NCBI RefSeq assembly: GCF_017565745.1 | Contig: NZ_JAGDYM010000001.1 | Span: 62,001-126,000 of the forward strand | Source of the DNA: Leucobacter weissii | Lineage (GTDB): Bacteria; Actinomycetota; Actinomycetes; Actinomycetales; Microbacteriaceae | Length of the DNA: 64,000 nucleotides | Direction: 5' to 3' | Part shown: piece after piece, positions 1-64,000 of the stretch | Numbering within the stretch: the first letter of the stretch is position 1 | Layout of the letters: every line of letters begins with the position of its first letter | Translations under genes and position numbers: made by a program | The notes under the pieces: generated by a model | Told to the model about the DNA's origin: nothing | What the model saw: the letters and a program-made list of their open reading frames with translations, nothing else | Database searches by the model: none

Positions 1-563
1 TCCTCGAGCAGCCCCGTCGGGCGGCCGTCCGCGTCGCGCTCCACCACGCCGCCCTCGATGTGCGCGTCGAGGTCGGACTGCTCGGCGATCAGCCCGAGCG
101 CGACGCCGTTCACGAAGGCCGCGTGGCCCGAGTTGTGCTTGAGCCAGACGGGCCGGCCGCCGGCGGCCCGGTCGAGCCGATCGCGATCGGGGGAGCGGTC
201 GCCGAGCCGGATCTGGCTGAATCCGGTCGCGATGACCCACTCCCCGGGCGGGGTCGCGGCCGCGCGCTCCGCGATGAGCGCGTACAACTCGTCGAGACCG
301 GTCGCGGGCTCCAGATCGAGTTCGAGCTTGGTCAGCCCGAACCACACGCTGTGCGCGTGCACGTCGTTGAAGCCCGGGGCGACCGTCGCGCCCTGCAGGT
401 CGATGACGCGGGCGCCGGCGGTCGGCACGGCGTCGTCGCCGACCGCCGCGATGCGGCCGCCGGAGATGCGCAGGGAGCCGGCGGACGGACGTCGCGGGTC
501 CTGGGTGTGGATCCTCGCATTCCGCAGGACCAGATCCCCGGTCCCATCCGCACCCGTGCTCAT
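1..563 (-). CDS. Amidohydrolase family protein, 5' part (YtcJ-like)
   Basis: The reading frame starts with ATG at 563 and leaves the window at base 1, so only about 187 N-terminal residues are visible and no stop is seen. The protein opens with a small beta-sandwich region and then has the motif GFNDVHAHSVWFG at about residues 62-74, a variant of the GFxDxHxH metal-binding signature of the metal-dependent amidohydrolases. The spacing and the later ERAAATPPGEWVIATGFSQ-like stretch fit the Amidohydro_3/YtcJ group, which hydrolyses amide or related bonds in the cytosol. The substrate cannot be told. It is divergent from the PucR-type gene at 700, which could regulate it; that is inference. Confidence 0.8.
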   Translation of the reverse strand, partial: MSTGADGTGDLVLRNARIHTQDPRRPSAGSLRISGGRIAAVGDDAVPTAGARVIDLQGATVAPGFNDVHAHSVWFGLTKLELDLEPATGLDELYALIAERAAATPPGEWVIATGFSQIRLGDRSPDRDRLDRAAGGRPVWLKHNSGHAAFVNGVALGLIAEQSDLDAHIEGGVVERDADGRPTGLLE

Positions 564-686
564 CACGACTCCTCATTGCTCGTCAGACGCGCGTCGCGCG
601 GAGAGCGCCGGGAGGGGCGCTCCTCATCTCCATGGTGGCCGGGGGCGGGTCGGCCGGGTCTGGGCATTCGTCCCGAGTCCGACGGG

Positions 687-692
687 TACGCT
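687..692 (+). promoter_or_regulatory. Probable -10 box of a leaderless PucR-type transcript
   Basis: TACGCT lies seven bases before the ATG at 700 and no ribosome binding site separates them. In actinobacteria this arrangement is typical of leaderless mRNAs that start at the first base of the start codon. No convincing -35 was found. Confidence 0.4.
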
Positions 693-699
693 TGTGCGT

Positions 700-1884
700 A
701 TGCACTCCGCCTCGGATCCGGCCGTCGAGCCCGACGCGCCGATCACCTGGGACTGGATCCTCGGTCAGCTCACCCAGGAGCTCGACGACGTCGTCGCCGA
801 GTTCCTGCGGGAGTTCCGCGCCACGGAGCCCTACCCCTCGGATCAGGTCGCGCAGCAGGACATCGTCGACACCGCCCGGCAGACCTTCGAGCTGCTGATC
901 CGGCGGCTCAGAGGGGAGTCGGATCCGCCCGGCGCAGCGGGTCTCATCGAGCGCCTGGCGGCGCGGCGGGCGCAGCAGGGAGTGCCGCTCGCGACGTTTC
1001 TCCGCGCGGTGCGCATCGACTTCCGTGTCATCTGGGTCCACGTGCAGCGGATCGCGGGCGAACAGGGCAGCGCCGTGCTCGCCCGCAACGTCGTGCACCT
1101 GCTCGACACCGTCGAGGACTACGTCGACGCGCTTCGGGAGGCCTATCGCGCCGAGGAGGCGCGGCTCGACCGGACCCTCGCGGCGCAGCGGCACCGCACC
1201 ATCCTGCGCCTGTTCAGCGGCGAGCCGCTGACCGGCGGGGAGACCGAGCTGCTCGCCGGCCGGCTGCGGATGCGGGCGGATGCGCGCTACGAGGTCATCG
1301 CGGTGACGGGCGAGGCCATCCACGCGATGATCGCGCGCTACGGGAAGGACCCGCTGGTCGGCTCGTTCGAGAGCGTGAGCGCGATCGTGCTCTTCCGGGA
1401 GCAGACGGCGCCCGAGCGGTGGCGGCGCGAGGTCTCCTCCGCCGGGGCGTACGTCGGCGACGTCGACGGGCTCGCGGCCGTGCCCCGGGCCGCCGAGGTC
1501 GCGCTGCAGATCGCCCGGCACGCCCCTGCGGGCGAGCCCGTGCTCGCGACCGAGGACGAGGTGTGGGCGACGGTGGCGCTCCAGCACCTGCGGGAGGTGT
1601 TCCCGCGCCACGCGCGCGAGGTGCCGAGGTCGCTGGCGGCCCTGCCCGCCCACGAGCGGGCGAGGCTGATCCAGGCCGTGCGCACGTATCTGCGGACGGG
1701 CTCGATCAAGGCGACCGCCGAGCGGCTCTTCTGCCATCGCAACACCGTCATCAACCGGTTGCGGGCCTTCGCGGACGCCACCGGGTACGATCCCACGGTC
1801 CCGCTCGAAGCCGCCTGGATAGTCGTCGCATTGGCCCCCGAACCGGGGACGCCGAACGAAAATATGCAAACGCACAACCCTTGA
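700..1884 (+). CDS. PucR/CdaR-type transcriptional regulator
   Basis: This 394-residue protein is a DNA-binding regulator. The last 70 residues contain the PucR-type helix-turn-helix: a stretch ending VRTYLRTGSIKATAERL and followed by FCHRNTVINRLRAF, which matches the conserved L..TL..yl..g.s...tA..L.vHrNTv.yRl pattern of the family. The N-terminal two-thirds is a helical sensory region (about 20-190) and a GGDEF-like middle domain. The open frame extends far upstream to 58, but the ATG at 700 is preferred because the upstream part is antisense to the amidohydrolase and a -10-like TACGCT sits seven bases upstream. Family members respond to purines, amino acids, GABA or polysaccharides. The neighbouring aldehyde dehydrogenase and importer are the likely targets. 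Confidence 0.85.
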   Translation: MHSASDPAVEPDAPITWDWILGQLTQELDDVVAEFLREFRATEPYPSDQVAQQDIVDTARQTFELLIRRLRGESDPPGAAGLIERLAARRAQQGVPLATFLRAVRIDFRVIWVHVQRIAGEQGSAVLARNVVHLLDTVEDYVDALREAYRAEEARLDRTLAAQRHRTILRLFSGEPLTGGETELLAGRLRMRADARYEVIAVTGEAIHAMIARYGKDPLVGSFESVSAIVLFREQTAPERWRREVSSAGAYVGDVDGLAAVPRAAEVALQIARHAPAGEPVLATEDEVWATVALQHLREVFPRHAREVPRSLAALPAHERARLIQAVRTYLRTGSIKATAERLFCHRNTVINRLRAFADATGYDPTVPLEAAWIVVALAPEPGTPNENMQTHNP

Positions 1885-2011
1885 AAGGGAACCGGGTGCC
1901 ATCGCCCCGGCTCCCGCGGGCGCGATCCGCTTAGCGTGGAGGCAACCGGCAGCGAGGCCTGCGCCCTCGTGACCCGGATCCAGTCAATCCACTCAGAAAG
2001 GGCGAGCGAGC

Positions 2012-3436
2012 GTGCCCGAGACCATCGCCAACATCATCGGCGGACACGAGGTGCCCGGAACCGGCGATCGCTTCACCCTGCACGATCCCGCGACGGGCGC
2101 GGCGACCGGAACCTACCGCGGCGCCTCCGAGGTCGAGGTCGATCGCGCCTTCTCCGCCGCGCGCTCCGCGTTCCCCGCCTGGCGGCGCACGACACCGGCG
2201 GCGCGCCAGCAGGCCCTGCTCACCCTGGCCGCCGCCATCGAGGAGCACGCCGAGGAGATCCTCGAGCGCGAGGTCGCCGAAACCGGCAAGCCGAGGGCGA
2301 CCACGCGGGAGCTCGAGATCCTCCGCTCGGCCGATCAGCTGCGCTTCTTCGCCGGGCTCGGCCGCGCGCCTCAGGGCCTGGCTCAGACCGAGTACCTGGA
2401 GGGCTTCAGCTCGCTCATCCGCCGGGAGCCGATCGGGGTGGTGGCGCAGGTCACCCCCTGGAACTATCCCTTCATGATGTCGATCTGGAAGATCGGCCCG
2501 GCGCTGGCCGCCGGCAACACCGTCGTGCTGAAGCCGGCCGAGACCACCCCCGGCAGCACGGTGCTCCTCGCCCGCCTCGCCGCGGGGATCCTCCCGGCGG
2601 GCGTGCTCAACGTCGTGATCGGGGGGCGCGCCACCGGCCGCCTGCTCTCCGAGCACCACGGGGCCGACATGGTGGCGATCACCGGCAGCGTCCGCGCGGG
2701 GGCCGAGGTGATGGCGGCCGCGTCGCGGAACATCACCCGGGTGCATCTCGAACTCGGCGGCAAGGCGCCGGCCATCGTCTTCGCCGACGCCGATCTCGAC
2801 GCGGCCGTCGCCGGGATCGCCTCCGCCGGCTACTTCAACGCCGGCCAGGACTGCACGGCCGCCACCCGCGTCCTCGTGGAGGCGGAGGCGCGCGACGAGT
2901 TCCTCGCGAAGCTCAAGGCCCGCACCGCGGGGATCAGGACCGGCGGACCGGACGACCCCGAGGCCTTCCACGGGCCGCTGAACAGCGTCGCGCAGTTCGA
3001 ACGGGTGCAGGGCGTGCTCGGCCGGCTCCCCGAGCATATCACCGTCGAGGCTGGCGGCTACTTCTCGGAGCCCGGCTACTACCTGAAGCCCACGGTGCTC
3101 TCCGGCGTCCGGCAGGACGACGAGGTCGTGCAGTCCGAGCTGTTCGCCCCGATCCTCACCATCCAGAGCTTCGAGACCGAGGACGAGGCGATCGCCCTGG
3201 CGAACGGGGTCGACATGGCGCTCGCCGCGAGCCTGTGGACGCGCAACCACGGCCGTGCGACCGCGCTCTCGGGCGCTCTCGACTTCGGAACCGTCTGGAT
3301 CAACTGCCATCAGCTGCTGCCGGCCGAGATGCCGCACGGCGGGTACAAGGCCTCGGGCCTCGGTAAGGATCTCTCGCTGTACGGCTACGAGGACTACACC
3401 CGCATCAAGCACGTCATGAGCGCCCACGCGCGCTGA
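2012..3436 (+). CDS. NAD(P)-dependent aldehyde dehydrogenase
   Basis: The 474-residue protein has the standard length and motifs of the aldehyde dehydrogenase superfamily. The cofactor-binding part has VTPWNYPF at about 147-154. The general base is Glu247 in LELGGKAP and the nucleophile is Cys281 in AGQDCTAATR. It oxidises an aldehyde to the acid in the cytosol; the sequence resembles the betaine-aldehyde/4-aminobutyraldehyde group, but the substrate is not proven. The start is a GTG at 2012 with a purine-rich GAAAGGG stretch about 15 bases upstream. An alcohol dehydrogenase follows 39 bases later, so alcohol-to-acid oxidation in two steps is likely. The PucR-type regulator lies directly upstream. 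Confidence 0.92.
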   Translation: MPETIANIIGGHEVPGTGDRFTLHDPATGAATGTYRGASEVEVDRAFSAARSAFPAWRRTTPAARQQALLTLAAAIEEHAEEILEREVAETGKPRATTRELEILRSADQLRFFAGLGRAPQGLAQTEYLEGFSSLIRREPIGVVAQVTPWNYPFMMSIWKIGPALAAGNTVVLKPAETTPGSTVLLARLAAGILPAGVLNVVIGGRATGRLLSEHHGADMVAITGSVRAGAEVMAAASRNITRVHLELGGKAPAIVFADADLDAAVAGIASAGYFNAGQDCTAATRVLVEAEARDEFLAKLKARTAGIRTGGPDDPEAFHGPLNSVAQFERVQGVLGRLPEHITVEAGGYFSEPGYYLKPTVLSGVRQDDEVVQSELFAPILTIQSFETEDEAIALANGVDMALAASLWTRNHGRATALSGALDFGTVWINCHQLLPAEMPHGGYKASGLGKDLSLYGYEDYTRIKHVMSAHAR

Positions 3437-3475
3437 CCCGAGCACCACCGAACGATTTCGACGAGGAGAGAGTCC

Positions 3476-4585
3476 ATGAACATCAGCGCAACCGCCATCC
3501 TGTTCTCCGGCGGGGAGAGCGAGCCGCAGCTCACCGAGGTATCCGTCCGCGCGCCGCGCGCCGGAGAGGTCCTGGTGAGGATGACCGCCGCCGGCGTCTG
3601 CCACTCCGATCTTCACGTGCTCAACGGCGACTGGCCGTTCGACCACCGGGTCGCGCTGGGCCACGAGGGCGCCGGGATCGTCGAGGCGGTCGGCGAGGGG
3701 GTCGATCTGGTCCCGGGCGACCAGGTGGTGCTGTCGTGGTACGCGCCCTGCGGGCGCTGCGACGCCTGCGTGGACGGCAAGAGCTGGCTGTGCGCCGAGA
3801 GCGGGGCGATCACGAACGGACTGCCGGACGGCTCCACACCGCTCTCCGTCGCCGACGGCGAGGAGGCGCGCCCGTATCTCGGGGTCGCCGCGTTCTCCGA
3901 GTACACCCTCGTCCCGCGCTCGGCCGTGGTCAAGATCCCCTCCGAGGTGCCGTCCGCGGTGGCCGCCCTCATCGGCTGCTCCATCGCGACCGGCATCGGC
4001 GCGGTGCTCAACACGGCCGACGTGCGCGCCGGCCAGACCGCCGTGGTGGTCGGCGCCGGCGGGGTCGGTCAGGCGATCGTGCTCGGCCTCAAGCTGGCAG
4101 GGGCCAGCCGGATCATCGCCGTGGACCTCTCCGACGACCGGCTCGAGATCGCGCGTCAGCTCGGCGCCACCGACACGGTGCGGGGCGACGATCCCGAAGC
4201 CGTGGCGCGGGTGCGCGCGCTCGCCGGGGGCGCGGGCGTCGACTTCGCGTTCGACGCGATCGGCGTGCCGAAGGTCACCGAGGGCATGCCGGCATACGTC
4301 AAGTCGGGCGGCGCGATCGTGCTCGTCGGCATGCCGGCCCGCGACGCCGAAGCGGTCATCAAGCCCTGGCAGCTCATCGTCACCGGACAGCGGATCCTCG
4401 GCTGCAACTACGGCTCGTCCCGGCCCCAGGTCGACTTCGTCAAGATCGCGCGCCTCTACCTCGCCGGTCAGCTCCCGCTGGACCAGATGGTCGGCGAGAC
4501 CATCCCCCAGAGCCGGGCCGTCGAGGCGGTCCGCGCTCTCGTCCAGCCGGTCGGCAAGCGCCGGGTCGTCGACTTCGCGCTCTGA
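3476..4585 (+). CDS. Zinc-dependent alcohol dehydrogenase (MDR superfamily)
   Basis: A 369-residue medium-chain dehydrogenase. Cys42 in GVCHSD, His63-Glu64 in GHEGAG and Cys168 form the catalytic zinc site. Cys92, Cys95, Cys98 and Cys106 form the structural-zinc lobe with the usual spacing. The NAD-binding motif VVGAGGVGQAIVLG lies at about residues 191-204. The length and structural-zinc loop fit the class III-like/aryl-alcohol branch. AGGAGAG about six bases before the ATG at 3476 supports the start. It most likely acts just before the aldehyde dehydrogenase, oxidising an alcohol to the aldehyde. The actual substrate, perhaps the one brought in by the importer encoded next, is unknown. Confidence 0.92.
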   Translation: MNISATAILFSGGESEPQLTEVSVRAPRAGEVLVRMTAAGVCHSDLHVLNGDWPFDHRVALGHEGAGIVEAVGEGVDLVPGDQVVLSWYAPCGRCDACVDGKSWLCAESGAITNGLPDGSTPLSVADGEEARPYLGVAAFSEYTLVPRSAVVKIPSEVPSAVAALIGCSIATGIGAVLNTADVRAGQTAVVVGAGGVGQAIVLGLKLAGASRIIAVDLSDDRLEIARQLGATDTVRGDDPEAVARVRALAGGAGVDFAFDAIGVPKVTEGMPAYVKSGGAIVLVGMPARDAEAVIKPWQLIVTGQRILGCNYGSSRPQVDFVKIARLYLAGQLPLDQMVGETIPQSRAVEAVRALVQPVGKRRVVDFAL

Positions 4586-4630
4586 CCCCCAGACTCCCAT
4601 CAACGCGGTACCACGACACAAGGAGAAACC

Positions 4631-5623
4631 ATGAAGAAGTCGTTTCTGCGGCGCGCCGGCGCCGGAATCGCAATCACCGCCGCGGCGGCGCTGCTGCTCT
4701 CGGGCTGCGGTGCCGGGGCCGCGGACGACGGCGCCGGCGAGGGCGGTGAGAGCGGCAAGGGCGCGATCGCCATGGGCTTCGCGGGCATGGACATCACGAT
4801 CTGGAACGATCAGCTGAAGTTCATGGAGCCCATCATCGAGGCCGAGGGATACGAGTTCCTCACGAGCGACCCGCAGTGGGACGTGCAGAAGCAGGTCTCC
4901 GACTGGGAGGCCTGGATCCAGCGCGGCGACGTGAAGGCCATCATGGGCTTCCCGGTGCAGAGCGATGCGATGGTCCCGGTGACCGCACGGGCGACCGAGG
5001 CCGGGATCCCCGTGCTCGGCTACGCCACCCGCTGGGAGGGCACCGCGGCCGGCACGATCATCGACAGCTACGAGGACGGCTACCTGGTCGGCACGGCCGC
5101 CGCCGAGTGGATCAACGAAAATCTCGCGGACGAGTCTGAGGTTCCGGTCGCGGTCGTCGCCGACAAGACGTCCGACCTCGGCAAGGGGCGCACCGAGGGC
5201 ATCATCGCCGCGCTCGAGGAGATCTCCTCGAACGTCAAGGTGTACGAGCTGCCCGGCATCTCCCGCGAGGAGGGCAACAGCGCCGCGAAGAGCCACCTGG
5301 TGGCGGTCCCCGACACCCGGGTCTGGGTCGGGACCAGCAACGACAACACGGCCGGGGCCTACCAGGCGCTGCTCGACAGCGGCGTCGCGAAGGATGATCC
5401 CGAGTACTACGTCGGCGCGACGGACGCGACCAACGAGACGCTCGACATCATCAAGATCCCGAACAGCATCTGGCGCGGCGGATTCATCCTGCCGGCCCAG
5501 GAGCTCGCGGAGAGCAACGCCGATCTGCTCCTCCGCGCCGCGGCGGGGGAGACCGTCGAGGACAACGTGATCACCTCGACCCGCGTGACCGCGGAGAACG
5601 CCGACGAGTTCTACGTCGACTGA
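4631..5623 (+). CDS. Ribose-type ABC importer, substrate-binding lipoprotein
   Basis: The 330-residue protein starts with a lysine-containing signal peptide and a lipobox LLLSGCGAG, giving lipidation at Cys26, so it is tethered outside the membrane. The rest resembles the family-1 periplasmic binding proteins of the ribose/autoinducer-2 type, with two lobes and a hinge. Tryptophans in WNDQLKF, DPQWDVQK and DWEAWIQ line what may be the ligand cleft. AGGAG lies just upstream of ATG 4631. It is followed by the ATPase and permease of the same importer. The ligand is unknown: the family transports sugars but also polyols, purines and other small molecules, and the neighbouring dehydrogenases suggest something oxidisable. 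Confidence 0.88.
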   Translation: MKKSFLRRAGAGIAITAAAALLLSGCGAGAADDGAGEGGESGKGAIAMGFAGMDITIWNDQLKFMEPIIEAEGYEFLTSDPQWDVQKQVSDWEAWIQRGDVKAIMGFPVQSDAMVPVTARATEAGIPVLGYATRWEGTAAGTIIDSYEDGYLVGTAAAEWINENLADESEVPVAVVADKTSDLGKGRTEGIIAALEEISSNVKVYELPGISREEGNSAAKSHLVAVPDTRVWVGTSNDNTAGAYQALLDSGVAKDDPEYYVGATDATNETLDIIKIPNSIWRGGFILPAQELAESNADLLLRAAAGETVEDNVITSTRVTAENADEFYVD

Positions 5624-5631
5624 TCCCACCG

Positions 5632-5663
5632 GTCCGGGCCCGCCCCTCCGGGCGGGCCCGGAC
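5632..5663 (+). terminator. Strong intra-operon hairpin
   Basis: A perfect 14-base inverted repeat (arms 5632-5645 and 5650-5663, all G/C-rich, loop CTCC) sits nine bases after the binding-protein stop and 20 bases before the ATPase start. It lacks a T-tract, so it is more likely a partial terminator or an mRNA-end stabiliser. Such hairpins often make binding proteins more abundant than the ATPase and permease. Confidence 0.7.
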
Positions 5664-5682
5664 TCCCCAGGGAAGGAACCAA

Positions 5683-7167
5683 GTGAACGCCGCAACACCA
5701 CCCGCCCCCGCCGCGCCGCGCCTGAGCTTCTCCGGCGTCGGCGTCAGGTTCGGCTCGACCGTCGCCCTCGACGGGATCGATCTCGAGATCCCGGCCGGGC
5801 AGATCGTCGGCCTGCTCGGGCACAACGGCGCCGGCAAGTCGACGCTTCTGAACGTCGCCACGGGCGCCGTGCCCGCGACGACGGGGGCGATGTCGCTCGA
5901 CGGCCGCGCCACGCCGCACCGGGCCACGCCGCGCGACATCGCGGAGCTCGGCGTGACGGTGATCCACCAGGAGCCCGCGCTCGCCGGCAACCTCAGCATC
6001 CTCGACAACCTCTACCTGGGGCGCGGCGCGGCGCTCTCGCGCGCCGAGCGCGCGGCCCGGGCCCGCGAGGCGCTCGAGTCGGTGGGCGGCGGCTATCTCG
6101 CGCTGCAGGCCCCGGTCGGGGCGCTGTCCCTCGGCGAGCGGCAGCTCGTCGACCTCGCGCGCGGGCTGCTGCGCGGCGACATGCGGGTGCTGCTGCTCGA
6201 CGAGCCGACGGCGGCCCTGGGCGAGGCGGAGACCCGGGCGCTGCACGCCCTGATCCGCTCCCTGGCCGCCAAGGGCACCTCGATCGTCTACGTCTCGCAC
6301 CGGCTGCCCGACATCGTCGACGTCTGCGAGCGCATCGTCGTGCTCCGCGGAGGCCGGCTGGTCATGGACGCCTCGACCGACGGCATGAGCGTCTCGGAGC
6401 TCTCCCATGCGCTGGCCCCCGAGGTGCAGCTCGAGACCGACTGGACGCCGACGCCCCGCGAGACCCGCCTCACGGTGCGCGCGGCCGGCGGTGAGCTGCA
6501 GTTCCGCGACGGCGAGATCGTCGGACTGTACGGCATGGCGGCCGGCGAGCAGTTCCACCTGCTCGACGAGCTCTTCGGACTGCGGGGCGCCGCCGACGCG
6601 CGGCTCAGCGGCAAGCCCTACCGCGTCGCCCGGCCCGGCCACGCGATCCGGCAGGGCGTGCACCTGGTGCCGGCGGATCGCGAGACCGACGGGCTCGTGG
6701 GCGGTCTCAGCGCCAAGGACAACACGTACCTGCCCTGGTTCGCGCACGGCTGGCGCTCCCGTTCCAAGGTCGCCGAGTCCTACGCCTCCATCCGCTCCAC
6801 GCTGAACGTGCACGGGCCAGACGGGGACGCTCCGATCATGAGCTTCTCCGGGGGCAACCGCCAGAAGCACCTTCTGGCCAGGTGGACGTTCCCGGTCGCC
6901 CCGAAGGTCCTGCTGCTCGCACAGCCCACCCAGGGCGTCGACGTGGGGGCGAAGCTCGACATCCGCGTGGCCCTGCGCCGGCTCGCCGACACCGGCGTGT
7001 GCATCGTGGTGGCCTCGGCGGAGACCGACGAGATCGCCTCGATGTGCGATCGCGCCTACGTGCTCGCCCACGGCTCGAGCCGTGAGATCTTCCGGAGCGG
7101 CCGCTACGAGGCGGAACTCCTCGAAACCCTTCTCGAACTCACCCCGGCAGGAGACCTCCACTCATGA
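5683..7167 (+). CDS. Ribose-type ABC importer, duplicated ATP-binding subunit
   Basis: The 494-residue protein has two ABC domains, as in RbsA/MglA. The first has an intact Walker A (GLLGHNGAGKST, about 45-56), signature LSLGERQ and Walker B LLLDEPTAAL. In the second, Walker A is replaced by GLYGMAAGEQ, and the signature is SFSGGNRQ. A degenerate second Walker A is normal in this family, but here even the usual GxxGxGR remnant is gone. The start is GTG 5683 with GGGAAGG six bases upstream. It overlaps the permease start by four bases (ATGA). It powers import of the unknown ligand of the binding protein at 4631. Confidence 0.9.
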   Translation: MNAATPPAPAAPRLSFSGVGVRFGSTVALDGIDLEIPAGQIVGLLGHNGAGKSTLLNVATGAVPATTGAMSLDGRATPHRATPRDIAELGVTVIHQEPALAGNLSILDNLYLGRGAALSRAERAARAREALESVGGGYLALQAPVGALSLGERQLVDLARGLLRGDMRVLLLDEPTAALGEAETRALHALIRSLAAKGTSIVYVSHRLPDIVDVCERIVVLRGGRLVMDASTDGMSVSELSHALAPEVQLETDWTPTPRETRLTVRAAGGELQFRDGEIVGLYGMAAGEQFHLLDELFGLRGAADARLSGKPYRVARPGHAIRQGVHLVPADRETDGLVGGLSAKDNTYLPWFAHGWRSRSKVAESYASIRSTLNVHGPDGDAPIMSFSGGNRQKHLLARWTFPVAPKVLLLAQPTQGVDVGAKLDIRVALRRLADTGVCIVVASAETDEIASMCDRAYVLAHGSSREIFRSGRYEAELLETLLELTPAGDLHS

Positions 7168-8171
7168 ACCGTCTCAAGATATTCGTGGCGCAGAACAGCA
7201 CGTTCATCGCCCTGCTCGCGCTCATCGCCTTCTTCGCGGCGATGAACCCGCGATTCCTCACGTTCAACAACGCGCAGACGATTCTGCTGCAGATCGCCGA
7301 ACTCGGCCTCATCGCGCTGCCGCTCGCGTTCCTGGTCATGTCGGGCACGCTGGATCTCTCGGTGGGCTCCGTGGCGAGCCTCGCCGCCATCGTCTCCGGC
7401 GGGGTCATGGTCGGCACGGGCAGCGCCCCGCTCGGGTTCCTCGCCGCGATCGGCGTCGGTCTCGTGGCCGGTGCGCTCAACGGCCTCCTGGTGGCCTACT
7501 TCAAACTGAACGCGCTCGTCATCACGCTGGGCTTCCTGAGCGTCTGGGGCGGCCTGGCCCTGTTCCTCACCAACGGCGCGACGCTCACCGGCTTCCCGTC
7601 GAGCTTCACCGCGCTCGGCACGATGTCCTTCGGGCCGATCTCGCTGCAGGTGATCATCCTCGTGCTCTTCACCCTCGGGGCCTGGTACCTGCTCAACCGG
7701 CTGCCGCTCGGCCGCAACGTGCTCGCCATCGGCGGCAACAGCCGCGCGGCGCACCTGATGGGCATCAACGTGCAGCGCACCCGATTCCTGCTCTTCGTGC
7801 TGACGAGCGTCGCCGCGGCCCTGTCGGGCGTGCTCCTCGCCGCGAAGCTGCACTCCGCACCCCCCACGGTCGGCACCGGCATGGAGATCCAGGCGCTCAC
7901 CGTGGTGCTGCTCGGCGGCGTCGCGCTCGAGGGCGGCGCGGGGCGGATCAGCGGCGTCATCGCCGGGCTGCTGTTCGTCGGCGTGCTGCGCAACGGCCTC
8001 GTGATCATGGGCGTCTCGCAGTTCCTCCAGACGATCCTCATCGGCGCGACGCTCGTGGTCGCGGTGATGCTCGACGGTTCGGTGCAGCGCCTGCTCAAGC
8101 GCACCTGGAGCAATCTCGCGGTGCCCGCGAAGCCGTCCGAGCCGTCGCCCGCGGCGAGCACCGCCGCCTGA
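7164..8171 (+). CDS. Ribose-type ABC importer, permease
   Basis: A 335-residue membrane protein of the RbsC/BPD_transp_2 family with about eight to ten hydrophobic segments. The family hallmark GTLDLSVGSVASLAA is at about residues 61-75, and a glycine-rich VLLGGVALEGGAGRISG stretch is near 250. Only one permease gene is present, so it should act as a homodimer. Its ATG overlaps the stop of the ATPase gene, indicating translational coupling. The C-terminal tail is rich in Pro, Ala and Ser. Confidence 0.9.
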   Translation: MNRLKIFVAQNSTFIALLALIAFFAAMNPRFLTFNNAQTILLQIAELGLIALPLAFLVMSGTLDLSVGSVASLAAIVSGGVMVGTGSAPLGFLAAIGVGLVAGALNGLLVAYFKLNALVITLGFLSVWGGLALFLTNGATLTGFPSSFTALGTMSFGPISLQVIILVLFTLGAWYLLNRLPLGRNVLAIGGNSRAAHLMGINVQRTRFLLFVLTSVAAALSGVLLAAKLHSAPPTVGTGMEIQALTVVLLGGVALEGGAGRISGVIAGLLFVGVLRNGLVIMGVSQFLQTILIGATLVVAVMLDGSVQRLLKRTWSNLAVPAKPSEPSPAASTAA

Positions 8172-8215
8172 GCGACCGTCCGCCGTCCGCCGCCCCCAGA
8201 AGGAGTACGTCCCCC

Positions 8216-9460
8216 ATGCCACACGCCGACGAAGCGTTCCTCGCCGACTGGAGCGCCCACGCGAGATTCGGAGCGGTCGCCGGCACGAACGGGGTGGACC
8301 GGCAGGCTGCTTCGGCCGCCGACGGCGCGCAGCGCGCGTGGTTCGCGGAGCGGCTCGAGGCGGGCGGATTCGCGGTGCACCGGGACGCCGTCGGCAATCA
8401 GTTCGGTCTGCTCGAGCTGGTGCCCGGGGCGCCCTACGTGCTCACGGGCTCCCACCTGGACTCGCAGCCGACGGCGGGGCGCTTCGACGGGGCCTACGGG
8501 GTGCTGGCGTCGGCCCACGCCGGCTTCCGGCTCGCCGAGGAGCTGCGGGACGACCCGTCGCGGGCGAGGTTCAACCTCGCCGTCGTCAACTGGTTCAACG
8601 AAGAGGGGTCGCGGTTCAAGCCCTCGATGATGGGCAGTTCCGTGTTCACCGGTAAGCTGCCCCTGCAGGAGGCGCTCGCGACTTCGGATCCGCAGGGCAT
8701 CACGGTCGAGGTCGCGCTCGACGCGCTCGGGGAGCGCGGCGATTTCGCCGGGCTCGACGTGGCCTCCTACGCCGAGATCCACGTGCAGCAGGGGCGCAGC
8801 ATGGAGGAGCGCGGCGTGACGATCGGGCTGGTGAACGCCACCTGGGGAGCCCGCAAATTCGAGTTCAGGATCACCGGCGCGCAGGCCCACAGCGGCGCGG
8901 CGCTCATGGCGGACCGCCGTGACGCCCTGCTCGGTGCGGCGCGGCTGATCGTCGCGGCCCGCGAGCTGGTCGACGAGTTCGAGCCGGGAGCGCTGCACAC
9001 CGCCTGCGGCGAGATCAACGTGTACCCGAACTCGCCCGTCGTCGTGGCGAGCGAGGTGCAGCTGCTGTTCGATCTCCGGTCCCCGAGCTCGGAGGTGCTG
9101 AACCGCGCGTACACGAGGGTCATGGAGGTCGTGGAGCGGGTGCGGCGCGAGGACCGGGTCGAGGTCGAGATCGTCGCCGAGCACAGCTGGGACCAGGATC
9201 CGTATCCGGAGACCGGCGTGGAGCTCGCGCGCGAGGTGGCCGAGGAGCTCGGGCTCGTGCACGAGCGGGTCATGACGGTTGCGGGCCACGACTCGACCAA
9301 CATGAAGGACGCCGTGCCGACGGTCATGCTCTTCGTGCCGAGCGTGGACGGGATCTCGCATCACCTCGACGAGTTCACGACCGACGAGGATCTCCTCGCG
9401 GGGGTGGCCCACCTCACGGGGGTCCTGCGACGCCTGGTTTCCGGCGCGCTCGTCGACTGA
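8216..9460 (+). CDS. M20-family Zn amidohydrolase (AllC/HyuC-like)
   Basis: This 414-residue protein matches the allantoate amidohydrolase / N-carbamoyl-L-amino-acid hydrolase / beta-ureidopropionase group of the M20 metallopeptidases. The binuclear metal motifs are visible: TGSHLDSQ (His and Asp context), GRFDGAYGV, NEEGSRF, and a late GHDSTNM. The dimerisation insert lies between about 200 and 320. The ATG at 8216 follows AGAAGGAG. It is the last gene of the importer operon, so the imported molecule or its oxidation product may contain a carbamoyl or amide bond. A ureide or amino-acid amide is possible, and the PucR-type regulator fits that idea, but it is inference. Confidence 0.85.
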   Translation: MPHADEAFLADWSAHARFGAVAGTNGVDRQAASAADGAQRAWFAERLEAGGFAVHRDAVGNQFGLLELVPGAPYVLTGSHLDSQPTAGRFDGAYGVLASAHAGFRLAEELRDDPSRARFNLAVVNWFNEEGSRFKPSMMGSSVFTGKLPLQEALATSDPQGITVEVALDALGERGDFAGLDVASYAEIHVQQGRSMEERGVTIGLVNATWGARKFEFRITGAQAHSGAALMADRRDALLGAARLIVAARELVDEFEPGALHTACGEINVYPNSPVVVASEVQLLFDLRSPSSEVLNRAYTRVMEVVERVRREDRVEVEIVAEHSWDQDPYPETGVELAREVAEELGLVHERVMTVAGHDSTNMKDAVPTVMLFVPSVDGISHHLDEFTTDEDLLAGVAHLTGVLRRLVSGALVD

Positions 9461-9506
9461 AGCCGCTCGATCGCCCCGGCCCGGACCCTGCTCGGGGGAT
9501 CTCCGC

Positions 9507-10799
9507 TCAGCCGAACAGGATCGCGGGGTTGGTGAGGCGCCACCAGAGATCGGGCTCGACGATCTCCGAGTCGGTGCGGATGCCGACCGGTGCCGGCGCG
9601 CCCGGCGCCTCGAAGCTGATCTCCCCGGCCGCGGCGCCTGCCGGTCCGGCCCCGGGCGGCTCGACCGCCACGCGCAGCAGCGCCTCCTCGCCGGGGGCGA
9701 GCACCAGCTCGGCGTCCGCGTCGGCGAGCAGGCCCACCTCGTCGCCCTCCCAGGTCCGCACCGTGCCGAGCCGGTCGTCCTCCTCGACCGCGGTGAGGCG
9801 TTCGACGGAGCGCACGCTCTCGCGCAGGAGGGCGCGCGCGTCCGATGCCCGGGCCTCGTCGTCGGCCCGGCCGAGCACGACGGCGATCGCGGTCAGCTCG
9901 CGTCCTCCCTTCGCCGTGCGCCGCGCGGCCAGGAGGTTGTAGCCCGCCGAGGCCGTCGTCCCGGTCTTGACCCCGACCACGCCCTTCTCGCCGAGCAGCG
10001 GATTCGTGTTCTCGATCGTCCCGATGCCCGGGATCTCGGCGCGGCGCTCGGCGACGATCTCGGCCAGCAGCGGATCGGCGAGCACGAGTCGGGCGAGTCG
10101 CACGAGGTCGCCGGGCGTCGCCGCGTTCTCGGCCGCGAGCCCGGACGGCTCGACCACGCGCATGCCCGAGAAGCCCTGCGCCTCGATCCATTCGGCTGCG
10201 GCCTCCGCGAAGGCGGCGTCGTCGCCGAACACCCACCTCGCGTAGGAGATCGCGTAGTTGTTGGCCGAGGGCAGCAGCACGAGTTCGAGCAGCTGCCGCG
10301 TCGTCAGCTGCGCGCCGATCGGCGTGTCGGCGACGACGCCGTCGAAGCGCAGCACGTCCTCCCGGATCTGGGCGTCGGCCGCCGAGACCGTGTAGCTCGG
10401 CCCGTCCTCGTCGGGGGCGACGGGCGCCGCGTCCAGGCCGACGAGGGCCGTGACCAGCTTGGTGATGCTCGCCATCTCGCGCGTCTCGTCGCTGTTCGCC
10501 CAGACCTCGTCGGTGCCGGTCCCGACCTCGTCGGCGTTCGCCCGGGTTGCGTCCTCGTGCGCCCAGCCGACCGCCGCGGGCCCCGACTGTGCGCCGATCG
10601 CGGACTCCACCGACGCGTCGTCGGCGGCGATGCGCCGCTCGGGCTCCGCATCGAGCTCGGCCCGCAGCTCCGGGAGCGGTGCGACGGCTGCGGCCGTCGC
10701 ATACCCGCCACCGGCCAGGAGCAGCGTCAGGAGCAGGACCAGCGCCGTCGTTCTCCGCCTGCGCAGCATCCGCCGCCGCGCGCTCGCTCGCTCGCTCAC
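9507..10799 (-). CDS. D-alanyl-D-alanine carboxypeptidase (DacC/PBP5-type)
   Basis: A 430-residue penicillin-binding protein. It starts with an arginine-rich segment and one hydrophobic segment (about 20-42), a signal anchor placing it outside the membrane. The three active-site motifs of the S11 family are present and well spaced: Ser111-Ile-Thr-Lys114, Ser178-Ala-Asn180 and Lys278-Thr-Gly. It trims the terminal D-alanine from peptidoglycan stem peptides. The start is GTG 10799. Between the anchor and the SITK motif is an unusually long acidic linker with a repeated ANADEVGTGTDEVWAN-like composition. It converges on the M20 gene and is divergent from the ASCH gene. Confidence 0.9.
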   Translation of the reverse strand: MSERASARRRMLRRRRTTALVLLLTLLLAGGGYATAAAVAPLPELRAELDAEPERRIAADDASVESAIGAQSGPAAVGWAHEDATRANADEVGTGTDEVWANSDETREMASITKLVTALVGLDAAPVAPDEDGPSYTVSAADAQIREDVLRFDGVVADTPIGAQLTTRQLLELVLLPSANNYAISYARWVFGDDAAFAEAAAEWIEAQGFSGMRVVEPSGLAAENAATPGDLVRLARLVLADPLLAEIVAERRAEIPGIGTIENTNPLLGEKGVVGVKTGTTASAGYNLLAARRTAKGGRELTAIAVVLGRADDEARASDARALLRESVRSVERLTAVEEDDRLGTVRTWEGDEVGLLADADAELVLAPGEEALLRVAVEPPGAGPAGAAAGEISFEAPGAPAPVGIRTDSEIVEPDLWWRLTNPAILFG

Positions 10800-10937
10800 G
10801 CTGCCAGCCTAGCGCCGCCGGCGGGGCGCGGCCGCGCGCAGGCCGGTGCGACCGTGCTGCCCTGCGGAACAGCTCGGAGCGGCGCCGATCCCGCGCTGCC
10901 ACGATGCACTGAGACGTTACCGAAGGAGGTCGCCGCA

Positions 10938-11354
10938 GTGGAGCAGCTGCCAGCATTCGAGCCCGTTCCGCCCGGTGAGCTGCGCGACCGGCTCAACGAC
11001 GCCGTGCTCCGCGGGACCAAGACGGCGACCAGCCGGCTGGCGGTCATGGACGAGATGGCCGGAACCCCGGCCGAGCCGCCCGGAACGAGGGTGCGCCTGC
11101 TCGACTCGAACGGGGACGCGGCCTGCATCCTCGAGATCGTGGGCACTCGCGTGCTGCCCTTCGGCGATGTCGGGGTCGACGTGAGCGCGGCGGAGGGCGA
11201 GTGGCTCGCCGGCCTCGACGACTGGCGCACGGCGCACACCCGCTATTGGACGTCGCGGCTTCCCGAGATCCGAGCCTATCTGGCGGACGAGCACTGGGAC
11301 CTGAGCTGGGAGACGCCGGTGGTCGTGCGCTTCTTCCGGCGGGTCGGAGGATGA
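10938..11354 (+). CDS. ASCH-domain protein
   Basis: A 138-residue protein with the ASCH fold signature: a basic GTKTATSRL near residues 26-34 and the late WDLSWETPVVVRFF beta strand, as in the YqfB/ASCH group. ASCH proteins bind RNA or hydrolyse N4-acetylcytidine; the exact activity here is unknown. The GTG start at 10938 is chosen because a near-perfect AAGGAGGT precedes it by seven bases, although the frame is open further upstream. The thioesterase gene begins nine bases after its stop, so the two are probably co-transcribed. Confidence 0.8.
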   Translation: MEQLPAFEPVPPGELRDRLNDAVLRGTKTATSRLAVMDEMAGTPAEPPGTRVRLLDSNGDAACILEIVGTRVLPFGDVGVDVSAAEGEWLAGLDDWRTAHTRYWTSRLPEIRAYLADEHWDLSWETPVVVRFFRRVGG

Positions 11355-11363
11355 GGAGGAACG

Positions 11364-11840
11364 ATGAGGATACTGCTGCCGCAGAGCCCCTGGGTGGGCG
11401 AGATCACCGTCGAGGAGCTGACGGATCGCTCGCGCGAGACGCTGAACGAGAACCTCGGGATGGAGTTCCTGGAGATCGCGGAGACCGAGCTCCGGGGCCG
11501 CATGCCCGTGGACCGGCGGACCGTGCAGCCCGCGGGAGTGCTGCACGGCGGGGCATCGATGGCCTTCGCCGAGACGCTCGCCTCCTGGGCCGGCTACCTG
11601 TCCATCGACCGGGATCGCTTCCACGTGGTGGGCCAGGAGATCAACGCGAACCACGTGCGTCCGGGACGCGCGGGGACCTGGGTCTACGGAGCCGCCTCGC
11701 CCCTGCACCTCGGTCGGCGGGCGCACGTCTGGGAGGTCAGGATCGCGGATGAGGCGGGCAAGCTCGTCTGCGTATCGCGATGCACGCTCGCGGTGATCGA
11801 GCAGGCGAGCGGCTACAGCGCACCCGAGGCGCGCGCCTAG
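11364..11840 (+). CDS. PaaI-family hotdog thioesterase
   Basis: A 158-residue single hotdog-fold protein. The central helix motif QPAGVLHGGASMAFAET (about 53-69) carries the HGG signature of the PaaI/DUF4442 thioesterases, which hydrolyse acyl- or aryl-CoA esters. GAGGAGGA lies upstream of ATG 11364. It may salvage stalled aromatic CoA intermediates, but the gene stands apart from the catabolic operons, so a general housekeeping role is equally possible. Its stop codon shares the tetramer CTAG with the stop of the convergent DoxX gene. Confidence 0.85.
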   Translation: MRILLPQSPWVGEITVEELTDRSRETLNENLGMEFLEIAETELRGRMPVDRRTVQPAGVLHGGASMAFAETLASWAGYLSIDRDRFHVVGQEINANHVRPGRAGTWVYGAASPLHLGRRAHVWEVRIADEAGKLVCVSRCTLAVIEQASGYSAPEARA

Positions 11841-12322
11841 TCCCGCCGTCCGCGGTGGCGCGGCGCGCGGACGGCGGCGATCGAGACGCCGAGGAACACC
11901 AGTTGCAGCAGGGCGCGCGGCAGCAGCGGGGTCGTCGGCGCCGCCGGGTGGTCCACGCCTCCCGCGGCGATGACGTTCGCGGGGAACACCGCGATGAGGA
12001 ACAGCGCGGAGAGCACGGCCGCGAGGCGTCGGGTGCGCGGGACGGTCAATCCCGCGGCGAGCGCGAACTCCGCCAGGCCGGAGGCCGCGACGACCAGGCC
12101 GGGCTCCGGGATCATCGGCGGGACGATGGCCGCGAAGCCCGAGCGCTGCGGCTCGACGAAGTGCGTGACGCCCGTGCAGACGTACACCGCTGCCATCCCG
12201 GCGGCTCCGGCCGCGGGCCAGGAGCGCCAGTGCTCGGCTGCTCGGCGGCCCCGGCGCGCGAGCGCGCCGGCGACCAGGCGCACGGCGATCGCGACGGCGG
12301 CGAGCGGGATGAGGAGGATCAC
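11837..12322 (-). CDS. DoxX-like membrane protein
   Basis: A 161-residue protein with four predicted membrane segments and the pattern of the DoxX/DUF4267-type small membrane proteins, including YVCTGVTHFVEPQR after the first helix and PEPGLVVAASGLAEFALA further on. The biochemical function is unknown; relatives are linked to thiosulfate oxidation or redox stress. It is divergent from a TetR gene, and the gap contains several CTAG-containing sites, so it is probably the target of that regulator. Confidence 0.8.
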   Translation of the reverse strand: MILLIPLAAVAIAVRLVAGALARRGRRAAEHWRSWPAAGAAGMAAVYVCTGVTHFVEPQRSGFAAIVPPMIPEPGLVVAASGLAEFALAAGLTVPRTRRLAAVLSALFLIAVFPANVIAAGGVDHPAAPTTPLLPRALLQLVFLGVSIAAVRAPRHRGRRD

Positions 12323-12332
12323 GGCGACTCCG

Positions 12333-12400
12333 AACTAGACGATGACTAGATGTGGGGCAGGGGAGAGTCTAGACGCAGAACTTAACACTGTCTAGATAGA
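12333..12400. promoter_or_regulatory. CTAG-rich operator region between DoxX and TetR genes
   Basis: Four CTAG tetramers occur in 68 bases: CTAGAC at 12335, CTAGAT at 12346, the perfect palindrome GTCTAGAC at 12367-12374 and TGTCTAGATA at 12389-12398. CTAG is normally scarce in such GC-rich DNA. The sites lie where a TetR dimer would block both divergent promoters. Confidence 0.6.
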
Positions 12401-12409
12401 GTGGGGCTC

Positions 12410-12979
12410 ATGAGCGGGTACCACCACGGAGATCTTCCCCGGCAGCTCCTGGCGCACGCGGCGGAGATGGCCGCCGAGGCCGACCCCGAGAGCATCTCGC
12501 TGCGGGAGCTCGCGCGGCGCACCGGGGTGTCCCACTCCGCCCCCGTGCACCACTTCGGCTCGCGCCAGGGGCTGCTGACCGCGCTCGCCGTCGAGGGCTT
12601 CGCGGGTCTCCACGAGGCCCTGTCCGCGCGGGGCGATGGTCTGAGCGAGCTGGGGGTCTCCTACGTGACCTGGGCCCTCGCCCATCCAGGCCACTACGCG
12701 GTGATGTGGCGGCCGCGCCTCCTGGACGCGTCGGACGAGGAGCTCGACTCCGCGCGCCGACGACTCTGGGCGGTGCTCTCGGCGGCGATCGTCGAGCCGG
12801 CCCCGGACCGCGGCGGCGCGAGCGCGGAGGCCTACGCGGCCTTCGCGCTCGTGCACGGCCTCGCCGGCCTGTGGCTCGCCGGCGCGCTGCCCCGGCCCGA
12901 GGAGCCGTCCGAACTCATCCGGCAGATCACGAGGCGCCTGGCGGGCGCATCCGATCGCCTGAGAGAGCAGCCGTGGTGA
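12410..12979 (+). CDS. TetR-family transcriptional regulator
   Basis: A 189-residue TetR protein. The N-terminal helix-turn-helix is clear: YHHGDLPRQLLAHAAEM, then ISLRELARRTGVSHSAPVHHFGSRQGLLTAL, typical of the YxHGdLr...L subgroup with a WHG-type ligand domain. The ATG at 12410 is preferred over the GTG at 12401 because the protein then begins MSGYHHGDL as relatives do. It probably represses itself and the divergent DoxX gene through the CTAG sites between them. Its stop codon lies inside the first bases of a dispersed palindromic repeat. Confidence 0.88.
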   Translation: MSGYHHGDLPRQLLAHAAEMAAEADPESISLRELARRTGVSHSAPVHHFGSRQGLLTALAVEGFAGLHEALSARGDGLSELGVSYVTWALAHPGHYAVMWRPRLLDASDEELDSARRRLWAVLSAAIVEPAPDRGGASAEAYAAFALVHGLAGLWLAGALPRPEEPSELIRQITRRLAGASDRLREQPW

Positions 12980-13061
12980 GTGGGACGGTTTTTCGCGAAT
13001 GGGATCGAGTTGCGCGGTGCAAAGCCGTCCCACTCGCGCAAAGCCATCCCGCCCGCGGGGC
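12976..13061 (+). repeat. Nested palindromic repeat, copy A
   Basis: Arms GAGTGGGACGG (12978-12988) and CCGTCCCACTC (13025-13035) form a perfect 11-base inverted repeat around TTGC...GCAA, followed by a further degenerate GTCCC-like arm to about 13061. It aligns with the reverse complement of the element at 15282-15364 and with 36118-36203 in the same orientation. It abuts the stop of the TetR gene. Confidence 0.75.
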
Positions 13062-13118
13062 GGCGGTCTCCCCGCACCCGCAGTGAGGGCCGGCGCCGGC
13101 GCCTGAGAGAATGGCCTC

Positions 13119-13748
13119 ATGATCGAGATCGACGGAGCGGGAGTGGTCGCGGGCGGCGCGACGCTGCTCTCGCCCGTCTCCGCCGCGGCGGAACGGGGCG
13201 AGGCGCTCATCGTCCGGGGCCGGAACGGTGCGGGCAAGTCGACCCTGCTGCGCGTGCTGGCCGGCGTGCGGCGGCCGACCACCGGCACGGTGCGGATCGG
13301 CGGCCGCGCCGTCGCCGAGCGACACCCGGGCTTCCGTCGCCGCGTCGCCGCGATGATCGGCCTGCCTCCGATGGCGGCCGACCTCACGGTTTCGGACCAC
13401 GCGCTGCTGGTCGCGACGACCTGGGTGGACGATCCGCGGGCGGCGGCCGAGCTCGCCGACGGCGTGATCGGCGAGCTGGGGCTGGGCGGGCTCCGCGAGC
13501 GGTTCCCGCACGAGCTCTCCTCGGGCCAGACGCAGCTGTTCGGGCTGGCGCTCGTGCTGGCCCGCCCGTTTACGGTGCTGCTCCTCGACGAGCCGGAGCA
13601 GCGGCTAGATCCGGAGCATCTCGAGTCGGTCGCCGGCGCGCTGCGCGCGCGGAGAGACGCGGGGGCCGCCCTGGTGGTCGCCACCCACAGCCCGGCGCTC
13701 GCGGACGGCCTGGCCGACCGCACGCTCCGCCTGGAGCCGGCGACATGA
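13119..13748 (+). CDS. ABC transporter ATP-binding protein
   Basis: A 209-residue single ABC domain. Walker A is GRNGAGKSTLL at about 38-48, and Walker B is VLLLDEPEQRLDP near 155. The signature motif is SSGQTQ instead of the usual LSGGQ, which is a notable deviation. The ATG at 13119 follows a GAGAAT element by six bases, suggesting a leaderless transcript. The stop overlaps the membrane-protein gene that follows (ATGA), so the two form a transporter. It has the look of an EcsA/CcmA-like exporter ATPase. The substrate is unknown. Confidence 0.85.
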   Translation: MIEIDGAGVVAGGATLLSPVSAAAERGEALIVRGRNGAGKSTLLRVLAGVRRPTTGTVRIGGRAVAERHPGFRRRVAAMIGLPPMAADLTVSDHALLVATTWVDDPRAAAELADGVIGELGLGGLRERFPHELSSGQTQLFGLALVLARPFTVLLLDEPEQRLDPEHLESVAGALRARRDAGAALVVATHSPALADGLADRTLRLEPAT

Positions 13749-15250
13749 ACGGCCGCGCGACGGCCGCGCTCAGGATCTGGCGCGCGCGAGGGCTCCGCGC
13801 GAGGGGCGACCGGGCGTATCTCCTCTATCTGGGGCTCCTCGTCCTCCTGGTGGTCGCCGCCCCGCTCGTGCGCGCGGTGTGGCTGAGCCTGACCAGCCCG
13901 GCGGGGATCGCGCTGCTCGCCTCCGCCGCGGCGCCCGGCACGGCCGCGCTGGTCGCGGCGGTGCTGTGGGCGGGCGCGCTGCTGCTGGGGCGCGAGCGCG
14001 GCCCCGCGCTGCTGCCGCCGTTCCCGAGCTACGCGCTCGCCACGAGCGGGCTGACCCGGGCCGACGCGTTCCGGAGCCCGATGCTGCGCGCCGTCGCACT
14101 CCTGACCGTCGCGACCGCGTCGACGGCCGCGCTGATCGGCGGCGGTCTGCTGAGCAGCGGGTCGGGCGGCGCTGCGATGGGCGCTGCGATGTTCGTCGCG
14201 GGAGGTGCCCTCGTCGGCGTCATCGCCGCCGTCGCGTGGCTCGCCGGTCAGGCGCTCCCGCGCGCGGCGGTGCCGCTCGCCCTCGGCGTCCTCTCGCTGG
14301 GGGCCGCCGCCGCTGCGGCGCCCCTCCTCCGGTCCGTCACCCCCTGGGGCTGGGTCGGGCTCCTCTATCCCGGCGGCGCATCGCCGCACGCGCTCGCCGC
14401 GTTGACGGCGTTGACGGCGCTCGCCGTGGCGCTCGTCGCCGCAGTGCCGTCGTTGATGAGCCGGATCGGCACCGCGGAACTCCTCGCCCAGGCCGGCCGC
14501 TGGGACTCGGCGACCGTTCACGCGAGCGGGATGGACTTCGGCGCGGCCGCGACGGTCTACCGGGGAAGACCGCATCTCGGCCGGCGGGTCCGCGCGATCC
14601 GGCCGCTCGGGTGGCAGCCGGCGGTGTTCCTGCTCCGCGATGCGCTCGGCGCGGCGCGGACGCCCGGCCGTCTGCTCGTCGGCGTTCTCGCGGTCGCCTC
14701 GGCGGGGGCGATCCTCGCCCTGGCGTTCGCGCCCGGTGCGCCCGGCTGGGCGCTGGGGGCCGCGGCCGGGCTGGTGCTCTTCGCCGGTCTCGGACCGCTC
14801 ACGGACGGGGTCCGCCATGCCGCGAGCGTCGCGTCGGACCTGCCGCTCTACGGCATCGGCGACGAACGGCTCCTCGCCTCGCACGCGCTCTTCCCGCTGC
14901 TCGCGGCGCTGATCGTGGTCCTCGCCTCGGCCGCCGCGTGCGCGCTGCTCGCCGGCCTATCGGTGCCTCCGCCCCTCGTCGCCTCGTCGGTGCTCGCGCT
15001 GCTCGCCGTGGCGGTGCGCATCGGCCAAGCGCTCAAGGGGCCGCTGCCGCCAGCGCTGCTCACGCCGATCCCCACCGAGGTCGGCGATCTCGGCGCCGTC
15101 GCGCGGCTGGCCTGGGCGCTGGACGGCCCGCTGCTCGCGGGGGCCGCCGGGATCTCCGCGGCGCTGCTGTTCGTCTCGCCGATTCTCGCGCTCGTGCTCG
15201 CGGCGGTGCTCGCCGGGCTCGGCGCCCGCCGCTGGCGCCGCCGGGGGTAG
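13745..15250 (+). CDS. ABC-type membrane protein, partner of the ATPase
   Basis: A 501-residue, strongly hydrophobic protein with roughly ten to twelve membrane segments and an Ala/Leu/Val-rich composition. I see no diagnostic permease motif, but its four-base overlap with the ATPase gene identifies it as the membrane half of the transporter. The middle soluble part (about 240-285) contains TVHASGMDFGAAATVYRG and a basic patch. The length and two-block arrangement resemble the large ABC-2-like membrane proteins of actinobacteria often annotated DUF6297. Function unknown. Confidence 0.75.
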   Translation: MNGRATAALRIWRARGLRARGDRAYLLYLGLLVLLVVAAPLVRAVWLSLTSPAGIALLASAAAPGTAALVAAVLWAGALLLGRERGPALLPPFPSYALATSGLTRADAFRSPMLRAVALLTVATASTAALIGGGLLSSGSGGAAMGAAMFVAGGALVGVIAAVAWLAGQALPRAAVPLALGVLSLGAAAAAAPLLRSVTPWGWVGLLYPGGASPHALAALTALTALAVALVAAVPSLMSRIGTAELLAQAGRWDSATVHASGMDFGAAATVYRGRPHLGRRVRAIRPLGWQPAVFLLRDALGAARTPGRLLVGVLAVASAGAILALAFAPGAPGWALGAAAGLVLFAGLGPLTDGVRHAASVASDLPLYGIGDERLLASHALFPLLAALIVVLASAAACALLAGLSVPPPLVASSVLALLAVAVRIGQALKGPLPPALLTPIPTEVGDLGAVARLAWALDGPLLAGAAGISAALLFVSPILALVLAAVLAGLGARRWRRRG

Positions 15251-15281
15251 CCCCGTCGCCGGCCGCCGCGCGGCGCGCACC

Positions 15282-15364
15282 CGCGAGTGGGACGCGCATA
15301 CACCAGTGGGACCGGGTTGCACCGTGCAACCCGGTCCCACTCGCGAAAAAGGGTCCCGCTCGCG
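15282..15364 (-). repeat. Nested palindromic repeat, copy B
   Basis: The centre is an 18-base inverted repeat with a single-base axis (15305-15322 and 15324-15341). Outer arms CGCGAGTGGGAC (15282-15293) and GTCCCGCTCGCG (15353-15364) pair with one mismatch, so the whole element folds as a hairpin within a hairpin. It lies between two convergent genes and probably also works as a bidirectional terminator. The reverse complement aligns with copy A over its whole length. Confidence 0.8.
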
Positions 15365-15377
15365 ACGGGCCGCCGGC

Positions 15378-16385
15378 TCAGCGGGCGAGATCGAGCCCGG
15401 CCGAGGGAGTCGTCGCGAGGCTGCGCATCGCGCCCTCGACCACGAAGGGATCGCCGTACCAGGTGAGGCCGTCCGTGAACTTCTCGCGCTCCCACTTGAT
15501 CGGCACCCAGTCGGGATCGAAGATCAGGTAGCCGCCGGCGTAGATCTCGACGCGGTGGCCCGACCCCGGATCCATGACGTAGAGGTACATGGCCTGCCCG
15601 ATGCCGTGCTTGCCGGGGCCGAGGTCGAAGTGCACCTCGTGATCCGCGAGGACGTCCGCGGCGGTCAGCACGTCGGACATGTTCTCGAGGTTGAAGGCCA
15701 TGTGGTGCAGCTGCGCCTTCTTGCCCTCGGCGTTCGCCACCATCGCGAGGTCGTGCACCTGCGGGGTGACCGACATCCAGGAGGCGAGGACCGTCTCGTC
15801 GTCGCGATGCAGCTGGTACTCGCGGCGATTGAAGCCGAGGTTGTCGCGCACCCACTGCTCGGCCTGGTTGATGGTCTCGCGCGAGGTCTGCACGTTGAAG
15901 TGGTCGACGCGCCGCACGCCCAGCCCCCGGCGCCGGGAGCTGTTGCTCGGCAGCTTCGAGCGGATCTCCTCGGGAGCGAGCGGCTTCTCGATGTCGTAGT
16001 AGAGCTCGAAGGGGTGCTCCGAACCGGGCACGAGGAAGCGCACGGCGGTGCCGCGGCCGAGCTCGGTGCCGGCGGGCACCTCCACCGCCTCGATCTCCTG
16101 ACGCTGCAGCTCGTTGTAGAGGATCTCGACGTCCTCCGCACGCCTGGTGCGGAAGCTGTACGAGTTGACGACGTTCTCCTCCTGCTGCGTGAGCACGAGC
16201 GAGTGATGGGTCAGCTCCATGAAACCGCGCAGGTAGGCGGTGCCGCCCTCGCGCGCGACGATCTCCATGCCGAGCAGATCGCCGAAGAAGTGCAGGGACT
16301 TCTCGAGATCCCGGGTGCCGACGTTGATCGCTCCGCACTGTGCGACCTGGGGGCCGGGATCGTAGTTGTCGAGCAGACGTGCCAT
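15378..16385 (-). CDS. Extradiol catechol dioxygenase (type I, VOC fold)
   Basis: The 335-residue protein is a two-module vicinal-oxygen-chelate dioxygenase that opens catechols next to the two hydroxyls. The Fe(II) ligands are visible: His162 in RVDHFNV, His227/228 in QLHHMAFN and Glu280 in HRVEIYAG, followed by FDPDWVPIKWE. The ATG at 16385 follows AAAGGAACCCC; the frame extends upstream without a good ribosome binding site. It is the only extradiol enzyme in the window and is the best candidate for the ring-cleavage step missing from the meta operon at 26-35 kb. Homoprotocatechuate-type or alkylcatechol substrates are also possible. Confidence 0.88.
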   Translation of the reverse strand: MARLLDNYDPGPQVAQCGAINVGTRDLEKSLHFFGDLLGMEIVAREGGTAYLRGFMELTHHSLVLTQQEENVVNSYSFRTRRAEDVEILYNELQRQEIEAVEVPAGTELGRGTAVRFLVPGSEHPFELYYDIEKPLAPEEIRSKLPSNSSRRRGLGVRRVDHFNVQTSRETINQAEQWVRDNLGFNRREYQLHRDDETVLASWMSVTPQVHDLAMVANAEGKKAQLHHMAFNLENMSDVLTAADVLADHEVHFDLGPGKHGIGQAMYLYVMDPGSGHRVEIYAGGYLIFDPDWVPIKWEREKFTDGLTWYGDPFVVEGAMRSLATTPSAGLDLAR

Positions 16386-16457
16386 GGGGTTCCTTTCGTG
16401 GTGAAGTGCGGCCTGATGGCCGTGTGGAAGCAAGCGCTGCGGTGCGGGGATCCGGCG

Positions 16458-16483
16458 GATCAGGGGCCTGGCGGCCCCTGATC
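16458..16483 (-). terminator. Hairpin downstream of the CoA ligase gene (second)
   Basis: A perfect 11-base inverted repeat, GATCAGGGGCC and GGCCCCTGATC, with loop TGGC. It follows the hairpin at 16502-16529 in the direction of transcription. No T-tract is seen on either strand. Confidence 0.6.
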
Positions 16484-16501
16484 AAGGAGCAGTGCTCATT
16501 G

Positions 16502-16529
16502 GATCCGAAAGTCCGAAGACTTTCGGATC
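16502..16529 (-). terminator. Hairpin overlapping the CoA ligase stop (first)
   Basis: A perfect 12-base inverted repeat, GATCCGAAAGTC and GACTTTCGGATC, with a CGAA tetraloop. Its first bases contain the stop codon of the ligase gene. Together with 16458-16483 it probably separates the ligase transcript from the dioxygenase gene downstream. Confidence 0.65.
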
Positions 16530-18141
16530 AGGGCACCCGGATGACCTCCGTGTAGGGCGGGATCGGCGCGGCCCGTTCGCCGCTGTCGAGCTCCGCGACC
16601 CGCGCGCGGATCACCGGCTTGTCGAGCTTGCCGGCCCCGTTGCGCGGCACGGTCTCGACCGCGACCAGCCGGGACGGCAGCTTGTAGCGGGCGATCCGCT
16701 CGGCGAGATACTCCCGCACCTCCTCGAGCGAGAGCGGATCCTCCGAGAACGACACCACCGCGCAGACGGTCTCCCCCCACTTCTCGTGCGGCACGCCGAT
16801 CACGGCCACGTCGGTGATCCCCGGATGCGAGTTCAGCGCGTTCTCGATCTCTGCCGGGTAGATGTTCTCGCCCCCGGAGATGATCATGTCCTTGAGGCGA
16901 TCGACGATGAAGAAGTAGCCGTCCGCGTCGATGTAGCCGATGTCGCCGGTGCGGAACCACCCGTCCGCCGTGAAGGCCGCGGCCGTGGCCTCGGGGTTGT
17001 TCCAGTAGCCGAGCGAGACGTTCGGACCCTGCACCCACATCTCGCCGGTCCGCTCCGGCTCGTCGATGTCGCGCAGCGTCTCGGGGTCGACGATCTTCAC
17101 ACCGCCGTAGGGCATCGGCACCCCGCACGAGCCCAGCTTGCGCGTGGTCATCGCCGACTCGAGCTGCGTCGCGAAGGGCGCCGTCTCGGTGAGTCCCCAG
17201 GCCTGCTGCAGCAGCACGCCCTTCTGCGCGTAGAGCTCGATCAGCGCGGGGGGCACGGGCGCGCCGGCGACCGTGGTCGAGCGCAGTTCGGAGAGATCGG
17301 CCTCGCCGAAGCCCTCCTGCCGCGAGATCGCGGCGAGCATGGCCGGCACCAGGAACATGCTGTTGGCGCGGTGCCGGACCAGATCCGACAGGGCCTGCGC
17401 CGGGTCGAACTGGCGGCGGATCACCACGGTTCCGCCGCGCGTGATGGTGCGCAGCGTGAACGCGTTGAAGCCCCCGATGTGGAAGAGCGGGGCGACCGCG
17501 AGCGAGACGTCGCCGAACCGGGTGTCGATCACCGAGTCGACGTTCAGCTGACCCCACCAGAGGTTCCCGTGGGTCAGCATGACGCCTTTCGCCTTGCCCG
17601 TCGTGCCCGAGGTGTAGAGCAGTGCGGCGAGATCGTCATCGTGCTGCGGCGCGTGCGGCGGGATCTCCTCGTGCGCCAGGCGGAACGCGCGGTAGGACTG
17701 CCATCCGGAAGAGAGCTCCGGCGCGGGGTCGATGTTGGGATCGTCGTCGATCAGCAGCGCGTGCCGCACCGACAGCTCGCCGAGGAAGCCCGCGATGGTG
17801 GCCGCCTGAGCGGGTTCCGCCACCAGCACGTCGGGGCGCGCGTCGAGCAGCACCGGCCGGATCTCGGGTCCCGCGAGCCTGAAGTTGAGCGGCAGGAACG
17901 CGGCGCCCACCCAGACCGCGGCGAAGTAGGTGACGAGGAAGGTCCGGCTGTTGTGGCCCGCATACGCGACCCGGTCGCCGGGACCCACGCCGTCGGCGCG
18001 CAGGCCCGCGGCGAAACGCCCCACCTCTTCGTGGAACTCCGCGTAGGCGACCTCGCGGTCCTCGTAGATGACGGCGATCATCTCGCCGTGTTCGCGCGCA
18101 TGTCGAGCGATCTGTCTGATCGGACTGATGTCCACACTCAT
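16528..18141 (-). CDS. AMP-forming acyl/aryl-CoA ligase
   Basis: A 537-residue member of the ANL adenylate-forming family. The P-loop-like YTSGTTGKAKGVMLTHGN starts at about Tyr176. Downstream are GYWNNPEATAAAFTADGW, the TGDIGY hinge, DRLKDMIISGGENIYPAEIE and the catalytic-lysine region NGAGKLDKP near the C terminus. It activates a carboxylic acid with ATP and CoA in the cytosol. The ATG at 18141 is chosen because the upstream part of the frame is not ligase-like. It is divergent from the LIV-type importer operon at 18413. The substrate may be an aromatic or aliphatic acid imported by that system; medium- or long-chain fatty acids cannot be excluded. Confidence 0.88.
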   Translation of the reverse strand: MSVDISPIRQIARHAREHGEMIAVIYEDREVAYAEFHEEVGRFAAGLRADGVGPGDRVAYAGHNSRTFLVTYFAAVWVGAAFLPLNFRLAGPEIRPVLLDARPDVLVAEPAQAATIAGFLGELSVRHALLIDDDPNIDPAPELSSGWQSYRAFRLAHEEIPPHAPQHDDDLAALLYTSGTTGKAKGVMLTHGNLWWGQLNVDSVIDTRFGDVSLAVAPLFHIGGFNAFTLRTITRGGTVVIRRQFDPAQALSDLVRHRANSMFLVPAMLAAISRQEGFGEADLSELRSTTVAGAPVPPALIELYAQKGVLLQQAWGLTETAPFATQLESAMTTRKLGSCGVPMPYGGVKIVDPETLRDIDEPERTGEMWVQGPNVSLGYWNNPEATAAAFTADGWFRTGDIGYIDADGYFFIVDRLKDMIISGGENIYPAEIENALNSHPGITDVAVIGVPHEKWGETVCAVVSFSEDPLSLEEVREYLAERIARYKLPSRLVAVETVPRNGAGKLDKPVIRARVAELDSGERAAPIPPYTEVIRVP

Positions 18142-18304
18142 CGTCAGTGTTCTTCCTCTCCGGCGACTTCGTTGTCCATCCATGAGGATGCAGGCATTCG
18201 CGGCGACTGTCACGACCCCGTTCCGACATATGGCACGTCGCATCTCGATCCGCCGCGACCCGCCGCGCGGAGACGGCGAGCGTTTCGCCTGTTGGCACGT
18301 CCGC

Positions 18305-18334
18305 TTGAACGCCCCCGCACTTTCCTTGGATAGT
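18305..18334 (+). promoter_or_regulatory. Possible promoter of the LIV-type importer operon
   Basis: TTGAAC (18305-18310) and GATAGT (18329-18334) are separated by 18 bases and lie about 80 bases before the first gene. The match is moderate. The 272-base region between the divergent ligase and importer genes shows no other clear feature. Confidence 0.35.
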
Positions 18335-18412
18335 ACACAGCGAACGGAGCGGTGCGTCGCCTGCGATGGCGGCGGGCCGCTGACACGTCCCAGACTCAAC
18401 GAGGAGAAGCGC

Positions 18413-19201
18413 TTGCTGATATTCGACAGCCTCTCGGTGCGCTACGGCGCGGGAGTGCAGGCAATCGAGGACGTGGGCTTCGAGGTGCGGCCCGGCACCG
18501 TCTGCGCGATCATCGGCGGCAACGGCGCGGGCAAGACCACGCTGATGCGCGCCGTCTCCGGCACGCTCGGCTACCACGGGGGACGTGTCGTGAGCGGCGA
18601 GATCCGATTGGGCGAGACGCGCATCGACCGCCTGAATCCGCACCGCATCGTGCAGCACGGCCTCGCGCTCGTCCCGGAGGGACGGCACGTCTTCGGCGAG
18701 CTCACCGTCGAGGAGAACCTGCAGGTCGGCGCCACGACCATCGGCAGCGGCAAGCTGCGGCAGCAGCGGGTCCGGCGGGCCTACGAGATGTTCGAGGCGC
18801 TCGGCCGCTACCGCACCCGACGGGCCTCGCTGCTCTCCGGCGGCGAGCAGCAGATGCTCGCCATCGCGCGGGGGCTGATGAGCGGGCCCGAGGTGCTGCT
18901 GCTCGACGAGCCCTCGCTGGGCATCGCGCCCAAGGTGGTGCACCGCATCGGGGAGACGCTGCGCGAGATCAACCGCGCCGGCACCACCGTCGTGCTGGTC
19001 GAGCAGAACGCCGCGATGGCGCTCGGGGTCGCGGACCAGGGCGTCGTGATCGAGCGGGGCGCCATCTCGATGCGCGGCGACGCCGCCGAGATGCGCGAGA
19101 CCGAGGAGATCCGCCGCATGTACCTCGGCGGCTCGGCCGAGGAGGAGGAGGAGGCCGTCGCGGCCGCTCCGCACGCGACCATCGGGAGGTGGGAGGCATG
19201 A
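18413..19201 (+). CDS. LIV-type ABC importer ATPase (LivF-like)
   Basis: A 262-residue ATPase with Walker A GGNGAGKTTLMRAV near 35, signature LLSGGEQQMLA and Walker B VLLLDEPSLGI, all typical of LivF. The TTG at 18413 is taken as start because GAGGAG lies seven bases before it and the protein then begins directly with the first beta strand. The frame is open upstream but not similar to anything. The C-terminal tail has an acidic run (SAEEEEEAV). The stop overlaps the next ATG. It energises uptake with its LivG partner. Confidence 0.88.
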   Translation: MLIFDSLSVRYGAGVQAIEDVGFEVRPGTVCAIIGGNGAGKTTLMRAVSGTLGYHGGRVVSGEIRLGETRIDRLNPHRIVQHGLALVPEGRHVFGELTVEENLQVGATTIGSGKLRQQRVRRAYEMFEALGRYRTRRASLLSGGEQQMLAIARGLMSGPEVLLLDEPSLGIAPKVVHRIGETLREINRAGTTVVLVEQNAAMALGVADQGVVIERGAISMRGDAAEMRETEEIRRMYLGGSAEEEEEAVAAAPHATIGRWEA

Positions 19202-20022
19202 GCGCATCCATCGAGGTCCGCGAGGTGAATCTCCGCTTCGGCGGCGTGCAGGTGCTCGACCGGGTGTCGTTCACGGTCGAGCCCGGCACGATCCACGCGG
19301 TGATCGGGCCGAACGGGGCGGGCAAGTCCTCCACGTTCAACGTGATCTCCGGTCTCTACCGTCCGAGCTCCGGATCGGTGCTGGTCGACGGCGTCGACGT
19401 GACCCAGCGGCGACCCCACGAGATCGCCGGACTCGGGCTCGGCCGGGCGTTCCAGAACATCGCCCTCGTCCCCCACGCGCCGGTGATCGACAACATCATG
19501 GTCGGCCGTCACCGGCTCATGCGCGCCGGTTTCCTGGGCTCCGCGCTCGGGCTCCCCCGCGTGCGACGGGAGGAGACGGCTCACCGCGACCGGGTCGTGG
19601 AGATCGCCGAGTTCGTGGGCCTGGGAGGGCAGCTGCACGCGCCGGCGGGGTCGCTGTCCTACGGCGGCCGCAAGAAGATCGAGCTGGCCCGCGCGCTCGC
19701 GTCCGAGCCGAGGGCGCTGCTCCTCGACGAGCCCGTGGCCGGGATGCCCGCGCACGAGAAGCGCGAGATCGCCGGCGTCGTCCGTGCGATCCGGGATGCG
19801 CTGGGCACGACGGTCCTGATCGTCGAGCACGACATGCCGCTCATCATGTCGCAGGCCGAGCGCATCACCGTGCTCGACTTCGGCCGCGTCATCGCGGACG
19901 GAACGCCGGACGAGATCCAGCAGGATCCGGCGGTGATCGCCGCCTACCTCGGCGAGGACGAGAGCGAGATCGACACCGAGGTCATGAGCCAGGTGGGCAT
20001 CGAGAAGGAGCACCGCGCGTGA
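19198..20022 (+). CDS. LIV-type ABC importer ATPase (LivG-like)
   Basis: A 274-residue ATPase with Walker A GPNGAGKSSTFNV, signature SYGGRKKIELARAL and Walker B LLLDEPVAGMP, the last being diagnostic of LivG. It overlaps the preceding gene by ATGA and the following permease by GTGA. It forms the second nucleotide-binding subunit of the importer. A C-terminal extension of about 30 residues, rich in acidic residues, follows the usual AYLGE end. Confidence 0.92.
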   Translation: MSASIEVREVNLRFGGVQVLDRVSFTVEPGTIHAVIGPNGAGKSSTFNVISGLYRPSSGSVLVDGVDVTQRRPHEIAGLGLGRAFQNIALVPHAPVIDNIMVGRHRLMRAGFLGSALGLPRVRREETAHRDRVVEIAEFVGLGGQLHAPAGSLSYGGRKKIELARALASEPRALLLDEPVAGMPAHEKREIAGVVRAIRDALGTTVLIVEHDMPLIMSQAERITVLDFGRVIADGTPDEIQQDPAVIAAYLGEDESEIDTEVMSQVGIEKEHRA

Positions 20023-20903
20023 AACTCATCCAGGTATTGATCCTCGGGCTCTCGCTCGGGGCCATCTACGGGCTCATCGCCCTGAGCTTCGTCACCATCT
20101 TCAAGGGCACCAAGGTGTTCAACCTCGCCCAGGGCTCGGTGATGATCGTCGGCGTCTACGTCACCTCGCTGCTCACCGGCGCGATCGGCTTCTTCGCCGC
20201 GGCCGCGGCGGGCGTCCTCGCCGCGGCGCTGCTCGCGGCGATCCTGGATCGGATCGTGGCGCTCGCCCCGCGCGGCGACCATCTCGTCCTCACGATCCTC
20301 ACCGTCGGACTCGACATCATCCTCGTCGCCGAGACCGCGCGGCTCCTCGGCACGAAGTTCATCACGGTGGGCGACCCCTGGGGCTCGCAGACGATCACGC
20401 TGCTCGGCGCCACGGTGCCGCTGACGCGCGTCATCGCCCTGCTCGTCGGCATCGTGCTCATCGGCATCTTCTTCCTCGTCTTCCGCAAGACCCGTTTCGG
20501 GGTGCGCATGCGCGCCTCGGCCGCGGATCCCGAGACGGCCGCGCTGATGGGCATCAGCCAGCGGAGCGTGTCGTTGACCTCCTGGGCGATCGGCGGCGGC
20601 ATGGCGGCGGTCGCGGGCATCTTCCTCGCGATGTTCCCCAACCCCGGCCTTGACGCCCACGCCCATCTGCTCGCGTTCCACGCGATCCCTGCGGTGATCA
20701 TCGGCGGCCTCGACTCGAGCGAGGGAGCGATCCTCGGCGGGCTCATCGTCGGCGTCACCCAGACGGTCGTGACCAGCTATGCCTCCTCGCTGCGCTTCCT
20801 GGGCGAGGGCATCGGCGACGTCTCGCCCTACATCCTCATGATCCTCTTCCTGCTCGTGCGACCGAGCGGCATCTTCGGAACGAAGGAGCTCGTCCGTGTC
20901 TGA
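20019..20903 (+). CDS. LIV-type ABC importer permease (LivH-like)
   Basis: A 294-residue membrane protein with seven to eight hydrophobic segments. The start region LILGLSLGAIYGLIALSFV and the motif FNLAQGSVMIVGVYV are typical of LivH. A conserved AVIIGGLDSSEGAILGG segment lies near residue 225. The GTG start at 20019 overlaps the stop of the LivG-like gene. Confidence 0.92.
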   Translation: MKLIQVLILGLSLGAIYGLIALSFVTIFKGTKVFNLAQGSVMIVGVYVTSLLTGAIGFFAAAAAGVLAAALLAAILDRIVALAPRGDHLVLTILTVGLDIILVAETARLLGTKFITVGDPWGSQTITLLGATVPLTRVIALLVGIVLIGIFFLVFRKTRFGVRMRASAADPETAALMGISQRSVSLTSWAIGGGMAAVAGIFLAMFPNPGLDAHAHLLAFHAIPAVIIGGLDSSEGAILGGLIVGVTQTVVTSYASSLRFLGEGIGDVSPYILMILFLLVRPSGIFGTKELVRV

Positions 20904-22023
20904 GAAAGCCGTGTCCGAGAACGCCGTGCCCGAGAAGGCCGCGGCCGAGAAATCCAACTGGCTCGGCAGGGCGGGCCGAGCACCGCGCTGGGTGCGCGCC
21001 CTCGCGCTGCTCGCCGTGCTCCTCCTCCTCGCCGCGCTGCCGCTCTACCTCGACGCGCAGATGCTCAAGGTGGGCTCCTGGTCGATGGCGATCGCGGTCG
21101 GGGCGGTCGGGCTCACGATGCTCGTCGGCACCGCCGGCCAGCTCTCGCTCGCGCACGCCTTCTTCGCCGCGGTCGGCGCCTACGGCTACGCCTATTTCGC
21201 GGCTCCCGAGGACGGGCTGGGCTGGCCGCCCGCGCTGGCGGCTCTCGCGGGCATCGCGCTCGCCGCGCTCGCGGGCCTCGCCTTCAGCCCCGTGGCCGCG
21301 CGCGTGCGCGGGCTCTATCTGGGCGTCGCGTCGCTCGGGCTCGTGTTCGTGGGTCAGCATCTCCTCAAGAACCTCACGCCCGTCACGGGGGGCGTGAACG
21401 GCCGCAGCGTCGCGCCCTTCGACGTCTTCGGCTTCCAGCTCACGGGCGGCACCCCGCCCCTCGAGGTGCTCGGCGTGCCCTTCGGCGCTCAGGAGCGGAT
21501 GTGGTACCTCGCGCTGTTCTCCCTCATCGTCGCGATCTTCCTCGCCAGGGGCATCATCGCGCGGCGCCCGGGACGCGCCCTCACCCTGGTGCGCGACAAT
21601 CAGGCCGCGGCCTCCGCGCTCGGCATCAACGTGCAGCACTACAAGGCCTCGGCGTTCGTCATCTCGTCGGCCTTCGCCGGGGGCGCCGGGGTGCTGACCG
21701 GTCTCGCCTACGGGTACCTCACCCCCCAGAACTTCGGGCTGACGCTGTCGATCAGCTTCCTGGTGATGGTCCTGATCGGCGGCCTCGGGTCGGTCGGCGG
21801 AGCGGTCGTGGGCGCGGTCATCGTGACCGCGACGCCGCTGCTCCTCGAGAGCTTCGCCTCGAGCACCGGACTGCTCGCCGCCGGAGGATCGGGCGGCTAC
21901 GACGCCGCCACCGTCTCCTCGATCCTGTTCGGCGTGCTGGTCGTCGTGCTCATCATCCTCGAACCCGGCGGACTCGCCCGCCTCGGGCAGAGGCTCTGGC
22001 GCGTCGCGAGCCGCTCCTCATAG
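20896..22023 (+). CDS. LIV-type ABC importer permease (LivM-like)
   Basis: A 375-residue membrane protein of the LivM family with about nine hydrophobic segments and the motif TAGQLSLAHAFFAAVGAYG. The GTG start at 20896 overlaps the LivH-like gene by eight bases. Residues 2-21 consist of four tandem five-residue units (SEKAV, SENAV, PEKAA, AEKSN) encoded by 15-base repeats, which other LivM proteins do not normally have. An internal start would remove this tail, so its translation is not certain. Confidence 0.9.
   Translation: MSEKAVSENAVPEKAAAEKSNWLGRAGRAPRWVRALALLAVLLLLAALPLYLDAQMLKVGSWSMAIAVGAVGLTMLVGTAGQLSLAHAFFAAVGAYGYAYFAAPEDGLGWPPALAALAGIALAALAGLAFSPVAARVRGLYLGVASLGLVFVGQHLLKNLTPVTGGVNGRSVAPFDVFGFQLTGGTPPLEVLGVPFGAQERMWYLALFSLIVAIFLARGIIARRPGRALTLVRDNQAAASALGINVQHYKASAFVISSAFAGGAGVLTGLAYGYLTPQNFGLTLSISFLVMVLIGGLGSVGGAVVGAVIVTATPLLLESFASSTGLLAAGGSGGYDAATVSSILFGVLVVVLIILEPGGLARLGQRLWRVASRSS
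20899..20958 (+). repeat. 15-base tandem repeat, four units
   Basis: Four 15-base units related to TCCGAGAACGCCGTG run head to tail at 20899-20958. They encode the repeated N-terminal tail of the LivM-like permease. Divergence increases along the array. Confidence 0.8.
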
Positions 22024-22048
22024 ACCTTCCCACGAAAGGAACACCCCA

Positions 22049-23302
22049 ATGAACACACTCAGGAAGACCGCGGCGACCGGCTTCGGCCTGCTCGCCACGA
22101 CCGCCCTGCTGGTCGGCTGCTCGACGAAGAGCTCGGGCGGCGAGGAGACGGGCGACGGCTCGGTGAAGACCGATTTCGGCGTCGTCGGAGACACGCTCAC
22201 GGTGGCGGCGCTCACCGACCAGTCGGGCCCCTACGCCGCGCTCGGCAGCACGCTGGCGCAGGGCAATCAGCTCTACTTCGATCAGCGCAACGCGGACGGC
22301 GGGGTCTGCGGCTTCGACGTGGAGGTCGAGGTGCGCGATCACGGCAACGACGTGCAGACCGCCGTGTCGCAGTTCAGCGAACTTGAGCCGAACGTGCTCG
22401 GCTTCACCCAGCTGCTCGGCTCGCCGCAGGTCAACGCCCTCAAGGGCGAGATCGAGTCGAAGACCATCCCGACGTTCGTCGCCTCCTGGTCGAGCGACTT
22501 CCTCGGCAGCAACGCCATCTCGATCACCGGCACCATCTACCCCTACGACATCATCAACGGGCTGAGCGTGCTGGCCGACGAGGGCACCATCGAGGCCGGA
22601 AGCACCGTCGGTCACGTCCACCTGCCGGGCGACTTCGGCGAGAACGCCCTGAAGGGCTCCGAGTTCTACGCGGAGCAGAACGATCTCGAGATCGTCGACA
22701 TCTCGGTGGAGCCCACCGCAACCGACTACAGCGCGCAGGTGCAGCAGCTGGTCGACGCGAAGGTCGACGCGATCATCGTCTCCGGCACGCCGCCGCAGCT
22801 CGCCGGCATCGTCGGCGGCACCTCGGCGCTCGGCCTCGACGTTCCGGTCATCACGCAGGGCCCGTCCTTCGGTCCCGCGCTGCTCGAGACCGCGGCCGCC
22901 GATGCGATCGAGGAGCGGGTGCGCGTGGTGCTCTCGTACCTGCCGTACGGGGCGGAGGGCTCCGCGGAGGCGCAGGCGGTCGCCGAGGCCTATGCCGAGG
23001 CGTACCCCGACGGCGACCCGACGATCTTCGTCAACTACGGCTACGCGACCGCCAACGTGTTCGGCGAGGCGCTCGACGCGGCCTGCGAGGCGGGCGACCT
23101 CACCCGTCAGGGCGTGACCGACGCGCTGCGCGGTCTGGCGGAGGTCGAGACCGGCATCTTCCCGACGCAGAGCTTCCAGGATCCTGCGACGTCCGCCTCG
23201 ACGCAGAGCGTCGTGCTGGCGGTCGACCCCGACGTCACGGGGGGCCTGGTGGTCGAGAAGGAGTTCTTCGAGTCCGAGCTCGTGCCGCAGTTCACCGAGT
23301 AG
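22049..23302 (+). CDS. LIV-type ABC importer substrate-binding lipoprotein
   Basis: A 417-residue protein with a signal peptide and lipobox TALLVGCST (lipidated Cys24), followed by a peripla_BP_6 (LivJ/LivK-like) fold: LTDQSGPYAALGSTLAQG, then DFGENALKGSEFY and VSGTPPQLAGIVGG. AAAGGAA precedes ATG 22049. It is the last gene of the importer operon. Proteins of this family in aromatic-degrading bacteria often bind aromatic acids rather than amino acids. The nearby CoA ligase and dioxygenase make an aromatic ligand plausible, but this is inference. Confidence 0.9.
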   Translation: MNTLRKTAATGFGLLATTALLVGCSTKSSGGEETGDGSVKTDFGVVGDTLTVAALTDQSGPYAALGSTLAQGNQLYFDQRNADGGVCGFDVEVEVRDHGNDVQTAVSQFSELEPNVLGFTQLLGSPQVNALKGEIESKTIPTFVASWSSDFLGSNAISITGTIYPYDIINGLSVLADEGTIEAGSTVGHVHLPGDFGENALKGSEFYAEQNDLEIVDISVEPTATDYSAQVQQLVDAKVDAIIVSGTPPQLAGIVGGTSALGLDVPVITQGPSFGPALLETAAADAIEERVRVVLSYLPYGAEGSAEAQAVAEAYAEAYPDGDPTIFVNYGYATANVFGEALDAACEAGDLTRQGVTDALRGLAEVETGIFPTQSFQDPATSASTQSVVLAVDPDVTGGLVVEKEFFESELVPQFTE

Positions 23303-23315
23303 GCCCCGGCAGCCC

Positions 23316-23376
23316 GAATCGGGGACGCATATGTTAGCTTCCGGCATCGGAAACCCGGTATATGCGTCCCCGATTC
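23316..23376. repeat. Long perfect inverted repeat between convergent genes
   Basis: Arms GAATCGGGGACGCATAT (23316-23332) and its exact complement (23360-23376) enclose 27 bases with a small inner hairpin TTCCG-GCAT-CGGAA. It lies between the importer operon and the IclR gene on the other strand, so a bidirectional terminator is likely. The core is unusually AT-rich for this genome. Confidence 0.75.
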
Positions 23377-23389
23377 CGTTCCTGGGAGC

Positions 23390-24214
23390 CTATGCGGCCC
23401 GCTCCTCGTAGCGCGCCATCATGCGGGACGCGGCGAAGGCCACCTGCCGCAGCGTGTGCTCGTGCTCGTGAGCGCGGAAGGTGTCGGTCGTGCCCGAGAC
23501 CGACAGCGCGGCGATCGGCAGTCCCCGCCGGTTGAGGACGGGGGCGGCGATGCAGCTCAGCGTCTCCAGCGCCTCGCCGCGGTCGTGGGCGATGCCCTCC
23601 TTGCGCACGCGCGCCAGCTCGGTGCGGAGCTCGTGGTCGTCGACGATGGTGTTCGGGGTCCAGGGGTGGCGCTCGGCGGTGATGACCGCCTGGGCGGCGA
23701 TCGGATCGAGGGCCATGAAGATCTTGCCCACCGCGGTGCAGTAGGCCGGCATGCGTCCGCCGATCCGGCTCGGGCTGCGGAGCCGCTGGTGGCCCTCGAG
23801 CTTGTTGAGGTAGATCACGTGCCGGCCGTCGAGCGTGGCGAGCTGCACGGTCAGGTGGGTGGCGACGAACAGGTCCGCGAGGTAGGGGGTGAGGAGGTCC
23901 CGCACCTCGTCGTGCTTCCTCGAGTCGATGCTCTGCGCGCCGAGCGCTTGGATGGCGGTGCCGAAGCGGTAGGCGGTGCCGATGCGCTCGATCATGTCGT
24001 TGCGCTCGAGCATGCCGAGCAGCCGGAACGTGGTCGACTTGCTGAGCTCGGCCCGTCTGCTGAGCTCGCTCACCCCGACGCCGATGTTGGCGTCGTCGCC
24101 GAAGGCCTTGAGCACCGCCATGGCCTTGTCGACCGAGGTGCGACTGTCCTTGCCCGGGCTCTCGTGCGTCGACGCATGCGGCTGGAACGTTGCGGTCAGA
24201 TTCTTGATGTCCAT
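23390..24214 (-). CDS. IclR-family regulator
   Basis: A 274-residue IclR protein: N-terminal winged helix (SVDKAMAVLKAFG, VSELSRRAELSKSTTFRLLGML) and a C-terminal ligand domain (about 100-270) with YCTAVGKIF and LSCIAAPVLNRRG. The ATG at 24214 is preferred because GGAG lies six bases before it; the frame continues upstream to a TTG at 24265. It converges on the LIV-type operon and may control it and the CoA ligase. Effectors of this family are often aromatic acids. Confidence 0.88.
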   Translation of the reverse strand: MDIKNLTATFQPHASTHESPGKDSRTSVDKAMAVLKAFGDDANIGVGVSELSRRAELSKSTTFRLLGMLERNDMIERIGTAYRFGTAIQALGAQSIDSRKHDEVRDLLTPYLADLFVATHLTVQLATLDGRHVIYLNKLEGHQRLRSPSRIGGRMPAYCTAVGKIFMALDPIAAQAVITAERHPWTPNTIVDDHELRTELARVRKEGIAHDRGEALETLSCIAAPVLNRRGLPIAALSVSGTTDTFRAHEHEHTLRQVAFAASRMMARYEERAA

Positions 24215-24369
24215 GTGCGGCTCCGCATCCGGCCTCGCCGTTGAGGCCCAATGAATGGTGGTCAAAGTACGGCGATGTCTGTAAGTCCAGTCGATGAACG
24301 AGTGATTACCAAACCGTTTCGGTCGATTATGCTGTACCTCATGGCGGGGTTCGAGGGAGGCTGATCGGC

Positions 24370-24945
24370 ATGGCCATATCGTCGGTGATCGCTCGGAATA
24401 CCAAGAGATTCAGGGAGGATCGCGGGTACTCCCAGGCGGTGCTCGCCGGGCGCGCCGGTCTATCGAAACAGACGATCATCGCGCTGGAGGGCGGCAGATC
24501 GAACCCCACCATCGAGACGCTGGAGGTGCTCGCGGAGGCTCTGGGGGTGAGTGCTCGCGCGCTGATCTCCGAGATGGGCAACGAGGTGCTGCTCCAGTCC
24601 GGCGAGCTCGTCCACTGGCAGGAGCAGGGCGGGCTCGCCGTGCGCAACCTCGATCAGGTGTACGGATCCGGTTACGTCTACAACGCGGTGATCCGTCTCG
24701 AGGCGCGCACGGGCGTCGTCCGCCCGCGCGCCGGGACACGGGGCATGCTGCGCCACTGCTACCTCATCGAGGGCCGCGCCGAGCTGGGCCCCGAAGGGCG
24801 CACCGTCGAGGCGGACGAGGGGGATTTCGTGCGGTTCCCCGGCGAGGCGCCGCACCTCTTCCGGTCGATCACCTCGAGTGCGCTGATCTTCGTCGTGACC
24901 ACCATGCCGCAGCAATCCATGCGCAACCTGACCAACACCTTCTGA
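24370..24945 (+). CDS. XRE-family regulator with cupin domain
   Basis: A 191-residue protein with an XRE-type helix-turn-helix at residues 8-62 (RNTKRFREDRGYSQ, LAGRAGLSKQTIIALE) and a C-terminal cupin (about 100-185) with MLRHCYLIEGRAELG and FVRFPGEAPHLF. This regulator type often controls metabolism of amines, amino acids or aldehydes, with the cupin sensing a small ligand. The gene stands next to the oxidoreductase and the dioxygenase operon, but whether it regulates them is not shown. A TATGCT at 24328-24333 could be its -10 box. Confidence 0.88.
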   Translation: MAISSVIARNTKRFREDRGYSQAVLAGRAGLSKQTIIALEGGRSNPTIETLEVLAEALGVSARALISEMGNEVLLQSGELVHWQEQGGLAVRNLDQVYGSGYVYNAVIRLEARTGVVRPRAGTRGMLRHCYLIEGRAELGPEGRTVEADEGDFVRFPGEAPHLFRSITSSALIFVVTTMPQQSMRNLTNTF

Positions 24946-24991
24946 GCGGGGTCCGGTCCGAGTCGGATCCGACGCTCGACAACCCGACGCT

Positions 24992-25957
24992 CTAGAACTC
25001 GACGACGAGCTTGCCGAGCACCTCGCCCGAGAGCATGCGCGCGAAACCGGCCGGGATGTCGTCGAAGCCGATCGTCTCCAGCTGCGGGCGCACCCCGCTC
25101 GCCTCCACCGTGCGCAGCAGCGCCTCGAACTCCGAGAGCGTGCACCCGGTCGATCCGACGACGCGCAGCTGCTGGTAGAAGATCCGCGCCAGATCCGCGT
25201 CCGGCGCCGTTCCGCTCGTTGCGCCGGCGATGACCACGGTGCCGCCCGGTCGCAGCGATTTGAGCGAGTGGGACCAGGTGGCCGCGCCGATCGTCTCCAC
25301 GACCACGTCCACGCGCTCCGGCAGTCGCGCCCCCGAGTCGAACACCGCCGTCGCGCCGCACGCGCGTGCGAAGCGCCGCTTCTCCTCGGTGCGCGCGGTG
25401 GCGTAGACGCGGGCGCCGGAGCTCGCGGCGAGGGCGATCGCCGCGCTGGCCACGCCCCCGTTGCCGCCCTGCACGAGCACGCGCGATCCCGCGCGGACGC
25501 CGGCCCGGGTGAACAGCATCCGGTAGGCGGTGCCCCAGGCCACGCCCAGGCAGGCCGCCTCGGCGAAGCTCAGCGCGGCGGGCTTGTCGACGAGCATCTG
25601 ATCCGGCACGAGCACGTGCTCGGCAAGGGTGCCGTCCAGGGTCTCCGACATCAGCGCCCGCTGCGGATCGAGCGTCAGGTCGCCGCCGCCGCGGTTCGCG
25701 TCGCCGAGCACCGGGTGGATCACCACCTCCCTGCCGTCCTCGGTCACGCCGGCGCCGTCGCAGCCCAGCACGATCGGGATCCGCTCCGCGGGGTGCCCGA
25801 CCCCGCGGAGCGTCCAGAGGTCGTGGGGGTTGAGCGACGCGGCGCGCAGCTCGACCCGGGTCCAGCCGGGCGCGGGCTCGGGGTCCGGCCACTCCCGCAG
25901 TGCGAGTCCTCGCAGCGGGGTGTCGGCGTATTGGGCGGTGGCGACGGCGGCACGCAT
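24992..25957 (-). CDS. MDR-superfamily quinone/enoyl oxidoreductase, zinc-free
   Basis: A 321-residue medium-chain dehydrogenase/reductase. The N-terminal lobe has RVELRAASLNPHDLWTL and no catalytic or structural zinc cysteines. The nucleotide-binding motif VLVQGGNGGVASAAIALA lies at about 152-169. Such zinc-free members are NADPH quinone oxidoreductases or enoyl reductases. The ATG at 25957 is preceded by AAGGAG at ideal spacing. It is divergent from the dioxygenase operon and may act on a quinone or unsaturated side-chain intermediate. That link is inference. Confidence 0.85.
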   Translation of the reverse strand: MRAAVATAQYADTPLRGLALREWPDPEPAPGWTRVELRAASLNPHDLWTLRGVGHPAERIPIVLGCDGAGVTEDGREVVIHPVLGDANRGGGDLTLDPQRALMSETLDGTLAEHVLVPDQMLVDKPAALSFAEAACLGVAWGTAYRMLFTRAGVRAGSRVLVQGGNGGVASAAIALAASSGARVYATARTEEKRRFARACGATAVFDSGARLPERVDVVVETIGAATWSHSLKSLRPGGTVVIAGATSGTAPDADLARIFYQQLRVVGSTGCTLSEFEALLRTVEASGVRPQLETIGFDDIPAGFARMLSGEVLGKLVVEF

Positions 25958-26007
25958 CTTCGGCTCCTTCGGTTCGACGCGGGTGGCATCTCGATCATCG
26001 TTGGATC

Positions 26008-26042
26008 CCGAACTTGACAGAAGGCACTGTTCCAAGGTTCGG
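26008..26042. promoter_or_regulatory. Inverted repeat over a TTGACA promoter element
   Basis: CCGAAC (26008-26013) and GTTCGG (26037-26042) form an inverted repeat whose arms extend to CCGAACTTG and CAAGGTTCGG with one bulge. A perfect TTGACA -35-like hexamer lies at 26014-26019 inside it. It sits between the divergent oxidoreductase and dioxygenase operon, so it is a good operator candidate. No clear -10 was found at 17 bases. Confidence 0.5.
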
Positions 26043-26078
26043 CACGGGCGAATGCGACGGCTCGCCGAGTCGCGCAAC

Positions 26079-26984
26079 ATGTGTCATGTGAACAGTGCAG
26101 TATCAGCAGAGCCGATCGACCTCGCCTCGATCGCGGCCGAGCTTCGGGAGGCCGAGACCACCCGGAAGGGCGTCGCGCCGCTCACCGAACGATACCCCGA
26201 ACTGTCGGTGCGCGCGGCCTACGGCATCCAGCGCGAGAATCTCGCGCATCGCCGCGCACGCGGCGAGCGGCTCATCGGGCGCAAGATCGGCCTCACCTCG
26301 CTCGCCATCCAGCGCCAGCTCGGCGTGGACGAGCCCGACTACGGCGCCATCACCGATGCCATGGTCGTGCCGAACGGCGGCGGCCTCGATCCGGCGACGC
26401 TGCTCGCACCCCGGCTCGAGGCCGAGTTCGCGTTCGAGATCGGCGAGGATCTGCCCGAGAGCCCCGATCACGAGCGGCTCGCGGCAGCGGTCACGGGTGT
26501 CGCGGTGGCGATCGAGGTCATCGACTCCCGCGTCGCGGACTGGCGGATCAAGCTGCCCGACACGGTGGCCGACAACGCCTCCATGGCTCGCGTGGTCTGG
26601 GGCGAGTTCGTGCCCGCCACCCCCGAGCTGCTGGCCGAACTGCCCGACTCGGTCATCACCCTGCTGCGCGACGCGGACGAGGTGAGCTCCGGACCGGGAT
26701 CCGCGGTGCTCGGCCACCCCCTCACCTCCCTGCACTGGCTGGCGCAGGCGCTCGGCGCGCAGGGCGATGGCTTCCGGGCCGGTGATCGGGTGCTCGCCGG
26801 CGCCGTGGCCGCGGCCGTCGACTTCACCGCGGGGGCGGCGTGGACCGCGCACAGCGACGGACTGCCCCCGGCCGTGCTCCATTCGACGACCTCACATCCA
26901 TCACGGGCGCCCGAGGCGCCGGCCCCCTCCGACGCGGAGAGCGGGGCAGGCCCGAGGGCGCAGAAGGGCGGAACGGGACAATGA
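26079..26984 (+). CDS. 2-Hydroxypenta-2,4-dienoate hydratase (MhpD/BphE-like)
   Basis: A 301-residue protein of the hydratase/decarboxylase family (2-keto-4-pentenoate hydratase). It adds water to 2-hydroxypenta-2,4-dienoate to give 4-hydroxy-2-oxovalerate. Family features include GRKIGLTS near 62, the acidic LEAEFAFEIGEDL that binds the metal, and GSAVLGHPLTSLHWLA. Start candidates are ATG 26079 and GTG 26088; neither has a good ribosome binding site. The C-terminal 35 residues are a Pro/Ala/Ser-rich tail not usual in the family. Its stop overlaps the ATG of the dioxygenase fusion gene, so it is the first gene of the meta-cleavage operon. Confidence 0.87.
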   Translation: MCHVNSAVSAEPIDLASIAAELREAETTRKGVAPLTERYPELSVRAAYGIQRENLAHRRARGERLIGRKIGLTSLAIQRQLGVDEPDYGAITDAMVVPNGGGLDPATLLAPRLEAEFAFEIGEDLPESPDHERLAAAVTGVAVAIEVIDSRVADWRIKLPDTVADNASMARVVWGEFVPATPELLAELPDSVITLLRDADEVSSGPGSAVLGHPLTSLHWLAQALGAQGDGFRAGDRVLAGAVAAAVDFTAGAAWTAHSDGLPPAVLHSTTSHPSRAPEAPAPSDAESGAGPRAQKGGTGQ

Positions 26985-29900
26985 CCATCACGCGACTGCC
27001 GAGCACGGAGGAGGGCAAGCGCCCCTCCGGCCATGCGTGCGGCAACATCTGCCGCCCGCCCGAGTTCTCCCGCAACGTCGACGTCTCCGGTCTCGTCGAT
27101 GCGCAGAGCGGGCTCATCGATCGCGCGATCTTCACGGACCGCACGCTCTACGAACAGGAACTCGCTCGCGTCTTCGCGACGAGCTGGTTGTTCCTCGGCC
27201 ACGTCGCGCAGTTGGAGAAGCCGGGTGATTTCTTCACGACGTACATGGGCGAGGATCCCGTCATCGTGACGAAGGACAAGGACGGAAGGATCCGCGCGTA
27301 TCTGAACTCCTGCCGCCACCGCGGCGCCCGCGTGCTGCGCGCCGACTACGGGAAGACGCGCAACTTCACCTGCACCTACCACGGCTGGTCCTGGGATCTC
27401 GGAGGAGAACTGATCAGCGTGCCCAACGAGAACGGCTACGCGAACGCCGATTTCGATCGTGACGACTGGGGACTCATCGAGGTCGCGCAGCTCGACGTGG
27501 TCTACGACCTCATCTTCGCGACCTGGAACCCGGAGGCCCCGGATCTCGATGAGCAGCTCGGCAACATGAAGTACTACATGGAGGCCTTCCTCGGTCGTGA
27601 TCCCGCGGGCACGACGATCGTGGGGGGCATCACCAAGTGGGTGCTGAAGGGCAACTGGAAGCTCGCGGCGGAGCAGTTCGGCACCGACTGGTATCACGTC
27701 AACATGTCGCACGCCTCGGCGCTGATGGTGATGTCCCCCACGGGCAAGGGCCCCAAGGAGAGCATCGCGAACACGCCCGGACGCCAGTACTCCGACGAGC
27801 GGGGCAACGGCACCGGCTTCCCGACGCATCCGAAGAGCCGCTTCGACGCGCAACCGGTGCACGAGTACTACGACTACGACGAACTGCGCGAGCGCCTGGG
27901 CGCCGCACGGGTCGAGGGACCGCTCACCACCGGTCACGCCACCGTGTTCCCCAACTTCTCCTACCTGCCCGTCAACGGCAGCATCCGCGTCTGGCATCCG
28001 AAGGGCGTCGACGAGATGGAGATCTGGTCGTGGACGGTGCTCGACAAGTCGATGCCCGAGAACGTGCGCGAGGCCCAGCGGCTCTACAACCTGCGCACCT
28101 TCGGACCGTCGGGCATCTTCGAGCAGGACGACGGCGAGAACTGGAGCGAGGTGCAGTCGATCTCCCACGGCTGGCGCACCAACACCATTCCGCTGAACTA
28201 CCAGATGGGGCTCGGATCCGAGCGCCACGACGGCGTCTACCCCGGCGAGACGAGCGAGCTCTACAGCGACGCCGCGGGGCGCAAATTCTACAGCCGGTGG
28301 GCCGAGCTGATGAACACGCCCGCCTGGCACGAGCGAGAGCAGCGACCGCCCGGCGACGCCGCGGCGACCAGTGCACCCGCGCCGGTCGGCGCCCCCGTGC
28401 AGACCGGCGCTTCCGTCCAGACGAACGCCGCCGCTCCCGCGACGGCGAACCGCCCGGCCCCGCGCAACGAGGCGAGTACCAACACCGCGATCGAGGCGGT
28501 CATCAAGGCCGCGGTCGAAGCCGGAATCAAAGCCGCGGTCGGTGCCGGTCTCGGTGTCGCCGCAGAACCCGCGGTCGCGCCGGCGGAAGAAGCGGTCGCC
28601 CCGGCAAAAAAAGCTGAGGCCCGCGACGATGATCCCGCTGCGCTCGCAGCGGGCATCGACGCGGGCACGCTCGCCGCAGCGCCCCTCCGTTCCCGGCCCG
28701 AAGAGATCGAACCGGGCAGCGGCATCCCCGCGCCGCCCGCTTCCGCACCTCCGGCCGCACCCGCGCCTCGAGACGCCCCAGGCCCCGGCGCGGGGATCGT
28801 GGTCGCCCGGCGCGGTGACGTGGCGGACGGCGAGGGCATCCGGATCGATGCCTCCGTGCTCGGCACGGTCGATCACGTGGCGCTCTTCCGCGAGGGCGAG
28901 GCCTACTACGCCGTGGACGACACCTGCACCCATGAGGTGGCGTCGCTCTCCGAGGGCTGGGTCGAGGGCGGCTGCGTCGAGTGCCCCCTGCACGCCGCGA
29001 AGTTCGATCTCCGCGACGGCAGCGCGCAGGCGATGCCGGCCACCGTGGGCATTCGCACCCACGAAGTGAGCGTCGACGGCGACGACATCGCGATCACGCC
29101 GAACCCCGTCCGGCTCGTCGGGCAGCCTCCGGCCGCCGCGCACAATGCGGAGGATTTCGGTGCGGAGGATCCCGGTGCGGAGGATCCCGAGCCCACCGGT
29201 CACGAGTCGACTGCTGCCGAGCCGATCGTCGCGCCATCGGCACCTCGCGATCCGAACGCTCTCGACTCGATCCTCATCGTGGGCGCGGGCCTCGCCGGCT
29301 ACAACGCCGCCGTGCAGCTGCGCGCGGACGGTTTCGCCGGGGCCGTCACGATCGTCGACGGCGAGACCGCGAGCTACGACCGGCCGCCGCTCAGCAAGAG
29401 CCTGTTCGACGCGGACTTCTCGCTGGAGGCGCTCGCCTTCGCGGACGAGGCCGCCCTGGCCGAGCAGCGCATCGCCGCGAGGTTCGGCTCGCCCGTCGTC
29501 TCGCTCGATGCGGAGGGCGGCTCGGTGCGTCTCGCCGACGGCACGGAGCTGAGCGCCGGAAAGGTGCTCCTCGCCACGGGAGGCCGCGCCCGCCCGCTCG
29601 ACATCCCGGGGGCGACCCTGCCCGGCGTGCAGGCGCTGACGAGCTTCAACGAAGCCGAGGCGCTCCGCCGGGCCGTCTCGCCGGGCGCGCGCGTCGCCGT
29701 CATCGGCGGCGGGCTCATCGGAGCCGAGCTCGCCTCGGCGCTCTCGAGAGCCGGAGCCGAGGTCACCCTCGTGGTGCGGCGGGAGCCTCCGCTGGAGCAC
29801 GCGATCGGAGAGCTGCTCGCCACCCACCTGCACGCCCAGCACGGCGAACAGGGCATCCGCGTCGTGGTGGGCGACACCGTCGAGTTCGCGCAGGCGGACG

Positions 29901-30472
29901 GCGCGCTCGCGGTGAGACTCGCGGACGGCTCGGCCGTCGCAGCGGATCGCATCGTCGTGAGCGTCGGCTTCGCGCCCAATGCGGAGCTGGCGCTCGCCGC
30001 AGGTCTGGAGGTGGCGGACGGCGTCCTCGTCGACCGCAGCCACCGCACCTCCGCGGAGCGCGTGTACGCCGCCGGCGATGTCGCGCAGTTCCGCGGAGAG
30101 GACGGGAGGCCCCTGCCCCGGGCCGAGCACTGGGAGGCCGCGCAGCTCGGCGGCCAGGACGCCGCGCGGGGCATGCTCGGGCTCGAGATCCCCGCGCGCG
30201 GGGCCGGCTGGTTCTGGTCCGACCGCCACGGCTGCCATCTCGAGGCCGTGGGCCGGCTGAGCGGCCCCGGCGAGGTGGTCGTGCGCGAGGGCGGGGCGCA
30301 CCCCGCGGTCCTCCTCGTCGAAGACGGCGTGCTGCAGGGCGCGGCCGCGATCGACGACACCAACCTGGTACGCGCGGCCCGCCGCCTCATCGACCAGCGG
30401 ATCCCCGTCTCCGCCGCAGATCTCGCCGACCCGGCCATCTCACTCCGTTCGCTGCTCAAGGCGAAGCGCTGA
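26981..30472 (+). CDS. Rieske dioxygenase alpha subunit-ferredoxin-ferredoxin reductase fusion
   Basis: One uninterrupted frame of 1163 residues holds three proteins. Residues 1-455 are a ring-hydroxylating dioxygenase alpha subunit: Rieske ligands Cys111-x-His113 and Cys131-x2-His134, bridging Asp236, iron ligands His239 and His244, and an acidic third ligand at Asp383/384 in FEQDDGENW. After a Pro/Ala-rich linker (about 456-605), residues 605-710 form a second Rieske ferredoxin with Cys649-x-His651 and Cys668-x2-His671. A second linker with NAEDF/GAEDP repeats leads to a ferredoxin reductase (about 762-1163) with FAD motif ILIVGAGLAGYNAA and NAD motif VAVIGGGLIGAELAS. All catalytic residues are intact. 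The beta subunit is separate (30504). Electrons from NAD(P)H could thus reach the active iron within one chain. The enzyme likely dihydroxylates an aromatic acid or biphenyl/phenylpropionate-like ring. Confidence 0.93.
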   Translation: MTITRLPSTEEGKRPSGHACGNICRPPEFSRNVDVSGLVDAQSGLIDRAIFTDRTLYEQELARVFATSWLFLGHVAQLEKPGDFFTTYMGEDPVIVTKDKDGRIRAYLNSCRHRGARVLRADYGKTRNFTCTYHGWSWDLGGELISVPNENGYANADFDRDDWGLIEVAQLDVVYDLIFATWNPEAPDLDEQLGNMKYYMEAFLGRDPAGTTIVGGITKWVLKGNWKLAAEQFGTDWYHVNMSHASALMVMSPTGKGPKESIANTPGRQYSDERGNGTGFPTHPKSRFDAQPVHEYYDYDELRERLGAARVEGPLTTGHATVFPNFSYLPVNGSIRVWHPKGVDEMEIWSWTVLDKSMPENVREAQRLYNLRTFGPSGIFEQDDGENWSEVQSISHGWRTNTIPLNYQMGLGSERHDGVYPGETSELYSDAAGRKFYSRWAELMNTPAWHEREQRPPGDAAATSAPAPVGAPVQTGASVQTNAAAPATANRPAPRNEASTNTAIEAVIKAAVEAGIKAAVGAGLGVAAEPAVAPAEEAVAPAKKAEARDDDPAALAAGIDAGTLAAAPLRSRPEEIEPGSGIPAPPASAPPAAPAPRDAPGPGAGIVVARRGDVADGEGIRIDASVLGTVDHVALFREGEAYYAVDDTCTHEVASLSEGWVEGGCVECPLHAAKFDLRDGSAQAMPATVGIRTHEVSVDGDDIAITPNPVRLVGQPPAAAHNAEDFGAEDPGAEDPEPTGHESTAAEPIVAPSAPRDPNALDSILIVGAGLAGYNAAVQLRADGFAGAVTIVDGETASYDRPPLSKSLFDADFSLEALAFADEAALAEQRIAARFGSPVVSLDAEGGSVRLADGTELSAGKVLLATGGRARPLDIPGATLPGVQALTSFNEAEALRRAVSPGARVAVIGGGLIGAELASALSRAGAEVTLVVRREPPLEHAIGELLATHLHAQHGEQGIRVVVGDTVEFAQADGALAVRLADGSAVAADRIVVSVGFAPNAELALAAGLEVADGVLVDRSHRTSAERVYAAGDVAQFRGEDGRPLPRAEHWEAAQLGGQDAARGMLGLEIPARGAGWFWSDRHGCHLEAVGRLSGPGEVVVREGGAHPAVLLVEDGVLQGAAAIDDTNLVRAARRLIDQRIPVSAADLADPAISLRSLLKAKR
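29144..29188 (+). repeat. 15-base tandem repeat in linker 2 of the fusion
   Basis: Three 15-base units (ending in GCGGAGGATTTC or GCGGAGGATCCC) encode NAEDF, GAEDP, GAEDP between the ferredoxin and reductase parts of the fusion protein. Such repeats can lengthen or shorten a flexible linker by slippage. Confidence 0.8.
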
Positions 30473-30503
30473 ACGACCACCTCCGACACCTCAGGGACGC
30501 ATC

Positions 30504-31103
30504 ATGGCAGACGACTTTCTGAACCCCTACACGCTCAACGGCGCCACCTCGACCTCGACGAGCATCCTCGAGGACGAGATCGACGGCCTGCGGCTCTCGG
30601 ATGCGCAGACCCACTTCGAGCTGAACCAGTTCTACTTCCTCGAGGCGGAGTTCCTCGACGACGGGCGCTTCGCCGACTGGCTCGAGATGCTGGCCGACGA
30701 TCTGCACTACTGGGCACCCACGCGCACCAACCGACTGCGGCGTCAGCAGGCGCTGTCGATCTCCGCGCCGGGCGAGGCCGCCTTCTACGACGAGACCAAG
30801 GAGTCGCTGGCCTGGCGCATCCGCCGCTTCGACTCGGGGATGGCCTGGGCCGAGGATCCGCCCAGCCGCACCCGCCACCTCGTCACCAACGTCTCGGCGC
30901 GCGAGCGCGAGGACGGCCTGCTGCAGGTGCGCAGCGCCTTCCTCGTCTACCGGAACCGTCTGCAGACCGAGGTCGACATCTACGCCGGTGGCCGCAACGA
31001 CGTGATCCGCCGCGGCGGGGTGCACGGCTTCGAAGTGGTCAAGAGAACCCTGCTCTTCGAGCAGAACGTGCTGCTGATGAAGAACATCAGCACCTTCTTC
31101 TAG
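30504..31103 (+). CDS. Ring-hydroxylating dioxygenase beta subunit
   Basis: A 199-residue protein of the SnoaL-like/NTF2-fold beta subunit family. It contains FYFLEAEFLDDGRFADWLEML near residue 48, which matches the conserved FlyeEArlLDdrrfeeWLdLl pattern, and a C-terminal KRTLLFEQNVLLMKNISTFF-type strand end. Beta subunits assemble with the alpha subunit into an alpha3beta3 hexamer and affect stability and specificity. The gene follows the fusion gene after 31 bases. AGGGACGC before the ATG is a weak ribosome binding site. It is not fused, unlike the other components. Confidence 0.92.
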   Translation: MADDFLNPYTLNGATSTSTSILEDEIDGLRLSDAQTHFELNQFYFLEAEFLDDGRFADWLEMLADDLHYWAPTRTNRLRRQQALSISAPGEAAFYDETKESLAWRIRRFDSGMAWAEDPPSRTRHLVTNVSAREREDGLLQVRSAFLVYRNRLQTEVDIYAGGRNDVIRRGGVHGFEVVKRTLLFEQNVLLMKNISTFF

Positions 31104-31117
31104 AAACTGAGGTCACC

Positions 31118-32005
31118 ATGTCACTCGCACTCTCCAGCCGCACCATCGAGACCACGCTCGGACCGATCCACGTCAGCGAGACGGGGGACGGGCCGCCCCT
31201 CGTCCTGCTCCACGGCGGAGGCCCCGGGGCGAACGCGCTCGCCAACTACCGCGCGAACCTGCCCGCCTTCGCCGGCTTCCGGGTCATCCTCCCGGATCAG
31301 CCCGGCTTCGGCGGCAGCTACCGGCCCACCGAGGCCGATCTCGACGAGCGCTCGATCACCGAGATCACCGTCGACGCCCTCACGCAGACGCTCGACGCGC
31401 TCGGCGTGGGGGAGTACTCCCTGCTCGGCAACTCCCTCGGGGGCGCCGCGGCGCTCGGGCTCGCCATCGCGCAGCCCGAGCGCGTGACCAAGCTGGTGCT
31501 CATGGCGCCCGGGGGCGGCTGGCTGCCGGTCTCCACGCCGCTGCCCACCGAGGGGCAGAAGGAGATGTTCCGCTACTACAACGGCGAGGGCCCCACCGTG
31601 AAGAAGATGAAGAACTTCATCCGGGTGATGGTGGCCGATCCGCGGCAGTTCTCCGACGAGGAGGTGCAGGCGCGCTACGAGGGCTCGCTCGATCCCGGAC
31701 ACATCGAGTTCTACCACCGCTACAACACGGCCTTCGCGAAGCGCGGGGGCATGGATCCGCTGTGGAAGGATCTCGGCAGGATCACCGCCGACACGCTGCT
31801 GCTGTGGGGGCGCGACGATCGCACCATCACGCTCGACGGCTCGGCGCTGATGCTGAAGCACATCCGCCGCGTGCAGCTGCACGTGTTCGGCGGCTGCGGC
31901 CACTGGGTGCAGGTGGAGCGCAAGGCGGACTTCGAGCGGCTCGTGGGCGACTTCCTCGGCGACCTCCCCGGCACCGGCGCGAGCGGCGGGGGCGCCGGCT
32001 CGTGA
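31118..32005 (+). CDS. Meta-cleavage product hydrolase (MhpC/BphD-like)
   Basis: A 295-residue alpha/beta-hydrolase that cleaves the C-C bond of the ring-opened product, giving 2-hydroxypenta-2,4-dienoate and a carboxylic acid. The HGGGPGANALANY oxyanion region near 31-43 is diagnostic of the family. The catalytic triad is Ser106 in GNSLGG, Asp233 in WGRDD and His262 in GCGHWVQ. Presence of this hydrolase indicates that the ring-cleavage product carries a side chain (ketone type) rather than an aldehyde. The C-terminal 15 residues are Gly/Ser-rich. It overlaps the next gene by four bases. Confidence 0.93.
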   Translation: MSLALSSRTIETTLGPIHVSETGDGPPLVLLHGGGPGANALANYRANLPAFAGFRVILPDQPGFGGSYRPTEADLDERSITEITVDALTQTLDALGVGEYSLLGNSLGGAAALGLAIAQPERVTKLVLMAPGGGWLPVSTPLPTEGQKEMFRYYNGEGPTVKKMKNFIRVMVADPRQFSDEEVQARYEGSLDPGHIEFYHRYNTAFAKRGGMDPLWKDLGRITADTLLLWGRDDRTITLDGSALMLKHIRRVQLHVFGGCGHWVQVERKADFERLVGDFLGDLPGTGASGGGAGS

Positions 32006-32853
32006 GCGGCTGGCTCGAGGGCGACGTCGCGCTGATCACGGGGGGAGGGTCCGGGATCGGCCAGGCGGTCGCCCTGCGCTTCCTCGAGGAGGGAGCCGCC
32101 GGGGTGGCCGTGGTCGGGCGGACGCTCGACCGGTTGCAGCGCACCGTCGAGGCCGCGGGCGACCGCGCCGACCGGATCCTGCCCATCGCGGGCGACGTGC
32201 GCTCCGCCGACGACATGCGGCGGGCGGTGTCGGAGACCGTGCGGCGTTTCGGCCGGCTCGACGTCCTCGTGCCGAACGCGGGGATCTGGGATTTCAACCG
32301 CTCGCTGACGAAGACCACGCCCGAGGAGATCGCTGGCATCTACGACGAGCTCTTCGACATCAACGTGAAGGGCTATCTGCTCGCCTGCTCGGCGGCCTGG
32401 CCGGAACTCGTGAAGACCCGCGGCAGCATCGTGATGACGCTCTCGAACGCCGCGTTCTACCCGGCGGGCGGCGGGCCCGTCTACACCGCCGCGAAGCACG
32501 CCGCGCGCGGACTCGTGACCCAGCTGGCGTACGAGCTCGCGCCCAAGGTGCGCGTGAACGGCGTCGCCATCGGCGGCCTGCGCACCGACCTCCGCGGCCC
32601 GTCATCGGCTGGCATGCAGGAGCGCTCGATCGAGGCGGGCTTCCGGAAGCGGGAGGCCCGCGGCGACGACGCCCGGACCAACATGTGGCTTCCGCTGCAC
32701 GACGCCAGCGTCGATCCGGCCGACTCGACCGGCCCCTATGTGCTTCTCGCCTCGCGTAGCAACGCCGGGGTGATTACCGGTGCGATCGTGAACGCCGATG
32801 GGGGCATCGGCGTGCGCGGTTTCGCCACGGCAGCAGGAGGTGACGATCTATGA
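32002..32853 (+). CDS. cis-Dihydrodiol dehydrogenase (SDR, HcaB/BphB-like)
   Basis: A 283-residue short-chain dehydrogenase. Motifs are GGGSGIG near residue 14, NAG near 92 (VPNAGIWDF), Ser148, and Tyr161-x3-Lys165. It should oxidise the cis-dihydrodiol made by the dioxygenase to the catechol with NAD. The pattern [20 protein letters not shown] is characteristic of the 2,3-dihydrodiol dehydrogenases. The GTG start at 32002 overlaps the hydrolase stop, and its stop overlaps the next gene. Confidence 0.9.
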
Positions 32854-33272
32854 GCACGCGAACGCATTCCGACGGGCTCACCGCCGGTTTCGTCGGCATC
32901 GAGGAGCTCCCGGGCATCGGCGGCGCGCGAGCGTCGGTCGGGCACCGGCGCGCTCGCGCGGGAGACCTGCGCGACGCCTACCCCTCGGGCACGCACGATA
33001 TCGAGCTCGGCTACATCGGCCGGCCCGAGCCCGCGGCGGTCGCCGACTACACGGCGGCCCTGCTGCGATCCGACCCGCGGTGCCGCAGGGTCGTGCTGCC
33101 GGTGCCCGAGCTCGACCTCGAAGCCATCGGCTGGGCGGAGGAGGCGGGCTACCGCTACGTCATCGACGTCGAGACCCAGGAGGGCGGCGTCTCGCTGCTG
33201 GTGACCGAACCGCAGTGGGTGCTCGACCAGCCCGCCATCCTCGAAGACATCCCCCTGAAGGAGCAAGCGTGA
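32850..33272 (+). CDS. Uncharacterised protein, GNAT-like, in meta operon
   Basis: A 140-residue protein with no family I can name with certainty. The second half ([32 protein letters not shown]) has the strand-helix-strand order and EAGY motif of the C-terminal part of GNAT acetyltransferases, but the acetyl-CoA loop (Q/RxxGxG/A) is missing. It overlaps both neighbours by four bases, so it is translated with the dihydrodiol dehydrogenase and acetaldehyde dehydrogenase. A structural or accessory role in the pathway is possible; function unknown. Confidence 0.75.
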
Positions 33273-34231
33273 CGAAGAAGACCAAGGTAGCCATCATCGG
33301 CTCCGGGAACATCGGCTCGGATCTGATGTTCAAGGTGCATCGGCTCTCGGAGGTGCTCGAGATGGGCGTGATGGTCGGCATCGACCCGGCCTCGGACGGC
33401 CTCGCCCGCGCCGGTCGACTCGGGTTCGAGACGACCCACGAGGGAGTGGACGGCCTCATCGCGAGCCCGCAGTTCGACGAGATCGGGGTGGTGTTCGACG
33501 CGACGAGCGCGGGCGCCCACCGGCACAACGCGGCGAAGCTCGCGCCCCACGGCAAGCAGCTGGTCGACCTCACCCCCGCCGCCATCGGACCCTACGTGGT
33601 GCCGGCGGTGAACCTCGGGGAGCACCTCGACGCCGACAACATCAACATGGTCACCTGCGGCGGGCAGGCGACGATTCCCATCGTGGCCGCGATCGGCGCC
33701 GTCACCCCGGTGCACTACGCGGAGATCGTGGCCTCGATCTCCTCGAAGTCGGCCGGCCCGGGCACCCGAGCCAACATCGACGAGTTCACCGAGACCACCG
33801 CCGCCGGGCTCGAACAGGTCGGCGGCGCCGCCCGCGGCAAGGCCATCATCATCCTGAACCCCGCCGATCCGCCGATGATCATGCGCGACACGGTGCAGGT
33901 GCTCGTCTCCCGGCAGGACGACGACGCCCGGGCCGCGATCGTCGCGGCCGTGGAGGCCCGGATCGCCGAGGTGCAGCGCTACGTGCCCGGGTACCGGCTC
34001 AAGCAGCAGGTGCAGTTCCGCGACGTGGACGCCGAGTTCGACGGCCTGGTGCCCGCCGACCGCCGGCAGGGCGAGGGCTACACCCACGTCACCGTGTTCC
34101 TCGAGGTCGAGGGCGCCGCCATGTACCTGCCGAGCTACGCCGGCAATCTCGACATCATGACCAGCGCCGCCCTGCGCGCGGCCGAGCGCCTCGTGCTGAG
34201 CGCGCGAGAGAGGAAAGAGGTCCACGCATGA
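33269..34231 (+). CDS. mhpF: Acetaldehyde dehydrogenase, acylating (MhpF/BphJ-like)
   Basis: A 320-residue enzyme that turns acetaldehyde, NAD and CoA into acetyl-CoA. It has the Rossmann motif [17 protein letters not shown] at residues 7-23 and the nucleophile Cys130 in [10 protein letters not shown]. The GTG start at 33269 overlaps the preceding stop and follows AAGGAG. It normally forms a complex with the aldolase encoded immediately downstream, channelling acetaldehyde between the two active sites; the four-base overlap of the genes fits this. Confidence 0.95.
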
Positions 34232-35241
34232 CGCACCGGGTCTTCCTGCAGGACGTCACCCTGCGCGACGGGATGCACGCCATCCGCCACCGCATCGAAC
34301 CCGCGAAGGTCGCCGAGATCGCGCGCGCTCTCGACGAGGCCGGCGTGGATGCGATCGAGGTGACCCACGGCGACGGCCTCGCGGGATCGTCGCTCACCTA
34401 CGGCCCCGGCTCCCACACGGACTGGGAGTGGATCGAGGCCGCGGCGTCGGTGGTGCAGCGCGCGCGGCTCACCACGCTGCTGCTGCCCGGGATCGGCACC
34501 ATCGAAGAGCTGAAGCGGGCCTACGAGCTCGGCGTGCGCTCGGTGCGGATCGCCACGCACAGCACCGAGGGCGACGTGTCGGCGCAGCAGATCGCCGCCG
34601 CCCGCGAACTCGGCATGGACGTCTCCGGCTTCCTGATGATGGCGCATCTGAACGATCCCGCCTCGCTCGCGCAGCAGGCGAAGCTCATGGAGTCGTACGG
34701 CGCCCACTGCGTCTACGTGACCGATTCCGCCGGGCGCCTCACCATGGACGGCGTGCGCGAGCGCATCCGCGCCTACCGCGACGTGCTCGACGAGGGCACC
34801 GAGATCGGCATCCACGCGCACCAGAACCTCTCCCTCGCGGTGGCGAACTCGATCGTCGCGGTCGAGGAGGGGGCGTACCGCGTCGACGCCTCGCTCGCGG
34901 GGCACGGCGCGGGCGCCGGCAACACCCCGATCGAGCCGTTCGTGGCGGTGGCGCAGTTGCAGGGCTGGGACGTGCGAGCCGACCTGTTCGCGCTGCAGGA
35001 CGCCGCCGACGATCTCGTGCGACCGCTGCACGACCGCCCCGTGCAGGTGGATCGAGAGACGCTCTCGGTCGGTTTCGCGGGGGCCTACTCCAGTTTCCTG
35101 CGGCACGCCGAGCGCGCGGCGGAGACCTACGGGCTTGACGCGCGCGACATCCTGGTCGAGGTCGGGCGCCGGCGCCTGATCGGCGGACAGGAGGACATGA
35201 TCATCGACATCGCGCTCGATCTGGCCGACGCGCGAGTATGA
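34228..35241 (+). CDS. mhpE: 4-Hydroxy-2-oxovalerate aldolase (MhpE/BphI-like)
   Basis: A 337-residue DRE-TIM metallolyase that splits 4-hydroxy-2-oxovalerate into pyruvate and acetaldehyde. It starts with [17 protein letters not shown], containing the conserved Arg-Asp of the metal site, and has [14 protein letters not shown] near 193 with the two metal-binding histidines. It ends with the helical domain that contacts the acetaldehyde dehydrogenase. It is the last pathway enzyme of the operon. Confidence 0.95.
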
Positions 35242-35260
35242 GCCGCGGCGGAACCGCGCC

Positions 35261-36208
35261 GTGCTGAGCGGGCCCGAGCCGGTTCTCGTCCGCGCGCCCA
35301 ACCCCGGGGTCATGACCCTGGAGGGGACCAACACCTGGGTGCTGCCCGCTCCCGGCGGCGCGGTCGTCATCGATCCCGGTCCCGCGGATCCGGTCCATGT
35401 CGCCGCCCTGGAGCGCCGCGGCCCGGTCGCCGCGGTGCTCCTCACCCACCGGCACGCCGACCACAGCGAGGCGCTCGAGGTGCTGGCCGCGGACGCCCCC
35501 GTGCACGCCGTCTCGCCGCAGTTCGCCCGGAATCCGCTGCGCGACGGTGCTGATCCGCTGCGCGACGGTGCCGGCCCGCTGCGCGACGGTGCCGGCCCGC
35601 TGCGCGACGACGAGGTGCTCGTGATCGGCGGCGCCCGCCTGCGCGTCCTGCTCACGCCGGGGCACACCGAGGACTCGGCCTGCTTCCTCTACGAGAACGC
35701 TCCGGGCGGGCCGCTGCTCTTCACGGGGGACACGCTGCTGGGCGGTCGATCCGCGAGCAGCATCTCGCGGATCGACGGTTCGCTGACGCAGTACCTCGAT
35801 TCGCTCGAACGCCTCGCCGGCCGCATAGGCGTGCGGGGCCTGCCCGGGCACGGCCCGGAGATCATGGATGTGGCCGAGCATGCGCGGGGCGCACTGGAGC
35901 ACCGCCGAGCGCGTCTGAGCGAACTGGCGGCTCGCCTGGAGGCGGGGGGCTCGCCCGACGCCGAGGAGATCGCCCGGCAGCGCCACCCCGACCGCCCGGA
36001 GGTCTGGGCGCCCGCCGCCTGGATGGTGCGTCACGAACTCGCGCATCTCGCCCGCTCGATCGCGGACGGGGCCCCGCCGCTCGGCCGCCGCTCCCGCCGC
36101 GACGGAGAGGATCCTTCGCCGAGCGGGACGCCGATCGGCGAGTGCGACCGGCGCGCGACGCCGAGCACGGTCCCACTCGCCGAAGAGCGTCCCGTTCGCG
36201 GCCGGTGA
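35261..36208 (+). CDS. MBL-fold metallo-hydrolase with repeat-derived C terminus
   Basis: A 315-residue metallo-beta-lactamase fold protein. The metal motif is THRHADH (His63, His65, Asp67, His68), with later GHTEDSACF, TGDTLLGG and LPGHG. It resembles the LACTB2/glyoxalase II-like group that hydrolyses thioesters, esters or RNA. Two oddities stand out. An insertion near residues 92-117 consists of PLRDGAG-type heptads from a 21-base tandem repeat. The last 30 residues are encoded by a copy of the dispersed palindromic repeat. It follows the aldolase by 19 bases. The GTG start at 35261 is the only good choice. Confidence 0.82.
   Translation: MLSGPEPVLVRAPNPGVMTLEGTNTWVLPAPGGAVVIDPGPADPVHVAALERRGPVAAVLLTHRHADHSEALEVLAADAPVHAVSPQFARNPLRDGADPLRDGAGPLRDGAGPLRDDEVLVIGGARLRVLLTPGHTEDSACFLYENAPGGPLLFTGDTLLGGRSASSISRIDGSLTQYLDSLERLAGRIGVRGLPGHGPEIMDVAEHARGALEHRRARLSELAARLEAGGSPDAEEIARQRHPDRPEVWAPAAWMVRHELAHLARSIADGAPPLGRRSRRDGEDPSPSGTPIGECDRRATPSTVPLAEERPVRGR
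35534..35611 (+). repeat. 21-base tandem repeat, 3.7 units
   Basis: Units CCGCTGCGCGACGGTGCYGRY start at 35534, 35555, 35576 and 35597; units two and three are identical. They encode PLRDGAD, PLRDGAG, PLRDGAG, PLRDD inside the MBL-fold protein. Near identity suggests a recent expansion. Confidence 0.9.
36118..36203 (+). repeat. Nested palindromic repeat, copy C (within a coding region)
   Basis: GAGCGGGAC (36121-36129) and GTCCCACTC (36170-36178) pair with one mismatch, and a further GTCCCGTTCGCGG arm follows. The order of blocks matches copies A and B, with more sequence drift. It supplies the codons for the last part of the MBL-fold protein. Confidence 0.65.
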
Positions 36209-36231
36209 TCCCCCAGCGCATGAGGATGCGG

Positions 36232-37017
36232 TCAGCGCGCGGCGAGGCGCCGGGTGAGCCGGTGCGCGTGATCGAGGAGCAGGCGGCCGAGCTCGGGCCG
36301 ACGGTCCGCCGAGAAGCGGCTCTCGATTCCCGTGAGGCTCAGCGCCCACGCCGGCTGCCCCGACGCGTCGAAGACGGCCGCCCCCATGCCCCAGCTCCCC
36401 TCGACCACGAGCCCCGGGTTCACCGCGTAGCCCAGGCGGCGGGTCTCCGCGATCCGCGCCCGCAGCGCCGCTGCCGAGTGCGCGGCGCCGTGCACCTCTT
36501 CCAGGGCCGCCTGCGCGAGGATGCGCTCGATCGCGTCGTCGGGCAGGAACGCGAGGATCGCGATCCCCGCCGAGGCCACGCCGAGCGGGAAGCGCTTGCC
36601 CTCGTAGAGCACGAAGGAGCGGATGGGGAAGCTGCCGTCGTGCCGCAGCAGGCAGATGGTCTCGCCCCCGCGTCGCGCCGACAGGAAGGCGCTCTCTCCG
36701 GTGGCCTCGGCCAGCGCCATCACGTGCTCCTGGGCGAGGCCGGTGATGTCGTAGCGCTCGGCCGCCACGGAGCCGATCAGGTAGAGCTCGGGCCCGAGCA
36801 GCCAGCGGCCGGAGCGCTGATCGCGGTCGACGAATCCCTGCGCGGCCAGAGAGCTGAGCAGGCGATGCGCCGTGGGGCGGGAGAGCTCCGCTGCGCGGGC
36901 CAGCTCCGTGGTCCCCGCGCCCTCCGGCATGGTGGTGCTCAGCGCGCGCAGCAGTGCGGCGATCCGCGCCACCACCTGGGCGCCGGGGTGCGGCTCCGCA
37001 TCGCTCAAGATGTTCAC
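36232..37017 (-). CDS. IclR-family regulator
   Basis: A 261-residue IclR protein with a winged helix (about 8-70: ARIAALLRALSTT, TTELARAAELSRPTAHRLLSSL) and an effector domain with LARLLRHDGSFPIRSFVLYEG-like content and AVNPGLVVEGSWGMGAAVFD. The GTG at 37017 is chosen because no ATG is in frame nearby; it lies within a palindrome that may be the protein's own operator. It is divergent from the CoA-transferase/thiolase operon at 37147 and is the likely regulator of that operon. Confidence 0.87.
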   Translation of the reverse strand: MNILSDAEPHPGAQVVARIAALLRALSTTMPEGAGTTELARAAELSRPTAHRLLSSLAAQGFVDRDQRSGRWLLGPELYLIGSVAAERYDITGLAQEHVMALAEATGESAFLSARRGGETICLLRHDGSFPIRSFVLYEGKRFPLGVASAGIAILAFLPDDAIERILAQAALEEVHGAAHSAAALRARIAETRRLGYAVNPGLVVEGSWGMGAAVFDASGQPAWALSLTGIESRFSADRRPELGRLLLDHAHRLTRRLAAR

Positions 37018-37027
37018 ATGGTGGACA
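37011..37027. promoter_or_regulatory. Palindrome between IclR and CoA-transferase genes
   Basis: TGTTCAC-ATG-GTGGACA is a 17-base inverted repeat with one mismatch. It covers the start codon of the IclR gene and lies about 120 bases upstream of the CoA-transferase operon. It is a plausible autoregulatory operator. Confidence 0.45.
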
Positions 37028-37146
37028 CTAGCAGAAGGTCCGATCATGATGCGACCGTTTCCCCGCGCGATCTTGAAGGCGGGGCACAAGCCTTGTAGCC
37101 TCGTGGCACCGCCGAGCCCGGCGACCGCATCATGAACGGAGGCAAG

Positions 37147-37890
37147 GTGGCATCCAAGCTGAGAGACGGCGCCGGAGCGGCGCTCGAGGACATCGTCCGG
37201 GACGGCATGACCGTCGCCGTCGGCGGCTTCGGGCTGAGCGGCATCCCGCGCAATCTGATCCGCGCGCTGCGCGACACCGGGGCGAAGGACCTCACCATCG
37301 TCTCGAACAACATGGGCGTCGACGGCAAAGGACTCGGCCTCCTGCTCGAGAACCGGCAGGTGCGCAAGGTGCTCGCGTCCTATGTGGGCGAGAACCGGCT
37401 GTTCGCCGAGCAGTACCTGAGCGGCGTGCTCGACGTGGAGTTCGTGCCGCAGGGCACGCTGGCCGAGCGGCTGCGGGCCGGTGGCGCCGGCATCCCGGCC
37501 TTCTACACGCCGACCGGTGTGGGGACCCCGGTCGCGGAGGGCAAGCCCGAGGCCGAGTTCGACGGGCGCCGCGCGATCCTGGAGCGCGGGATCGTCGCCG
37601 ATCTCGCGCTGGTCCGCGCCCGCGTCGGCGACCGCGAGGGCAATCTGCGCTATCGGCTGACGGCGCGCAACTTCAATCCGCTCGCCGCCATGTCGGGCAG
37701 GATCACGGTCGCCGAGGTCGAGGAGCTGAGCGACGAGTACCTCGATCCCGAGCGGATCGACACGCCCGGCGTCTTCGTGCAGCGCATCGTGCGCGTCGAG
37801 GATCCGGCGAAGGACATCGAGCAAATCACCGTGCGATCGAAGCCGAGCGCGGAGAGCGGGAGCAGGGGGCCGAACCATGTGGACGCGTGA
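37147..37890 (+). CDS. 3-Oxoacid CoA-transferase subunit A
   Basis: A 247-residue alpha subunit of a family I CoA transferase. It shows [16 protein letters not shown] near 25-40 and the [14 protein letters not shown] and [23 protein letters not shown] motifs of the SCOT/AtoD/PcaI group. The GTG at 37147 is preferred because GGAGG lies five bases upstream; an ATG at 37132 is also in frame. It acts with subunit B, encoded next with a 14-base overlap, to move CoA from succinyl-CoA to a 3-oxoacid. A second pair at 48628 is tied to pca genes, so this one may serve acetoacetate or another oxoacid. Confidence 0.9.
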
Positions 37891-38536
37891 CGAGATGGCG
37901 GCGATCGCCGCGGCCGAGCTCGAGGACGGCCAGTACGTGAATCTCGGGATCGGGATCCCCACCCTCGTGGCGAACCAGCTGCCCGACGGGGTGACCGTGA
38001 AGCTGCAGAGCGAGAACGGGATCCTGGGCATGGGACCGTTCCCCTACGAGGGCGAGGAGGACGCCGATCTCATCAACGCGGGCAAGCAGACCGTCACCCT
38101 GCTGCCGGGCGCCTCGATCTTCGACTCGGCCACCTCGTTCGGCATGATCCGAGGCGGGCACGTGCAGACGGCGATCCTGGGTGCGATGGAGGTGGCCGGC
38201 AACGGCGACCTCGCCAACTGGACGATCCCCGGCAAGCTGGTGAAGGGCATGGGCGGCGCGATGGATCTGGTGGCGGGCACGCCCCGGGTGATCGTGCTCA
38301 CCGACCACGTGGCCAAGGACGGCAGCCCGAAGATCGTGGAGACGTGCTCGTTGCCGCTCACGGGCGCCGGCGTGGTCGACCGCATCGTCACCGACCGCGC
38401 CGTATTCGACGTGACCGGGCACGGCCTGGTGCTGCGCCGCGTCGCCCCGGGTGAGAGCATAGAGGAGATCCGCGCGCTGACCGGCGCCGCATTCACCGTC
38501 GACATTCCACGTGACGCTGCAGAGGAGACCGACTGA
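37877..38536 (+). CDS. 3-Oxoacid CoA-transferase subunit B
   Basis: A 219-residue beta subunit with [15 protein letters not shown] and the catalytic Glu46 in SENGILGMG, which forms the covalent acyl/CoA intermediate. It overlaps subunit A by 14 bases and the thiolase by one base. The sequence is close in length and motifs to the second copy at 49428. Confidence 0.92.
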
Positions 38537-39705
38537 TGGCCGCACTGATCGCGGGATACGCCCGCACCCCGTTCACCCGCTTCACCGGGCAGCTCGCCGC
38601 GCAGCCGGCGACCGCGCTCGGCGCGCACGCCGCGCGGGCGGCGCTCGCACGGGCCGGTGTGCCGGCCGAGGCGGTCCAGGCGGTCGTCGCCGGTCAGGTG
38701 CTCCAGGCCGGCGCCGGCCAGAACCCCGCCCGCCAGACGGCGGTGGCGGCGGGCGTCTCGATGAACGTGCCCGCGATCACGCTCAACGCCGTCTGCCTCT
38801 CGGGCACCGAGGCCGTGTCGCAGGCGGCCCGGCTGATCGCCTCGGGGGAGGCCGAGGTGGTCCTGGCGGTCGGGCAGGAGTCGATGTCGCTCGCGCCGCA
38901 TGTGATCCCCCTCCGCGCCGGGCACAAGTACGGCACGGCGCAGCTGATCGACACGGCGGACCACGACGGGCTCACGGACGCCTTCGACCAGGTCGCGATG
39001 GGCGCGCTCACCGAGCAGGGGAACGCGCCGCTGGCGCTGACCCGCGAGGAGCAGGATGCGTTCGCCGCAGACTCGCACCGCCGCGCGGCGGCCGCGGCGG
39101 AGTTCCTCGCGGGCGAGATCGAGCCCTTCACCGTGACCTCCCGCCGCGGCGACGCCGTCGTCTCGGCGGACGACGGGATCCGCCCCGAGACCACGGCGGA
39201 GACCCTGGGCGGTCTGCGCCCCGCCTTCGCGAGGGAGGGCACCATCACCGCGGGCAACGCCTCGCAGATCACCGACGGCGCGGCGGCGCTGGTGATCGTG
39301 AGCGAGGCCGCGGCGGAGCGCCTCGGCCTGACCCCCCTCGCCCGGATCGAGGCGACCGCCTTCGTGGCGGGCCCCGACGCGCAGCTCCACTCCCAGCCGG
39401 CGCGCGCCATCTCGGCGGCGCTTGCGAAGGCCGGCGCCGCAGCCGGTGAGCTCGCGGCTGCGGAGATCAACGAGGCCTTCGCCGCCGTGGGCGTGCAGTC
39501 GACCCGCGAACTCGGCCTCGATCCCGGCATCGTGAACGCCCACGGCGGTGCGATCGCGCTCGGCCACCCGATCGGCGCCTCGGGCGCGCGCATCGTCGGG
39601 ACGCTCGCCAGGCGGCTCGCGGCGGCCGGCTCGGGCGCGCTCGGCGCCGTGGGCATCTGCGGCGGAGGCGGGCAGGGCAGCGCGGTGGTGCTGCGGGCGC
39701 TGTAG
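38536..39705 (+). CDS. Acetyl-CoA C-acyltransferase (thiolase)
   Basis: A 389-residue thiolase with the acylated Cys87 in NAVCLSGTEA, the NEAFAAV motif near 313, GHPIGASGAR near 341 and a GICGGGGQGSAV C-terminal signature containing the second catalytic Cys. It cleaves a 3-oxoacyl-CoA with CoA. As the third gene of the operon it uses the product of the CoA transferase. Acetoacetyl-CoA or 3-oxoadipyl-CoA are candidate substrates; the details of specificity cannot be read. Confidence 0.92.
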   Translation: MAALIAGYARTPFTRFTGQLAAQPATALGAHAARAALARAGVPAEAVQAVVAGQVLQAGAGQNPARQTAVAAGVSMNVPAITLNAVCLSGTEAVSQAARLIASGEAEVVLAVGQESMSLAPHVIPLRAGHKYGTAQLIDTADHDGLTDAFDQVAMGALTEQGNAPLALTREEQDAFAADSHRRAAAAAEFLAGEIEPFTVTSRRGDAVVSADDGIRPETTAETLGGLRPAFAREGTITAGNASQITDGAAALVIVSEAAAERLGLTPLARIEATAFVAGPDAQLHSQPARAISAALAKAGAAAGELAAAEINEAFAAVGVQSTRELGLDPGIVNAHGGAIALGHPIGASGARIVGTLARRLAAAGSGALGAVGICGGGGQGSAVVLRAL

Positions 39706-39739
39706 TCCGCCGCCGCGAGGCGCGGGGGCCGGAGGGCGC

Positions 39740-40984
39740 CTAGGACATGTCTCGTGAATCTTCGTCGTTGCGAGACACGTCCGAGAGGGTGGTCCGGTAC
39801 GGCCAGCCGGTGTACGCCTCGGCGAGATAGGTCCGCCCGGCCTCGCTCTCGACCACGGTGCGGAGCTCCCCGAGCTGGCGGAGGCGGTCGAAGTCGCTCG
39901 TGCCGGGGGCGAGGTGCAGCATGCTGGTCATCCACCACGAGAAGTGCTGCGCCTTCCAGATCCGCTGCGAGGCGGCCTCGGGATAGGCATCGAGCCCGCG
40001 CTCGCTCCCGTGCAGCAGCAACTCCTTCAGAGCCACGCCGAGCAGGAGCACGTCGCCGATCGCGAGGTTCATGCCCTTCGCGCCGGTGGGCGGCACGGTG
40101 TGCGCCGCGTCTCCCACCAGCGCCGCGCGGCCGCGGCGCAGCTCGTGCGACACGAAGCTGCGGAAGCGCAGCACGTCGCGCTGGAAGATCCGCCCCTCGC
40201 GCAGCTCGGTGCCGGGGGTGCGGGCCTGCAGCGTGTCCCAGATCTCGGCCTCGCTCAGGGCCTCCGGATCGGCCTCGGGGTCGCACTGGAAGTACATCCG
40301 CTGCACGGTCTCGCTGCGCTGGCTGATCAGCGCGAAGCCGTCGGGGGAGTTGCTGTAGATGAGCTCGGCCGAGCTCCGCGGGGCCTCGCAGAGGATCCCG
40401 AACCAGGCGAAGGGGTACTCGCGGAAGTAGCCGCCCGCGTGCGAGCCCCCGGTGACCGCCGGACGGATGGCGCTGCGCGACCCGTCCGCGCCGACCACGA
40501 ACTCGGCCTCGATCTCGAAGGGCGCGCCCTCCGCGGTGGTGCCCGCGATGCGCGGGCGATCCGAGTCGACGCCCCAGACCCGCTCGACCGTCGTGCCGAA
40601 GCGGAGATCCTGCCCCGCCGCGAGCCGCGCCGCGATCAGGTCGATCAGCGCCTCGTGCTGCGGATAGAGCCAGACACTGCGCCCGGTGAGCGCGGGAAAG
40701 TCGATGCGATGCCGCTCGAACGCCTCGTCCGCGGCGCCGAAGTGCAGTTCGATGCCGTCGTGCCGGTCTCCCGACGTGTGCACCCGGCTGGTGTCGCCGA
40801 TCGTCGCGAGCAGGTCCACAGCGCCCTGCTCGAGGATGCCCGCGCGGATCGTGCCCTCGATCTCCTCGCGGCTGCGCCGGTCGAGCACGATGCTCTCGAT
40901 CCCGGCCTGTTCGAGCAGGTGGGAGAGGACGAGGCCGGCGGGGCCGGCGCCGACGATGGCGACGCGGGTCTGCTCGATGGTCAT
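39740..40984 (-). CDS. pobA: 4-Hydroxybenzoate 3-monooxygenase
   Basis: A 414-residue FAD enzyme that hydroxylates 4-hydroxybenzoate to protocatechuate. The FAD motif VAIVGAGPAGLVLSHLLEQAG opens the protein and is cited here only in part; GRSVWLYPQHEALIDLI, the DG motif VVGADGSRSAIR and GDAAHTVPPTGAKGMNLAIGD are diagnostic of PobA. The ATG at 40984 follows GAAGGAGC. It converges on the thiolase gene. A perfect 19-base palindrome and an IclR gene lie directly upstream on the same strand, giving a likely PobR-like control unit. Its product feeds PcaHG. Confidence 0.94.
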   Translation of the reverse strand: MTIEQTRVAIVGAGPAGLVLSHLLEQAGIESIVLDRRSREEIEGTIRAGILEQGAVDLLATIGDTSRVHTSGDRHDGIELHFGAADEAFERHRIDFPALTGRSVWLYPQHEALIDLIAARLAAGQDLRFGTTVERVWGVDSDRPRIAGTTAEGAPFEIEAEFVVGADGSRSAIRPAVTGGSHAGGYFREYPFAWFGILCEAPRSSAELIYSNSPDGFALISQRSETVQRMYFQCDPEADPEALSEAEIWDTLQARTPGTELREGRIFQRDVLRFRSFVSHELRRGRAALVGDAAHTVPPTGAKGMNLAIGDVLLLGVALKELLLHGSERGLDAYPEAASQRIWKAQHFSWWMTSMLHLAPGTSDFDRLRQLGELRTVVESEAGRTYLAEAYTGWPYRTTLSDVSRNDEDSRDMS

Positions 40985-41088
40985 GAGGGGCTCCTTCGCC
41001 GGTTCGTGCGCTCCGTCCCGTCCTCCGGGCGGTGCGGCTCCGTCGCGTTCCCACCAGTGTGCGGGGCCTCCGTGCGCAGTGCGCGCCA

Positions 41089-41107
41089 ATTCCCGTTGAA
41101 CGGGAAT
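41089..41107. promoter_or_regulatory. Perfect palindrome upstream of pobA
   Basis: ATTCCCGTT-G-AACGGGAAT is a perfect 9+1+9 palindrome 105 bases before the pobA start and touching the stop of the IclR gene. It is a strong candidate operator for one of the adjacent IclR proteins. Confidence 0.65.
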
Positions 41108-41862
41108 CAATCTTCGCGGGCGGCGCGCAGCCCCGCCTCGATCCCCGCCGCCGCCTCGCGCAGCGCCCGCAGCGCGGGCGCGATCGGGGCGTCCCGCGGC
41201 AGCACCGCCGACAGGGCGGCGATCACCGAGCCGCGATCCCGGAGCGGCACGGCGACGCCCGTGGACACCGCCTCGATCGAACCCGGGGCGGCGGCGAACC
41301 CGGTGCGCCGGATCTCGCCGAGCAGGCGGCGCAGGGCCCGGGCGTCGGTGACCGTGCCGGGGCCGACGGCGCGCAGCGGCGAGCCGAGCACGCGCTCGCG
41401 CAGCGCCGGATCGGCGTGCGCGAGCAGCACCAGCCCGGACGAGGAGGCGTGCAGGGGCAGACGTCCGGCCACCCGGGTGATGTTCGACACCGCCTCGGGA
41501 TGCGAGAGCCGCTCGAGGAACAGCGCCTCCTCGCGCTCGAGCACCGCGAGCTGGGTGTGCTCCCGGAGCTCCGCCTGCACGCGCTCCATGTGCGGCAGCG
41601 CCGCCTGGCGCAGTCGCAGCGCCGTCGAGCCGCGCTGCGCCAGCTCCCAGAGGCGCAGGCCGAGGCGCAAGCGGCGCTCGTCATCCCGCTCGAGGATCCC
41701 GGCGCGCACGAGTTCGTCGACGAGCCGGTGCGCGGTCGAGCTCGGCAGCCCGGCCCGGCGGCCGATCTCGCTCGCGGTCTGCACCGTGCGGTCGACCCCG
41801 AAGGTCTCGAGCACCCGCACGATGCGCTCGGCCACGCCCTCGCCGCTCGCGGAGTTCGCCAT
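41107..41862 (-). CDS. IclR-family regulator, likely of pobA
   Basis: A 251-residue IclR protein with the winged helix at 10-70 (RIVRVLETFG, ASEIGRRAGLPSSTAHRLVDEL) and effector domain with HASSSGLVLLAHAD and TGFAAAPGSIEAVSTGVAVPL. It lies upstream of pobA on the same strand and is divergent from another IclR gene at 42009. The palindrome after its stop codon is a likely binding site. In Acinetobacter PobR is also an IclR-type activator, which supports but does not prove the role. Confidence 0.87.
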   Translation of the reverse strand: MANSASGEGVAERIVRVLETFGVDRTVQTASEIGRRAGLPSSTAHRLVDELVRAGILERDDERRLRLGLRLWELAQRGSTALRLRQAALPHMERVQAELREHTQLAVLEREEALFLERLSHPEAVSNITRVAGRLPLHASSSGLVLLAHADPALRERVLGSPLRAVGPGTVTDARALRRLLGEIRRTGFAAAPGSIEAVSTGVAVPLRDRGSVIAALSAVLPRDAPIAPALRALREAAAGIEAGLRAARED

Positions 41863-41889
41863 GCCCCCAGCATGCCACGATCACCCTCG

Positions 41890-41948
41890 CGCGGAGACGC
41901 GACGGATCGCGAACGGGGGCTCGAACCCCGCCCCGGCCCGTCTCCGCG
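41890..41948. promoter_or_regulatory. Inverted repeat between two divergent IclR genes
   Basis: CGCGGAGACG (41890-41899) and CGTCTCCGCG (41939-41948) are a perfect 10-base inverted repeat that encloses a smaller CGGGG...CCCCG pair. It lies in the shared promoter region; a TACGCT -10-like box for the rightward gene is at 41975-41980. Confidence 0.45.
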
Positions 41949-42008
41949 ACCCCGTGCGGCAGAGGGAGAGCGGGTACGCTCGGTGGAGCGGATGAGCGAG
42001 GAGGCGAG

Positions 42009-42782
42009 ATGGGGAGTGCCGATGGGTCGAGTCCCCAGGGGATCCTCGACCGGGCCCTGGGCGTTCTCGGCTGCTTCACCGAGGACGAGCCCGCCCTGAC
42101 CGCTGCGGAGCTCTCCGAGCGCACCGGCCTCCCCGCCTCGACGATGCACCGACTGATCGGTGCGCTGCTCCGGCACGGGCTCATGGTCAGGGTTCCGGAT
42201 CATCGCTACGCGGTGGGGCCGCGTCTCTGGGAGCTGGGCGAGCTCTCCCCGATGTCGCTGCGCCTGCGCGAGCGCGCGATCCCCCATCTGGTGCGCCTCT
42301 ACGAGGCCACCGGTGAGAACGTGCATCTCGCGGTGCTCGACGGAGCCGAGCCGGAGCGGGCCACGGTGCTCTACGTCGGAAGGATCACGGGCCGCCTGTC
42401 GATCCCCACCATCAGCCGAGCCGGGGGGCGCGGCCCGCTCCACGCCACCGGGGTGGGGCGGGCGCTGCTCGCCACGCGCGACGAGATCTGGCTCGAGCGG
42501 TATCTGAGGGTGCCGCGGGAGCGGGAGACCGCGCACACGATCACGGGCGAAGCGGAGCTGCGGGCGGAACTCGAGCGGACGCGAGCACGCGGCTACGCGA
42601 GCACGCGGGAGGAGATGACGCTCGGGAACGTCTCCGTCGCCGTGGCGCTGCCCCAGGTCGACGGGCTGCCTCCCGCGGCGATCGGCCTCGTGGTGCATCT
42701 GAACCGCGCCGACGAGCGGCGTCTCAGCGCCCTCGTCGTCCAGTCGGCGCGCGAGATCCACGCGGCCATCCGGCAGGCCTAG
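42009..42782 (+). CDS. IclR-family regulator, likely of pcaHGBDC
   Basis: A 257-residue IclR protein: winged helix at 12-75 (ILDRALGVLGCFTE, AELSERTGLPASTMHRLIGALL) and an effector domain with LHATGVGRALLATRD and ALPQVDGLPPAAIGLVVHL. GAGGAGGCGAG precedes ATG 42009. It is transcribed toward the protocatechuate genes, which begin 197 bases after its stop, so it is their most likely regulator. Confidence 0.87.
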   Translation: MGSADGSSPQGILDRALGVLGCFTEDEPALTAAELSERTGLPASTMHRLIGALLRHGLMVRVPDHRYAVGPRLWELGELSPMSLRLRERAIPHLVRLYEATGENVHLAVLDGAEPERATVLYVGRITGRLSIPTISRAGGRGPLHATGVGRALLATRDEIWLERYLRVPRERETAHTITGEAELRAELERTRARGYASTREEMTLGNVSVAVALPQVDGLPPAAIGLVVHLNRADERRLSALVVQSAREIHAAIRQA

Positions 42783-42978
42783 GCGAGGCCTGGGGCGCGG
42801 CGCCTCCGAAGGCCCCGGCTCCGAGCGCACGCTCGGCCGGTGGAGGGCGGCGTCGGTGCAGGCTTCCGTCGGCAGCGCATCCTCCTCGGCGGCGATCCCA
42901 CTGAGTGAGAGTCGGATCTGCCCCCAGGCCGATCCGCTGCCACCCTGGGAGGCAGCCCCGATCTCGAAGGAGAGCACC

Positions 42979-43890
42979 ATGGCCATCGACGTGAGAGACG
43001 CCGGCGCGAGAGACTCCGGACCCAAGCCCGCCGCGCCGCGCGCGGACGACCAGCAGCCGGCGGAGGAGAAGACCGCGGCAGCGCCCGAGTCGCTGCTCGC
43101 CGCGCCCGACCAGGCCTCGCAGGCGCAGATCGACGCCGAGACCGCTGAGCTGCACGCCGAGTACGACCGGCGCGAAGCGGCCGGCGAGAGATTCCCTCAG
43201 ACGATCCTGAACTTCCCGCCCTACCGCTCCAGCGTCCTGCGCTCGCCGACCAAGGATCCCAAGCACACCGATCCCGAGACCATCGAGCTGTGGTCGCCGG
43301 CCTTCGGGCAGCGAGACGTGAAAGCCATCGAGTCCGACCTGACGCTGAACCCGGGGCCCGGCGAACCGCAGGGCGAGCGCATCACCGTGACGGGGCGACT
43401 GCTCGACTCCTGGGGGCGCCCACTGGCGAACCAGCTCGTCGAGATCTGGCAGGCCAACGCCGGCGGCCGCTACATCCACAAACGGGATCAGCACCCCGCC
43501 CCGATCGACCCCAACTTCTTCGGCGCCGGCCGCACGATCACGAACGCGAACGGCGAGTACACGTTCACCACGATCAAGCCCGGCCCCTACCCCTGGAAGA
43601 ACCACGTCAACGCGTGGCGGCCCGCCCACATCCACTTCTCCGTCTTCGGGCGCTCCTTCACGCAGCGGATCGTCACGCAGATGTACTTCCCCGGCGACCC
43701 GCTCTTCCCGCTCGATCCGATCTACAACACCATCCGCGACCAGCGGGACCGCGACCGGCTGGTGGGCGTCTACGATCACGACCAGACCGTGCCCGAGTTC
43801 TCGATGGGCTACCGCTTCGACATCGTCGTCGACGGCCCCGACGCCACCTGGTTCGAGAACGCGAGCTGGTTCGACGAGGAGGAGCACTGA
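42979..43890 (+). CDS. pcaH: Protocatechuate 3,4-dioxygenase beta subunit
   Basis: The 303-residue beta subunit carries the non-haem Fe(III) site of intradiol cleavage: Tyr165, Tyr204, His217 and His219 (in RYIHK, YPWKNH and RPAHIHF). It converts protocatechuate to 3-carboxy-cis,cis-muconate with the alpha subunit. Relative to the usual 235-245 residues there is an extra N-terminal stretch of about 60 residues rich in Ala, Pro, Glu and Asp. GAAGGAGAG before ATG 42979 supports translation from here. It is the first gene of pcaHGBDC; it overlaps pcaG by one base. Confidence 0.96.
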   Translation: MAIDVRDAGARDSGPKPAAPRADDQQPAEEKTAAAPESLLAAPDQASQAQIDAETAELHAEYDRREAAGERFPQTILNFPPYRSSVLRSPTKDPKHTDPETIELWSPAFGQRDVKAIESDLTLNPGPGEPQGERITVTGRLLDSWGRPLANQLVEIWQANAGGRYIHKRDQHPAPIDPNFFGAGRTITNANGEYTFTTIKPGPYPWKNHVNAWRPAHIHFSVFGRSFTQRIVTQMYFPGDPLFPLDPIYNTIRDQRDRDRLVGVYDHDQTVPEFSMGYRFDIVVDGPDATWFENASWFDEEEH

Positions 43891-44477
43891 TGAAGCGCGT
43901 CCAGGATCTCGGCCCCGACGGCGTCCCGCCCAAGACGCACGAGCCCACCCCCGGGCAGACCGTCGGCCCCTTCTTCGCCTTCGGCACCGACTACGACAGG
44001 AAGCACGAGATCGTGTTCCCGCACTCGCCGGGCGCGATCGTCCTCGGCGGAGGCGTGTACGACGGGGCCGGCGAGCCGATCCCCGATGCGATGGTCGAGG
44101 TCTGGCAGGCCGACAGCGACGGCGGCATCCCGAGGGCGCGGGGCGCCCGCTGGCGCGACGACCACAGCTTCACCGGCTTCGGGCGGGCCTTCACGACCGA
44201 CGAGGGCCACTACGAGTTCTGGACCCGCGATCCCGGCGCCGTGAACGGGGAGGCGCCGTTCTTCGTGGCCGTCGTCTTCGCGCGGGGCCTCCCGAACAAG
44301 CTGCACACCCGGATCTACCTCCCGGAGCCCGAGGAGAAGCTGGCGGCCGACCCGCTGCTCTCGTCGCTCTCGCCGGAGGAGCGCGCTACGCTCATTGCCA
44401 AGCGCACGCCCGAGGGGTATCTGACCCACGACTTCCACCTGCAGGGCGGGAAGGAGACCGTGTTCCTTGCCTATTGA
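43890..44477 (+). CDS. pcaG: Protocatechuate 3,4-dioxygenase alpha subunit
   Basis: A 195-residue subunit with PTPGQTVGPFFAFG near 16 and the intradiol core VEVWQADSDGG and GFGRAFTTDEGHYEF. It lacks iron ligands, as expected, but helps shape the substrate pocket. Its start overlaps the pcaH stop (TGATG) and its end overlaps the TTG start of pcaB by 11 bases, so the three are translationally coupled. Confidence 0.95.
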   Translation: MKRVQDLGPDGVPPKTHEPTPGQTVGPFFAFGTDYDRKHEIVFPHSPGAIVLGGGVYDGAGEPIPDAMVEVWQADSDGGIPRARGARWRDDHSFTGFGRAFTTDEGHYEFWTRDPGAVNGEAPFFVAVVFARGLPNKLHTRIYLPEPEEKLAADPLLSSLSPEERATLIAKRTPEGYLTHDFHLQGGKETVFLAY

Positions 44478-45951
44478 TCCGCCGCCCGCCGCCGCGGCCC
44501 TGCCCGGCGCATCGCCCTCGGGGGCGCCGAGCGACGATGCCGGCGGGTTCGACGTCGCCGGGTTCGACATCGGATTGCTGTCCCCGGTCACGGTGGGTTT
44601 CGACGGGGCCTCGGATCCGGAGACGAGCGACCTGGGCGACGCCGGATTCCTGCGCGCCCTGGTCGCCGCTGAGGTGGCCCTGGCCCGCGCCTGGGCCGAG
44701 GTGGGCGTGGCGCCCCGGGAGGCGGCGGATGCGATCTCGGAGGCCCTCGGCTGGCAGGACGACGACCCCGCCGCATCGGACGTGCTCGGCGCCGCCGACG
44801 CGCGCCGCCTGGCCGCGGCTTCGGCCGCGGGCGGCAACCCGGTGATCCCGCTGGTCGGGATGCTGCGGGCCCGCGTGCCCGAGCACGCCCGGCCCTGGCT
44901 GCACCGCGGAGCCACCAGCCAGGACATCCTGGACTCCGCGCTGATGCTGACGGCGCGCCGGTCGGGACTGTCGGTGCTCGGGAGCCTGGTCAAGACCGAC
45001 GAAGCGCTCCTCCGCTTCGCGGCCGCCCACCGCGACCGGGTCGCCGCCGCGCGCACCCTGACCCAGCACGCCGTGCCGACCACGGTCGGCCTGCGCGCCG
45101 CCAACTGGGCGCGGGGACTGGAGCGGGCGGCCGCCCGCCTGGACGACTCGCTGTGGGAGTTGCCGGCGCAGCTCGGCGGCGCCGGCGGCACCCTCGCCTC
45201 CTTCGTGCAGATCGGGGGATCGCGGGCCGCCGCCGAGCTGCCCGCCGCCTTCGCCGAGCAGTTGGGCCTCGCCGTGCCGGCCGCGCCCTGGCACACGGTG
45301 CGCTGGCCGGTCACCGAGCTGGGGGACGCCCTCGTGCAGGTGCTCGACGCGCTCGGGGTCGTCGCCGCGGACGTGGCCGCCCTCGGCCGCACCGAGATCG
45401 GGGAGCTCGCCGAGGGGACCGGGGGCGGATCCTCCGCGATGCCGCAGAAGCGCAACCCGGTGGGATCGGTGCTGATCCGCTCCGCCGCCCTGCGCGCCCC
45501 GCAGCTCGGCGCGACGCTGCACACGGCCGCGGCGCTCGCCGTCGACGAGCGCCCCGACGGCGCCTGGCACGCGGAATGGCCGACGCTGCGCGAGCTGCTG
45601 CGCCTCGCGCTCGGCGCCGCGGGCAACGCGGAGCGGCTGGTCGCGGGGCTCACCGTCGACACCGGTGCGGTGGCGCGCAACCTCGGGCTCACCGGCGGGC
45701 TCATCGTCGCCGAGCGCCTCGCGCTCGTGCTCGGCCCGGTGATCGGAGCGGAGCGAGTGCGGCGGATCGTCGCCGAGGCCGGCGCGGGCGGGGATCTCGG
45801 CGAGCTCCTCGACGCCGAGCCGCGGCTCGCGGAGGCAGGATTCGGGCGCGCCGAGATCGACGAGCTGCTGGATCCCGCGAACTACGCCGGTCTCGCCGGT
45901 GAACTGGTGGACGACCTGACGAGAAGCCCGATCCCGGAGGACACGCAATGA
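44467..45951 (+). CDS. pcaB: 3-Carboxy-cis,cis-muconate cycloisomerase
   Basis: A 494-residue member of the fumarase/aspartase superfamily that lactonises 3-carboxymuconate. The family signature GGGSSAMPQKRNP is at about 318-330. The start is a TTG at 44467 inside the end of pcaG; the first 25 residues are a Pro/Ala-rich lead before the conserved FDIGLLSPVTVG region, so a later start is possible. The substrate-binding TSQDILDSALML segment is near 155. The stop overlaps pcaD by ATGA. Confidence 0.93.
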   Translation: MPIDPPPAAAALPGASPSGAPSDDAGGFDVAGFDIGLLSPVTVGFDGASDPETSDLGDAGFLRALVAAEVALARAWAEVGVAPREAADAISEALGWQDDDPAASDVLGAADARRLAAASAAGGNPVIPLVGMLRARVPEHARPWLHRGATSQDILDSALMLTARRSGLSVLGSLVKTDEALLRFAAAHRDRVAAARTLTQHAVPTTVGLRAANWARGLERAAARLDDSLWELPAQLGGAGGTLASFVQIGGSRAAAELPAAFAEQLGLAVPAAPWHTVRWPVTELGDALVQVLDALGVVAADVAALGRTEIGELAEGTGGGSSAMPQKRNPVGSVLIRSAALRAPQLGATLHTAAALAVDERPDGAWHAEWPTLRELLRLALGAAGNAERLVAGLTVDTGAVARNLGLTGGLIVAERLALVLGPVIGAERVRRIVAEAGAGGDLGELLDAEPRLAEAGFGRAEIDELLDPANYAGLAGELVDDLTRSPIPEDTQ

Positions 45952-46742
45952 CGAGACCAGCCATCGCACTCACCGAGCCCTCGGGGCCTCCGCGCCGTCC
46001 GCTGCTCGTGCTCGGGCACTCCCTCGGCACGGGCCCGCTGATCTGGGAGAACGCCGCGCCGCTCCTCGCGCGCGAGTACCGCGTCTCGCTGCTCGCGCTG
46101 CCGGGTCACGGTGCGGCCCCGGTCCCTGCGGCGCCGTTCTCCATGGAGGAGCTGTCGGACGCGGTCGCCGAGGGCGTCCGGAGCATCTCCGACGGCCCCG
46201 CGTTCTACGCCGGCGTCTCGATCGGCGGGGCGCTCGCCCTCGAGCTGGCCCTGCGCCACGGCGAGCTGTTCGCCGCGGTGGCGAGCGTCGCCTCGGGCGC
46301 CGAGCTGGGGGGCCGAGAGCACTGGGAGGCGCGAGCCGAACTCGTGCGCAGCCAGTCGACGGCGAGCCTCGTGCGGCAGTCCGCCGAGGTCTGGTTCGCG
46401 CCCGACTCGATCGCGGCCGAGCCGGTGCTGACCGGGAGGATCCTCCGCGTGCTGCAGGAGACGAGTGCCGAGGGGTACGCCCGCTGCGCCGAGGCGCTCG
46501 GCGGGTACGATGTGCGCTCGCGGCTCGCCGAGATCGGGATCCCGGTGCTCGCCGCGTGGGGCGAGCACGACACCGTGGCGCCGGAGGCGAAGCAGGACGA
46601 GATCGTCGTCGGTGTGAACAGCGGGGGAGCGGAGCTCGCCCGCAAGGCGCGCATCGACGGCGTCGCGCATCAGCCGCCGGCCGAGCGGCCGGGCGCCACC
46701 GCCGACGTGCTGCTCGAGTTCTTCGGGGGGATCGGGCGATGA
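45948..46742 (+). CDS. pcaD: 3-Oxoadipate enol-lactonase
   Basis: A 264-residue alpha/beta-hydrolase that opens 3-oxoadipate enol-lactone. The nucleophile is Ser91 in GVSIGG, the acid is in GEHDTVAPE and the histidine in DGVAHQPP, near the C terminus. HSLGTGPLIWEN provides the oxyanion region. It is separate from pcaC, with which it overlaps by ATGA; many actinobacteria have the two fused as pcaL. Confidence 0.92.
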   Translation: MTRPAIALTEPSGPPRRPLLVLGHSLGTGPLIWENAAPLLAREYRVSLLALPGHGAAPVPAAPFSMEELSDAVAEGVRSISDGPAFYAGVSIGGALALELALRHGELFAAVASVASGAELGGREHWEARAELVRSQSTASLVRQSAEVWFAPDSIAAEPVLTGRILRVLQETSAEGYARCAEALGGYDVRSRLAEIGIPVLAAWGEHDTVAPEAKQDEIVVGVNSGGAELARKARIDGVAHQPPAERPGATADVLLEFFGGIGR

Positions 46743-47167
46743 GCGGCCAGCCGGGTACGGACGCGGCGAGGAGCGGATCACCGAAGACCGATGCCGAGCG
46801 CCACGAACGCGGCATGGTCGTGCGCCGCGAGGTGCTGAGCGACGCGCACGTGGAGCGCGCGGTCGCGAGCACGAGCGAGTTCACCGCGGACTTCCAGGAC
46901 TACATCACCCGCACGGCCTGGGGCGACATCTGGTCGCGTCCCGGGCTCGGCCGCCGCGAGCGCTCCGTGGCCGTGCTGACCGCGATGATCGCACTTGGCC
47001 ACCACGACGAGTTCGCGATGCACGTGGCCGCAGCGCGACGCAACGGGCTCACGGTCGATGAGATCAAGGAGGTCATCCTGCAGGCCGGCCTCTACTGCGG
47101 TGTGCCCGCGGCCAACGTCGCCTTCAAGCTGGCGAGCGAGGTGCTCGAGGGCCTCGGCGAGCTGTAG
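46739..47167 (+). CDS. pcaC: 4-Carboxymuconolactone decarboxylase
   Basis: A 142-residue AhpD-like helical protein. It contains RHERGMVVRREVLSDAHVERA at the start (cited partly) and GLGRRERSVAVLTAMIALGHHDEFAMH, matching PcaC. It decarboxylates 4-carboxymuconolactone to the enol-lactone. As the last gene of pcaHGBDC it ends eight bases from a convergent MFS gene. Confidence 0.94.
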   Translation: MSGQPGTDAARSGSPKTDAERHERGMVVRREVLSDAHVERAVASTSEFTADFQDYITRTAWGDIWSRPGLGRRERSVAVLTAMIALGHHDEFAMHVAAARRNGLTVDEIKEVILQAGLYCGVPAANVAFKLASEVLEGLGEL

Positions 47168-47174
47168 CGGAGGC

Positions 47175-48461
47175 TCAGGCGTCGACGCCGCGGTCGAGCA
47201 CGAAGCGGGGTCTGCCCACGAAGAGGCCGATGATGAGCTGCGCGCACGCCGCGACCCAGAGCAGCGCGAATGGGAGCGTCCAGCCCCCGCTCAGATCGTG
47301 GGTCCAGCCGAAGGCGATGGGGCCGAGCGCGGCGATCGAGTAGCCGAGCGTCTGCGCCATCCCGGAGAGCGCGCTCGCGTGCTCCTCCGATCGGGCGCGC
47401 ACCGCCATGAGGGTCAGCGACATCGTGAACGAGCCGCCGCCGGCGAGCCCGCCGATCACGACCCAGGCGGGCATCGCGACCGGCGCGAGGAGCATGCCGA
47501 TCCAGGCGACGATCCCGACCATGGGCAGGATCGCGGGGAGCCAGCGGCGCAGCCCGCTCCGGCCCAGCAGCGGGATGAGCAGCGAGCCGGCGATCCCGAC
47601 GAGTTGGAAGACCATCAGATCCACGCCCGCCACCACCGCGGAGCGGCCCTGGGCGACCTCGTAGGCCGGAAGCCAGGTCGAGAGCATGTAGAAGACCGAG
47701 GACTGGGCCCCCATGTAGAGCGACACCAGCCAGGCCAGCGGATCGCCCCACATCCGTCGGCCGGCGGAGGCGGCCCCCCTCAGCGGCGAGGGAATCGGCG
47801 TGGCCGGCCGGGCGAGCGGATCCTCGGATCGTTCGCGCTCGAGTGCCGCCCGCCGGGGAGGAATCCCGTGGTCGGACGTCGCCAGGATCCACACGACCAG
47901 GGCGAGCGGCAGGAACGCTCCCGTCATCAGCAGGGCGGCGCGCCAGCCGAGCGCGCCGTCGTCGGTGGGCAGCTGGGAGAGCGGCACGACGGCTCCCGCC
48001 GCGGCGGCGCCGGCGGCGCCGAGCACGGCCGTGTAGGCGCCCGTGACGAGCGGCACGCGCTCGGGGAAGAAGCGCTTGATCGCCGCGGGCATGAGCACGT
48101 TGGTGATCGCGAGTCCCACGCCGATGAGCGCCGTGCCGATCCAGAGATGGGCCGGTCCTCCGGGAAGGGAGCGCCAGATCGTTCCGATGGCGAGGACGAC
48201 GAGCGACCACGACATGGCCCGGGAGAGGCCGAAGCGGGCGTTGAGCCCGTGGGTGAGCGGGGAGACCAGCGCCCAGGCGAGCAGCGGAACCGAGCCCAGC
48301 GCTCCGAGCGCGGCGGGACTCACCCCCTGGTCCACGGCGATCTGATCCAGGAGCGGGCCGACGCCCGTGATCGTCATGCGCAGATTGATCGCGACGAGGC
48401 AGACCGCGCAGAAGAGCAGCACCCACGGCGGGCGCGCCGGTCGCGGGTCGGTGGGGATCAT
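47175..48461 (-). CDS. MFS transporter (CynX/NimT-like)
   Basis: A 428-residue membrane protein with twelve hydrophobic segments and the MFS pattern LTHGLNARFGLSRA between helices two and three. NLRMTITGVGPLLDQIA at the start is typical of the CynX/NimT (cyanate/2-nitroimidazole) branch. The ATG at 48461 is chosen because it begins at the first helix; the frame is open upstream. It may import or export an aromatic acid or act in resistance; its place between two pca operons makes transport of an aromatic likely but unproven. Confidence 0.87.
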   Translation of the reverse strand: MIPTDPRPARPPWVLLFCAVCLVAINLRMTITGVGPLLDQIAVDQGVSPAALGALGSVPLLAWALVSPLTHGLNARFGLSRAMSWSLVVLAIGTIWRSLPGGPAHLWIGTALIGVGLAITNVLMPAAIKRFFPERVPLVTGAYTAVLGAAGAAAAGAVVPLSQLPTDDGALGWRAALLMTGAFLPLALVVWILATSDHGIPPRRAALERERSEDPLARPATPIPSPLRGAASAGRRMWGDPLAWLVSLYMGAQSSVFYMLSTWLPAYEVAQGRSAVVAGVDLMVFQLVGIAGSLLIPLLGRSGLRRWLPAILPMVGIVAWIGMLLAPVAMPAWVVIGGLAGGGSFTMSLTLMAVRARSEEHASALSGMAQTLGYSIAALGPIAFGWTHDLSGGWTLPFALLWVAACAQLIIGLFVGRPRFVLDRGVDA

Positions 48462-48554
48462 CGGGGACACTCTACCGATTCGGGGGCGCCCGTGTTCCCG
48501 ATCGGACCGAGCGGGGGAGGATGGTGCGGCGCGAAGAGACGGGATACACTTGAT

Positions 48555-48586
48555 TTCGATTAACGAATAATGTTTCGCACAGCGAA
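48555..48586. promoter_or_regulatory. Two TTCG-N5-CGAA operators before pcaIJF
   Basis: TTCG-ATTAA-CGAA (48555-48567) and TTCG-CACAG-CGAA (48574-48586) have equal spacing and start 19 bases apart, on nearly the same face of the helix. They resemble the TTCGATAATCGCAC-like sites of IclR-type PcaU/PcaR regulators. TAATGT at 48568-48573 between them may be the -10 box. Confidence 0.65.
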
Positions 48587-48627
48587 TTTTTTGCGGCGCG
48601 GAGCGAGCGGATGGCGAAAGGACGGCG

Positions 48628-49431
48628 ATGATCGACAGGAGCGTCACATCCGTCGAAGCGGCGGTGGCGGGGATCCCCGACGGGGCGACCGTCATGATCG
48701 GAGGCTTCGGGCGCGCGGGGCAGCCCGTCGAACTCATCGACGCGCTGATCGAGCAGGGCGCGGGCGATCTGACGATCGTGAACAACAACGCGGGCAACGG
48801 CGACGTCGGGCTGGCCGCGCTGCTCGCGAAGCGCCGGGTGCGCAAGATCGTGTGCTCGTTCCCCAGGCAGAGCGACTCCTGGGTGTTCGACGGGCTCTAC
48901 CGCGAGGGCGCGATCGAGCTCGAGCTCGTGCCGCAGGGCAATCTGGCGGAGCGCATCCGGGCCGCCGGCGCCGGAATCGGCGCCTTCTACTCGCCGACGG
49001 CCGTCGGCACCGAGCTGGCGGAGGGTAGGGAGACCCGCGAGATCGACGGCAGGACCTACCTGCTGGAGTACCCGATCCGCGCGGATTTCGCGCTGATCAG
49101 CGCGCTGCGGGCCGACCGCTGGGGCAACCTGGTCTTCCGGGAGACGGCGCGCAACTTCGGTCCGATCATGGCGACGGCGGCCACCACCACGGTCGTGCAG
49201 GTCGACGAGATCGTGCCGCTCGGGTCGCTCGATCCCGAGACCGTCGTCACGCCGGGCATCTTCGTCGATCGCGTCGTCGCGGTCGGCGAGCGCCGCTGGC
49301 TGCGCGAGGGCGAGTTCGTCGGCGGCGTGGACATCGAGGGGAACTCGACTCACAACGAACGCGCAGCGTTCGACGAATCGAGTTCGGCCGCCACAGCGGC
49401 CTCCCCCGCGAGCCGAGAGGAACGACGATGA
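48628..49431 (+). CDS. pcaI: 3-Oxoadipate CoA-transferase subunit A
   Basis: A 267-residue CoA-transferase alpha subunit with VMIGGFGRAGQPVELIDAL, LTIVNNNAGNGDVGLAALL and LVPQGNLAERIRAAGAGIGAF. It activates 3-oxoadipate with succinyl-CoA. GAAAGGACGGCG precedes ATG 48628. The 3' end (about 240-267) is a Ser/Ala-rich tail. It overlaps pcaJ by four bases. Linkage to a thiolase and an IclR regulator of PcaR type supports the pca assignment over the copy at 37147. Confidence 0.9.
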   Translation: MIDRSVTSVEAAVAGIPDGATVMIGGFGRAGQPVELIDALIEQGAGDLTIVNNNAGNGDVGLAALLAKRRVRKIVCSFPRQSDSWVFDGLYREGAIELELVPQGNLAERIRAAGAGIGAFYSPTAVGTELAEGRETREIDGRTYLLEYPIRADFALISALRADRWGNLVFRETARNFGPIMATAATTTVVQVDEIVPLGSLDPETVVTPGIFVDRVVAVGERRWLREGEFVGGVDIEGNSTHNERAAFDESSSAATAASPASREERR

Positions 49432-50093
49432 GCGATCGCATCAGCAGGCAGGATCTCGCGGCGCGGATCGCCGCGGACATTCCCGAGGGCTCCTACGTGA
49501 ACCTCGGCATCGGCGCGCCCACGCTCGTCGCCAACTATCTGCCCGACGACCAGGAGATCATCCTGCACACCGAGAACGGCATGCTCGGGATGGGCTCGGC
49601 GCCCGCCGAGGGCAGGATCGACCCGGATCTCATCAACGCGGGCAAGCAGCCGGTGACCGCCCAGCTCGGCGCCGCCTACTTCCACCACGCGGACTCCTTC
49701 GCGATGATGCGCGGCGGGCATCTCGACGTGTGCGTGCTCGGCGCCTTCCAGGTGGCCGAGAACGGCGACCTGGCGAACTGGTCGACCGGCGCCCCGGGGG
49801 CGATCCCCGCGATCGGCGGAGCGATGGATCTCGCCATCGGCGCGAAATCCGTCTACGTGATGACCGACCTCCTCACCAAGACCGGCGAGTCCAAGCTCGT
49901 CGAGCGCTGCAGCTATCCGCTGACCGGCGCCGCCTGCGTCACGCGCGTCTACACGGACCGCGCCGTCTTCGACGTCGCTCCGGAGGGCTTCTCGGTGCGC
50001 GAGGTCTTCGGGGAGAATACGGTGACGGAGCTCGAACGGCTGACCGGGCTGCGGCTCCGGGACGCGACCGCGAACGAAAGGACCCCCGCATGA
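49428..50093 (+). CDS. pcaJ: 3-Oxoadipate CoA-transferase subunit B
   Basis: A 221-residue beta subunit with VNLGIGAPTLVANYLP and the catalytic Glu49 in TENGMLGMG. Overlaps of four bases with both pcaI and pcaF show tight coupling. Residues in QLGAAYFHHADSFAMMRGGHLD match the conserved core. Confidence 0.92.
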   Translation: MSDRISRQDLAARIAADIPEGSYVNLGIGAPTLVANYLPDDQEIILHTENGMLGMGSAPAEGRIDPDLINAGKQPVTAQLGAAYFHHADSFAMMRGGHLDVCVLGAFQVAENGDLANWSTGAPGAIPAIGGAMDLAIGAKSVYVMTDLLTKTGESKLVERCSYPLTGAACVTRVYTDRAVFDVAPEGFSVREVFGENTVTELERLTGLRLRDATANERTPA

Positions 50094-51265
50094 CCGCCAC
50101 ATATGTCTACGACGCCGTTCGCACGCCGTTCGGCAGGGCCGCGGGCACGCTCTCGGGGGTCCGCCCCGACGACCTCGCCGCCGTGGTGATGCGCGCCGTC
50201 GTCGAACGGACGGGGATCGATCCCGCGCGGATCGCGGACGTCGTCTTCGGCGATGCCAACCAGGCGGGCGAGGACAATCGCAACGTCGCCCGTTTCGGCG
50301 CGCTGCTCGCCGGGTTCCCGACCAGCGTCACGGGCGTCACGGTGAACCGCCTGTGCGCCTCCTCGGTGGAGGCGGTGATCCAGGGCGCGCGCGCCATCGA
50401 GTCGGGCGACGCCGAGATCGTCCTGACGGGCGGCGTCGAGTCGATGAGCCGAGCCCCGTTCGTGATCGAGAAGTCGGCGAAGCCGTGGCCTGCGGTGGGG
50501 AACCAGACGGTGTGGAACACCTCGATCGGCTGGCGCATGACCAACCGGGCTCTGCCGAAGCACTGGACCATCTCCAACGGCGAGTCCGCAGAGAAGATCG
50601 CCCGCGAGTGGGGCATCGGGCGCGAGGAGCAGGACGAGTTCTCGGTGCGCTCGCACCGTCTCGCCGCCGAGGCCTGGGCGGGCGGATTCTACGACGCCGA
50701 GATCGTGCAGGTCGCGGGCCACGAGCTGGCGCGCGACGAGGGGATCCGCGGCGACACCTCGGTCGAGAAGCTGGCCGGCCTCAGGGCGCTCTTCGCCTCG
50801 GACGGCTCGGGCACGGTCACGGCGGGCAACGCCTCCTCGATCAACGACGGCGCCTCCGCGGTGCTGCTCGGCGCGGAGGGGGCGATCGACGCCGAGCCGC
50901 TGGCCCGCATCACCGGCCGCGCGGCACACGGCGTCGACCCCGACGACTTCCCGATCGCGCCGATCGAGGCGGCGAACCGAGCGCTCGCGCGGGCCGGGAG
51001 GAGCTGGGCGGACGTCGACCTCGTCGAGCTGAACGAGGCCTTCGCCGCGCAGACGCTCGCCTGCCTCAAGGGATGGCCCGAGCTCGATCCCGCGAAGCTG
51101 AACGTGCACGGCGGCGCGATCGCGATCGGGCATCCGCTCGGCGCCTCGGGGGGCCGGATCATCGGGCACGCCGCGCACGAGCTGAAGCGCCGCGGCGGCG
51201 GCGTCGCGGTGGCCGCGATCTGCATCGGCGTCGGCCAGGGCCTGGCGGTCGTGCTCGAGCGGTAG
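50090..51265 (+). CDS. pcaF: 3-Oxoadipyl-CoA thiolase
   Basis: A 391-residue thiolase with Cys89 in NRLCASSVEA, VELNEAFAAQ near 320, GGAIAIGHPLGASGGR near 342 and the C-terminal AICIGVGQG. It splits 3-oxoadipyl-CoA into succinyl-CoA and acetyl-CoA, the last step of the beta-ketoadipate route. The length, GRTP-like N terminus (DAVRTPFGRAAG) and operon position support PcaF. Confidence 0.92.
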   Translation: MTATYVYDAVRTPFGRAAGTLSGVRPDDLAAVVMRAVVERTGIDPARIADVVFGDANQAGEDNRNVARFGALLAGFPTSVTGVTVNRLCASSVEAVIQGARAIESGDAEIVLTGGVESMSRAPFVIEKSAKPWPAVGNQTVWNTSIGWRMTNRALPKHWTISNGESAEKIAREWGIGREEQDEFSVRSHRLAAEAWAGGFYDAEIVQVAGHELARDEGIRGDTSVEKLAGLRALFASDGSGTVTAGNASSINDGASAVLLGAEGAIDAEPLARITGRAAHGVDPDDFPIAPIEAANRALARAGRSWADVDLVELNEAFAAQTLACLKGWPELDPAKLNVHGGAIAIGHPLGASGGRIIGHAAHELKRRGGGVAVAAICIGVGQGLAVVLER

Positions 51266-51306
51266 CGGGCGATGGATCCGAGACCGCGCCGCCGCCGTGT
51301 CCGGCG

Positions 51307-51355
51307 CCGAATCGTCCGCAACCGCCCCGTTCGACCCGTCGAACGGGCGATTCGG
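51307..51355. promoter_or_regulatory. Nested palindrome upstream of the pca regulator
   Basis: CCCGTTCGAC-CC-GTCGAACGGG (51326-51347) is perfect, and outer arms CCGAATCG (51307-51314) and CGATTCGG (51348-51355) pair exactly. It may be an operator of the following IclR gene, a terminator for pcaIJF, or both. The CCCGTT...AACGGG core is shared with the palindrome before pobA. Confidence 0.6.
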
Positions 51356-51379
51356 GTCCGGTCCCGGGCCGTCGGCCTC

Positions 51380-51385
51380 TAAGCT
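51380..51385 (+). promoter_or_regulatory. -10 box of a likely leaderless pcaR transcript
   Basis: TAAGCT ends six bases before the GTG start at 51392, and no ribosome binding site is visible. This is the typical layout of a leaderless actinobacterial mRNA. Confidence 0.45.
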
Positions 51386-51391
51386 GAGCCC

Positions 51392-52177
51392 GTGCCCACT
51401 CCCGAAGGACCCCGCCGAGACGATCCGGACTTCGTGCAGTCGTTCGCGCGCGGGCTCGCGGTGATCCGGGCCTTCGACGCCGAGCACGCGGCGCTCACGC
51501 TCAGCGAAGTCGCCCGGCGCGCCGAGGTGCCGCCCGCCGCGGCCCGCAGGTTCCTGCGCACCCTCGAATCGCTCGGCTACGTGCGCGCCGACTCGCGGAG
51601 CTTCTCCCTGACGCCGAGGGTGCTCGAGCTCGGTTTCAGCTACCTCTCCGCGCTGTCGCTGCCCGAGGTGATGCAGCCGCATCTGGAGCGGCTGTCGCGT
51701 GAGGTGGGGGAGTCCGTCTCGGCCGCGGTGCTCTCGGGCACGGACATCGTCTATGTCGCGCGGGTGCCCACCCGCCGGATCATGACGGTCGGCATCACGA
51801 TCGGCACGCGGTTCCCGGCCTACGCGACGAGCATGGGGCGGGTGCTCCTGGCCCAGCTTCCCGCGGACGAGTTGTCCGCGGTGATCTCGGAGTCCCGGCC
51901 GAGCCCGCTGACCGAGCGCACGCTCACCGATCCGACCGCCCTCGCGGAGGAGATCGCCCGAGCCGGGGCGCAGGGATGGGCGCTGGTCGACGGCGAGCTC
52001 GAGCTCGGCCTGCGCGCGCTCGCGGCCCCGGTGCGCGGGCGGGAGGGCGCCGTGGTCGCGGCGGTCAACATATCCACGAGCGCGGGAAGCGGCTCGTCCG
52101 AACGGGTGCGCGAGCACCACCTCCCGCTGCTGATCGCCTCGGCCGAGGCGATCGAAGCCGAGCTGCGCCTGCTGTAG
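51392..52177 (+). CDS. pcaR: IclR-family regulator, PcaR/PcaU type
   Basis: A 261-residue IclR protein whose FVQSFARGLAVIRAFD opening and SFSLTPRVLELGFSYLSAL segment are characteristic of the PcaR/PcaU/PobR branch. The winged helix spans about 12-75, and the effector domain contains IVYVARVPTRRIMTVGITIGTR (cited partly). The GTG at 51392 fits a leaderless start. It follows pcaIJF and probably controls it, binding the TTCG-N5-CGAA sites. Protocatechuate or 3-oxoadipate are the usual effectors of this branch. Confidence 0.88.
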   Translation: MPTPEGPRRDDPDFVQSFARGLAVIRAFDAEHAALTLSEVARRAEVPPAAARRFLRTLESLGYVRADSRSFSLTPRVLELGFSYLSALSLPEVMQPHLERLSREVGESVSAAVLSGTDIVYVARVPTRRIMTVGITIGTRFPAYATSMGRVLLAQLPADELSAVISESRPSPLTERTLTDPTALAEEIARAGAQGWALVDGELELGLRALAAPVRGREGAVVAAVNISTSAGSGSSERVREHHLPLLIASAEAIEAELRLL

Positions 52178-52257
52178 CGCGCCGATTCCCGCCCCGGCGA
52201 CTACGCTCGGTAGACGGCGGGGCGCACCCGCGCCGCAGATCCTGGAGGAGACCGGCT

Positions 52258-52920
52258 ATGCCGCGGAGAAGATTCGACCGAGACGGCGCGGAGTTCGGTC
52301 GTGGGCTCGGCTTCTTCGATGCGATCTACGGCTTCGCGATCACTCTGCTGATCGTCAACGTGGATCTGCCGCCCGCCGAGGCCTGGCGGAGTCTCAGCAC
52401 GCTGTTGCACGCGGGGCTCGGCAGCCATCTTCTCGGCTTCGCGATCAGCTTCATCGTGATCGCCGTGTTCTGGCGGAACAATACGGCGCTGCTGAGCCGC
52501 TTCCGCGGGCTGGACGGCCCGGTGATCGCGGCGAATCTCGCGACGGCGGGCCTGATCGTGCTCGTCCCCTTCTCCACGCAGGGGATCAGCGACCCGGAGA
52601 CCTCGGCGTACCCGCTCGCCACCGCGTGGTACGCCGTCAACGTGGCCTCGGCGATGCTCTCGCAGGCGGTGATGCTCGAGATCGGGCGCGCGAGGGGGCT
52701 GCTGGTCGATGATATTCCGCGATCGGCATACTGGGCGTCGCGCGTCGACGTCGCAGCTCAGATCGCCGTGTTCCTCGTCTCGATACCGATCGCGTATCTG
52801 CTCGGTCCCGTGTGGGCGCAGGTGAGCTGGCTGCTGCTCATCGTCGTGGGGCGTATCACGGGCGTCTGGAGCGAGCGCATCGTCGAGCGGGACCGCGAGG
52901 GCGGTCAGCCGCCGAGGTAG
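52258..52920 (+). CDS. TMEM175-family potassium channel-like protein
   Basis: A 220-residue protein with six hydrophobic segments. The first helix carries GFFDAIYGFAITLLIVNV, a variant of the FSDxxxxFAI(T)LL filter signature of bacterial TMEM175/DUF1211 channels, which form tetrameric K+ channels. GGAGGAGA lies upstream of ATG 52258, and TACGCT (52202-52207) may be the -10 box. The gene appears unrelated to the aromatic operons around it. Confidence 0.85.
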   Translation: MPRRRFDRDGAEFGRGLGFFDAIYGFAITLLIVNVDLPPAEAWRSLSTLLHAGLGSHLLGFAISFIVIAVFWRNNTALLSRFRGLDGPVIAANLATAGLIVLVPFSTQGISDPETSAYPLATAWYAVNVASAMLSQAVMLEIGRARGLLVDDIPRSAYWASRVDVAAQIAVFLVSIPIAYLLGPVWAQVSWLLLIVVGRITGVWSERIVERDREGGQPPR

Positions 52921-53013
52921 GCGGGGGAGGCGAGCCGCGGGGCCGCGTGCTCCGATCCGCGGTGCGGGCGCACGGCCGACGAGGAGGCGGGCCCCGGTCC
53001 CCGCGCCAACGGA

Positions 53014-54831
53014 TCAGCCCTGTGGGGCGGCGGTGAGCGGCTGTGCCGCGAGCCGCACCGGCGCGTTGCTCGCACCGTAGCCGTCGTACCCGTCGATGCG
53101 CTGAACGATCTCGAAGAACACCCCGTCGATCGTGGGGGCGTAGAAGTGAATGAACGCCCCCGTCGCATCGCGATCATAGAGCACTCCGAGATCCGCGAGT
53201 TCGGAGAGGAAGTCGGGGTCGAGCCCGAATCGCGCTTCCAGGTCATCGTAGTAATTGCTCGGTATCGGCAGCAGGCGGAGCCCTCGCGCTCTCGCGTGCC
53301 GCGCGACGGAGAGCGCGTCGTCGACTCGCACGGCGATGTGGCGTGCGGGCAGGGGGGCGGTCGGGGGCACCAGATTCATGGCGAGGCGGACGGCGCCGTC
53401 GGCCGTGCGCATGACCTGGCTGCGCACGAGACCGCGCGGGCCGGGAAGCTCGGTGACGGCTTCCGGATCGAGCCCGAGCACGCTGGTGTTGAACAGCACC
53501 GCCTCGTCGTAGTGCTGCCACGGGGTGGCGATGTTGATGTGGTCGATGCGCCCCCGCAGGCCGTCGCCTTCAGGGCGGTCCGAGGCGCGTTCGACGGCGG
53601 GGTACCCGCCGTCGAACTCCCCCTGCCAGGAGCGGCTGATGGCGGCGTCGGCCCAATAGACCTCGATGCCGTCGGGAGCCGCGACCGCGGACAGGTGCTG
53701 TTCGCCCGCCGAGGTGCGCCGGAACACCGACGGAGCTCCGATCCCCTGTCCTCGCCTGGCCGCGGCCTCGGCATCGCCGACGAGCAGGCCCAGCCCGCGC
53801 AGCCGCGCGCCCGGGCGCGGCGTCTGCTCGTTGACGATGATGCGCGCGTCTCCGGCGCGCCAGAGCCGGACGGCCTTGCTGCGGTGCCGCCCGGCGAAGG
53901 CGAATCCGAGCTGGTCGAGCTGCTGCTCGATCGCGCTGAGGTCCTCGCCGGCGATCTCGACGAAGTCGACGCCCGTGGGATCCTGCGACGCGTCGAGGCG
54001 ATCCGTCGTCCAACCGTTCTCGGCGGCTGTTCGATCGGAGAGCCAGTTCAGTGACCGGAGCGCGTGCTGCGCCGTGCGGTTCACATCGGTCTGGCGGAAG
54101 GTGTCGTTGAACACCTCGAGCGAGAGCGGACCCGTGTACCCCGCGCGGATCGTATGACCGAGGAAGCCGACGAGGTCGAACTCGCCCTCGCCGGGGAACA
54201 GGCGATGGTGACGGCTCCAGGAGAGGAGGTCGAGCTGCAGCTCGGGCGCGTCGGCGAGCTGCAGGAAGAAGAGCTTGGCCGGGTCCATCTTCTCGATGCC
54301 GCTCGGGTCGTGCCCGCGAGAGAGGACGTGGAAGCTGTCGAGGCACACGCCGAGGTTGGGGCGATCCGCGCGCTGCACGAGGCGCCAGGCATCCCGGTAG
54401 TCGTTGACGTATCGGCCCCAGGCGAGGGCCTCGTAGGCGATGCGTATGCCCCGCCGGGCCGCTCGGTCGGCGAGTTCGCCGAGCTGCCGGGCGGCGACGG
54501 ACTCGTCGTCGACGGTGGCGGTCCCCGCGTTGCTGCACAGCAGCATCAGATCGGTTCCCAGGCGCTCCATGACGTCGAACTTCGCCTCGGCGCGGCGCAG
54601 GTTGTCGGCGAAGGCGAGCTCGTCGACTCCTTCGACATCCCTCAGCGGCTGATACATGTCGATGCTCAGCCCCAGCCTGGCGCAGAGCGCGCGGATCTCC
54701 TCGGGCGATTCGAAGGCGGCCACGAGATCGGCATCCATGATCTCGACGCCGTCGAACCCCGCTTCGGCGCAGGCGTGGAGCTTCTCCACGAGACCACCGG
54801 AGAGACAGACCGTCGCGATTGAGGTGCGCAT
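53014..54831 (-). CDS. qsuB: 3-Dehydroshikimate dehydratase, two-domain (QsuB-type)
   Basis: A 605-residue enzyme. Residues 1-280 form a sugar-isomerase-like TIM barrel with YEALAWG, CLDSFHVLSRG and LEVFNDTFRQT supplying acidic metal ligands; this domain dehydrates 3-dehydroshikimate to protocatechuate. Residues 295-605 form a 4-hydroxyphenylpyruvate-dioxygenase-like VOC domain with DHINIATPW, HIAVRVDDA and a late FFEIVQR, i.e. two His and one Glu metal ligands. This domain order is known from QsuB and Pseudomonas QuiC. The gene is divergent from aroQ/aroE and links quinate/shikimate to the pca genes. Confidence 0.9.
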   Translation of the reverse strand: MRTSIATVCLSGGLVEKLHACAEAGFDGVEIMDADLVAAFESPEEIRALCARLGLSIDMYQPLRDVEGVDELAFADNLRRAEAKFDVMERLGTDLMLLCSNAGTATVDDESVAARQLGELADRAARRGIRIAYEALAWGRYVNDYRDAWRLVQRADRPNLGVCLDSFHVLSRGHDPSGIEKMDPAKLFFLQLADAPELQLDLLSWSRHHRLFPGEGEFDLVGFLGHTIRAGYTGPLSLEVFNDTFRQTDVNRTAQHALRSLNWLSDRTAAENGWTTDRLDASQDPTGVDFVEIAGEDLSAIEQQLDQLGFAFAGRHRSKAVRLWRAGDARIIVNEQTPRPGARLRGLGLLVGDAEAAARRGQGIGAPSVFRRTSAGEQHLSAVAAPDGIEVYWADAAISRSWQGEFDGGYPAVERASDRPEGDGLRGRIDHINIATPWQHYDEAVLFNTSVLGLDPEAVTELPGPRGLVRSQVMRTADGAVRLAMNLVPPTAPLPARHIAVRVDDALSVARHARARGLRLLPIPSNYYDDLEARFGLDPDFLSELADLGVLYDRDATGAFIHFYAPTIDGVFFEIVQRIDGYDGYGASNAPVRLAAQPLTAAPQG

Positions 54832-54840
54832 GCGATGAAT

Positions 54841-54858
54841 GTACCAAATGGTTAATAG
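54841..54858 (-). promoter_or_regulatory. AT-rich operator candidate before the dehydratase gene
   Basis: GTACCAAATGGTTAATAG lies ten bases before the dehydratase start. ACCA and TGGT are paired, and the stretch is far richer in A/T than its surroundings. It could be bound by the same TetR protein as the site at 54968. Confidence 0.35.
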
Positions 54859-54938
54859 TTTGTCACTGCCGCGCGGAGACCCTGCTCCGGTCGCGCTCCC
54901 CGGCGTCGCCCCGCGACCGGAGGTCGATTCATCCGCGG

Positions 54939-54967
54939 TTGACGGAACGGAAACCTCTCTGTAATGT
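54939..54967 (+). promoter_or_regulatory. Promoter of the aroQ-aroE-ABC operon
   Basis: TTGACG (54939-54944) and TAATGT (54962-54967) are spaced by 17 bases, an excellent match to a housekeeping sigma promoter. It would start transcription near 54974, inside the palindrome described next. Confidence 0.7.
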
Positions 54968-54981
54968 ACTATCTAGTTAGT
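54968..54981. promoter_or_regulatory. Operator palindrome at the transcription start
   Basis: ACTATCTAGTTAGT is palindromic at 12 of 14 positions (ACTA-x-CTAG-x-TAGT). It begins right after the -10 box, so a bound repressor would block initiation. The TetR gene at the end of the operon is the likely source. Confidence 0.6.
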
Positions 54982-55004
54982 AATAAAAAACGAAAGGGAC
55001 GAGG

Positions 55005-55466
55005 ATGTCCGAACGAGTGCTGGTGCTGCACGGGCCGAATCTCAACCTGCTCGGCACTCGCGAGCCGCACATCTACGGCACCCTCACGCAGGACGAGATC
55101 GTGGCCGAGACCTCGGCGGCCGCCGAGCCCCTCGGCATCCGGATCGATCTCCTGCAGAGCAATCACGAGGGCGCGCTCATCGACGCCCTCCACGCCGCGC
55201 CGCAGCAGTACGACGGCGTCATCCTCAATCCCTCCGCGCTCACCCACACCTCCATCGCGCTCCGCGACGCCGTGGGGGCGATACCGACTCCCGTGATCGA
55301 GGTGCATCTCAGCAACGTCCACGCGCGCGAGCCCTACCGCAAGGTCTCCTACGTCGCCGATCGCGTCGCCGCGACGGTCTCCGGCGCGGGCGCGGGCGGC
55401 TACGTGGCGGCGGTCGTGCTGCTCGCCCGAATATTCGCCGAGCGCGGCGAGGGGAGCGGCGCATGA
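55005..55466 (+). CDS. aroQ: Type II 3-dehydroquinate dehydratase
   Basis: A 153-residue enzyme with LHGPNLNLLGTREPHIYG (the conserved Arg and the Tyr of the lid) and NPSALTHTSIALRDA, EVHLSNVHARE with the catalytic His. It dehydrates 3-dehydroquinate to 3-dehydroshikimate. GAAAGGGACGAGG precedes ATG 55005. In this context a catabolic (QsuC-like) role is more likely than a biosynthetic one. It overlaps aroE by four bases. Confidence 0.93.
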   Translation: MSERVLVLHGPNLNLLGTREPHIYGTLTQDEIVAETSAAAEPLGIRIDLLQSNHEGALIDALHAAPQQYDGVILNPSALTHTSIALRDAVGAIPTPVIEVHLSNVHAREPYRKVSYVADRVAATVSGAGAGGYVAAVVLLARIFAERGEGSGA

Positions 55467-56329
55467 CGCTGGTCGGACTCCTGGGAGAGGGGATCGCGGA
55501 ATCGCTCACCCCGCCGATGCACCGGCGCGAGGCCGAGCAGCTCGGCCTCGACTACGAGTACCGGGTGATCGACATCGCGGAGACGGGCGAGACGCTCGAC
55601 GAGCTGCCTCGGATCATGCGGAGGATCCGCGAGGAGGGATACGACGCGATCAACGTCACCCACCCCTTCAAGCAGCTGATCATCGAGCACCTGGGCGGGC
55701 TCAGCCCCTCCGCGGAGCGCTTGGGCGCCGTGAACCTGGTCGTCTTCGACGGCGACGACTCGATCGGGCACAACACCGATTGGAGCGGGTTCCGCACCGC
55801 CGTGGATCACGGCATCGGCGGTCTCCAGCGCCGATCCCTGGTGCAGGTCGGCGCGGGGGGCGCGGGGGCCGCGACCGCGTACGCCCTGCTCACCCTCGGC
55901 GTCGAGCAGCTCTGCATCGCGGACATCCAGGAGTCGCGCGCTCGCGCGCTCGTCGAGCGGTTCCGGACGGCATTCCCCGATTCACGGCTCGAGACCGCCG
56001 CGATGGGCGGCCTCGACGCCGTGCTGGCCGCGACCGACGGCGTCGTGCACGCCACCCCGACCGGCATGGAGCTCAGCCCGGGGCTGCCGTTCGACCTGAC
56101 GGCGCTCGCGCCGTCGGCCTGGGTCGCCGAGGTGGTCTACCTGCCCCTCGAGACCGAGCTGCTGCGCGAGGCGCGACGACGCGGGCATCGCGCGCTCGAC
56201 GGCGGGATGATGGCGGTCGGCCAGGCCGCCGACAGTCTCCACGTCATCACCGGCCTCGAACCCGACCGCGACCGCATGCGCCGGCACTTCCTCGAACTGA
56301 TCGCTCGAGAAGAACGCGTCGACGCGTGA
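55463..56329 (+). CDS. aroE: Shikimate/quinate dehydrogenase
   Basis: A 288-residue enzyme of the AroE/YdiB/QsuD family. The substrate-binding ESLTPPMHRREAEQLGL, the catalytic Lys in INVTHPFKQ and the NTDWSGFR motif are present, with a GAGGAGAA Rossmann loop near 130. The Ser-x-Thr at the shikimate site is intact. It oxidises shikimate or quinate with NAD(P). Because dehydratases for both downstream steps are beside it, quinate use is likely. Confidence 0.92.
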   Translation: MTLVGLLGEGIAESLTPPMHRREAEQLGLDYEYRVIDIAETGETLDELPRIMRRIREEGYDAINVTHPFKQLIIEHLGGLSPSAERLGAVNLVVFDGDDSIGHNTDWSGFRTAVDHGIGGLQRRSLVQVGAGGAGAATAYALLTLGVEQLCIADIQESRARALVERFRTAFPDSRLETAAMGGLDAVLAATDGVVHATPTGMELSPGLPFDLTALAPSAWVAEVVYLPLETELLREARRRGHRALDGGMMAVGQAADSLHVITGLEPDRDRMRRHFLELIAREERVDA

Positions 56330-56406
56330 CCGGCGGCCGAGGGCGCGAGCCGCAGCACCAGAATCACCGCACGGAATCAGGAACACACAGAATGGAAAGG
56401 GAATCG

Positions 56407-57444
56407 ATGATGACTCCGAACAAGAACAGCCTGCGGGCTCGCCTCACCGGCGCGCTCGCCGTCGCCGCCGGGGTGGCGCTCGCGCTGGCCGGATGCGCCT
56501 CGGCCGAACAGGGCGGCGGAGAACCGGGCGACGGCGAGATCGTCGTGGGCTTCTCCGGCTACACGCTCACCAACCCGTACTTCGCCGGCCTGATCGCCGG
56601 CCTCGAGAGCGGTGCCGAGGAACACGGCTTCCGCCTCATCCAGACCAATTCGAACGGCGACAACAACGTCCAGGCCAGCGACATCCAGAATCTCGTGAGC
56701 CAGGGGGCCGAGTACATCGTGGTGAGCCCCGCCGACGCCTCCGCCATCGTGCCCGCGGTCGAGCAGGCCGCCGAGTCCGGGGCCACCGTCATCGCGATCT
56801 CCGACACGATCGAGTCCGAGGCCATCGCGTTCACGGTGGCGATGGACCACGTGACGATCGGGCAGCAGAGCGCTCAGGGCATCGTCGACTTCCTCACCGA
56901 GAAGTACGGCGAGCCGAAGGGCACGGTCGTCGAGATGCAGGGGATCGCGGGCAGCGCCGCCGGGGCGGATCGGACGAAGGGATTCGACGACATCGTCGGA
57001 AAGTACCCCGACATCGAGGTCGTGGCTCGCGCCGACGGCGGTTTCGACACGGACAAGACGTTCCAGGCGTTGTCGACGATCCTTCAGGCGCATCCCGATG
57101 TCGATGCGGTGATGAACGCCAACGACAGCATGGCGCAGGGAGCGACGAAGGCGATCGAGGCGGCGGGCCTGTTCGTTCCGGTGGGCGAGGACGGGCACAT
57201 CTTCGTGACCGGAAACGACGCGCCGGCCCCCGCTGTGGCCGACATCCGCGCGAACCGTCAGGACATGAGCGTCGCGTCGCATCCCATCCGTCTCGCCGAG
57301 CTCGTGATGGACAACATCGCCGAGCTCGAATCCGGCGCGGACGTGTCGGGCTTCATCGAGTGGCCGGGGATGGTCTTCACGCCCGCCAACATCGACTCGG
57401 ACGAGGTGCTCGAGTACGGGATCTGGGCGGATGAGATCGACTGA
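56407..57444 (+). CDS. Ribose-type ABC importer binding lipoprotein (quinate operon)
   Basis: A 345-residue family-1 binding protein with lipobox LALAGCASA (lipidated Cys30). Family motifs include SGYTLTNPYFAGLIAGLES, TNSNGDNNVQASDIQNLVS and ATVIAISDTIE. ATG 56407 is preferred because AAAGGGA precedes it; an ATG at 56392 is also in frame. It lies in the same operon as aroQ and aroE, so quinate, shikimate or a sugar-like conjugate is the probable ligand. No ABC importer of this type is known to me for quinate. Confidence 0.88.
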   Translation: MMTPNKNSLRARLTGALAVAAGVALALAGCASAEQGGGEPGDGEIVVGFSGYTLTNPYFAGLIAGLESGAEEHGFRLIQTNSNGDNNVQASDIQNLVSQGAEYIVVSPADASAIVPAVEQAAESGATVIAISDTIESEAIAFTVAMDHVTIGQQSAQGIVDFLTEKYGEPKGTVVEMQGIAGSAAGADRTKGFDDIVGKYPDIEVVARADGGFDTDKTFQALSTILQAHPDVDAVMNANDSMAQGATKAIEAAGLFVPVGEDGHIFVTGNDAPAPAVADIRANRQDMSVASHPIRLAELVMDNIAELESGADVSGFIEWPGMVFTPANIDSDEVLEYGIWADEID

Positions 57445-58948
57445 TTCCGCCTCGGTCCGGCTGGAGGGCGTCTCCAAGACCTTCGGGGCGAACACCGTGC
57501 TCGATGGGATCGCATTCGCCCTCCGCCCCGGAACCGTCACGGGCCTCGTCGGAGAGAACGGGGCGGGGAAGTCCACGCTGATCCGTATCCTCTCGGGAGC
57601 CATCCGCCCCTCGTCCGGCGCGGTCGAGATCGACGGGCGGCCGCTGCCGAACTCGACCAGGGGAGTCATCGAGGCGGGCGTCAGCGTGATCTATCAGGAG
57701 CTCACGGACGCTCCCGACATGTCTCTGCTCGAGAACGTCCTGCTCGGCAACCTCGAATCGCGCTGGGGGGTCAAACGAACTCGGGAGAACCGGCGGCGAG
57801 CGCTCGAAGGACTGCGCTCGGTCGGACTCGACCACCTCGGCCTCGACACCCCGCTGAGCGAGCTGACGCTCGCTCAGCGTCAGCTCGCAGAGATCGCCCG
57901 CTGCCTCGTGCGCGCCGCGAAGGTGCTCGTGCTCGACGAGCCCACCTCGTCGTTGCCGGAGGCGGACGTGGAGACGCTGCTCGGGGTGGTCGAGCGGCTG
58001 CGGGATCAGGGCATGACGATCCTCTACGTGACCCATCACCTCGACGAGCTGTTCCGGATCTCCGACCGTCTCATCGTGCTGCGCGACGGCAGGAAGGTCG
58101 CAGAAGGACCCACCGAGGAGTGGAGCGAGCACACGCTGGTGCGCGCCATGCTGGCCGGCGAGCTCGAGCAGGCCTACCCCTGGCGGGCTCGCGAACCGGG
58201 CGAGACGATCCTCGAAGCGGAGGGGATCGAGGCCCCCGGCGTGCGCGGCGTCGATGTGATCGCGCGCTCCCGGGAGATCGTCGGGCTGGTCGGCCTGGCC
58301 GGGGCGGGGCGCACCGAGCTGATGCGCGCGCTCTGCGGCATCGCTCCGGTGTCGTCGGGCGTCATCGCGGTCGACGGTTCTCGGGTGCGACCGGGGTCGA
58401 TCCGCCGCTCCATGCGAGCCGGTCTGCTCTACGCCTCCGAGGATCGCAAGCGCGACGGGCTCATCCTCGACGGAACCGTGGAGGCCAATCTCATCTACGG
58501 CGCCTATCGCGAGGTGTCGAGGCTCGGGGTCATCGATTTCCGGCGCGTGGGCGCGTTCGCCCGCGAGGTCGTGTCGCGCTACGGTGTGCGACTGCACGCG
58601 ACGAAGCAGGCGATCGGCGAGCTGTCCGGCGGGAACCAGCAGAAGATCGTCGTGGCTCGCGTCTCCGAACGCGAGCCGCGGGTGGCCTTCTTCGACGACC
58701 CGACGCGCGGGGTCGATGTCGGCGCGAAGTCGGGCATCTACGAGGAGATCTTCCAGCTGGCCGAGCGGGGCGCGGCCGTGTTCGTCAGCAGCTCGGACAC
58801 CGACGAGGTGCTGGCCGTGGCGGATCGGGTGTACGTGCTCGCCGCCGGTCGCATCGTCGCCGAGCTGGAGCGCGAGCATTTCGAACGTGAACACATTCTT
58901 CACCTGTCGTCCGCGGCAGGAGTACCGGCAGGAGGCCCGAACCGATGA
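57431..58948 (+). CDS. Ribose-type ABC importer ATPase (quinate operon)
   Basis: A 505-residue protein with two ABC domains. The first has Walker A GENGAGKSTLIRIL near 34 and LTLAQRQLAEIARCL; the second has GLAGAGRTELMRAL and LSGGNQQKIVVARV, the normal RbsA arrangement. The start at 57431 overlaps the binding-protein stop by 14 bases. It energises the permease encoded next. Confidence 0.92.
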   Translation: MRSTDSASVRLEGVSKTFGANTVLDGIAFALRPGTVTGLVGENGAGKSTLIRILSGAIRPSSGAVEIDGRPLPNSTRGVIEAGVSVIYQELTDAPDMSLLENVLLGNLESRWGVKRTRENRRRALEGLRSVGLDHLGLDTPLSELTLAQRQLAEIARCLVRAAKVLVLDEPTSSLPEADVETLLGVVERLRDQGMTILYVTHHLDELFRISDRLIVLRDGRKVAEGPTEEWSEHTLVRAMLAGELEQAYPWRAREPGETILEAEGIEAPGVRGVDVIARSREIVGLVGLAGAGRTELMRALCGIAPVSSGVIAVDGSRVRPGSIRRSMRAGLLYASEDRKRDGLILDGTVEANLIYGAYREVSRLGVIDFRRVGAFAREVVSRYGVRLHATKQAIGELSGGNQQKIVVARVSEREPRVAFFDDPTRGVDVGAKSGIYEEIFQLAERGAAVFVSSSDTDEVLAVADRVYVLAAGRIVAELEREHFEREHILHLSSAAGVPAGGPNR

Positions 58949-59949
58949 GCGAGACCACCACCGTCAGCAGCGAGCGCCCCCTCTCCGGGGTGAGGCGCTG
59001 GACGCGCAGCGCGAGCAACAGCAACCTGGCCCCGATCGTCGTGGCGCTCGTGCTCGTCTCCGTCGCGCTCTCGATCATGACGCCGAGCTTCCTGACCGCG
59101 AGCAACCTCACCAACATCGTCACGCAGAGCGCCGTCGTGGGCATCGCGGCGATCGGTGCGACGTTCGTGATCATCACGAGCGGCATCGACCTCTCGGTGG
59201 GATCGAACATCGCGCTCTCGGGCATGGTCGGCGCGATCGTCGCCCAGTCGACGGGTTCGGGCGTCCTCGGCATTCTCGCGGTGCTCCTCGTCGCCGTCGC
59301 CGTCGGCGCGGTGAACGGCGGATCGGTGGCCTGGCTCGGCCTCGCCCCCTTCATCGTGACCCTCGCCGTGATGGGCATGGCGCGCGGCCTGACGCTGCAG
59401 ATCAGTCAGGGGCAATCGGTCTACGGCCTGCCCGAGGCGCTGAACTGGCTCGGCGCCTCGGCCGTCTTCGACATCAAGACGTCTGCGCTCGTCACCCTGC
59501 TGCTGTTCGTGGTGGCTCATCTCGTGCTCTCGCAGACGACCTTCGGGCATCAGATCTATGCGGTGGGAGGCAATGCCGAAGCCGCGAGGCTCGCGGGGAT
59601 CAACGTGAAGCGCGTGATCTTCGCGGCCTACCTGATCGCGGGCGTCACCGCGGGAATCGCCGCCATCATTCTCCTGGGGCGCCTGGATTCGGCGACGCCG
59701 AACGCCGCGACCGGTACTGAGCTGCAGGTCATCGCGGCGGTCGTCATCGGCGGCACCAGTCTGTTCGGGGGCAAGGGCAGCATGATCGGCACGCTCGTCG
59801 GCGTCCTGCTGATCGGAGTGATCAACAACGGGCTGACGCTGCTGAACGTCTCGTCGTTCCTGGTGCAATTCGTGCAGGGCGCGCTGATCTTCCTCGCGGT
59901 GCTGCTCGACTCCTTCAACAGCAGGCGGAAGCGCAGCTCGGGTCGGTAG
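58945..59949 (+). CDS. Ribose-type ABC importer permease (quinate operon)
   Basis: A 334-residue RbsC-type permease with eight to ten hydrophobic segments. It contains TSGIDLSVGSNIALSGMVG near 72 and VIGGTSLFGGKGSMIGTLVG near 266, both conserved in the family. ATGA overlap with the ATPase gene and only 23 bases to the cyclase gene place it centrally in the operon. Confidence 0.92.
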   Translation: MSETTTVSSERPLSGVRRWTRSASNSNLAPIVVALVLVSVALSIMTPSFLTASNLTNIVTQSAVVGIAAIGATFVIITSGIDLSVGSNIALSGMVGAIVAQSTGSGVLGILAVLLVAVAVGAVNGGSVAWLGLAPFIVTLAVMGMARGLTLQISQGQSVYGLPEALNWLGASAVFDIKTSALVTLLLFVVAHLVLSQTTFGHQIYAVGGNAEAARLAGINVKRVIFAAYLIAGVTAGIAAIILLGRLDSATPNAATGTELQVIAAVVIGGTSLFGGKGSMIGTLVGVLLIGVINNGLTLLNVSSFLVQFVQGALIFLAVLLDSFNSRRKRSSGR

Positions 59950-59972
59950 CTTCGAGAACGAGGTGATGCGTG

Positions 59973-60899
59973 ATGAGCGATTCGGCGGAGAGCTATCGGG
60001 ATCTGGGGCGGCGTCTGTCGAACTGGGGGCGCTGGGGGGACGACGACGAATCCGGCACGCTCAATCTCCTCACCGAGGAGTGCCGGGTCGCCGCCGCCGC
60101 GCTCGTGGAGTCGGGCGAGATGTTCGATCTCGGGATCCCGCTCGACGAGCACGGACCGCAGACCGGTGGAACGGGGCGGCAGAATCCGCTGCACATCATG
60201 ACGCGCACCCCCCTCGACCCGCCGGCGTCGAGCGGGTTCCACTATTTCGACGATGCGTTGTTCGCGCACCTGCAGTCCGCCACGCAGCTCGACGGACTGG
60301 CGCACGTCGCGTACGACGGCGAGCTCTACAACGGCGTGCCGGTCGAAGCGGTGAGCTGGTCGGGTGCCGCCCGTCTCGGCATGCAGCACTACGCCTCGCG
60401 CATCCAGGGTCGCGGGGTGCTGCTCGACCTTCCGAGGCTCGGCGGCAGAGCGAGGCTCGATGCGGCGGAACCCGTGACCGCCGCGGATCTGGATCGAGCG
60501 GTCCAGGCCGAGGGGGTGGAGATCCGCAGCGGCGACATCCTGTTCGTGCGCACCGGATGGATCACGGTGTTCAGCGAGGACCGGGACCGCGAGGCCTTCT
60601 TCGCCACCGAGCCGGGGCTCGCGCTCGATGCGGCCGAGTGGCTGCGGGAGCGGGATATCGCCTTCGTCGCCGCCGACAACTGGGGGGTCGAGGTCGCCCC
60701 GGCGCCCGACGGTTCCGAGATGCCGCTCCACTGCGTGCTCATCAGGGATCTGGGCATGCCGCTCGGCGAGATGCTCGACCTCGAGGCCGCCGCCGCGCAC
60801 GCCGACTCGACGGGACGCTGGGAGTTCCAGGCGACGTGCCTCGCCCTTCCGGTGACCGGCGGGATCGGCTCGATCCTGCTCCCGACTGTGACATTCTGA
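59973..60899 (+). CDS. Cyclase-family (kynurenine formamidase-like) protein
   Basis: A 308-residue protein of the putative-cyclase/metal-dependent hydrolase family. The usual HxGTHxDxPxH metal motif appears as ATQLDGLAHV, so the His of THxD is Gln; the Asp and later His are kept. RDLGRRLSNWGRWGDDDESG and IFVRTGW-like segments place it in the long bacterial branch of unknown substrate. GAGGTGATGCGTG precedes ATG 59973; a GTG at 59970 also fits. It may hydrolyse a lactone or ester, such as a quinate or shikimate derivative. That is inference. Confidence 0.82.
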   Translation: MSDSAESYRDLGRRLSNWGRWGDDDESGTLNLLTEECRVAAAALVESGEMFDLGIPLDEHGPQTGGTGRQNPLHIMTRTPLDPPASSGFHYFDDALFAHLQSATQLDGLAHVAYDGELYNGVPVEAVSWSGAARLGMQHYASRIQGRGVLLDLPRLGGRARLDAAEPVTAADLDRAVQAEGVEIRSGDILFVRTGWITVFSEDRDREAFFATEPGLALDAAEWLRERDIAFVAADNWGVEVAPAPDGSEMPLHCVLIRDLGMPLGEMLDLEAAAAHADSTGRWEFQATCLALPVTGGIGSILLPTVTF

Positions 60900-60928
60900 T
60901 AGCAGTGATGAGTCGTCAGGAGCCTTCG

Positions 60929-61612
60929 ATGGAACACGTTGCACCCTCCGCGGAGGACGAGCCGAAGGTGCGTCGGCGCAACGCCGCCCAGACGCGCGAG
61001 AACATCCTGCGCGTGGCGACGGCCGAGTTCTCGAGCCGCGGCTTCTCGGGCGCGAGGATCGACGAGATCGCGGGCTCGACCAGCACGACCAAGCGCATGA
61101 TCTACTACTACTTCGGCTCCAAGGAGGGGCTCTACCTCGCGGTGATGGAGAGCGCGTACCGGGTGATCCGATCGCTGGAGGAACAGCTGGCCATCGATCA
61201 TCTCGAGCCCGTCGAGGCGGTCAGGGTGCTGGCGGAGCTGACCTACGATCACCATACGAGCCATCGGGACTTCGTCCGCCTCGTCGCCATCGAGAACATC
61301 CACCGGGCCGAGATCATCTCGAAGTCCGAGGTGATCCCCGACCTCAACTCGACCGCCATCGCAACGGCCGAGCGCGTGCTCAGGCGGGGGGTCGAGGCGG
61401 GCGTCTTCCGGGGCGATATCGATGCGCTCGACCTGCACATGATCATCAGTTCGTACGCGGTGTTCCACGTCGCCAACCGGCATACCTTCCAGACCCTCTT
61501 CGGACGGGATCTCCTCGACGAGGCGCGGCACGAGCACCACCGCCGGATCGCGGGAGACATCGCGGTCTCCACGCTCCTGAAGGAGCGCCCGCGCCCCGGC
61601 GGCACGGCCTAG
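60929..61612 (+). CDS. TetR-family regulator of the quinate-type operon
   Basis: A 227-residue TetR protein: NAAQTRENILRVATAEFSSRG, IDEIAGSTSTTKRMIYYYFGSK, then a large ligand domain in the style of the TetR_C_6/NicS-like group. The ATG at 60929 is chosen because AGGAG lies six bases upstream; starts at 60905 and 60908 are in frame. It closes the aroQ-aroE-ABC operon and likely represses it through the palindrome at 54968. Confidence 0.86.
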   Translation: MEHVAPSAEDEPKVRRRNAAQTRENILRVATAEFSSRGFSGARIDEIAGSTSTTKRMIYYYFGSKEGLYLAVMESAYRVIRSLEEQLAIDHLEPVEAVRVLAELTYDHHTSHRDFVRLVAIENIHRAEIISKSEVIPDLNSTAIATAERVLRRGVEAGVFRGDIDALDLHMIISSYAVFHVANRHTFQTLFGRDLLDEARHEHHRRIAGDIAVSTLLKERPRPGGTA

Positions 61613-61713
61613 CCGGGCGGGGCGTTCGTCGCTCGCGCCGCGAGGAGCGGCGGTGACGGGCCGCGGAACGCGCCGTTCCTCGCCCAGCACTGGCGCTATC
61701 CCCGGGTGTTCGC

Positions 61714-61719
61714 TAAACT
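61714..61719 (+). promoter_or_regulatory. Likely -10 box of clpB
   Basis: TAAACT fits the TANNNT consensus and overlaps the first base pairs of the HspR operator. Transcription would begin near 61726, within the operator. Confidence 0.45.
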
Positions 61720-61738
61720 TGAGTCATAATCACTCAAG
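61718..61738. promoter_or_regulatory. HspR operator (HAIR) upstream of clpB
   Basis: CTTGAGT-CATAATC-ACTCAAG is a perfect match to the HAIR consensus CTTGAGT-N7-ACTCAAG bound by the heat-shock repressor HspR in actinobacteria. A further TTGAGT half-site follows at 61741-61746, pairing with ACTCAA at 61732-61737. Confidence 0.93.
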
Positions 61739-61780
61739 TTTTGAGTTGGGCGGTGCGAGCCCAGGGCGAGGAAGGACGAC

Positions 61781-64000
61781 ATGCAGGCGAATTGGCAGCC
61801 GGCCGCCGGGAGCGGCGAAGGCGAGCAGAGCGCTCTCGAGCAGTTCGGGGTGAATCTGACCGAGGTCGCGCGCAGCGGCAGGCTCGACCCGGTCATCGGG
61901 CGCGACAGCGAGATCCGCCGGATCAGTCAGGTGCTGACCCGGCGCACGAAGAACAACCCGGTGCTGATCGGCGAGCCGGGCGTCGGCAAGACCGCCGTCG
62001 TGGAGGGGCTCGCGCAGCGCATCGTCGCCGGGGACGTGGCCGATTCCCTCAAGGACAAGGAGCTCATCTCGCTCGACATCTCCGCGCTCATCGCGGGAGC
62101 CAAGTACCGCGGCGACTTCGAGGAGCGGATGAAGGCCGTGCTGCAGGAGATCAAGGACTCCGACGGCAGGGTCATCACCTTCATCGACGAGCTGCACACC
62201 CTGATGGGGGCGGGCGGCGGCGAGTCGTCGGTCGCGGCTTCGCAGATGCTCAAGCCGATGCTCGCCCGCGGCGAGCTCCGGCTGATCGGCGCGACGACGC
62301 TGGACGAGTACCGCGAGTACATCGAGAAGGACGCCGCCCTCGAGCGCCGCTTCCAGCAGGTGTACGTCGGCGAGCCCTCGGTCGAGGACACGGTCGCGAT
62401 CCTGCGCGGACTCAAGGAGCGCTACGAGGCGCACCACAAGGTCACCATCGCCGACTCGGCGCTGGTCGCGGCGGCCTCGCTGTCGAACCGCTACATCACC
62501 GCGCGCCAGCTTCCGGACAAGGCCATCGACCTGATCGACGAGGCCGCCTCGCGGCTGCGCATGGAGATCGACTCCGCTCCCGTCGAGATCGACGAGCTGC
62601 GCCGCTCGGTCGAACGCATGAAGATCGAGGATCTGGCGCTGAAGAAGGAGAAGGACGAAGCCTCGAAGGAGCGGCGCGCCAAGCTCCGCGAGGATCTCGA
62701 CCGGCGGGAGGCCGAGCTCACAGAGCTCGAGGATCGATGGGACCGGGAGCGCGAGGCGCTGAACCGCGTGGGCGCGCTGCGCGAGCAGCTCGACCAGTTG
62801 CGGATCCGAGCGGATCGCGCGCAGCGCGAGGGCGATCTCGGCGAGGCCTCGAAGCTGCTCTACGGCGAGATCCCGCTCGTGGAGAAGCAGCTCTCCGAGG
62901 CGGAGCGCGCGGAGAGCCAGTCGATCGCGGACGATGAGCCCCGCATGGTGAACGATCAGGTCACCGACGAGGACATCGCCGGCGTGGTCGCGGCCTGGAC
63001 GGGCATCCCCGTGGGGCGCCTGCTGCAGGGCGAGACGGAGAAGCTCCTCGCGCTCGAGAACGAACTGGGCAAGCGCCTGATCGGCCAGAGCGATGCCGTG
63101 CGGGCGGTCTCCGATGCGGTGCGCCGCTCGCGCGCCGGCATCGCCGACCCCGATCGGCCCACGGGATCGTTCCTCTTCCTCGGTCCGACCGGTGTCGGCA
63201 AGACCGAGCTGGCGAAGGCCCTCGCCGAGTTCCTCTTCGACGACGAGCACGCCATGGTGCGGATCGACATGAGCGAGTACGGCGAGAAGCACTCGGTCTC
63301 GCGTCTGGTGGGCGCTCCGCCGGGGTACATCGGCTACGAGCAGGGCGGTCAGCTGACCGAGGCGGTGCGCCGCCGTCCCTACTCGGTGGTGCTGCTCGAC
63401 GAGGTCGAGAAGGCGCACCCCGAGGTGTTCGACGTGCTGCTGCAGGTCCTCGACGACGGGCGTCTCACGGACGGGCAGGGCCGAACGGTCGACTTCCGCA
63501 ACGTCATCCTGATCCTCACCTCGAATCTCGGCAGCCAGTATCTGATCGACCCCGAACTGCCGTGGGCGGAGAAGGAGGAGGCGGTGCGCGAGACGGTGCG
63601 CCGCGCCTTCAAGCCGGAGTTCGTCAACCGGCTCGATGAGATGGTGATCTTCAGCCCGCTCTCCGAGGCGGATCTCGCGCAGATCGTCGGCCTCTCGGTC
63701 GACCGGCTGCAGGAGCGCCTCTCGGACCGGAGACTCACCATCGGCGTGACGCCGGCCGCTCGCGGATGGCTCGCGGCGCGCGGATACGATCCGGTCTACG
63801 GCGCCCGCCCGCTGCGCCGCCTCATGCAGCACGAGATCGACGACCGCCTCGCCCGCGCCGTGCTCTCCGGCGAGGTGCGCGACGGGCAGGCCGTCCGCGT
63901 CGACGTGGCGCCCGGAGGCGAGGCGCTCGAGCTCGAGGTCCTGCCCGCCGGGCCGGGATCGGACGGCGAGCCCGACGACGTCATCGAGGCCGAGTTGCTC
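61781..64000 (+). CDS. clpB: ClpB/Hsp104-type AAA+ disaggregase lacking the N-domain, 5' part
   Basis: The frame from ATG 61781 is open to the end of the window (740 codons), so the C terminus is missing. It has AAA domain 1 ([13 protein letters not shown] near 66, [10 protein letters not shown]), a coiled-coil middle domain (about 270-400, with [19 protein letters not shown]-type heptads) and AAA domain 2 ([13 protein letters not shown] near 468, [14 protein letters not shown]). The usual N-terminal Clp repeat domain of about 140 residues is absent: the protein begins only 35 residues before the first AAA domain, and the HAIR operator lies 43 bases upstream of the start. It resolubilises aggregates with DnaK. 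GAGGAAGGA precedes the ATG. Confidence 0.93.

Follow-up and report, generated by a model that had tools for sequence, protein, structure and literature searches.

Analysis of the window, i.e. the whole 64-kb stretch of contig NZ_JAGDYM010000001.1 to which all coordinates refer, revealed a single gene that joins the alpha subunit of a ring-hydroxylating dioxygenase to a Rieske-type ferredoxin and an FAD-dependent ferredoxin reductase, next to a separate gene for the beta subunit. Judged by sequence, the gene is probably a natural three-part fusion derived from an HcaEFCD/Bph-type Rieske dioxygenase, with the electron chain built in. The gene occupies positions 26981-30472 of the plus strand as one frame of 1163 codons without an internal stop, running from an ATG at 26981 to a stop codon at 30470-30472, and has a product with a calculated mass of 122.9 kDa. 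The frame is also open 5' of this ATG, and a GTG at 26840 would give a product of 1210 amino acids; the ATG is favoured as the start because the alpha genes of four relatives (L008, L011, L012 and L083) have their start at the corresponding site (MTIT-LPST). The parts of the gene and the adjacent beta gene are as follows:

26981..28345, plus strand: alpha part, residues 1-455, with Rieske [2Fe-2S] and catalytic domains, HcaE/BphA1-like (Pfam, profile scores, ligands)
28346..28792, plus strand: linker 1, residues 456-604, 149 amino acids, Ala/Pro-rich with small tandem duplications, without counterpart in relatives
28793..29101, plus strand: Rieske-type ferredoxin part, residues 605-707, HcaC-like (Pfam, profile scores, ligands)
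29102..29260, plus strand: linker 2, residues 708-760, 53 amino acids, with a 15-bp unit in about 2.9 copies
29261..30472, plus strand: FAD/NAD(P)-dependent ferredoxin reductase part with the stop codon, residues 761-1163 (Pfam, motifs)
29774..29782, plus strand: codons of Val932-Arg933-Arg934 in the coenzyme-specificity loop, corresponding to BphA4 Glu175-Thr176 and the next residue (alignment)
30504..31103, plus strand: beta subunit as a gene of its own, HcaF-like, with 91% identity to that of Leucobacter edaphi (Ring_hydroxyl_B, E 4.2e-41)

Five Pfam domains follow one another along the fused chain, namely Rieske (residues 68-151), Ring_hydroxyl_A (221-442), Rieske_2 (631-705), Pyr_redox_2 (763-1055) and Reductase_C (1077-1159), with E-values between 9.4e-9 and 2.1e-59. 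The alpha part contains the cluster ligands Cys111, His113, Cys131 and His134 (C-x-H...C-x2-H) as well as the iron-site residues Asp236, His239, His244 and Asp383 (2-His-1-carboxylate), the ferredoxin part carries Cys649, His651, Cys668 and His671 as ligands of a second cluster, and GxGxxG motifs start at residues 768 and 909 of the reductase part. The locus thereby displays the alpha cluster and iron sites, the separate Ring_hydroxyl_B beta subunit, the Rieske-type ferredoxin and the GR-type FAD reductase that characterize three-component dioxygenases; at the gene level, ferredoxin and reductase are not proteins apart from alpha, as is otherwise the rule for this class. A preliminary description of the locus had claimed an unbroken 1163-residue frame, a complete set of alpha ligands together with a second Rieske site, two long Pro/Ala-rich linkers, and a fusion of three redox parts that leaves the beta subunit apart. 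The frame proved exact, both ligand sets are present as claimed, the linkers comprise 149 and 53 residues, and frame and Pfam domains together bear out the fusion and the separate beta gene.

The best profile matches, all below their cut-offs, were HcaE for the alpha part and HcaD for the reductase part, both from 3-phenylpropionate dioxygenase, and HcaC-type models for the ferredoxin part. The NCBIfam equivalog cut-offs were missed for HcaE (413.5 of 830), HcaD (267.5 of 450), HcaC (89.4 of 150) and HcaF (147.3 of 230), as was the PRK09965 cut-off by the ferredoxin part (108.7 against 113), and the beta subfamily model PRK10069 was the sole profile passed (175 against 145). By sequence, the nearest solved structures are 1uli, the large subunit of biphenyl dioxygenase, for the alpha part (E 7.6e-120), the 5bok, CarAc and TodB ferredoxins for the ferredoxin part, and 3lxd, 3fg2, TodA and BphA4 for the reductase part. 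Structure prediction of the fusion from a seven-row alignment gave a mean pLDDT of 42.7, too low to be informative. The next-best matches elsewhere in the same genome show 33% identity to the reductase part and 38% to the ferredoxin part.

For comparison, the best 80 of 97 loci from a scan of a genome collection were used as relatives. None of these 80 carries alpha, ferredoxin and reductase in one frame, which is also the outcome of the database search for the same domain order that had been proposed as a check. Alpha and ferredoxin share no stop at 80 of 80 loci and ferredoxin and reductase share none at 78 of 78, so that the claimed departure from known three-component systems holds throughout the best 80 of 97; a common stop of reductase and beta was likewise found at none of these loci. 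A stricter cut-off applied in this gene-end analysis, under which L030 and L040 lacked a reductase match and L025 and L040 a beta match. Wherever all four genes were found among the best 80 of 97 (77 of 77 loci), their order is alpha-ferredoxin-reductase-beta. The alpha-ferredoxin gap does not exceed 64 bases in any of the 80, and exact 4-base overlaps occur between alpha and ferredoxin at 60 of 80 loci and between ferredoxin and reductase at 50 of 78, a frequency which suggests translational coupling as the likely ancestral state. The alpha gene of L087 is apparently frameshifted, and the ferredoxin of this locus still has no stop in common with it. For residue columns, rate tests and trees, 79 alpha, 80 ferredoxin, 76 reductase and 71 beta sequences were retained from the best 80 of 97, the losses being due to length filters, contig ends and undetected genes.

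The nearest relative, L. edaphi (L008), possesses alpha, ferredoxin and reductase as three separate genes, with identities to the fusion of 90% for alpha (residues 34-455) and 63% for both ferredoxin and reductase (tblastn). All marks that separate these genes in the relatives are lost in the fusion, i.e. the alpha stop, the ferredoxin ATG, which is replaced, the ferredoxin stop and the reductase start. No in-frame ATG, GTG or TTG occurs between residues 696 and 767, the latter already lying inside the first Rossmann strand of the reductase. The genes flanking the fusion on both sides match L. edaphi, which makes a chimeric assembly unlikely.

The fusion was seen in a single assembly. Searching 54 genomes of the genus with the alpha part (E 1e-120) yielded two carriers, the fusion genome itself (frame of 1228) and G307, whose alpha is 90% identical, lies in a frame of 539 and has coordinates that agree with the L. 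edaphi genome. Three further alphas with 39% identity and frames of 487-502 were present in a genus sample of 41 genomes, and 150 genomes of the family contained one additional carrier (77% identity, frame of 462). Beyond the fusion's own genome, no carrier reached the threshold among 119 genomes of the order (E 1e-120) or 396 genomes of the phylum (E 1e-150), and of 111 matches in 72,556 plasmid records none spanned 80% of the fusion in one place, the best places staying below 60% identity. Two long open frames within the genus were rejected as second fusions: at the first (G002, frame of 1127) the alpha, 30% identical, has its own stop and the reductase is separate, and at the second (G004, frame of 790) the alpha (36%) and the reductase are in different frames, roughly 5 kb apart. 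A natural alpha-ferredoxin-reductase fusion was not found in the accessible text of the open-licence PMC literature, which falls short of proving absence. The claim that no such system had been described agrees with the available portion of a 2025 review, which states that a self-sufficient Rieske oxygenase is still to be identified and proposes engineered fusions (PMC12445004).

Alignment of the reductase part with the 76 relatives compared (from the best 80 of 97) revealed several departures from otherwise nearly invariant columns. Residue 932 is Val in the fusion, compared with Asp in 75 and Glu in one of the 76, and residue 933 is Arg in place of a Pro found in all 76, followed by Arg934. 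Position 932 aligns with Glu164 of FdR9, which excerpts of a structural paper equate with BphA4 Glu175, a residue that binds the adenosine ribose and for which repulsion of the NADP phosphate has been proposed (PMC7397466). An acid at the end of the second NAD Rossmann strand, such as BphA4 Glu175, is expected of NADH-dependent, oxygenase-coupled ferredoxin reductases, and Val932 takes its place in the fusion. As summarized in the accessible part of a review, conversion from NAD to NADP usually proceeds by removing acids and adding basic residues, and E. coli glutathione reductase was turned the opposite way, from NADP to NAD, with V197E and R198M among the changes (PMC5817062). What is new here, as read from the alignment, is the replacement of the NADH-favouring acid by Val and then Arg-Arg, from which a preference for NADPH is predicted; the residues thus suggest that the fusion's reductase prefers NADPH over NADH. 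A clean switch is argued against by the GxGxxG motif, whose third Gly, a usual feature of NADH enzymes, is retained. BphA4 coenzyme mutants were not found in the open-licence PMC literature.

In addition, residue 887 is Thr in the fusion, where all 76 relatives compared (from the best 80 of 97) have Arg. The column maps to FdR9 Arg119, listed in the excerpted structural paper as a contact to the FAD pyrophosphate (PMC7397466), and FAD binding by the fusion's reductase may therefore be weakened by Thr887. Arg42, Lys47, Asp260 and Trp278, the further FAD positions transferred from FdR9, are conserved. Residue 1036 is Gln compared with Arg in 75 of the same 76 relatives, and the ferredoxin part departs at Val645 and Asp676 from columns kept in 79 and 78 of 80 relatives, respectively (best 80 of 97). 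Among the 71 beta relatives, no comparable departures of beta from near-invariant columns were observed. The reductase had been described as a complete FAD/NAD enzyme, with NADH as the donor to be tried: its domains and motifs are present and no stop interrupts it, but the FAD-contact Arg is lost, so that reductase activity can no longer be taken for granted, and NADH may not be the preferred donor now that Val-Arg-Arg stands in place of the NADH-favouring acid.

Trees placed alpha, reductase and beta next to L. edaphi with support values of 0.62, 0.89 and 0.65, respectively, and the ferredoxin part next to L010 inside the same group of seven (0.89). Terminal branches of the fusion and L. edaphi measured 0.122 and 0.053 for alpha, 0.465 and 0.160 for ferredoxin, 0.447 and 0.235 for reductase, and 0.046 and 0.062 for beta, i.e. 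the fusion branch is 1.9-2.9 times as long for the three fused parts, and not for beta. Relative-rate tests against L. edaphi gave uncorrected p < 0.05 with five of six outgroups for reductase, three of six for ferredoxin, two of six for alpha and none of six for beta. Ratios of dN/dS involving the fusion (three relatives) amounted to 0.16-0.21 for alpha, 0.26-0.77 for ferredoxin, 0.37-0.54 for reductase and 0.08-0.18 for beta, compared with 0.20-0.42 for ferredoxin and 0.28-0.36 for reductase among unfused relatives. The fused parts thus evolved faster than beta, which fits adaptation as well as decay, the relative-rate tests being mixed.

We consider it rather improbable that the fusion is translated while its reductase, and perhaps its ferredoxin, is decaying, with another cellular reductase or ferredoxin feeding the oxygenase. 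Decay would explain why the conserved FAD-contact Arg and the NADH-binding acid are lost, why the ferredoxin and reductase branches are longer than that of beta and why dN/dS lies somewhat above that between unfused relatives; however, the 403-residue reductase part is free of stops, the four remaining FAD positions (FdR9 numbering) are kept and dN/dS remains below 1. Moreover, the change from Asp-Pro to Val-Arg-Arg is of the kind used for NAD to NADP conversion and not of the kind expected from random loss.

Both linkers are rich in Ala and Pro (32% and 16% in linker 1, 21% and 19% in linker 2). Six rows of tandem repeats touch them, five with periods of 12, 15, 18, 21 or 24 bases and one with a period of 11. 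Periods divisible by three, which we regard as a weak sign of coding linkers, account for five of these six rows (two of the five being one array) compared with two of three rows outside. The synonymous codon score is 0.12 in linker 1 and -0.05 in linker 2 compared with 0.46-0.57 in the domains. In overall codon score, the coding frame narrowly leads the other two forward frames in each linker, and one reverse frame scores slightly above it in linker 2; when just the synonymous choices are scored, the coding frame comes first in neither. Such weakly coding-like usage is compatible with young linkers without being proof, and codon usage was dropped as evidence that the linkers are coding, the signal being too weak.

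In-frame internal starts are present ahead of the ferredoxin (ATG 444, GTG 473, GTG 607) and inside the ferredoxin part (ATG 685, GTG 689, GTG 696). Long Ala/Pro-rich linkers are generally protease-sensitive, and these starts and linkers could give rise to separate products, either by linker proteolysis that frees alpha or by internal initiation that additionally yields a ferredoxin-reductase, or a reductase preceded by linker 2 and part of the ferredoxin; the system would then be a multi-component one of more ordinary type. This is unlikely in our view, since none of the starts has a good ribosome site (at most four of six matches to AGGAGG within 20 bases upstream, the two reaching four sitting 11-12 bases away), the 64 codons ahead of the reductase contain no in-frame start, and alpha lacks a stop, so that ribosomes making alpha run on into linker 1. 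That three ordinary genes were joined through an error of sequencing or assembly is hardly credible: we have a single assembly with GC-rich, repetitive linker DNA, and an indel could escape notice where the +1 frame (both linkers) and the +2 frame (linker 2) are stop-free, but the relatives' genes touch or nearly touch, an artefact would need two in-frame insertions (about 447 and 159 bases) together with the disappearance of two stop and two start codons, which single indels cannot produce, synteny and identity to L. edaphi continue on both sides, and the locus lies mid-contig in a genome that is 98.4% complete and 0.56% contaminated.

If the gene acts as a three-part fusion, one chain of about 123 kDa would be made and would form an alpha3beta3 hexamer with the separately encoded beta subunit. 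From NAD(P)H, with a preference for NADPH predicted from the change of Asp-Pro to Val-Arg(-Arg), two electrons would pass to FAD, the tethered Rieske ferredoxin, the alpha Rieske cluster and the non-heme iron; in enzymes of this class, the final step leads to the iron of the adjacent alpha subunit. The long linkers would enable the ferredoxin to swing between the reductase and its docking site, and O2 would be added to an aromatic compound as a cis-diol, the product entering a meta-cleavage pathway. The neighbourhood looks like such a pathway, perhaps for an aromatic acid:

15378..16433, minus strand: extradiol dioxygenase, catechol 2,3-dioxygenase/HpaD-like, below cut-off, the probable ring-cleavage step
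16528..18399, minus strand: AMP-binding acyl-CoA ligase
23390-24265: IclR regulator
26117..26984, plus strand: 2-keto-4-pentenoate hydratase-like gene, below cut-off, start approximate; its stop overlaps the ATG of the fusion
31118..32005, plus strand: alpha/beta hydrolase, HsaD/BphD-like, below cut-off, same pathway
32002..32853, plus strand: short-chain dehydrogenase, candidate cis-diol dehydrogenase, start approximate, frame open from 31762
33272..34231, plus strand: acetaldehyde dehydrogenase (acetylating), start approximate
34228..35241, plus strand: 4-hydroxy-2-oxovalerate aldolase

A branched-chain-type ABC transporter is also located near the fusion. An open reading frame at 23456-24244 was rejected as a neighbouring gene, as it lies antisense to the IclR regulator.

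We more tentatively propose, as a possibility somewhat short of even chances, that the locus encodes a naturally evolved, self-sufficient alpha3beta3 Rieske dioxygenase with three tethered electron chains from NAD(P)H to iron in each hexamer, in which a covalent link replaced translational coupling within the genus and the same lineage switched from NADH to NADPH. If functional, it would represent a naturally occurring and nearly self-sufficient enzyme of the kind that engineers try to build. The gene is a natural candidate with ready-made linkers, a predicted coenzyme switch and a close unfused control in L. edaphi. It would make testable whether an alpha3beta3 dioxygenase gains in coupling, and wastes less O2 by reduction, when ferredoxin and reductase are tethered.

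Partial likenesses to the fusion are found among several known proteins. AIFL/AIFM3-like proteins are fusions of Rieske and Pyr_redox domains. A match on a Paracoccus seriniphilus plasmid (H6) has the ferredoxin-reductase half in one piece, with 35% identity and covering fusion residues 633-1155 only. CYP116B enzymes are heme P450s with an FMN reductase and a [2Fe-2S] domain, belong to unrelated families and have no separate beta subunit. As outlined in the available text of one paper, these self-sufficient P450s resemble the fusion in combining oxygenase and electron chain on one polypeptide (PMC10992505). NdmD, the reductase of the caffeine demethylases, likewise has a Rieske [2Fe-2S] domain joined to a reductase, as far as the excerpted source describes it (PMC10380055). 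In contrast to the fusion, the NdmD reductase is FNR-type and its oxygenase is a separate protein. Biphenyl dioxygenase BphA1A2A3A4 (1uli; BphA4 1d7y) shares the class of Rieske ferredoxin and FAD reductase with the fusion, whereas its components are separate and BphA4 has Glu175 in the place of Val932. Also similar are 3-phenylpropionate/cinnamate dioxygenase HcaEFCD, under whose HcaE, HcaC and HcaD equivalog cut-offs the fusion parts score, and the actinobacterial relatives L008-L087: all four component domain families are common to them and to the fusion locus, and the alpha, ferredoxin and reductase that these relatives encode as separate genes are here encoded by one.

Four further features of the window lie outside the fusion gene of the Rieske dioxygenase alpha subunit, ferredoxin and ferredoxin reductase or at its very start:

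26880-26984 (+), Pro/Ala-rich C-terminal tail of the 2-keto-4-pentenoate hydratase-like protein
32850-33272 (+), open frame of 140 residues whose base composition resembles that of coding DNA
37132-49431, protocatechuate (beta-ketoadipate) pathway cluster
51976-52920 (+), TMEM175-family potassium channel gene

The stretch encoding the hydratase tail overlaps the ATG of the fusion, and Pro/Ala-rich tails of this kind may be lengthening in the fusion operon. The tail is also longer than that of the L. edaphi hydratase. Further downstream, the 140-residue frame is placed between the genes for the short-chain dehydrogenase and acetaldehyde dehydrogenase and returned no Pfam or NCBIfam match; the counterpart region of L. 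edaphi holds a 138-residue frame (L008, 11315-11731). The protocatechuate cluster comprises CoA transferases, thiolase, 4-hydroxybenzoate hydroxylase, protocatechuate 3,4-dioxygenase and cycloisomerase-like genes.

Among other genomes, the alpha subunit gene of Prescottella defluvii (L087, 6270-7649) appears to carry a frameshift in its assembly. On the Paracoccus seriniphilus plasmid NZ_CP067132.1, a one-piece match to ferredoxin plus reductase (398482-399948, 35%) was found, which is perhaps an AIFL-like fusion.
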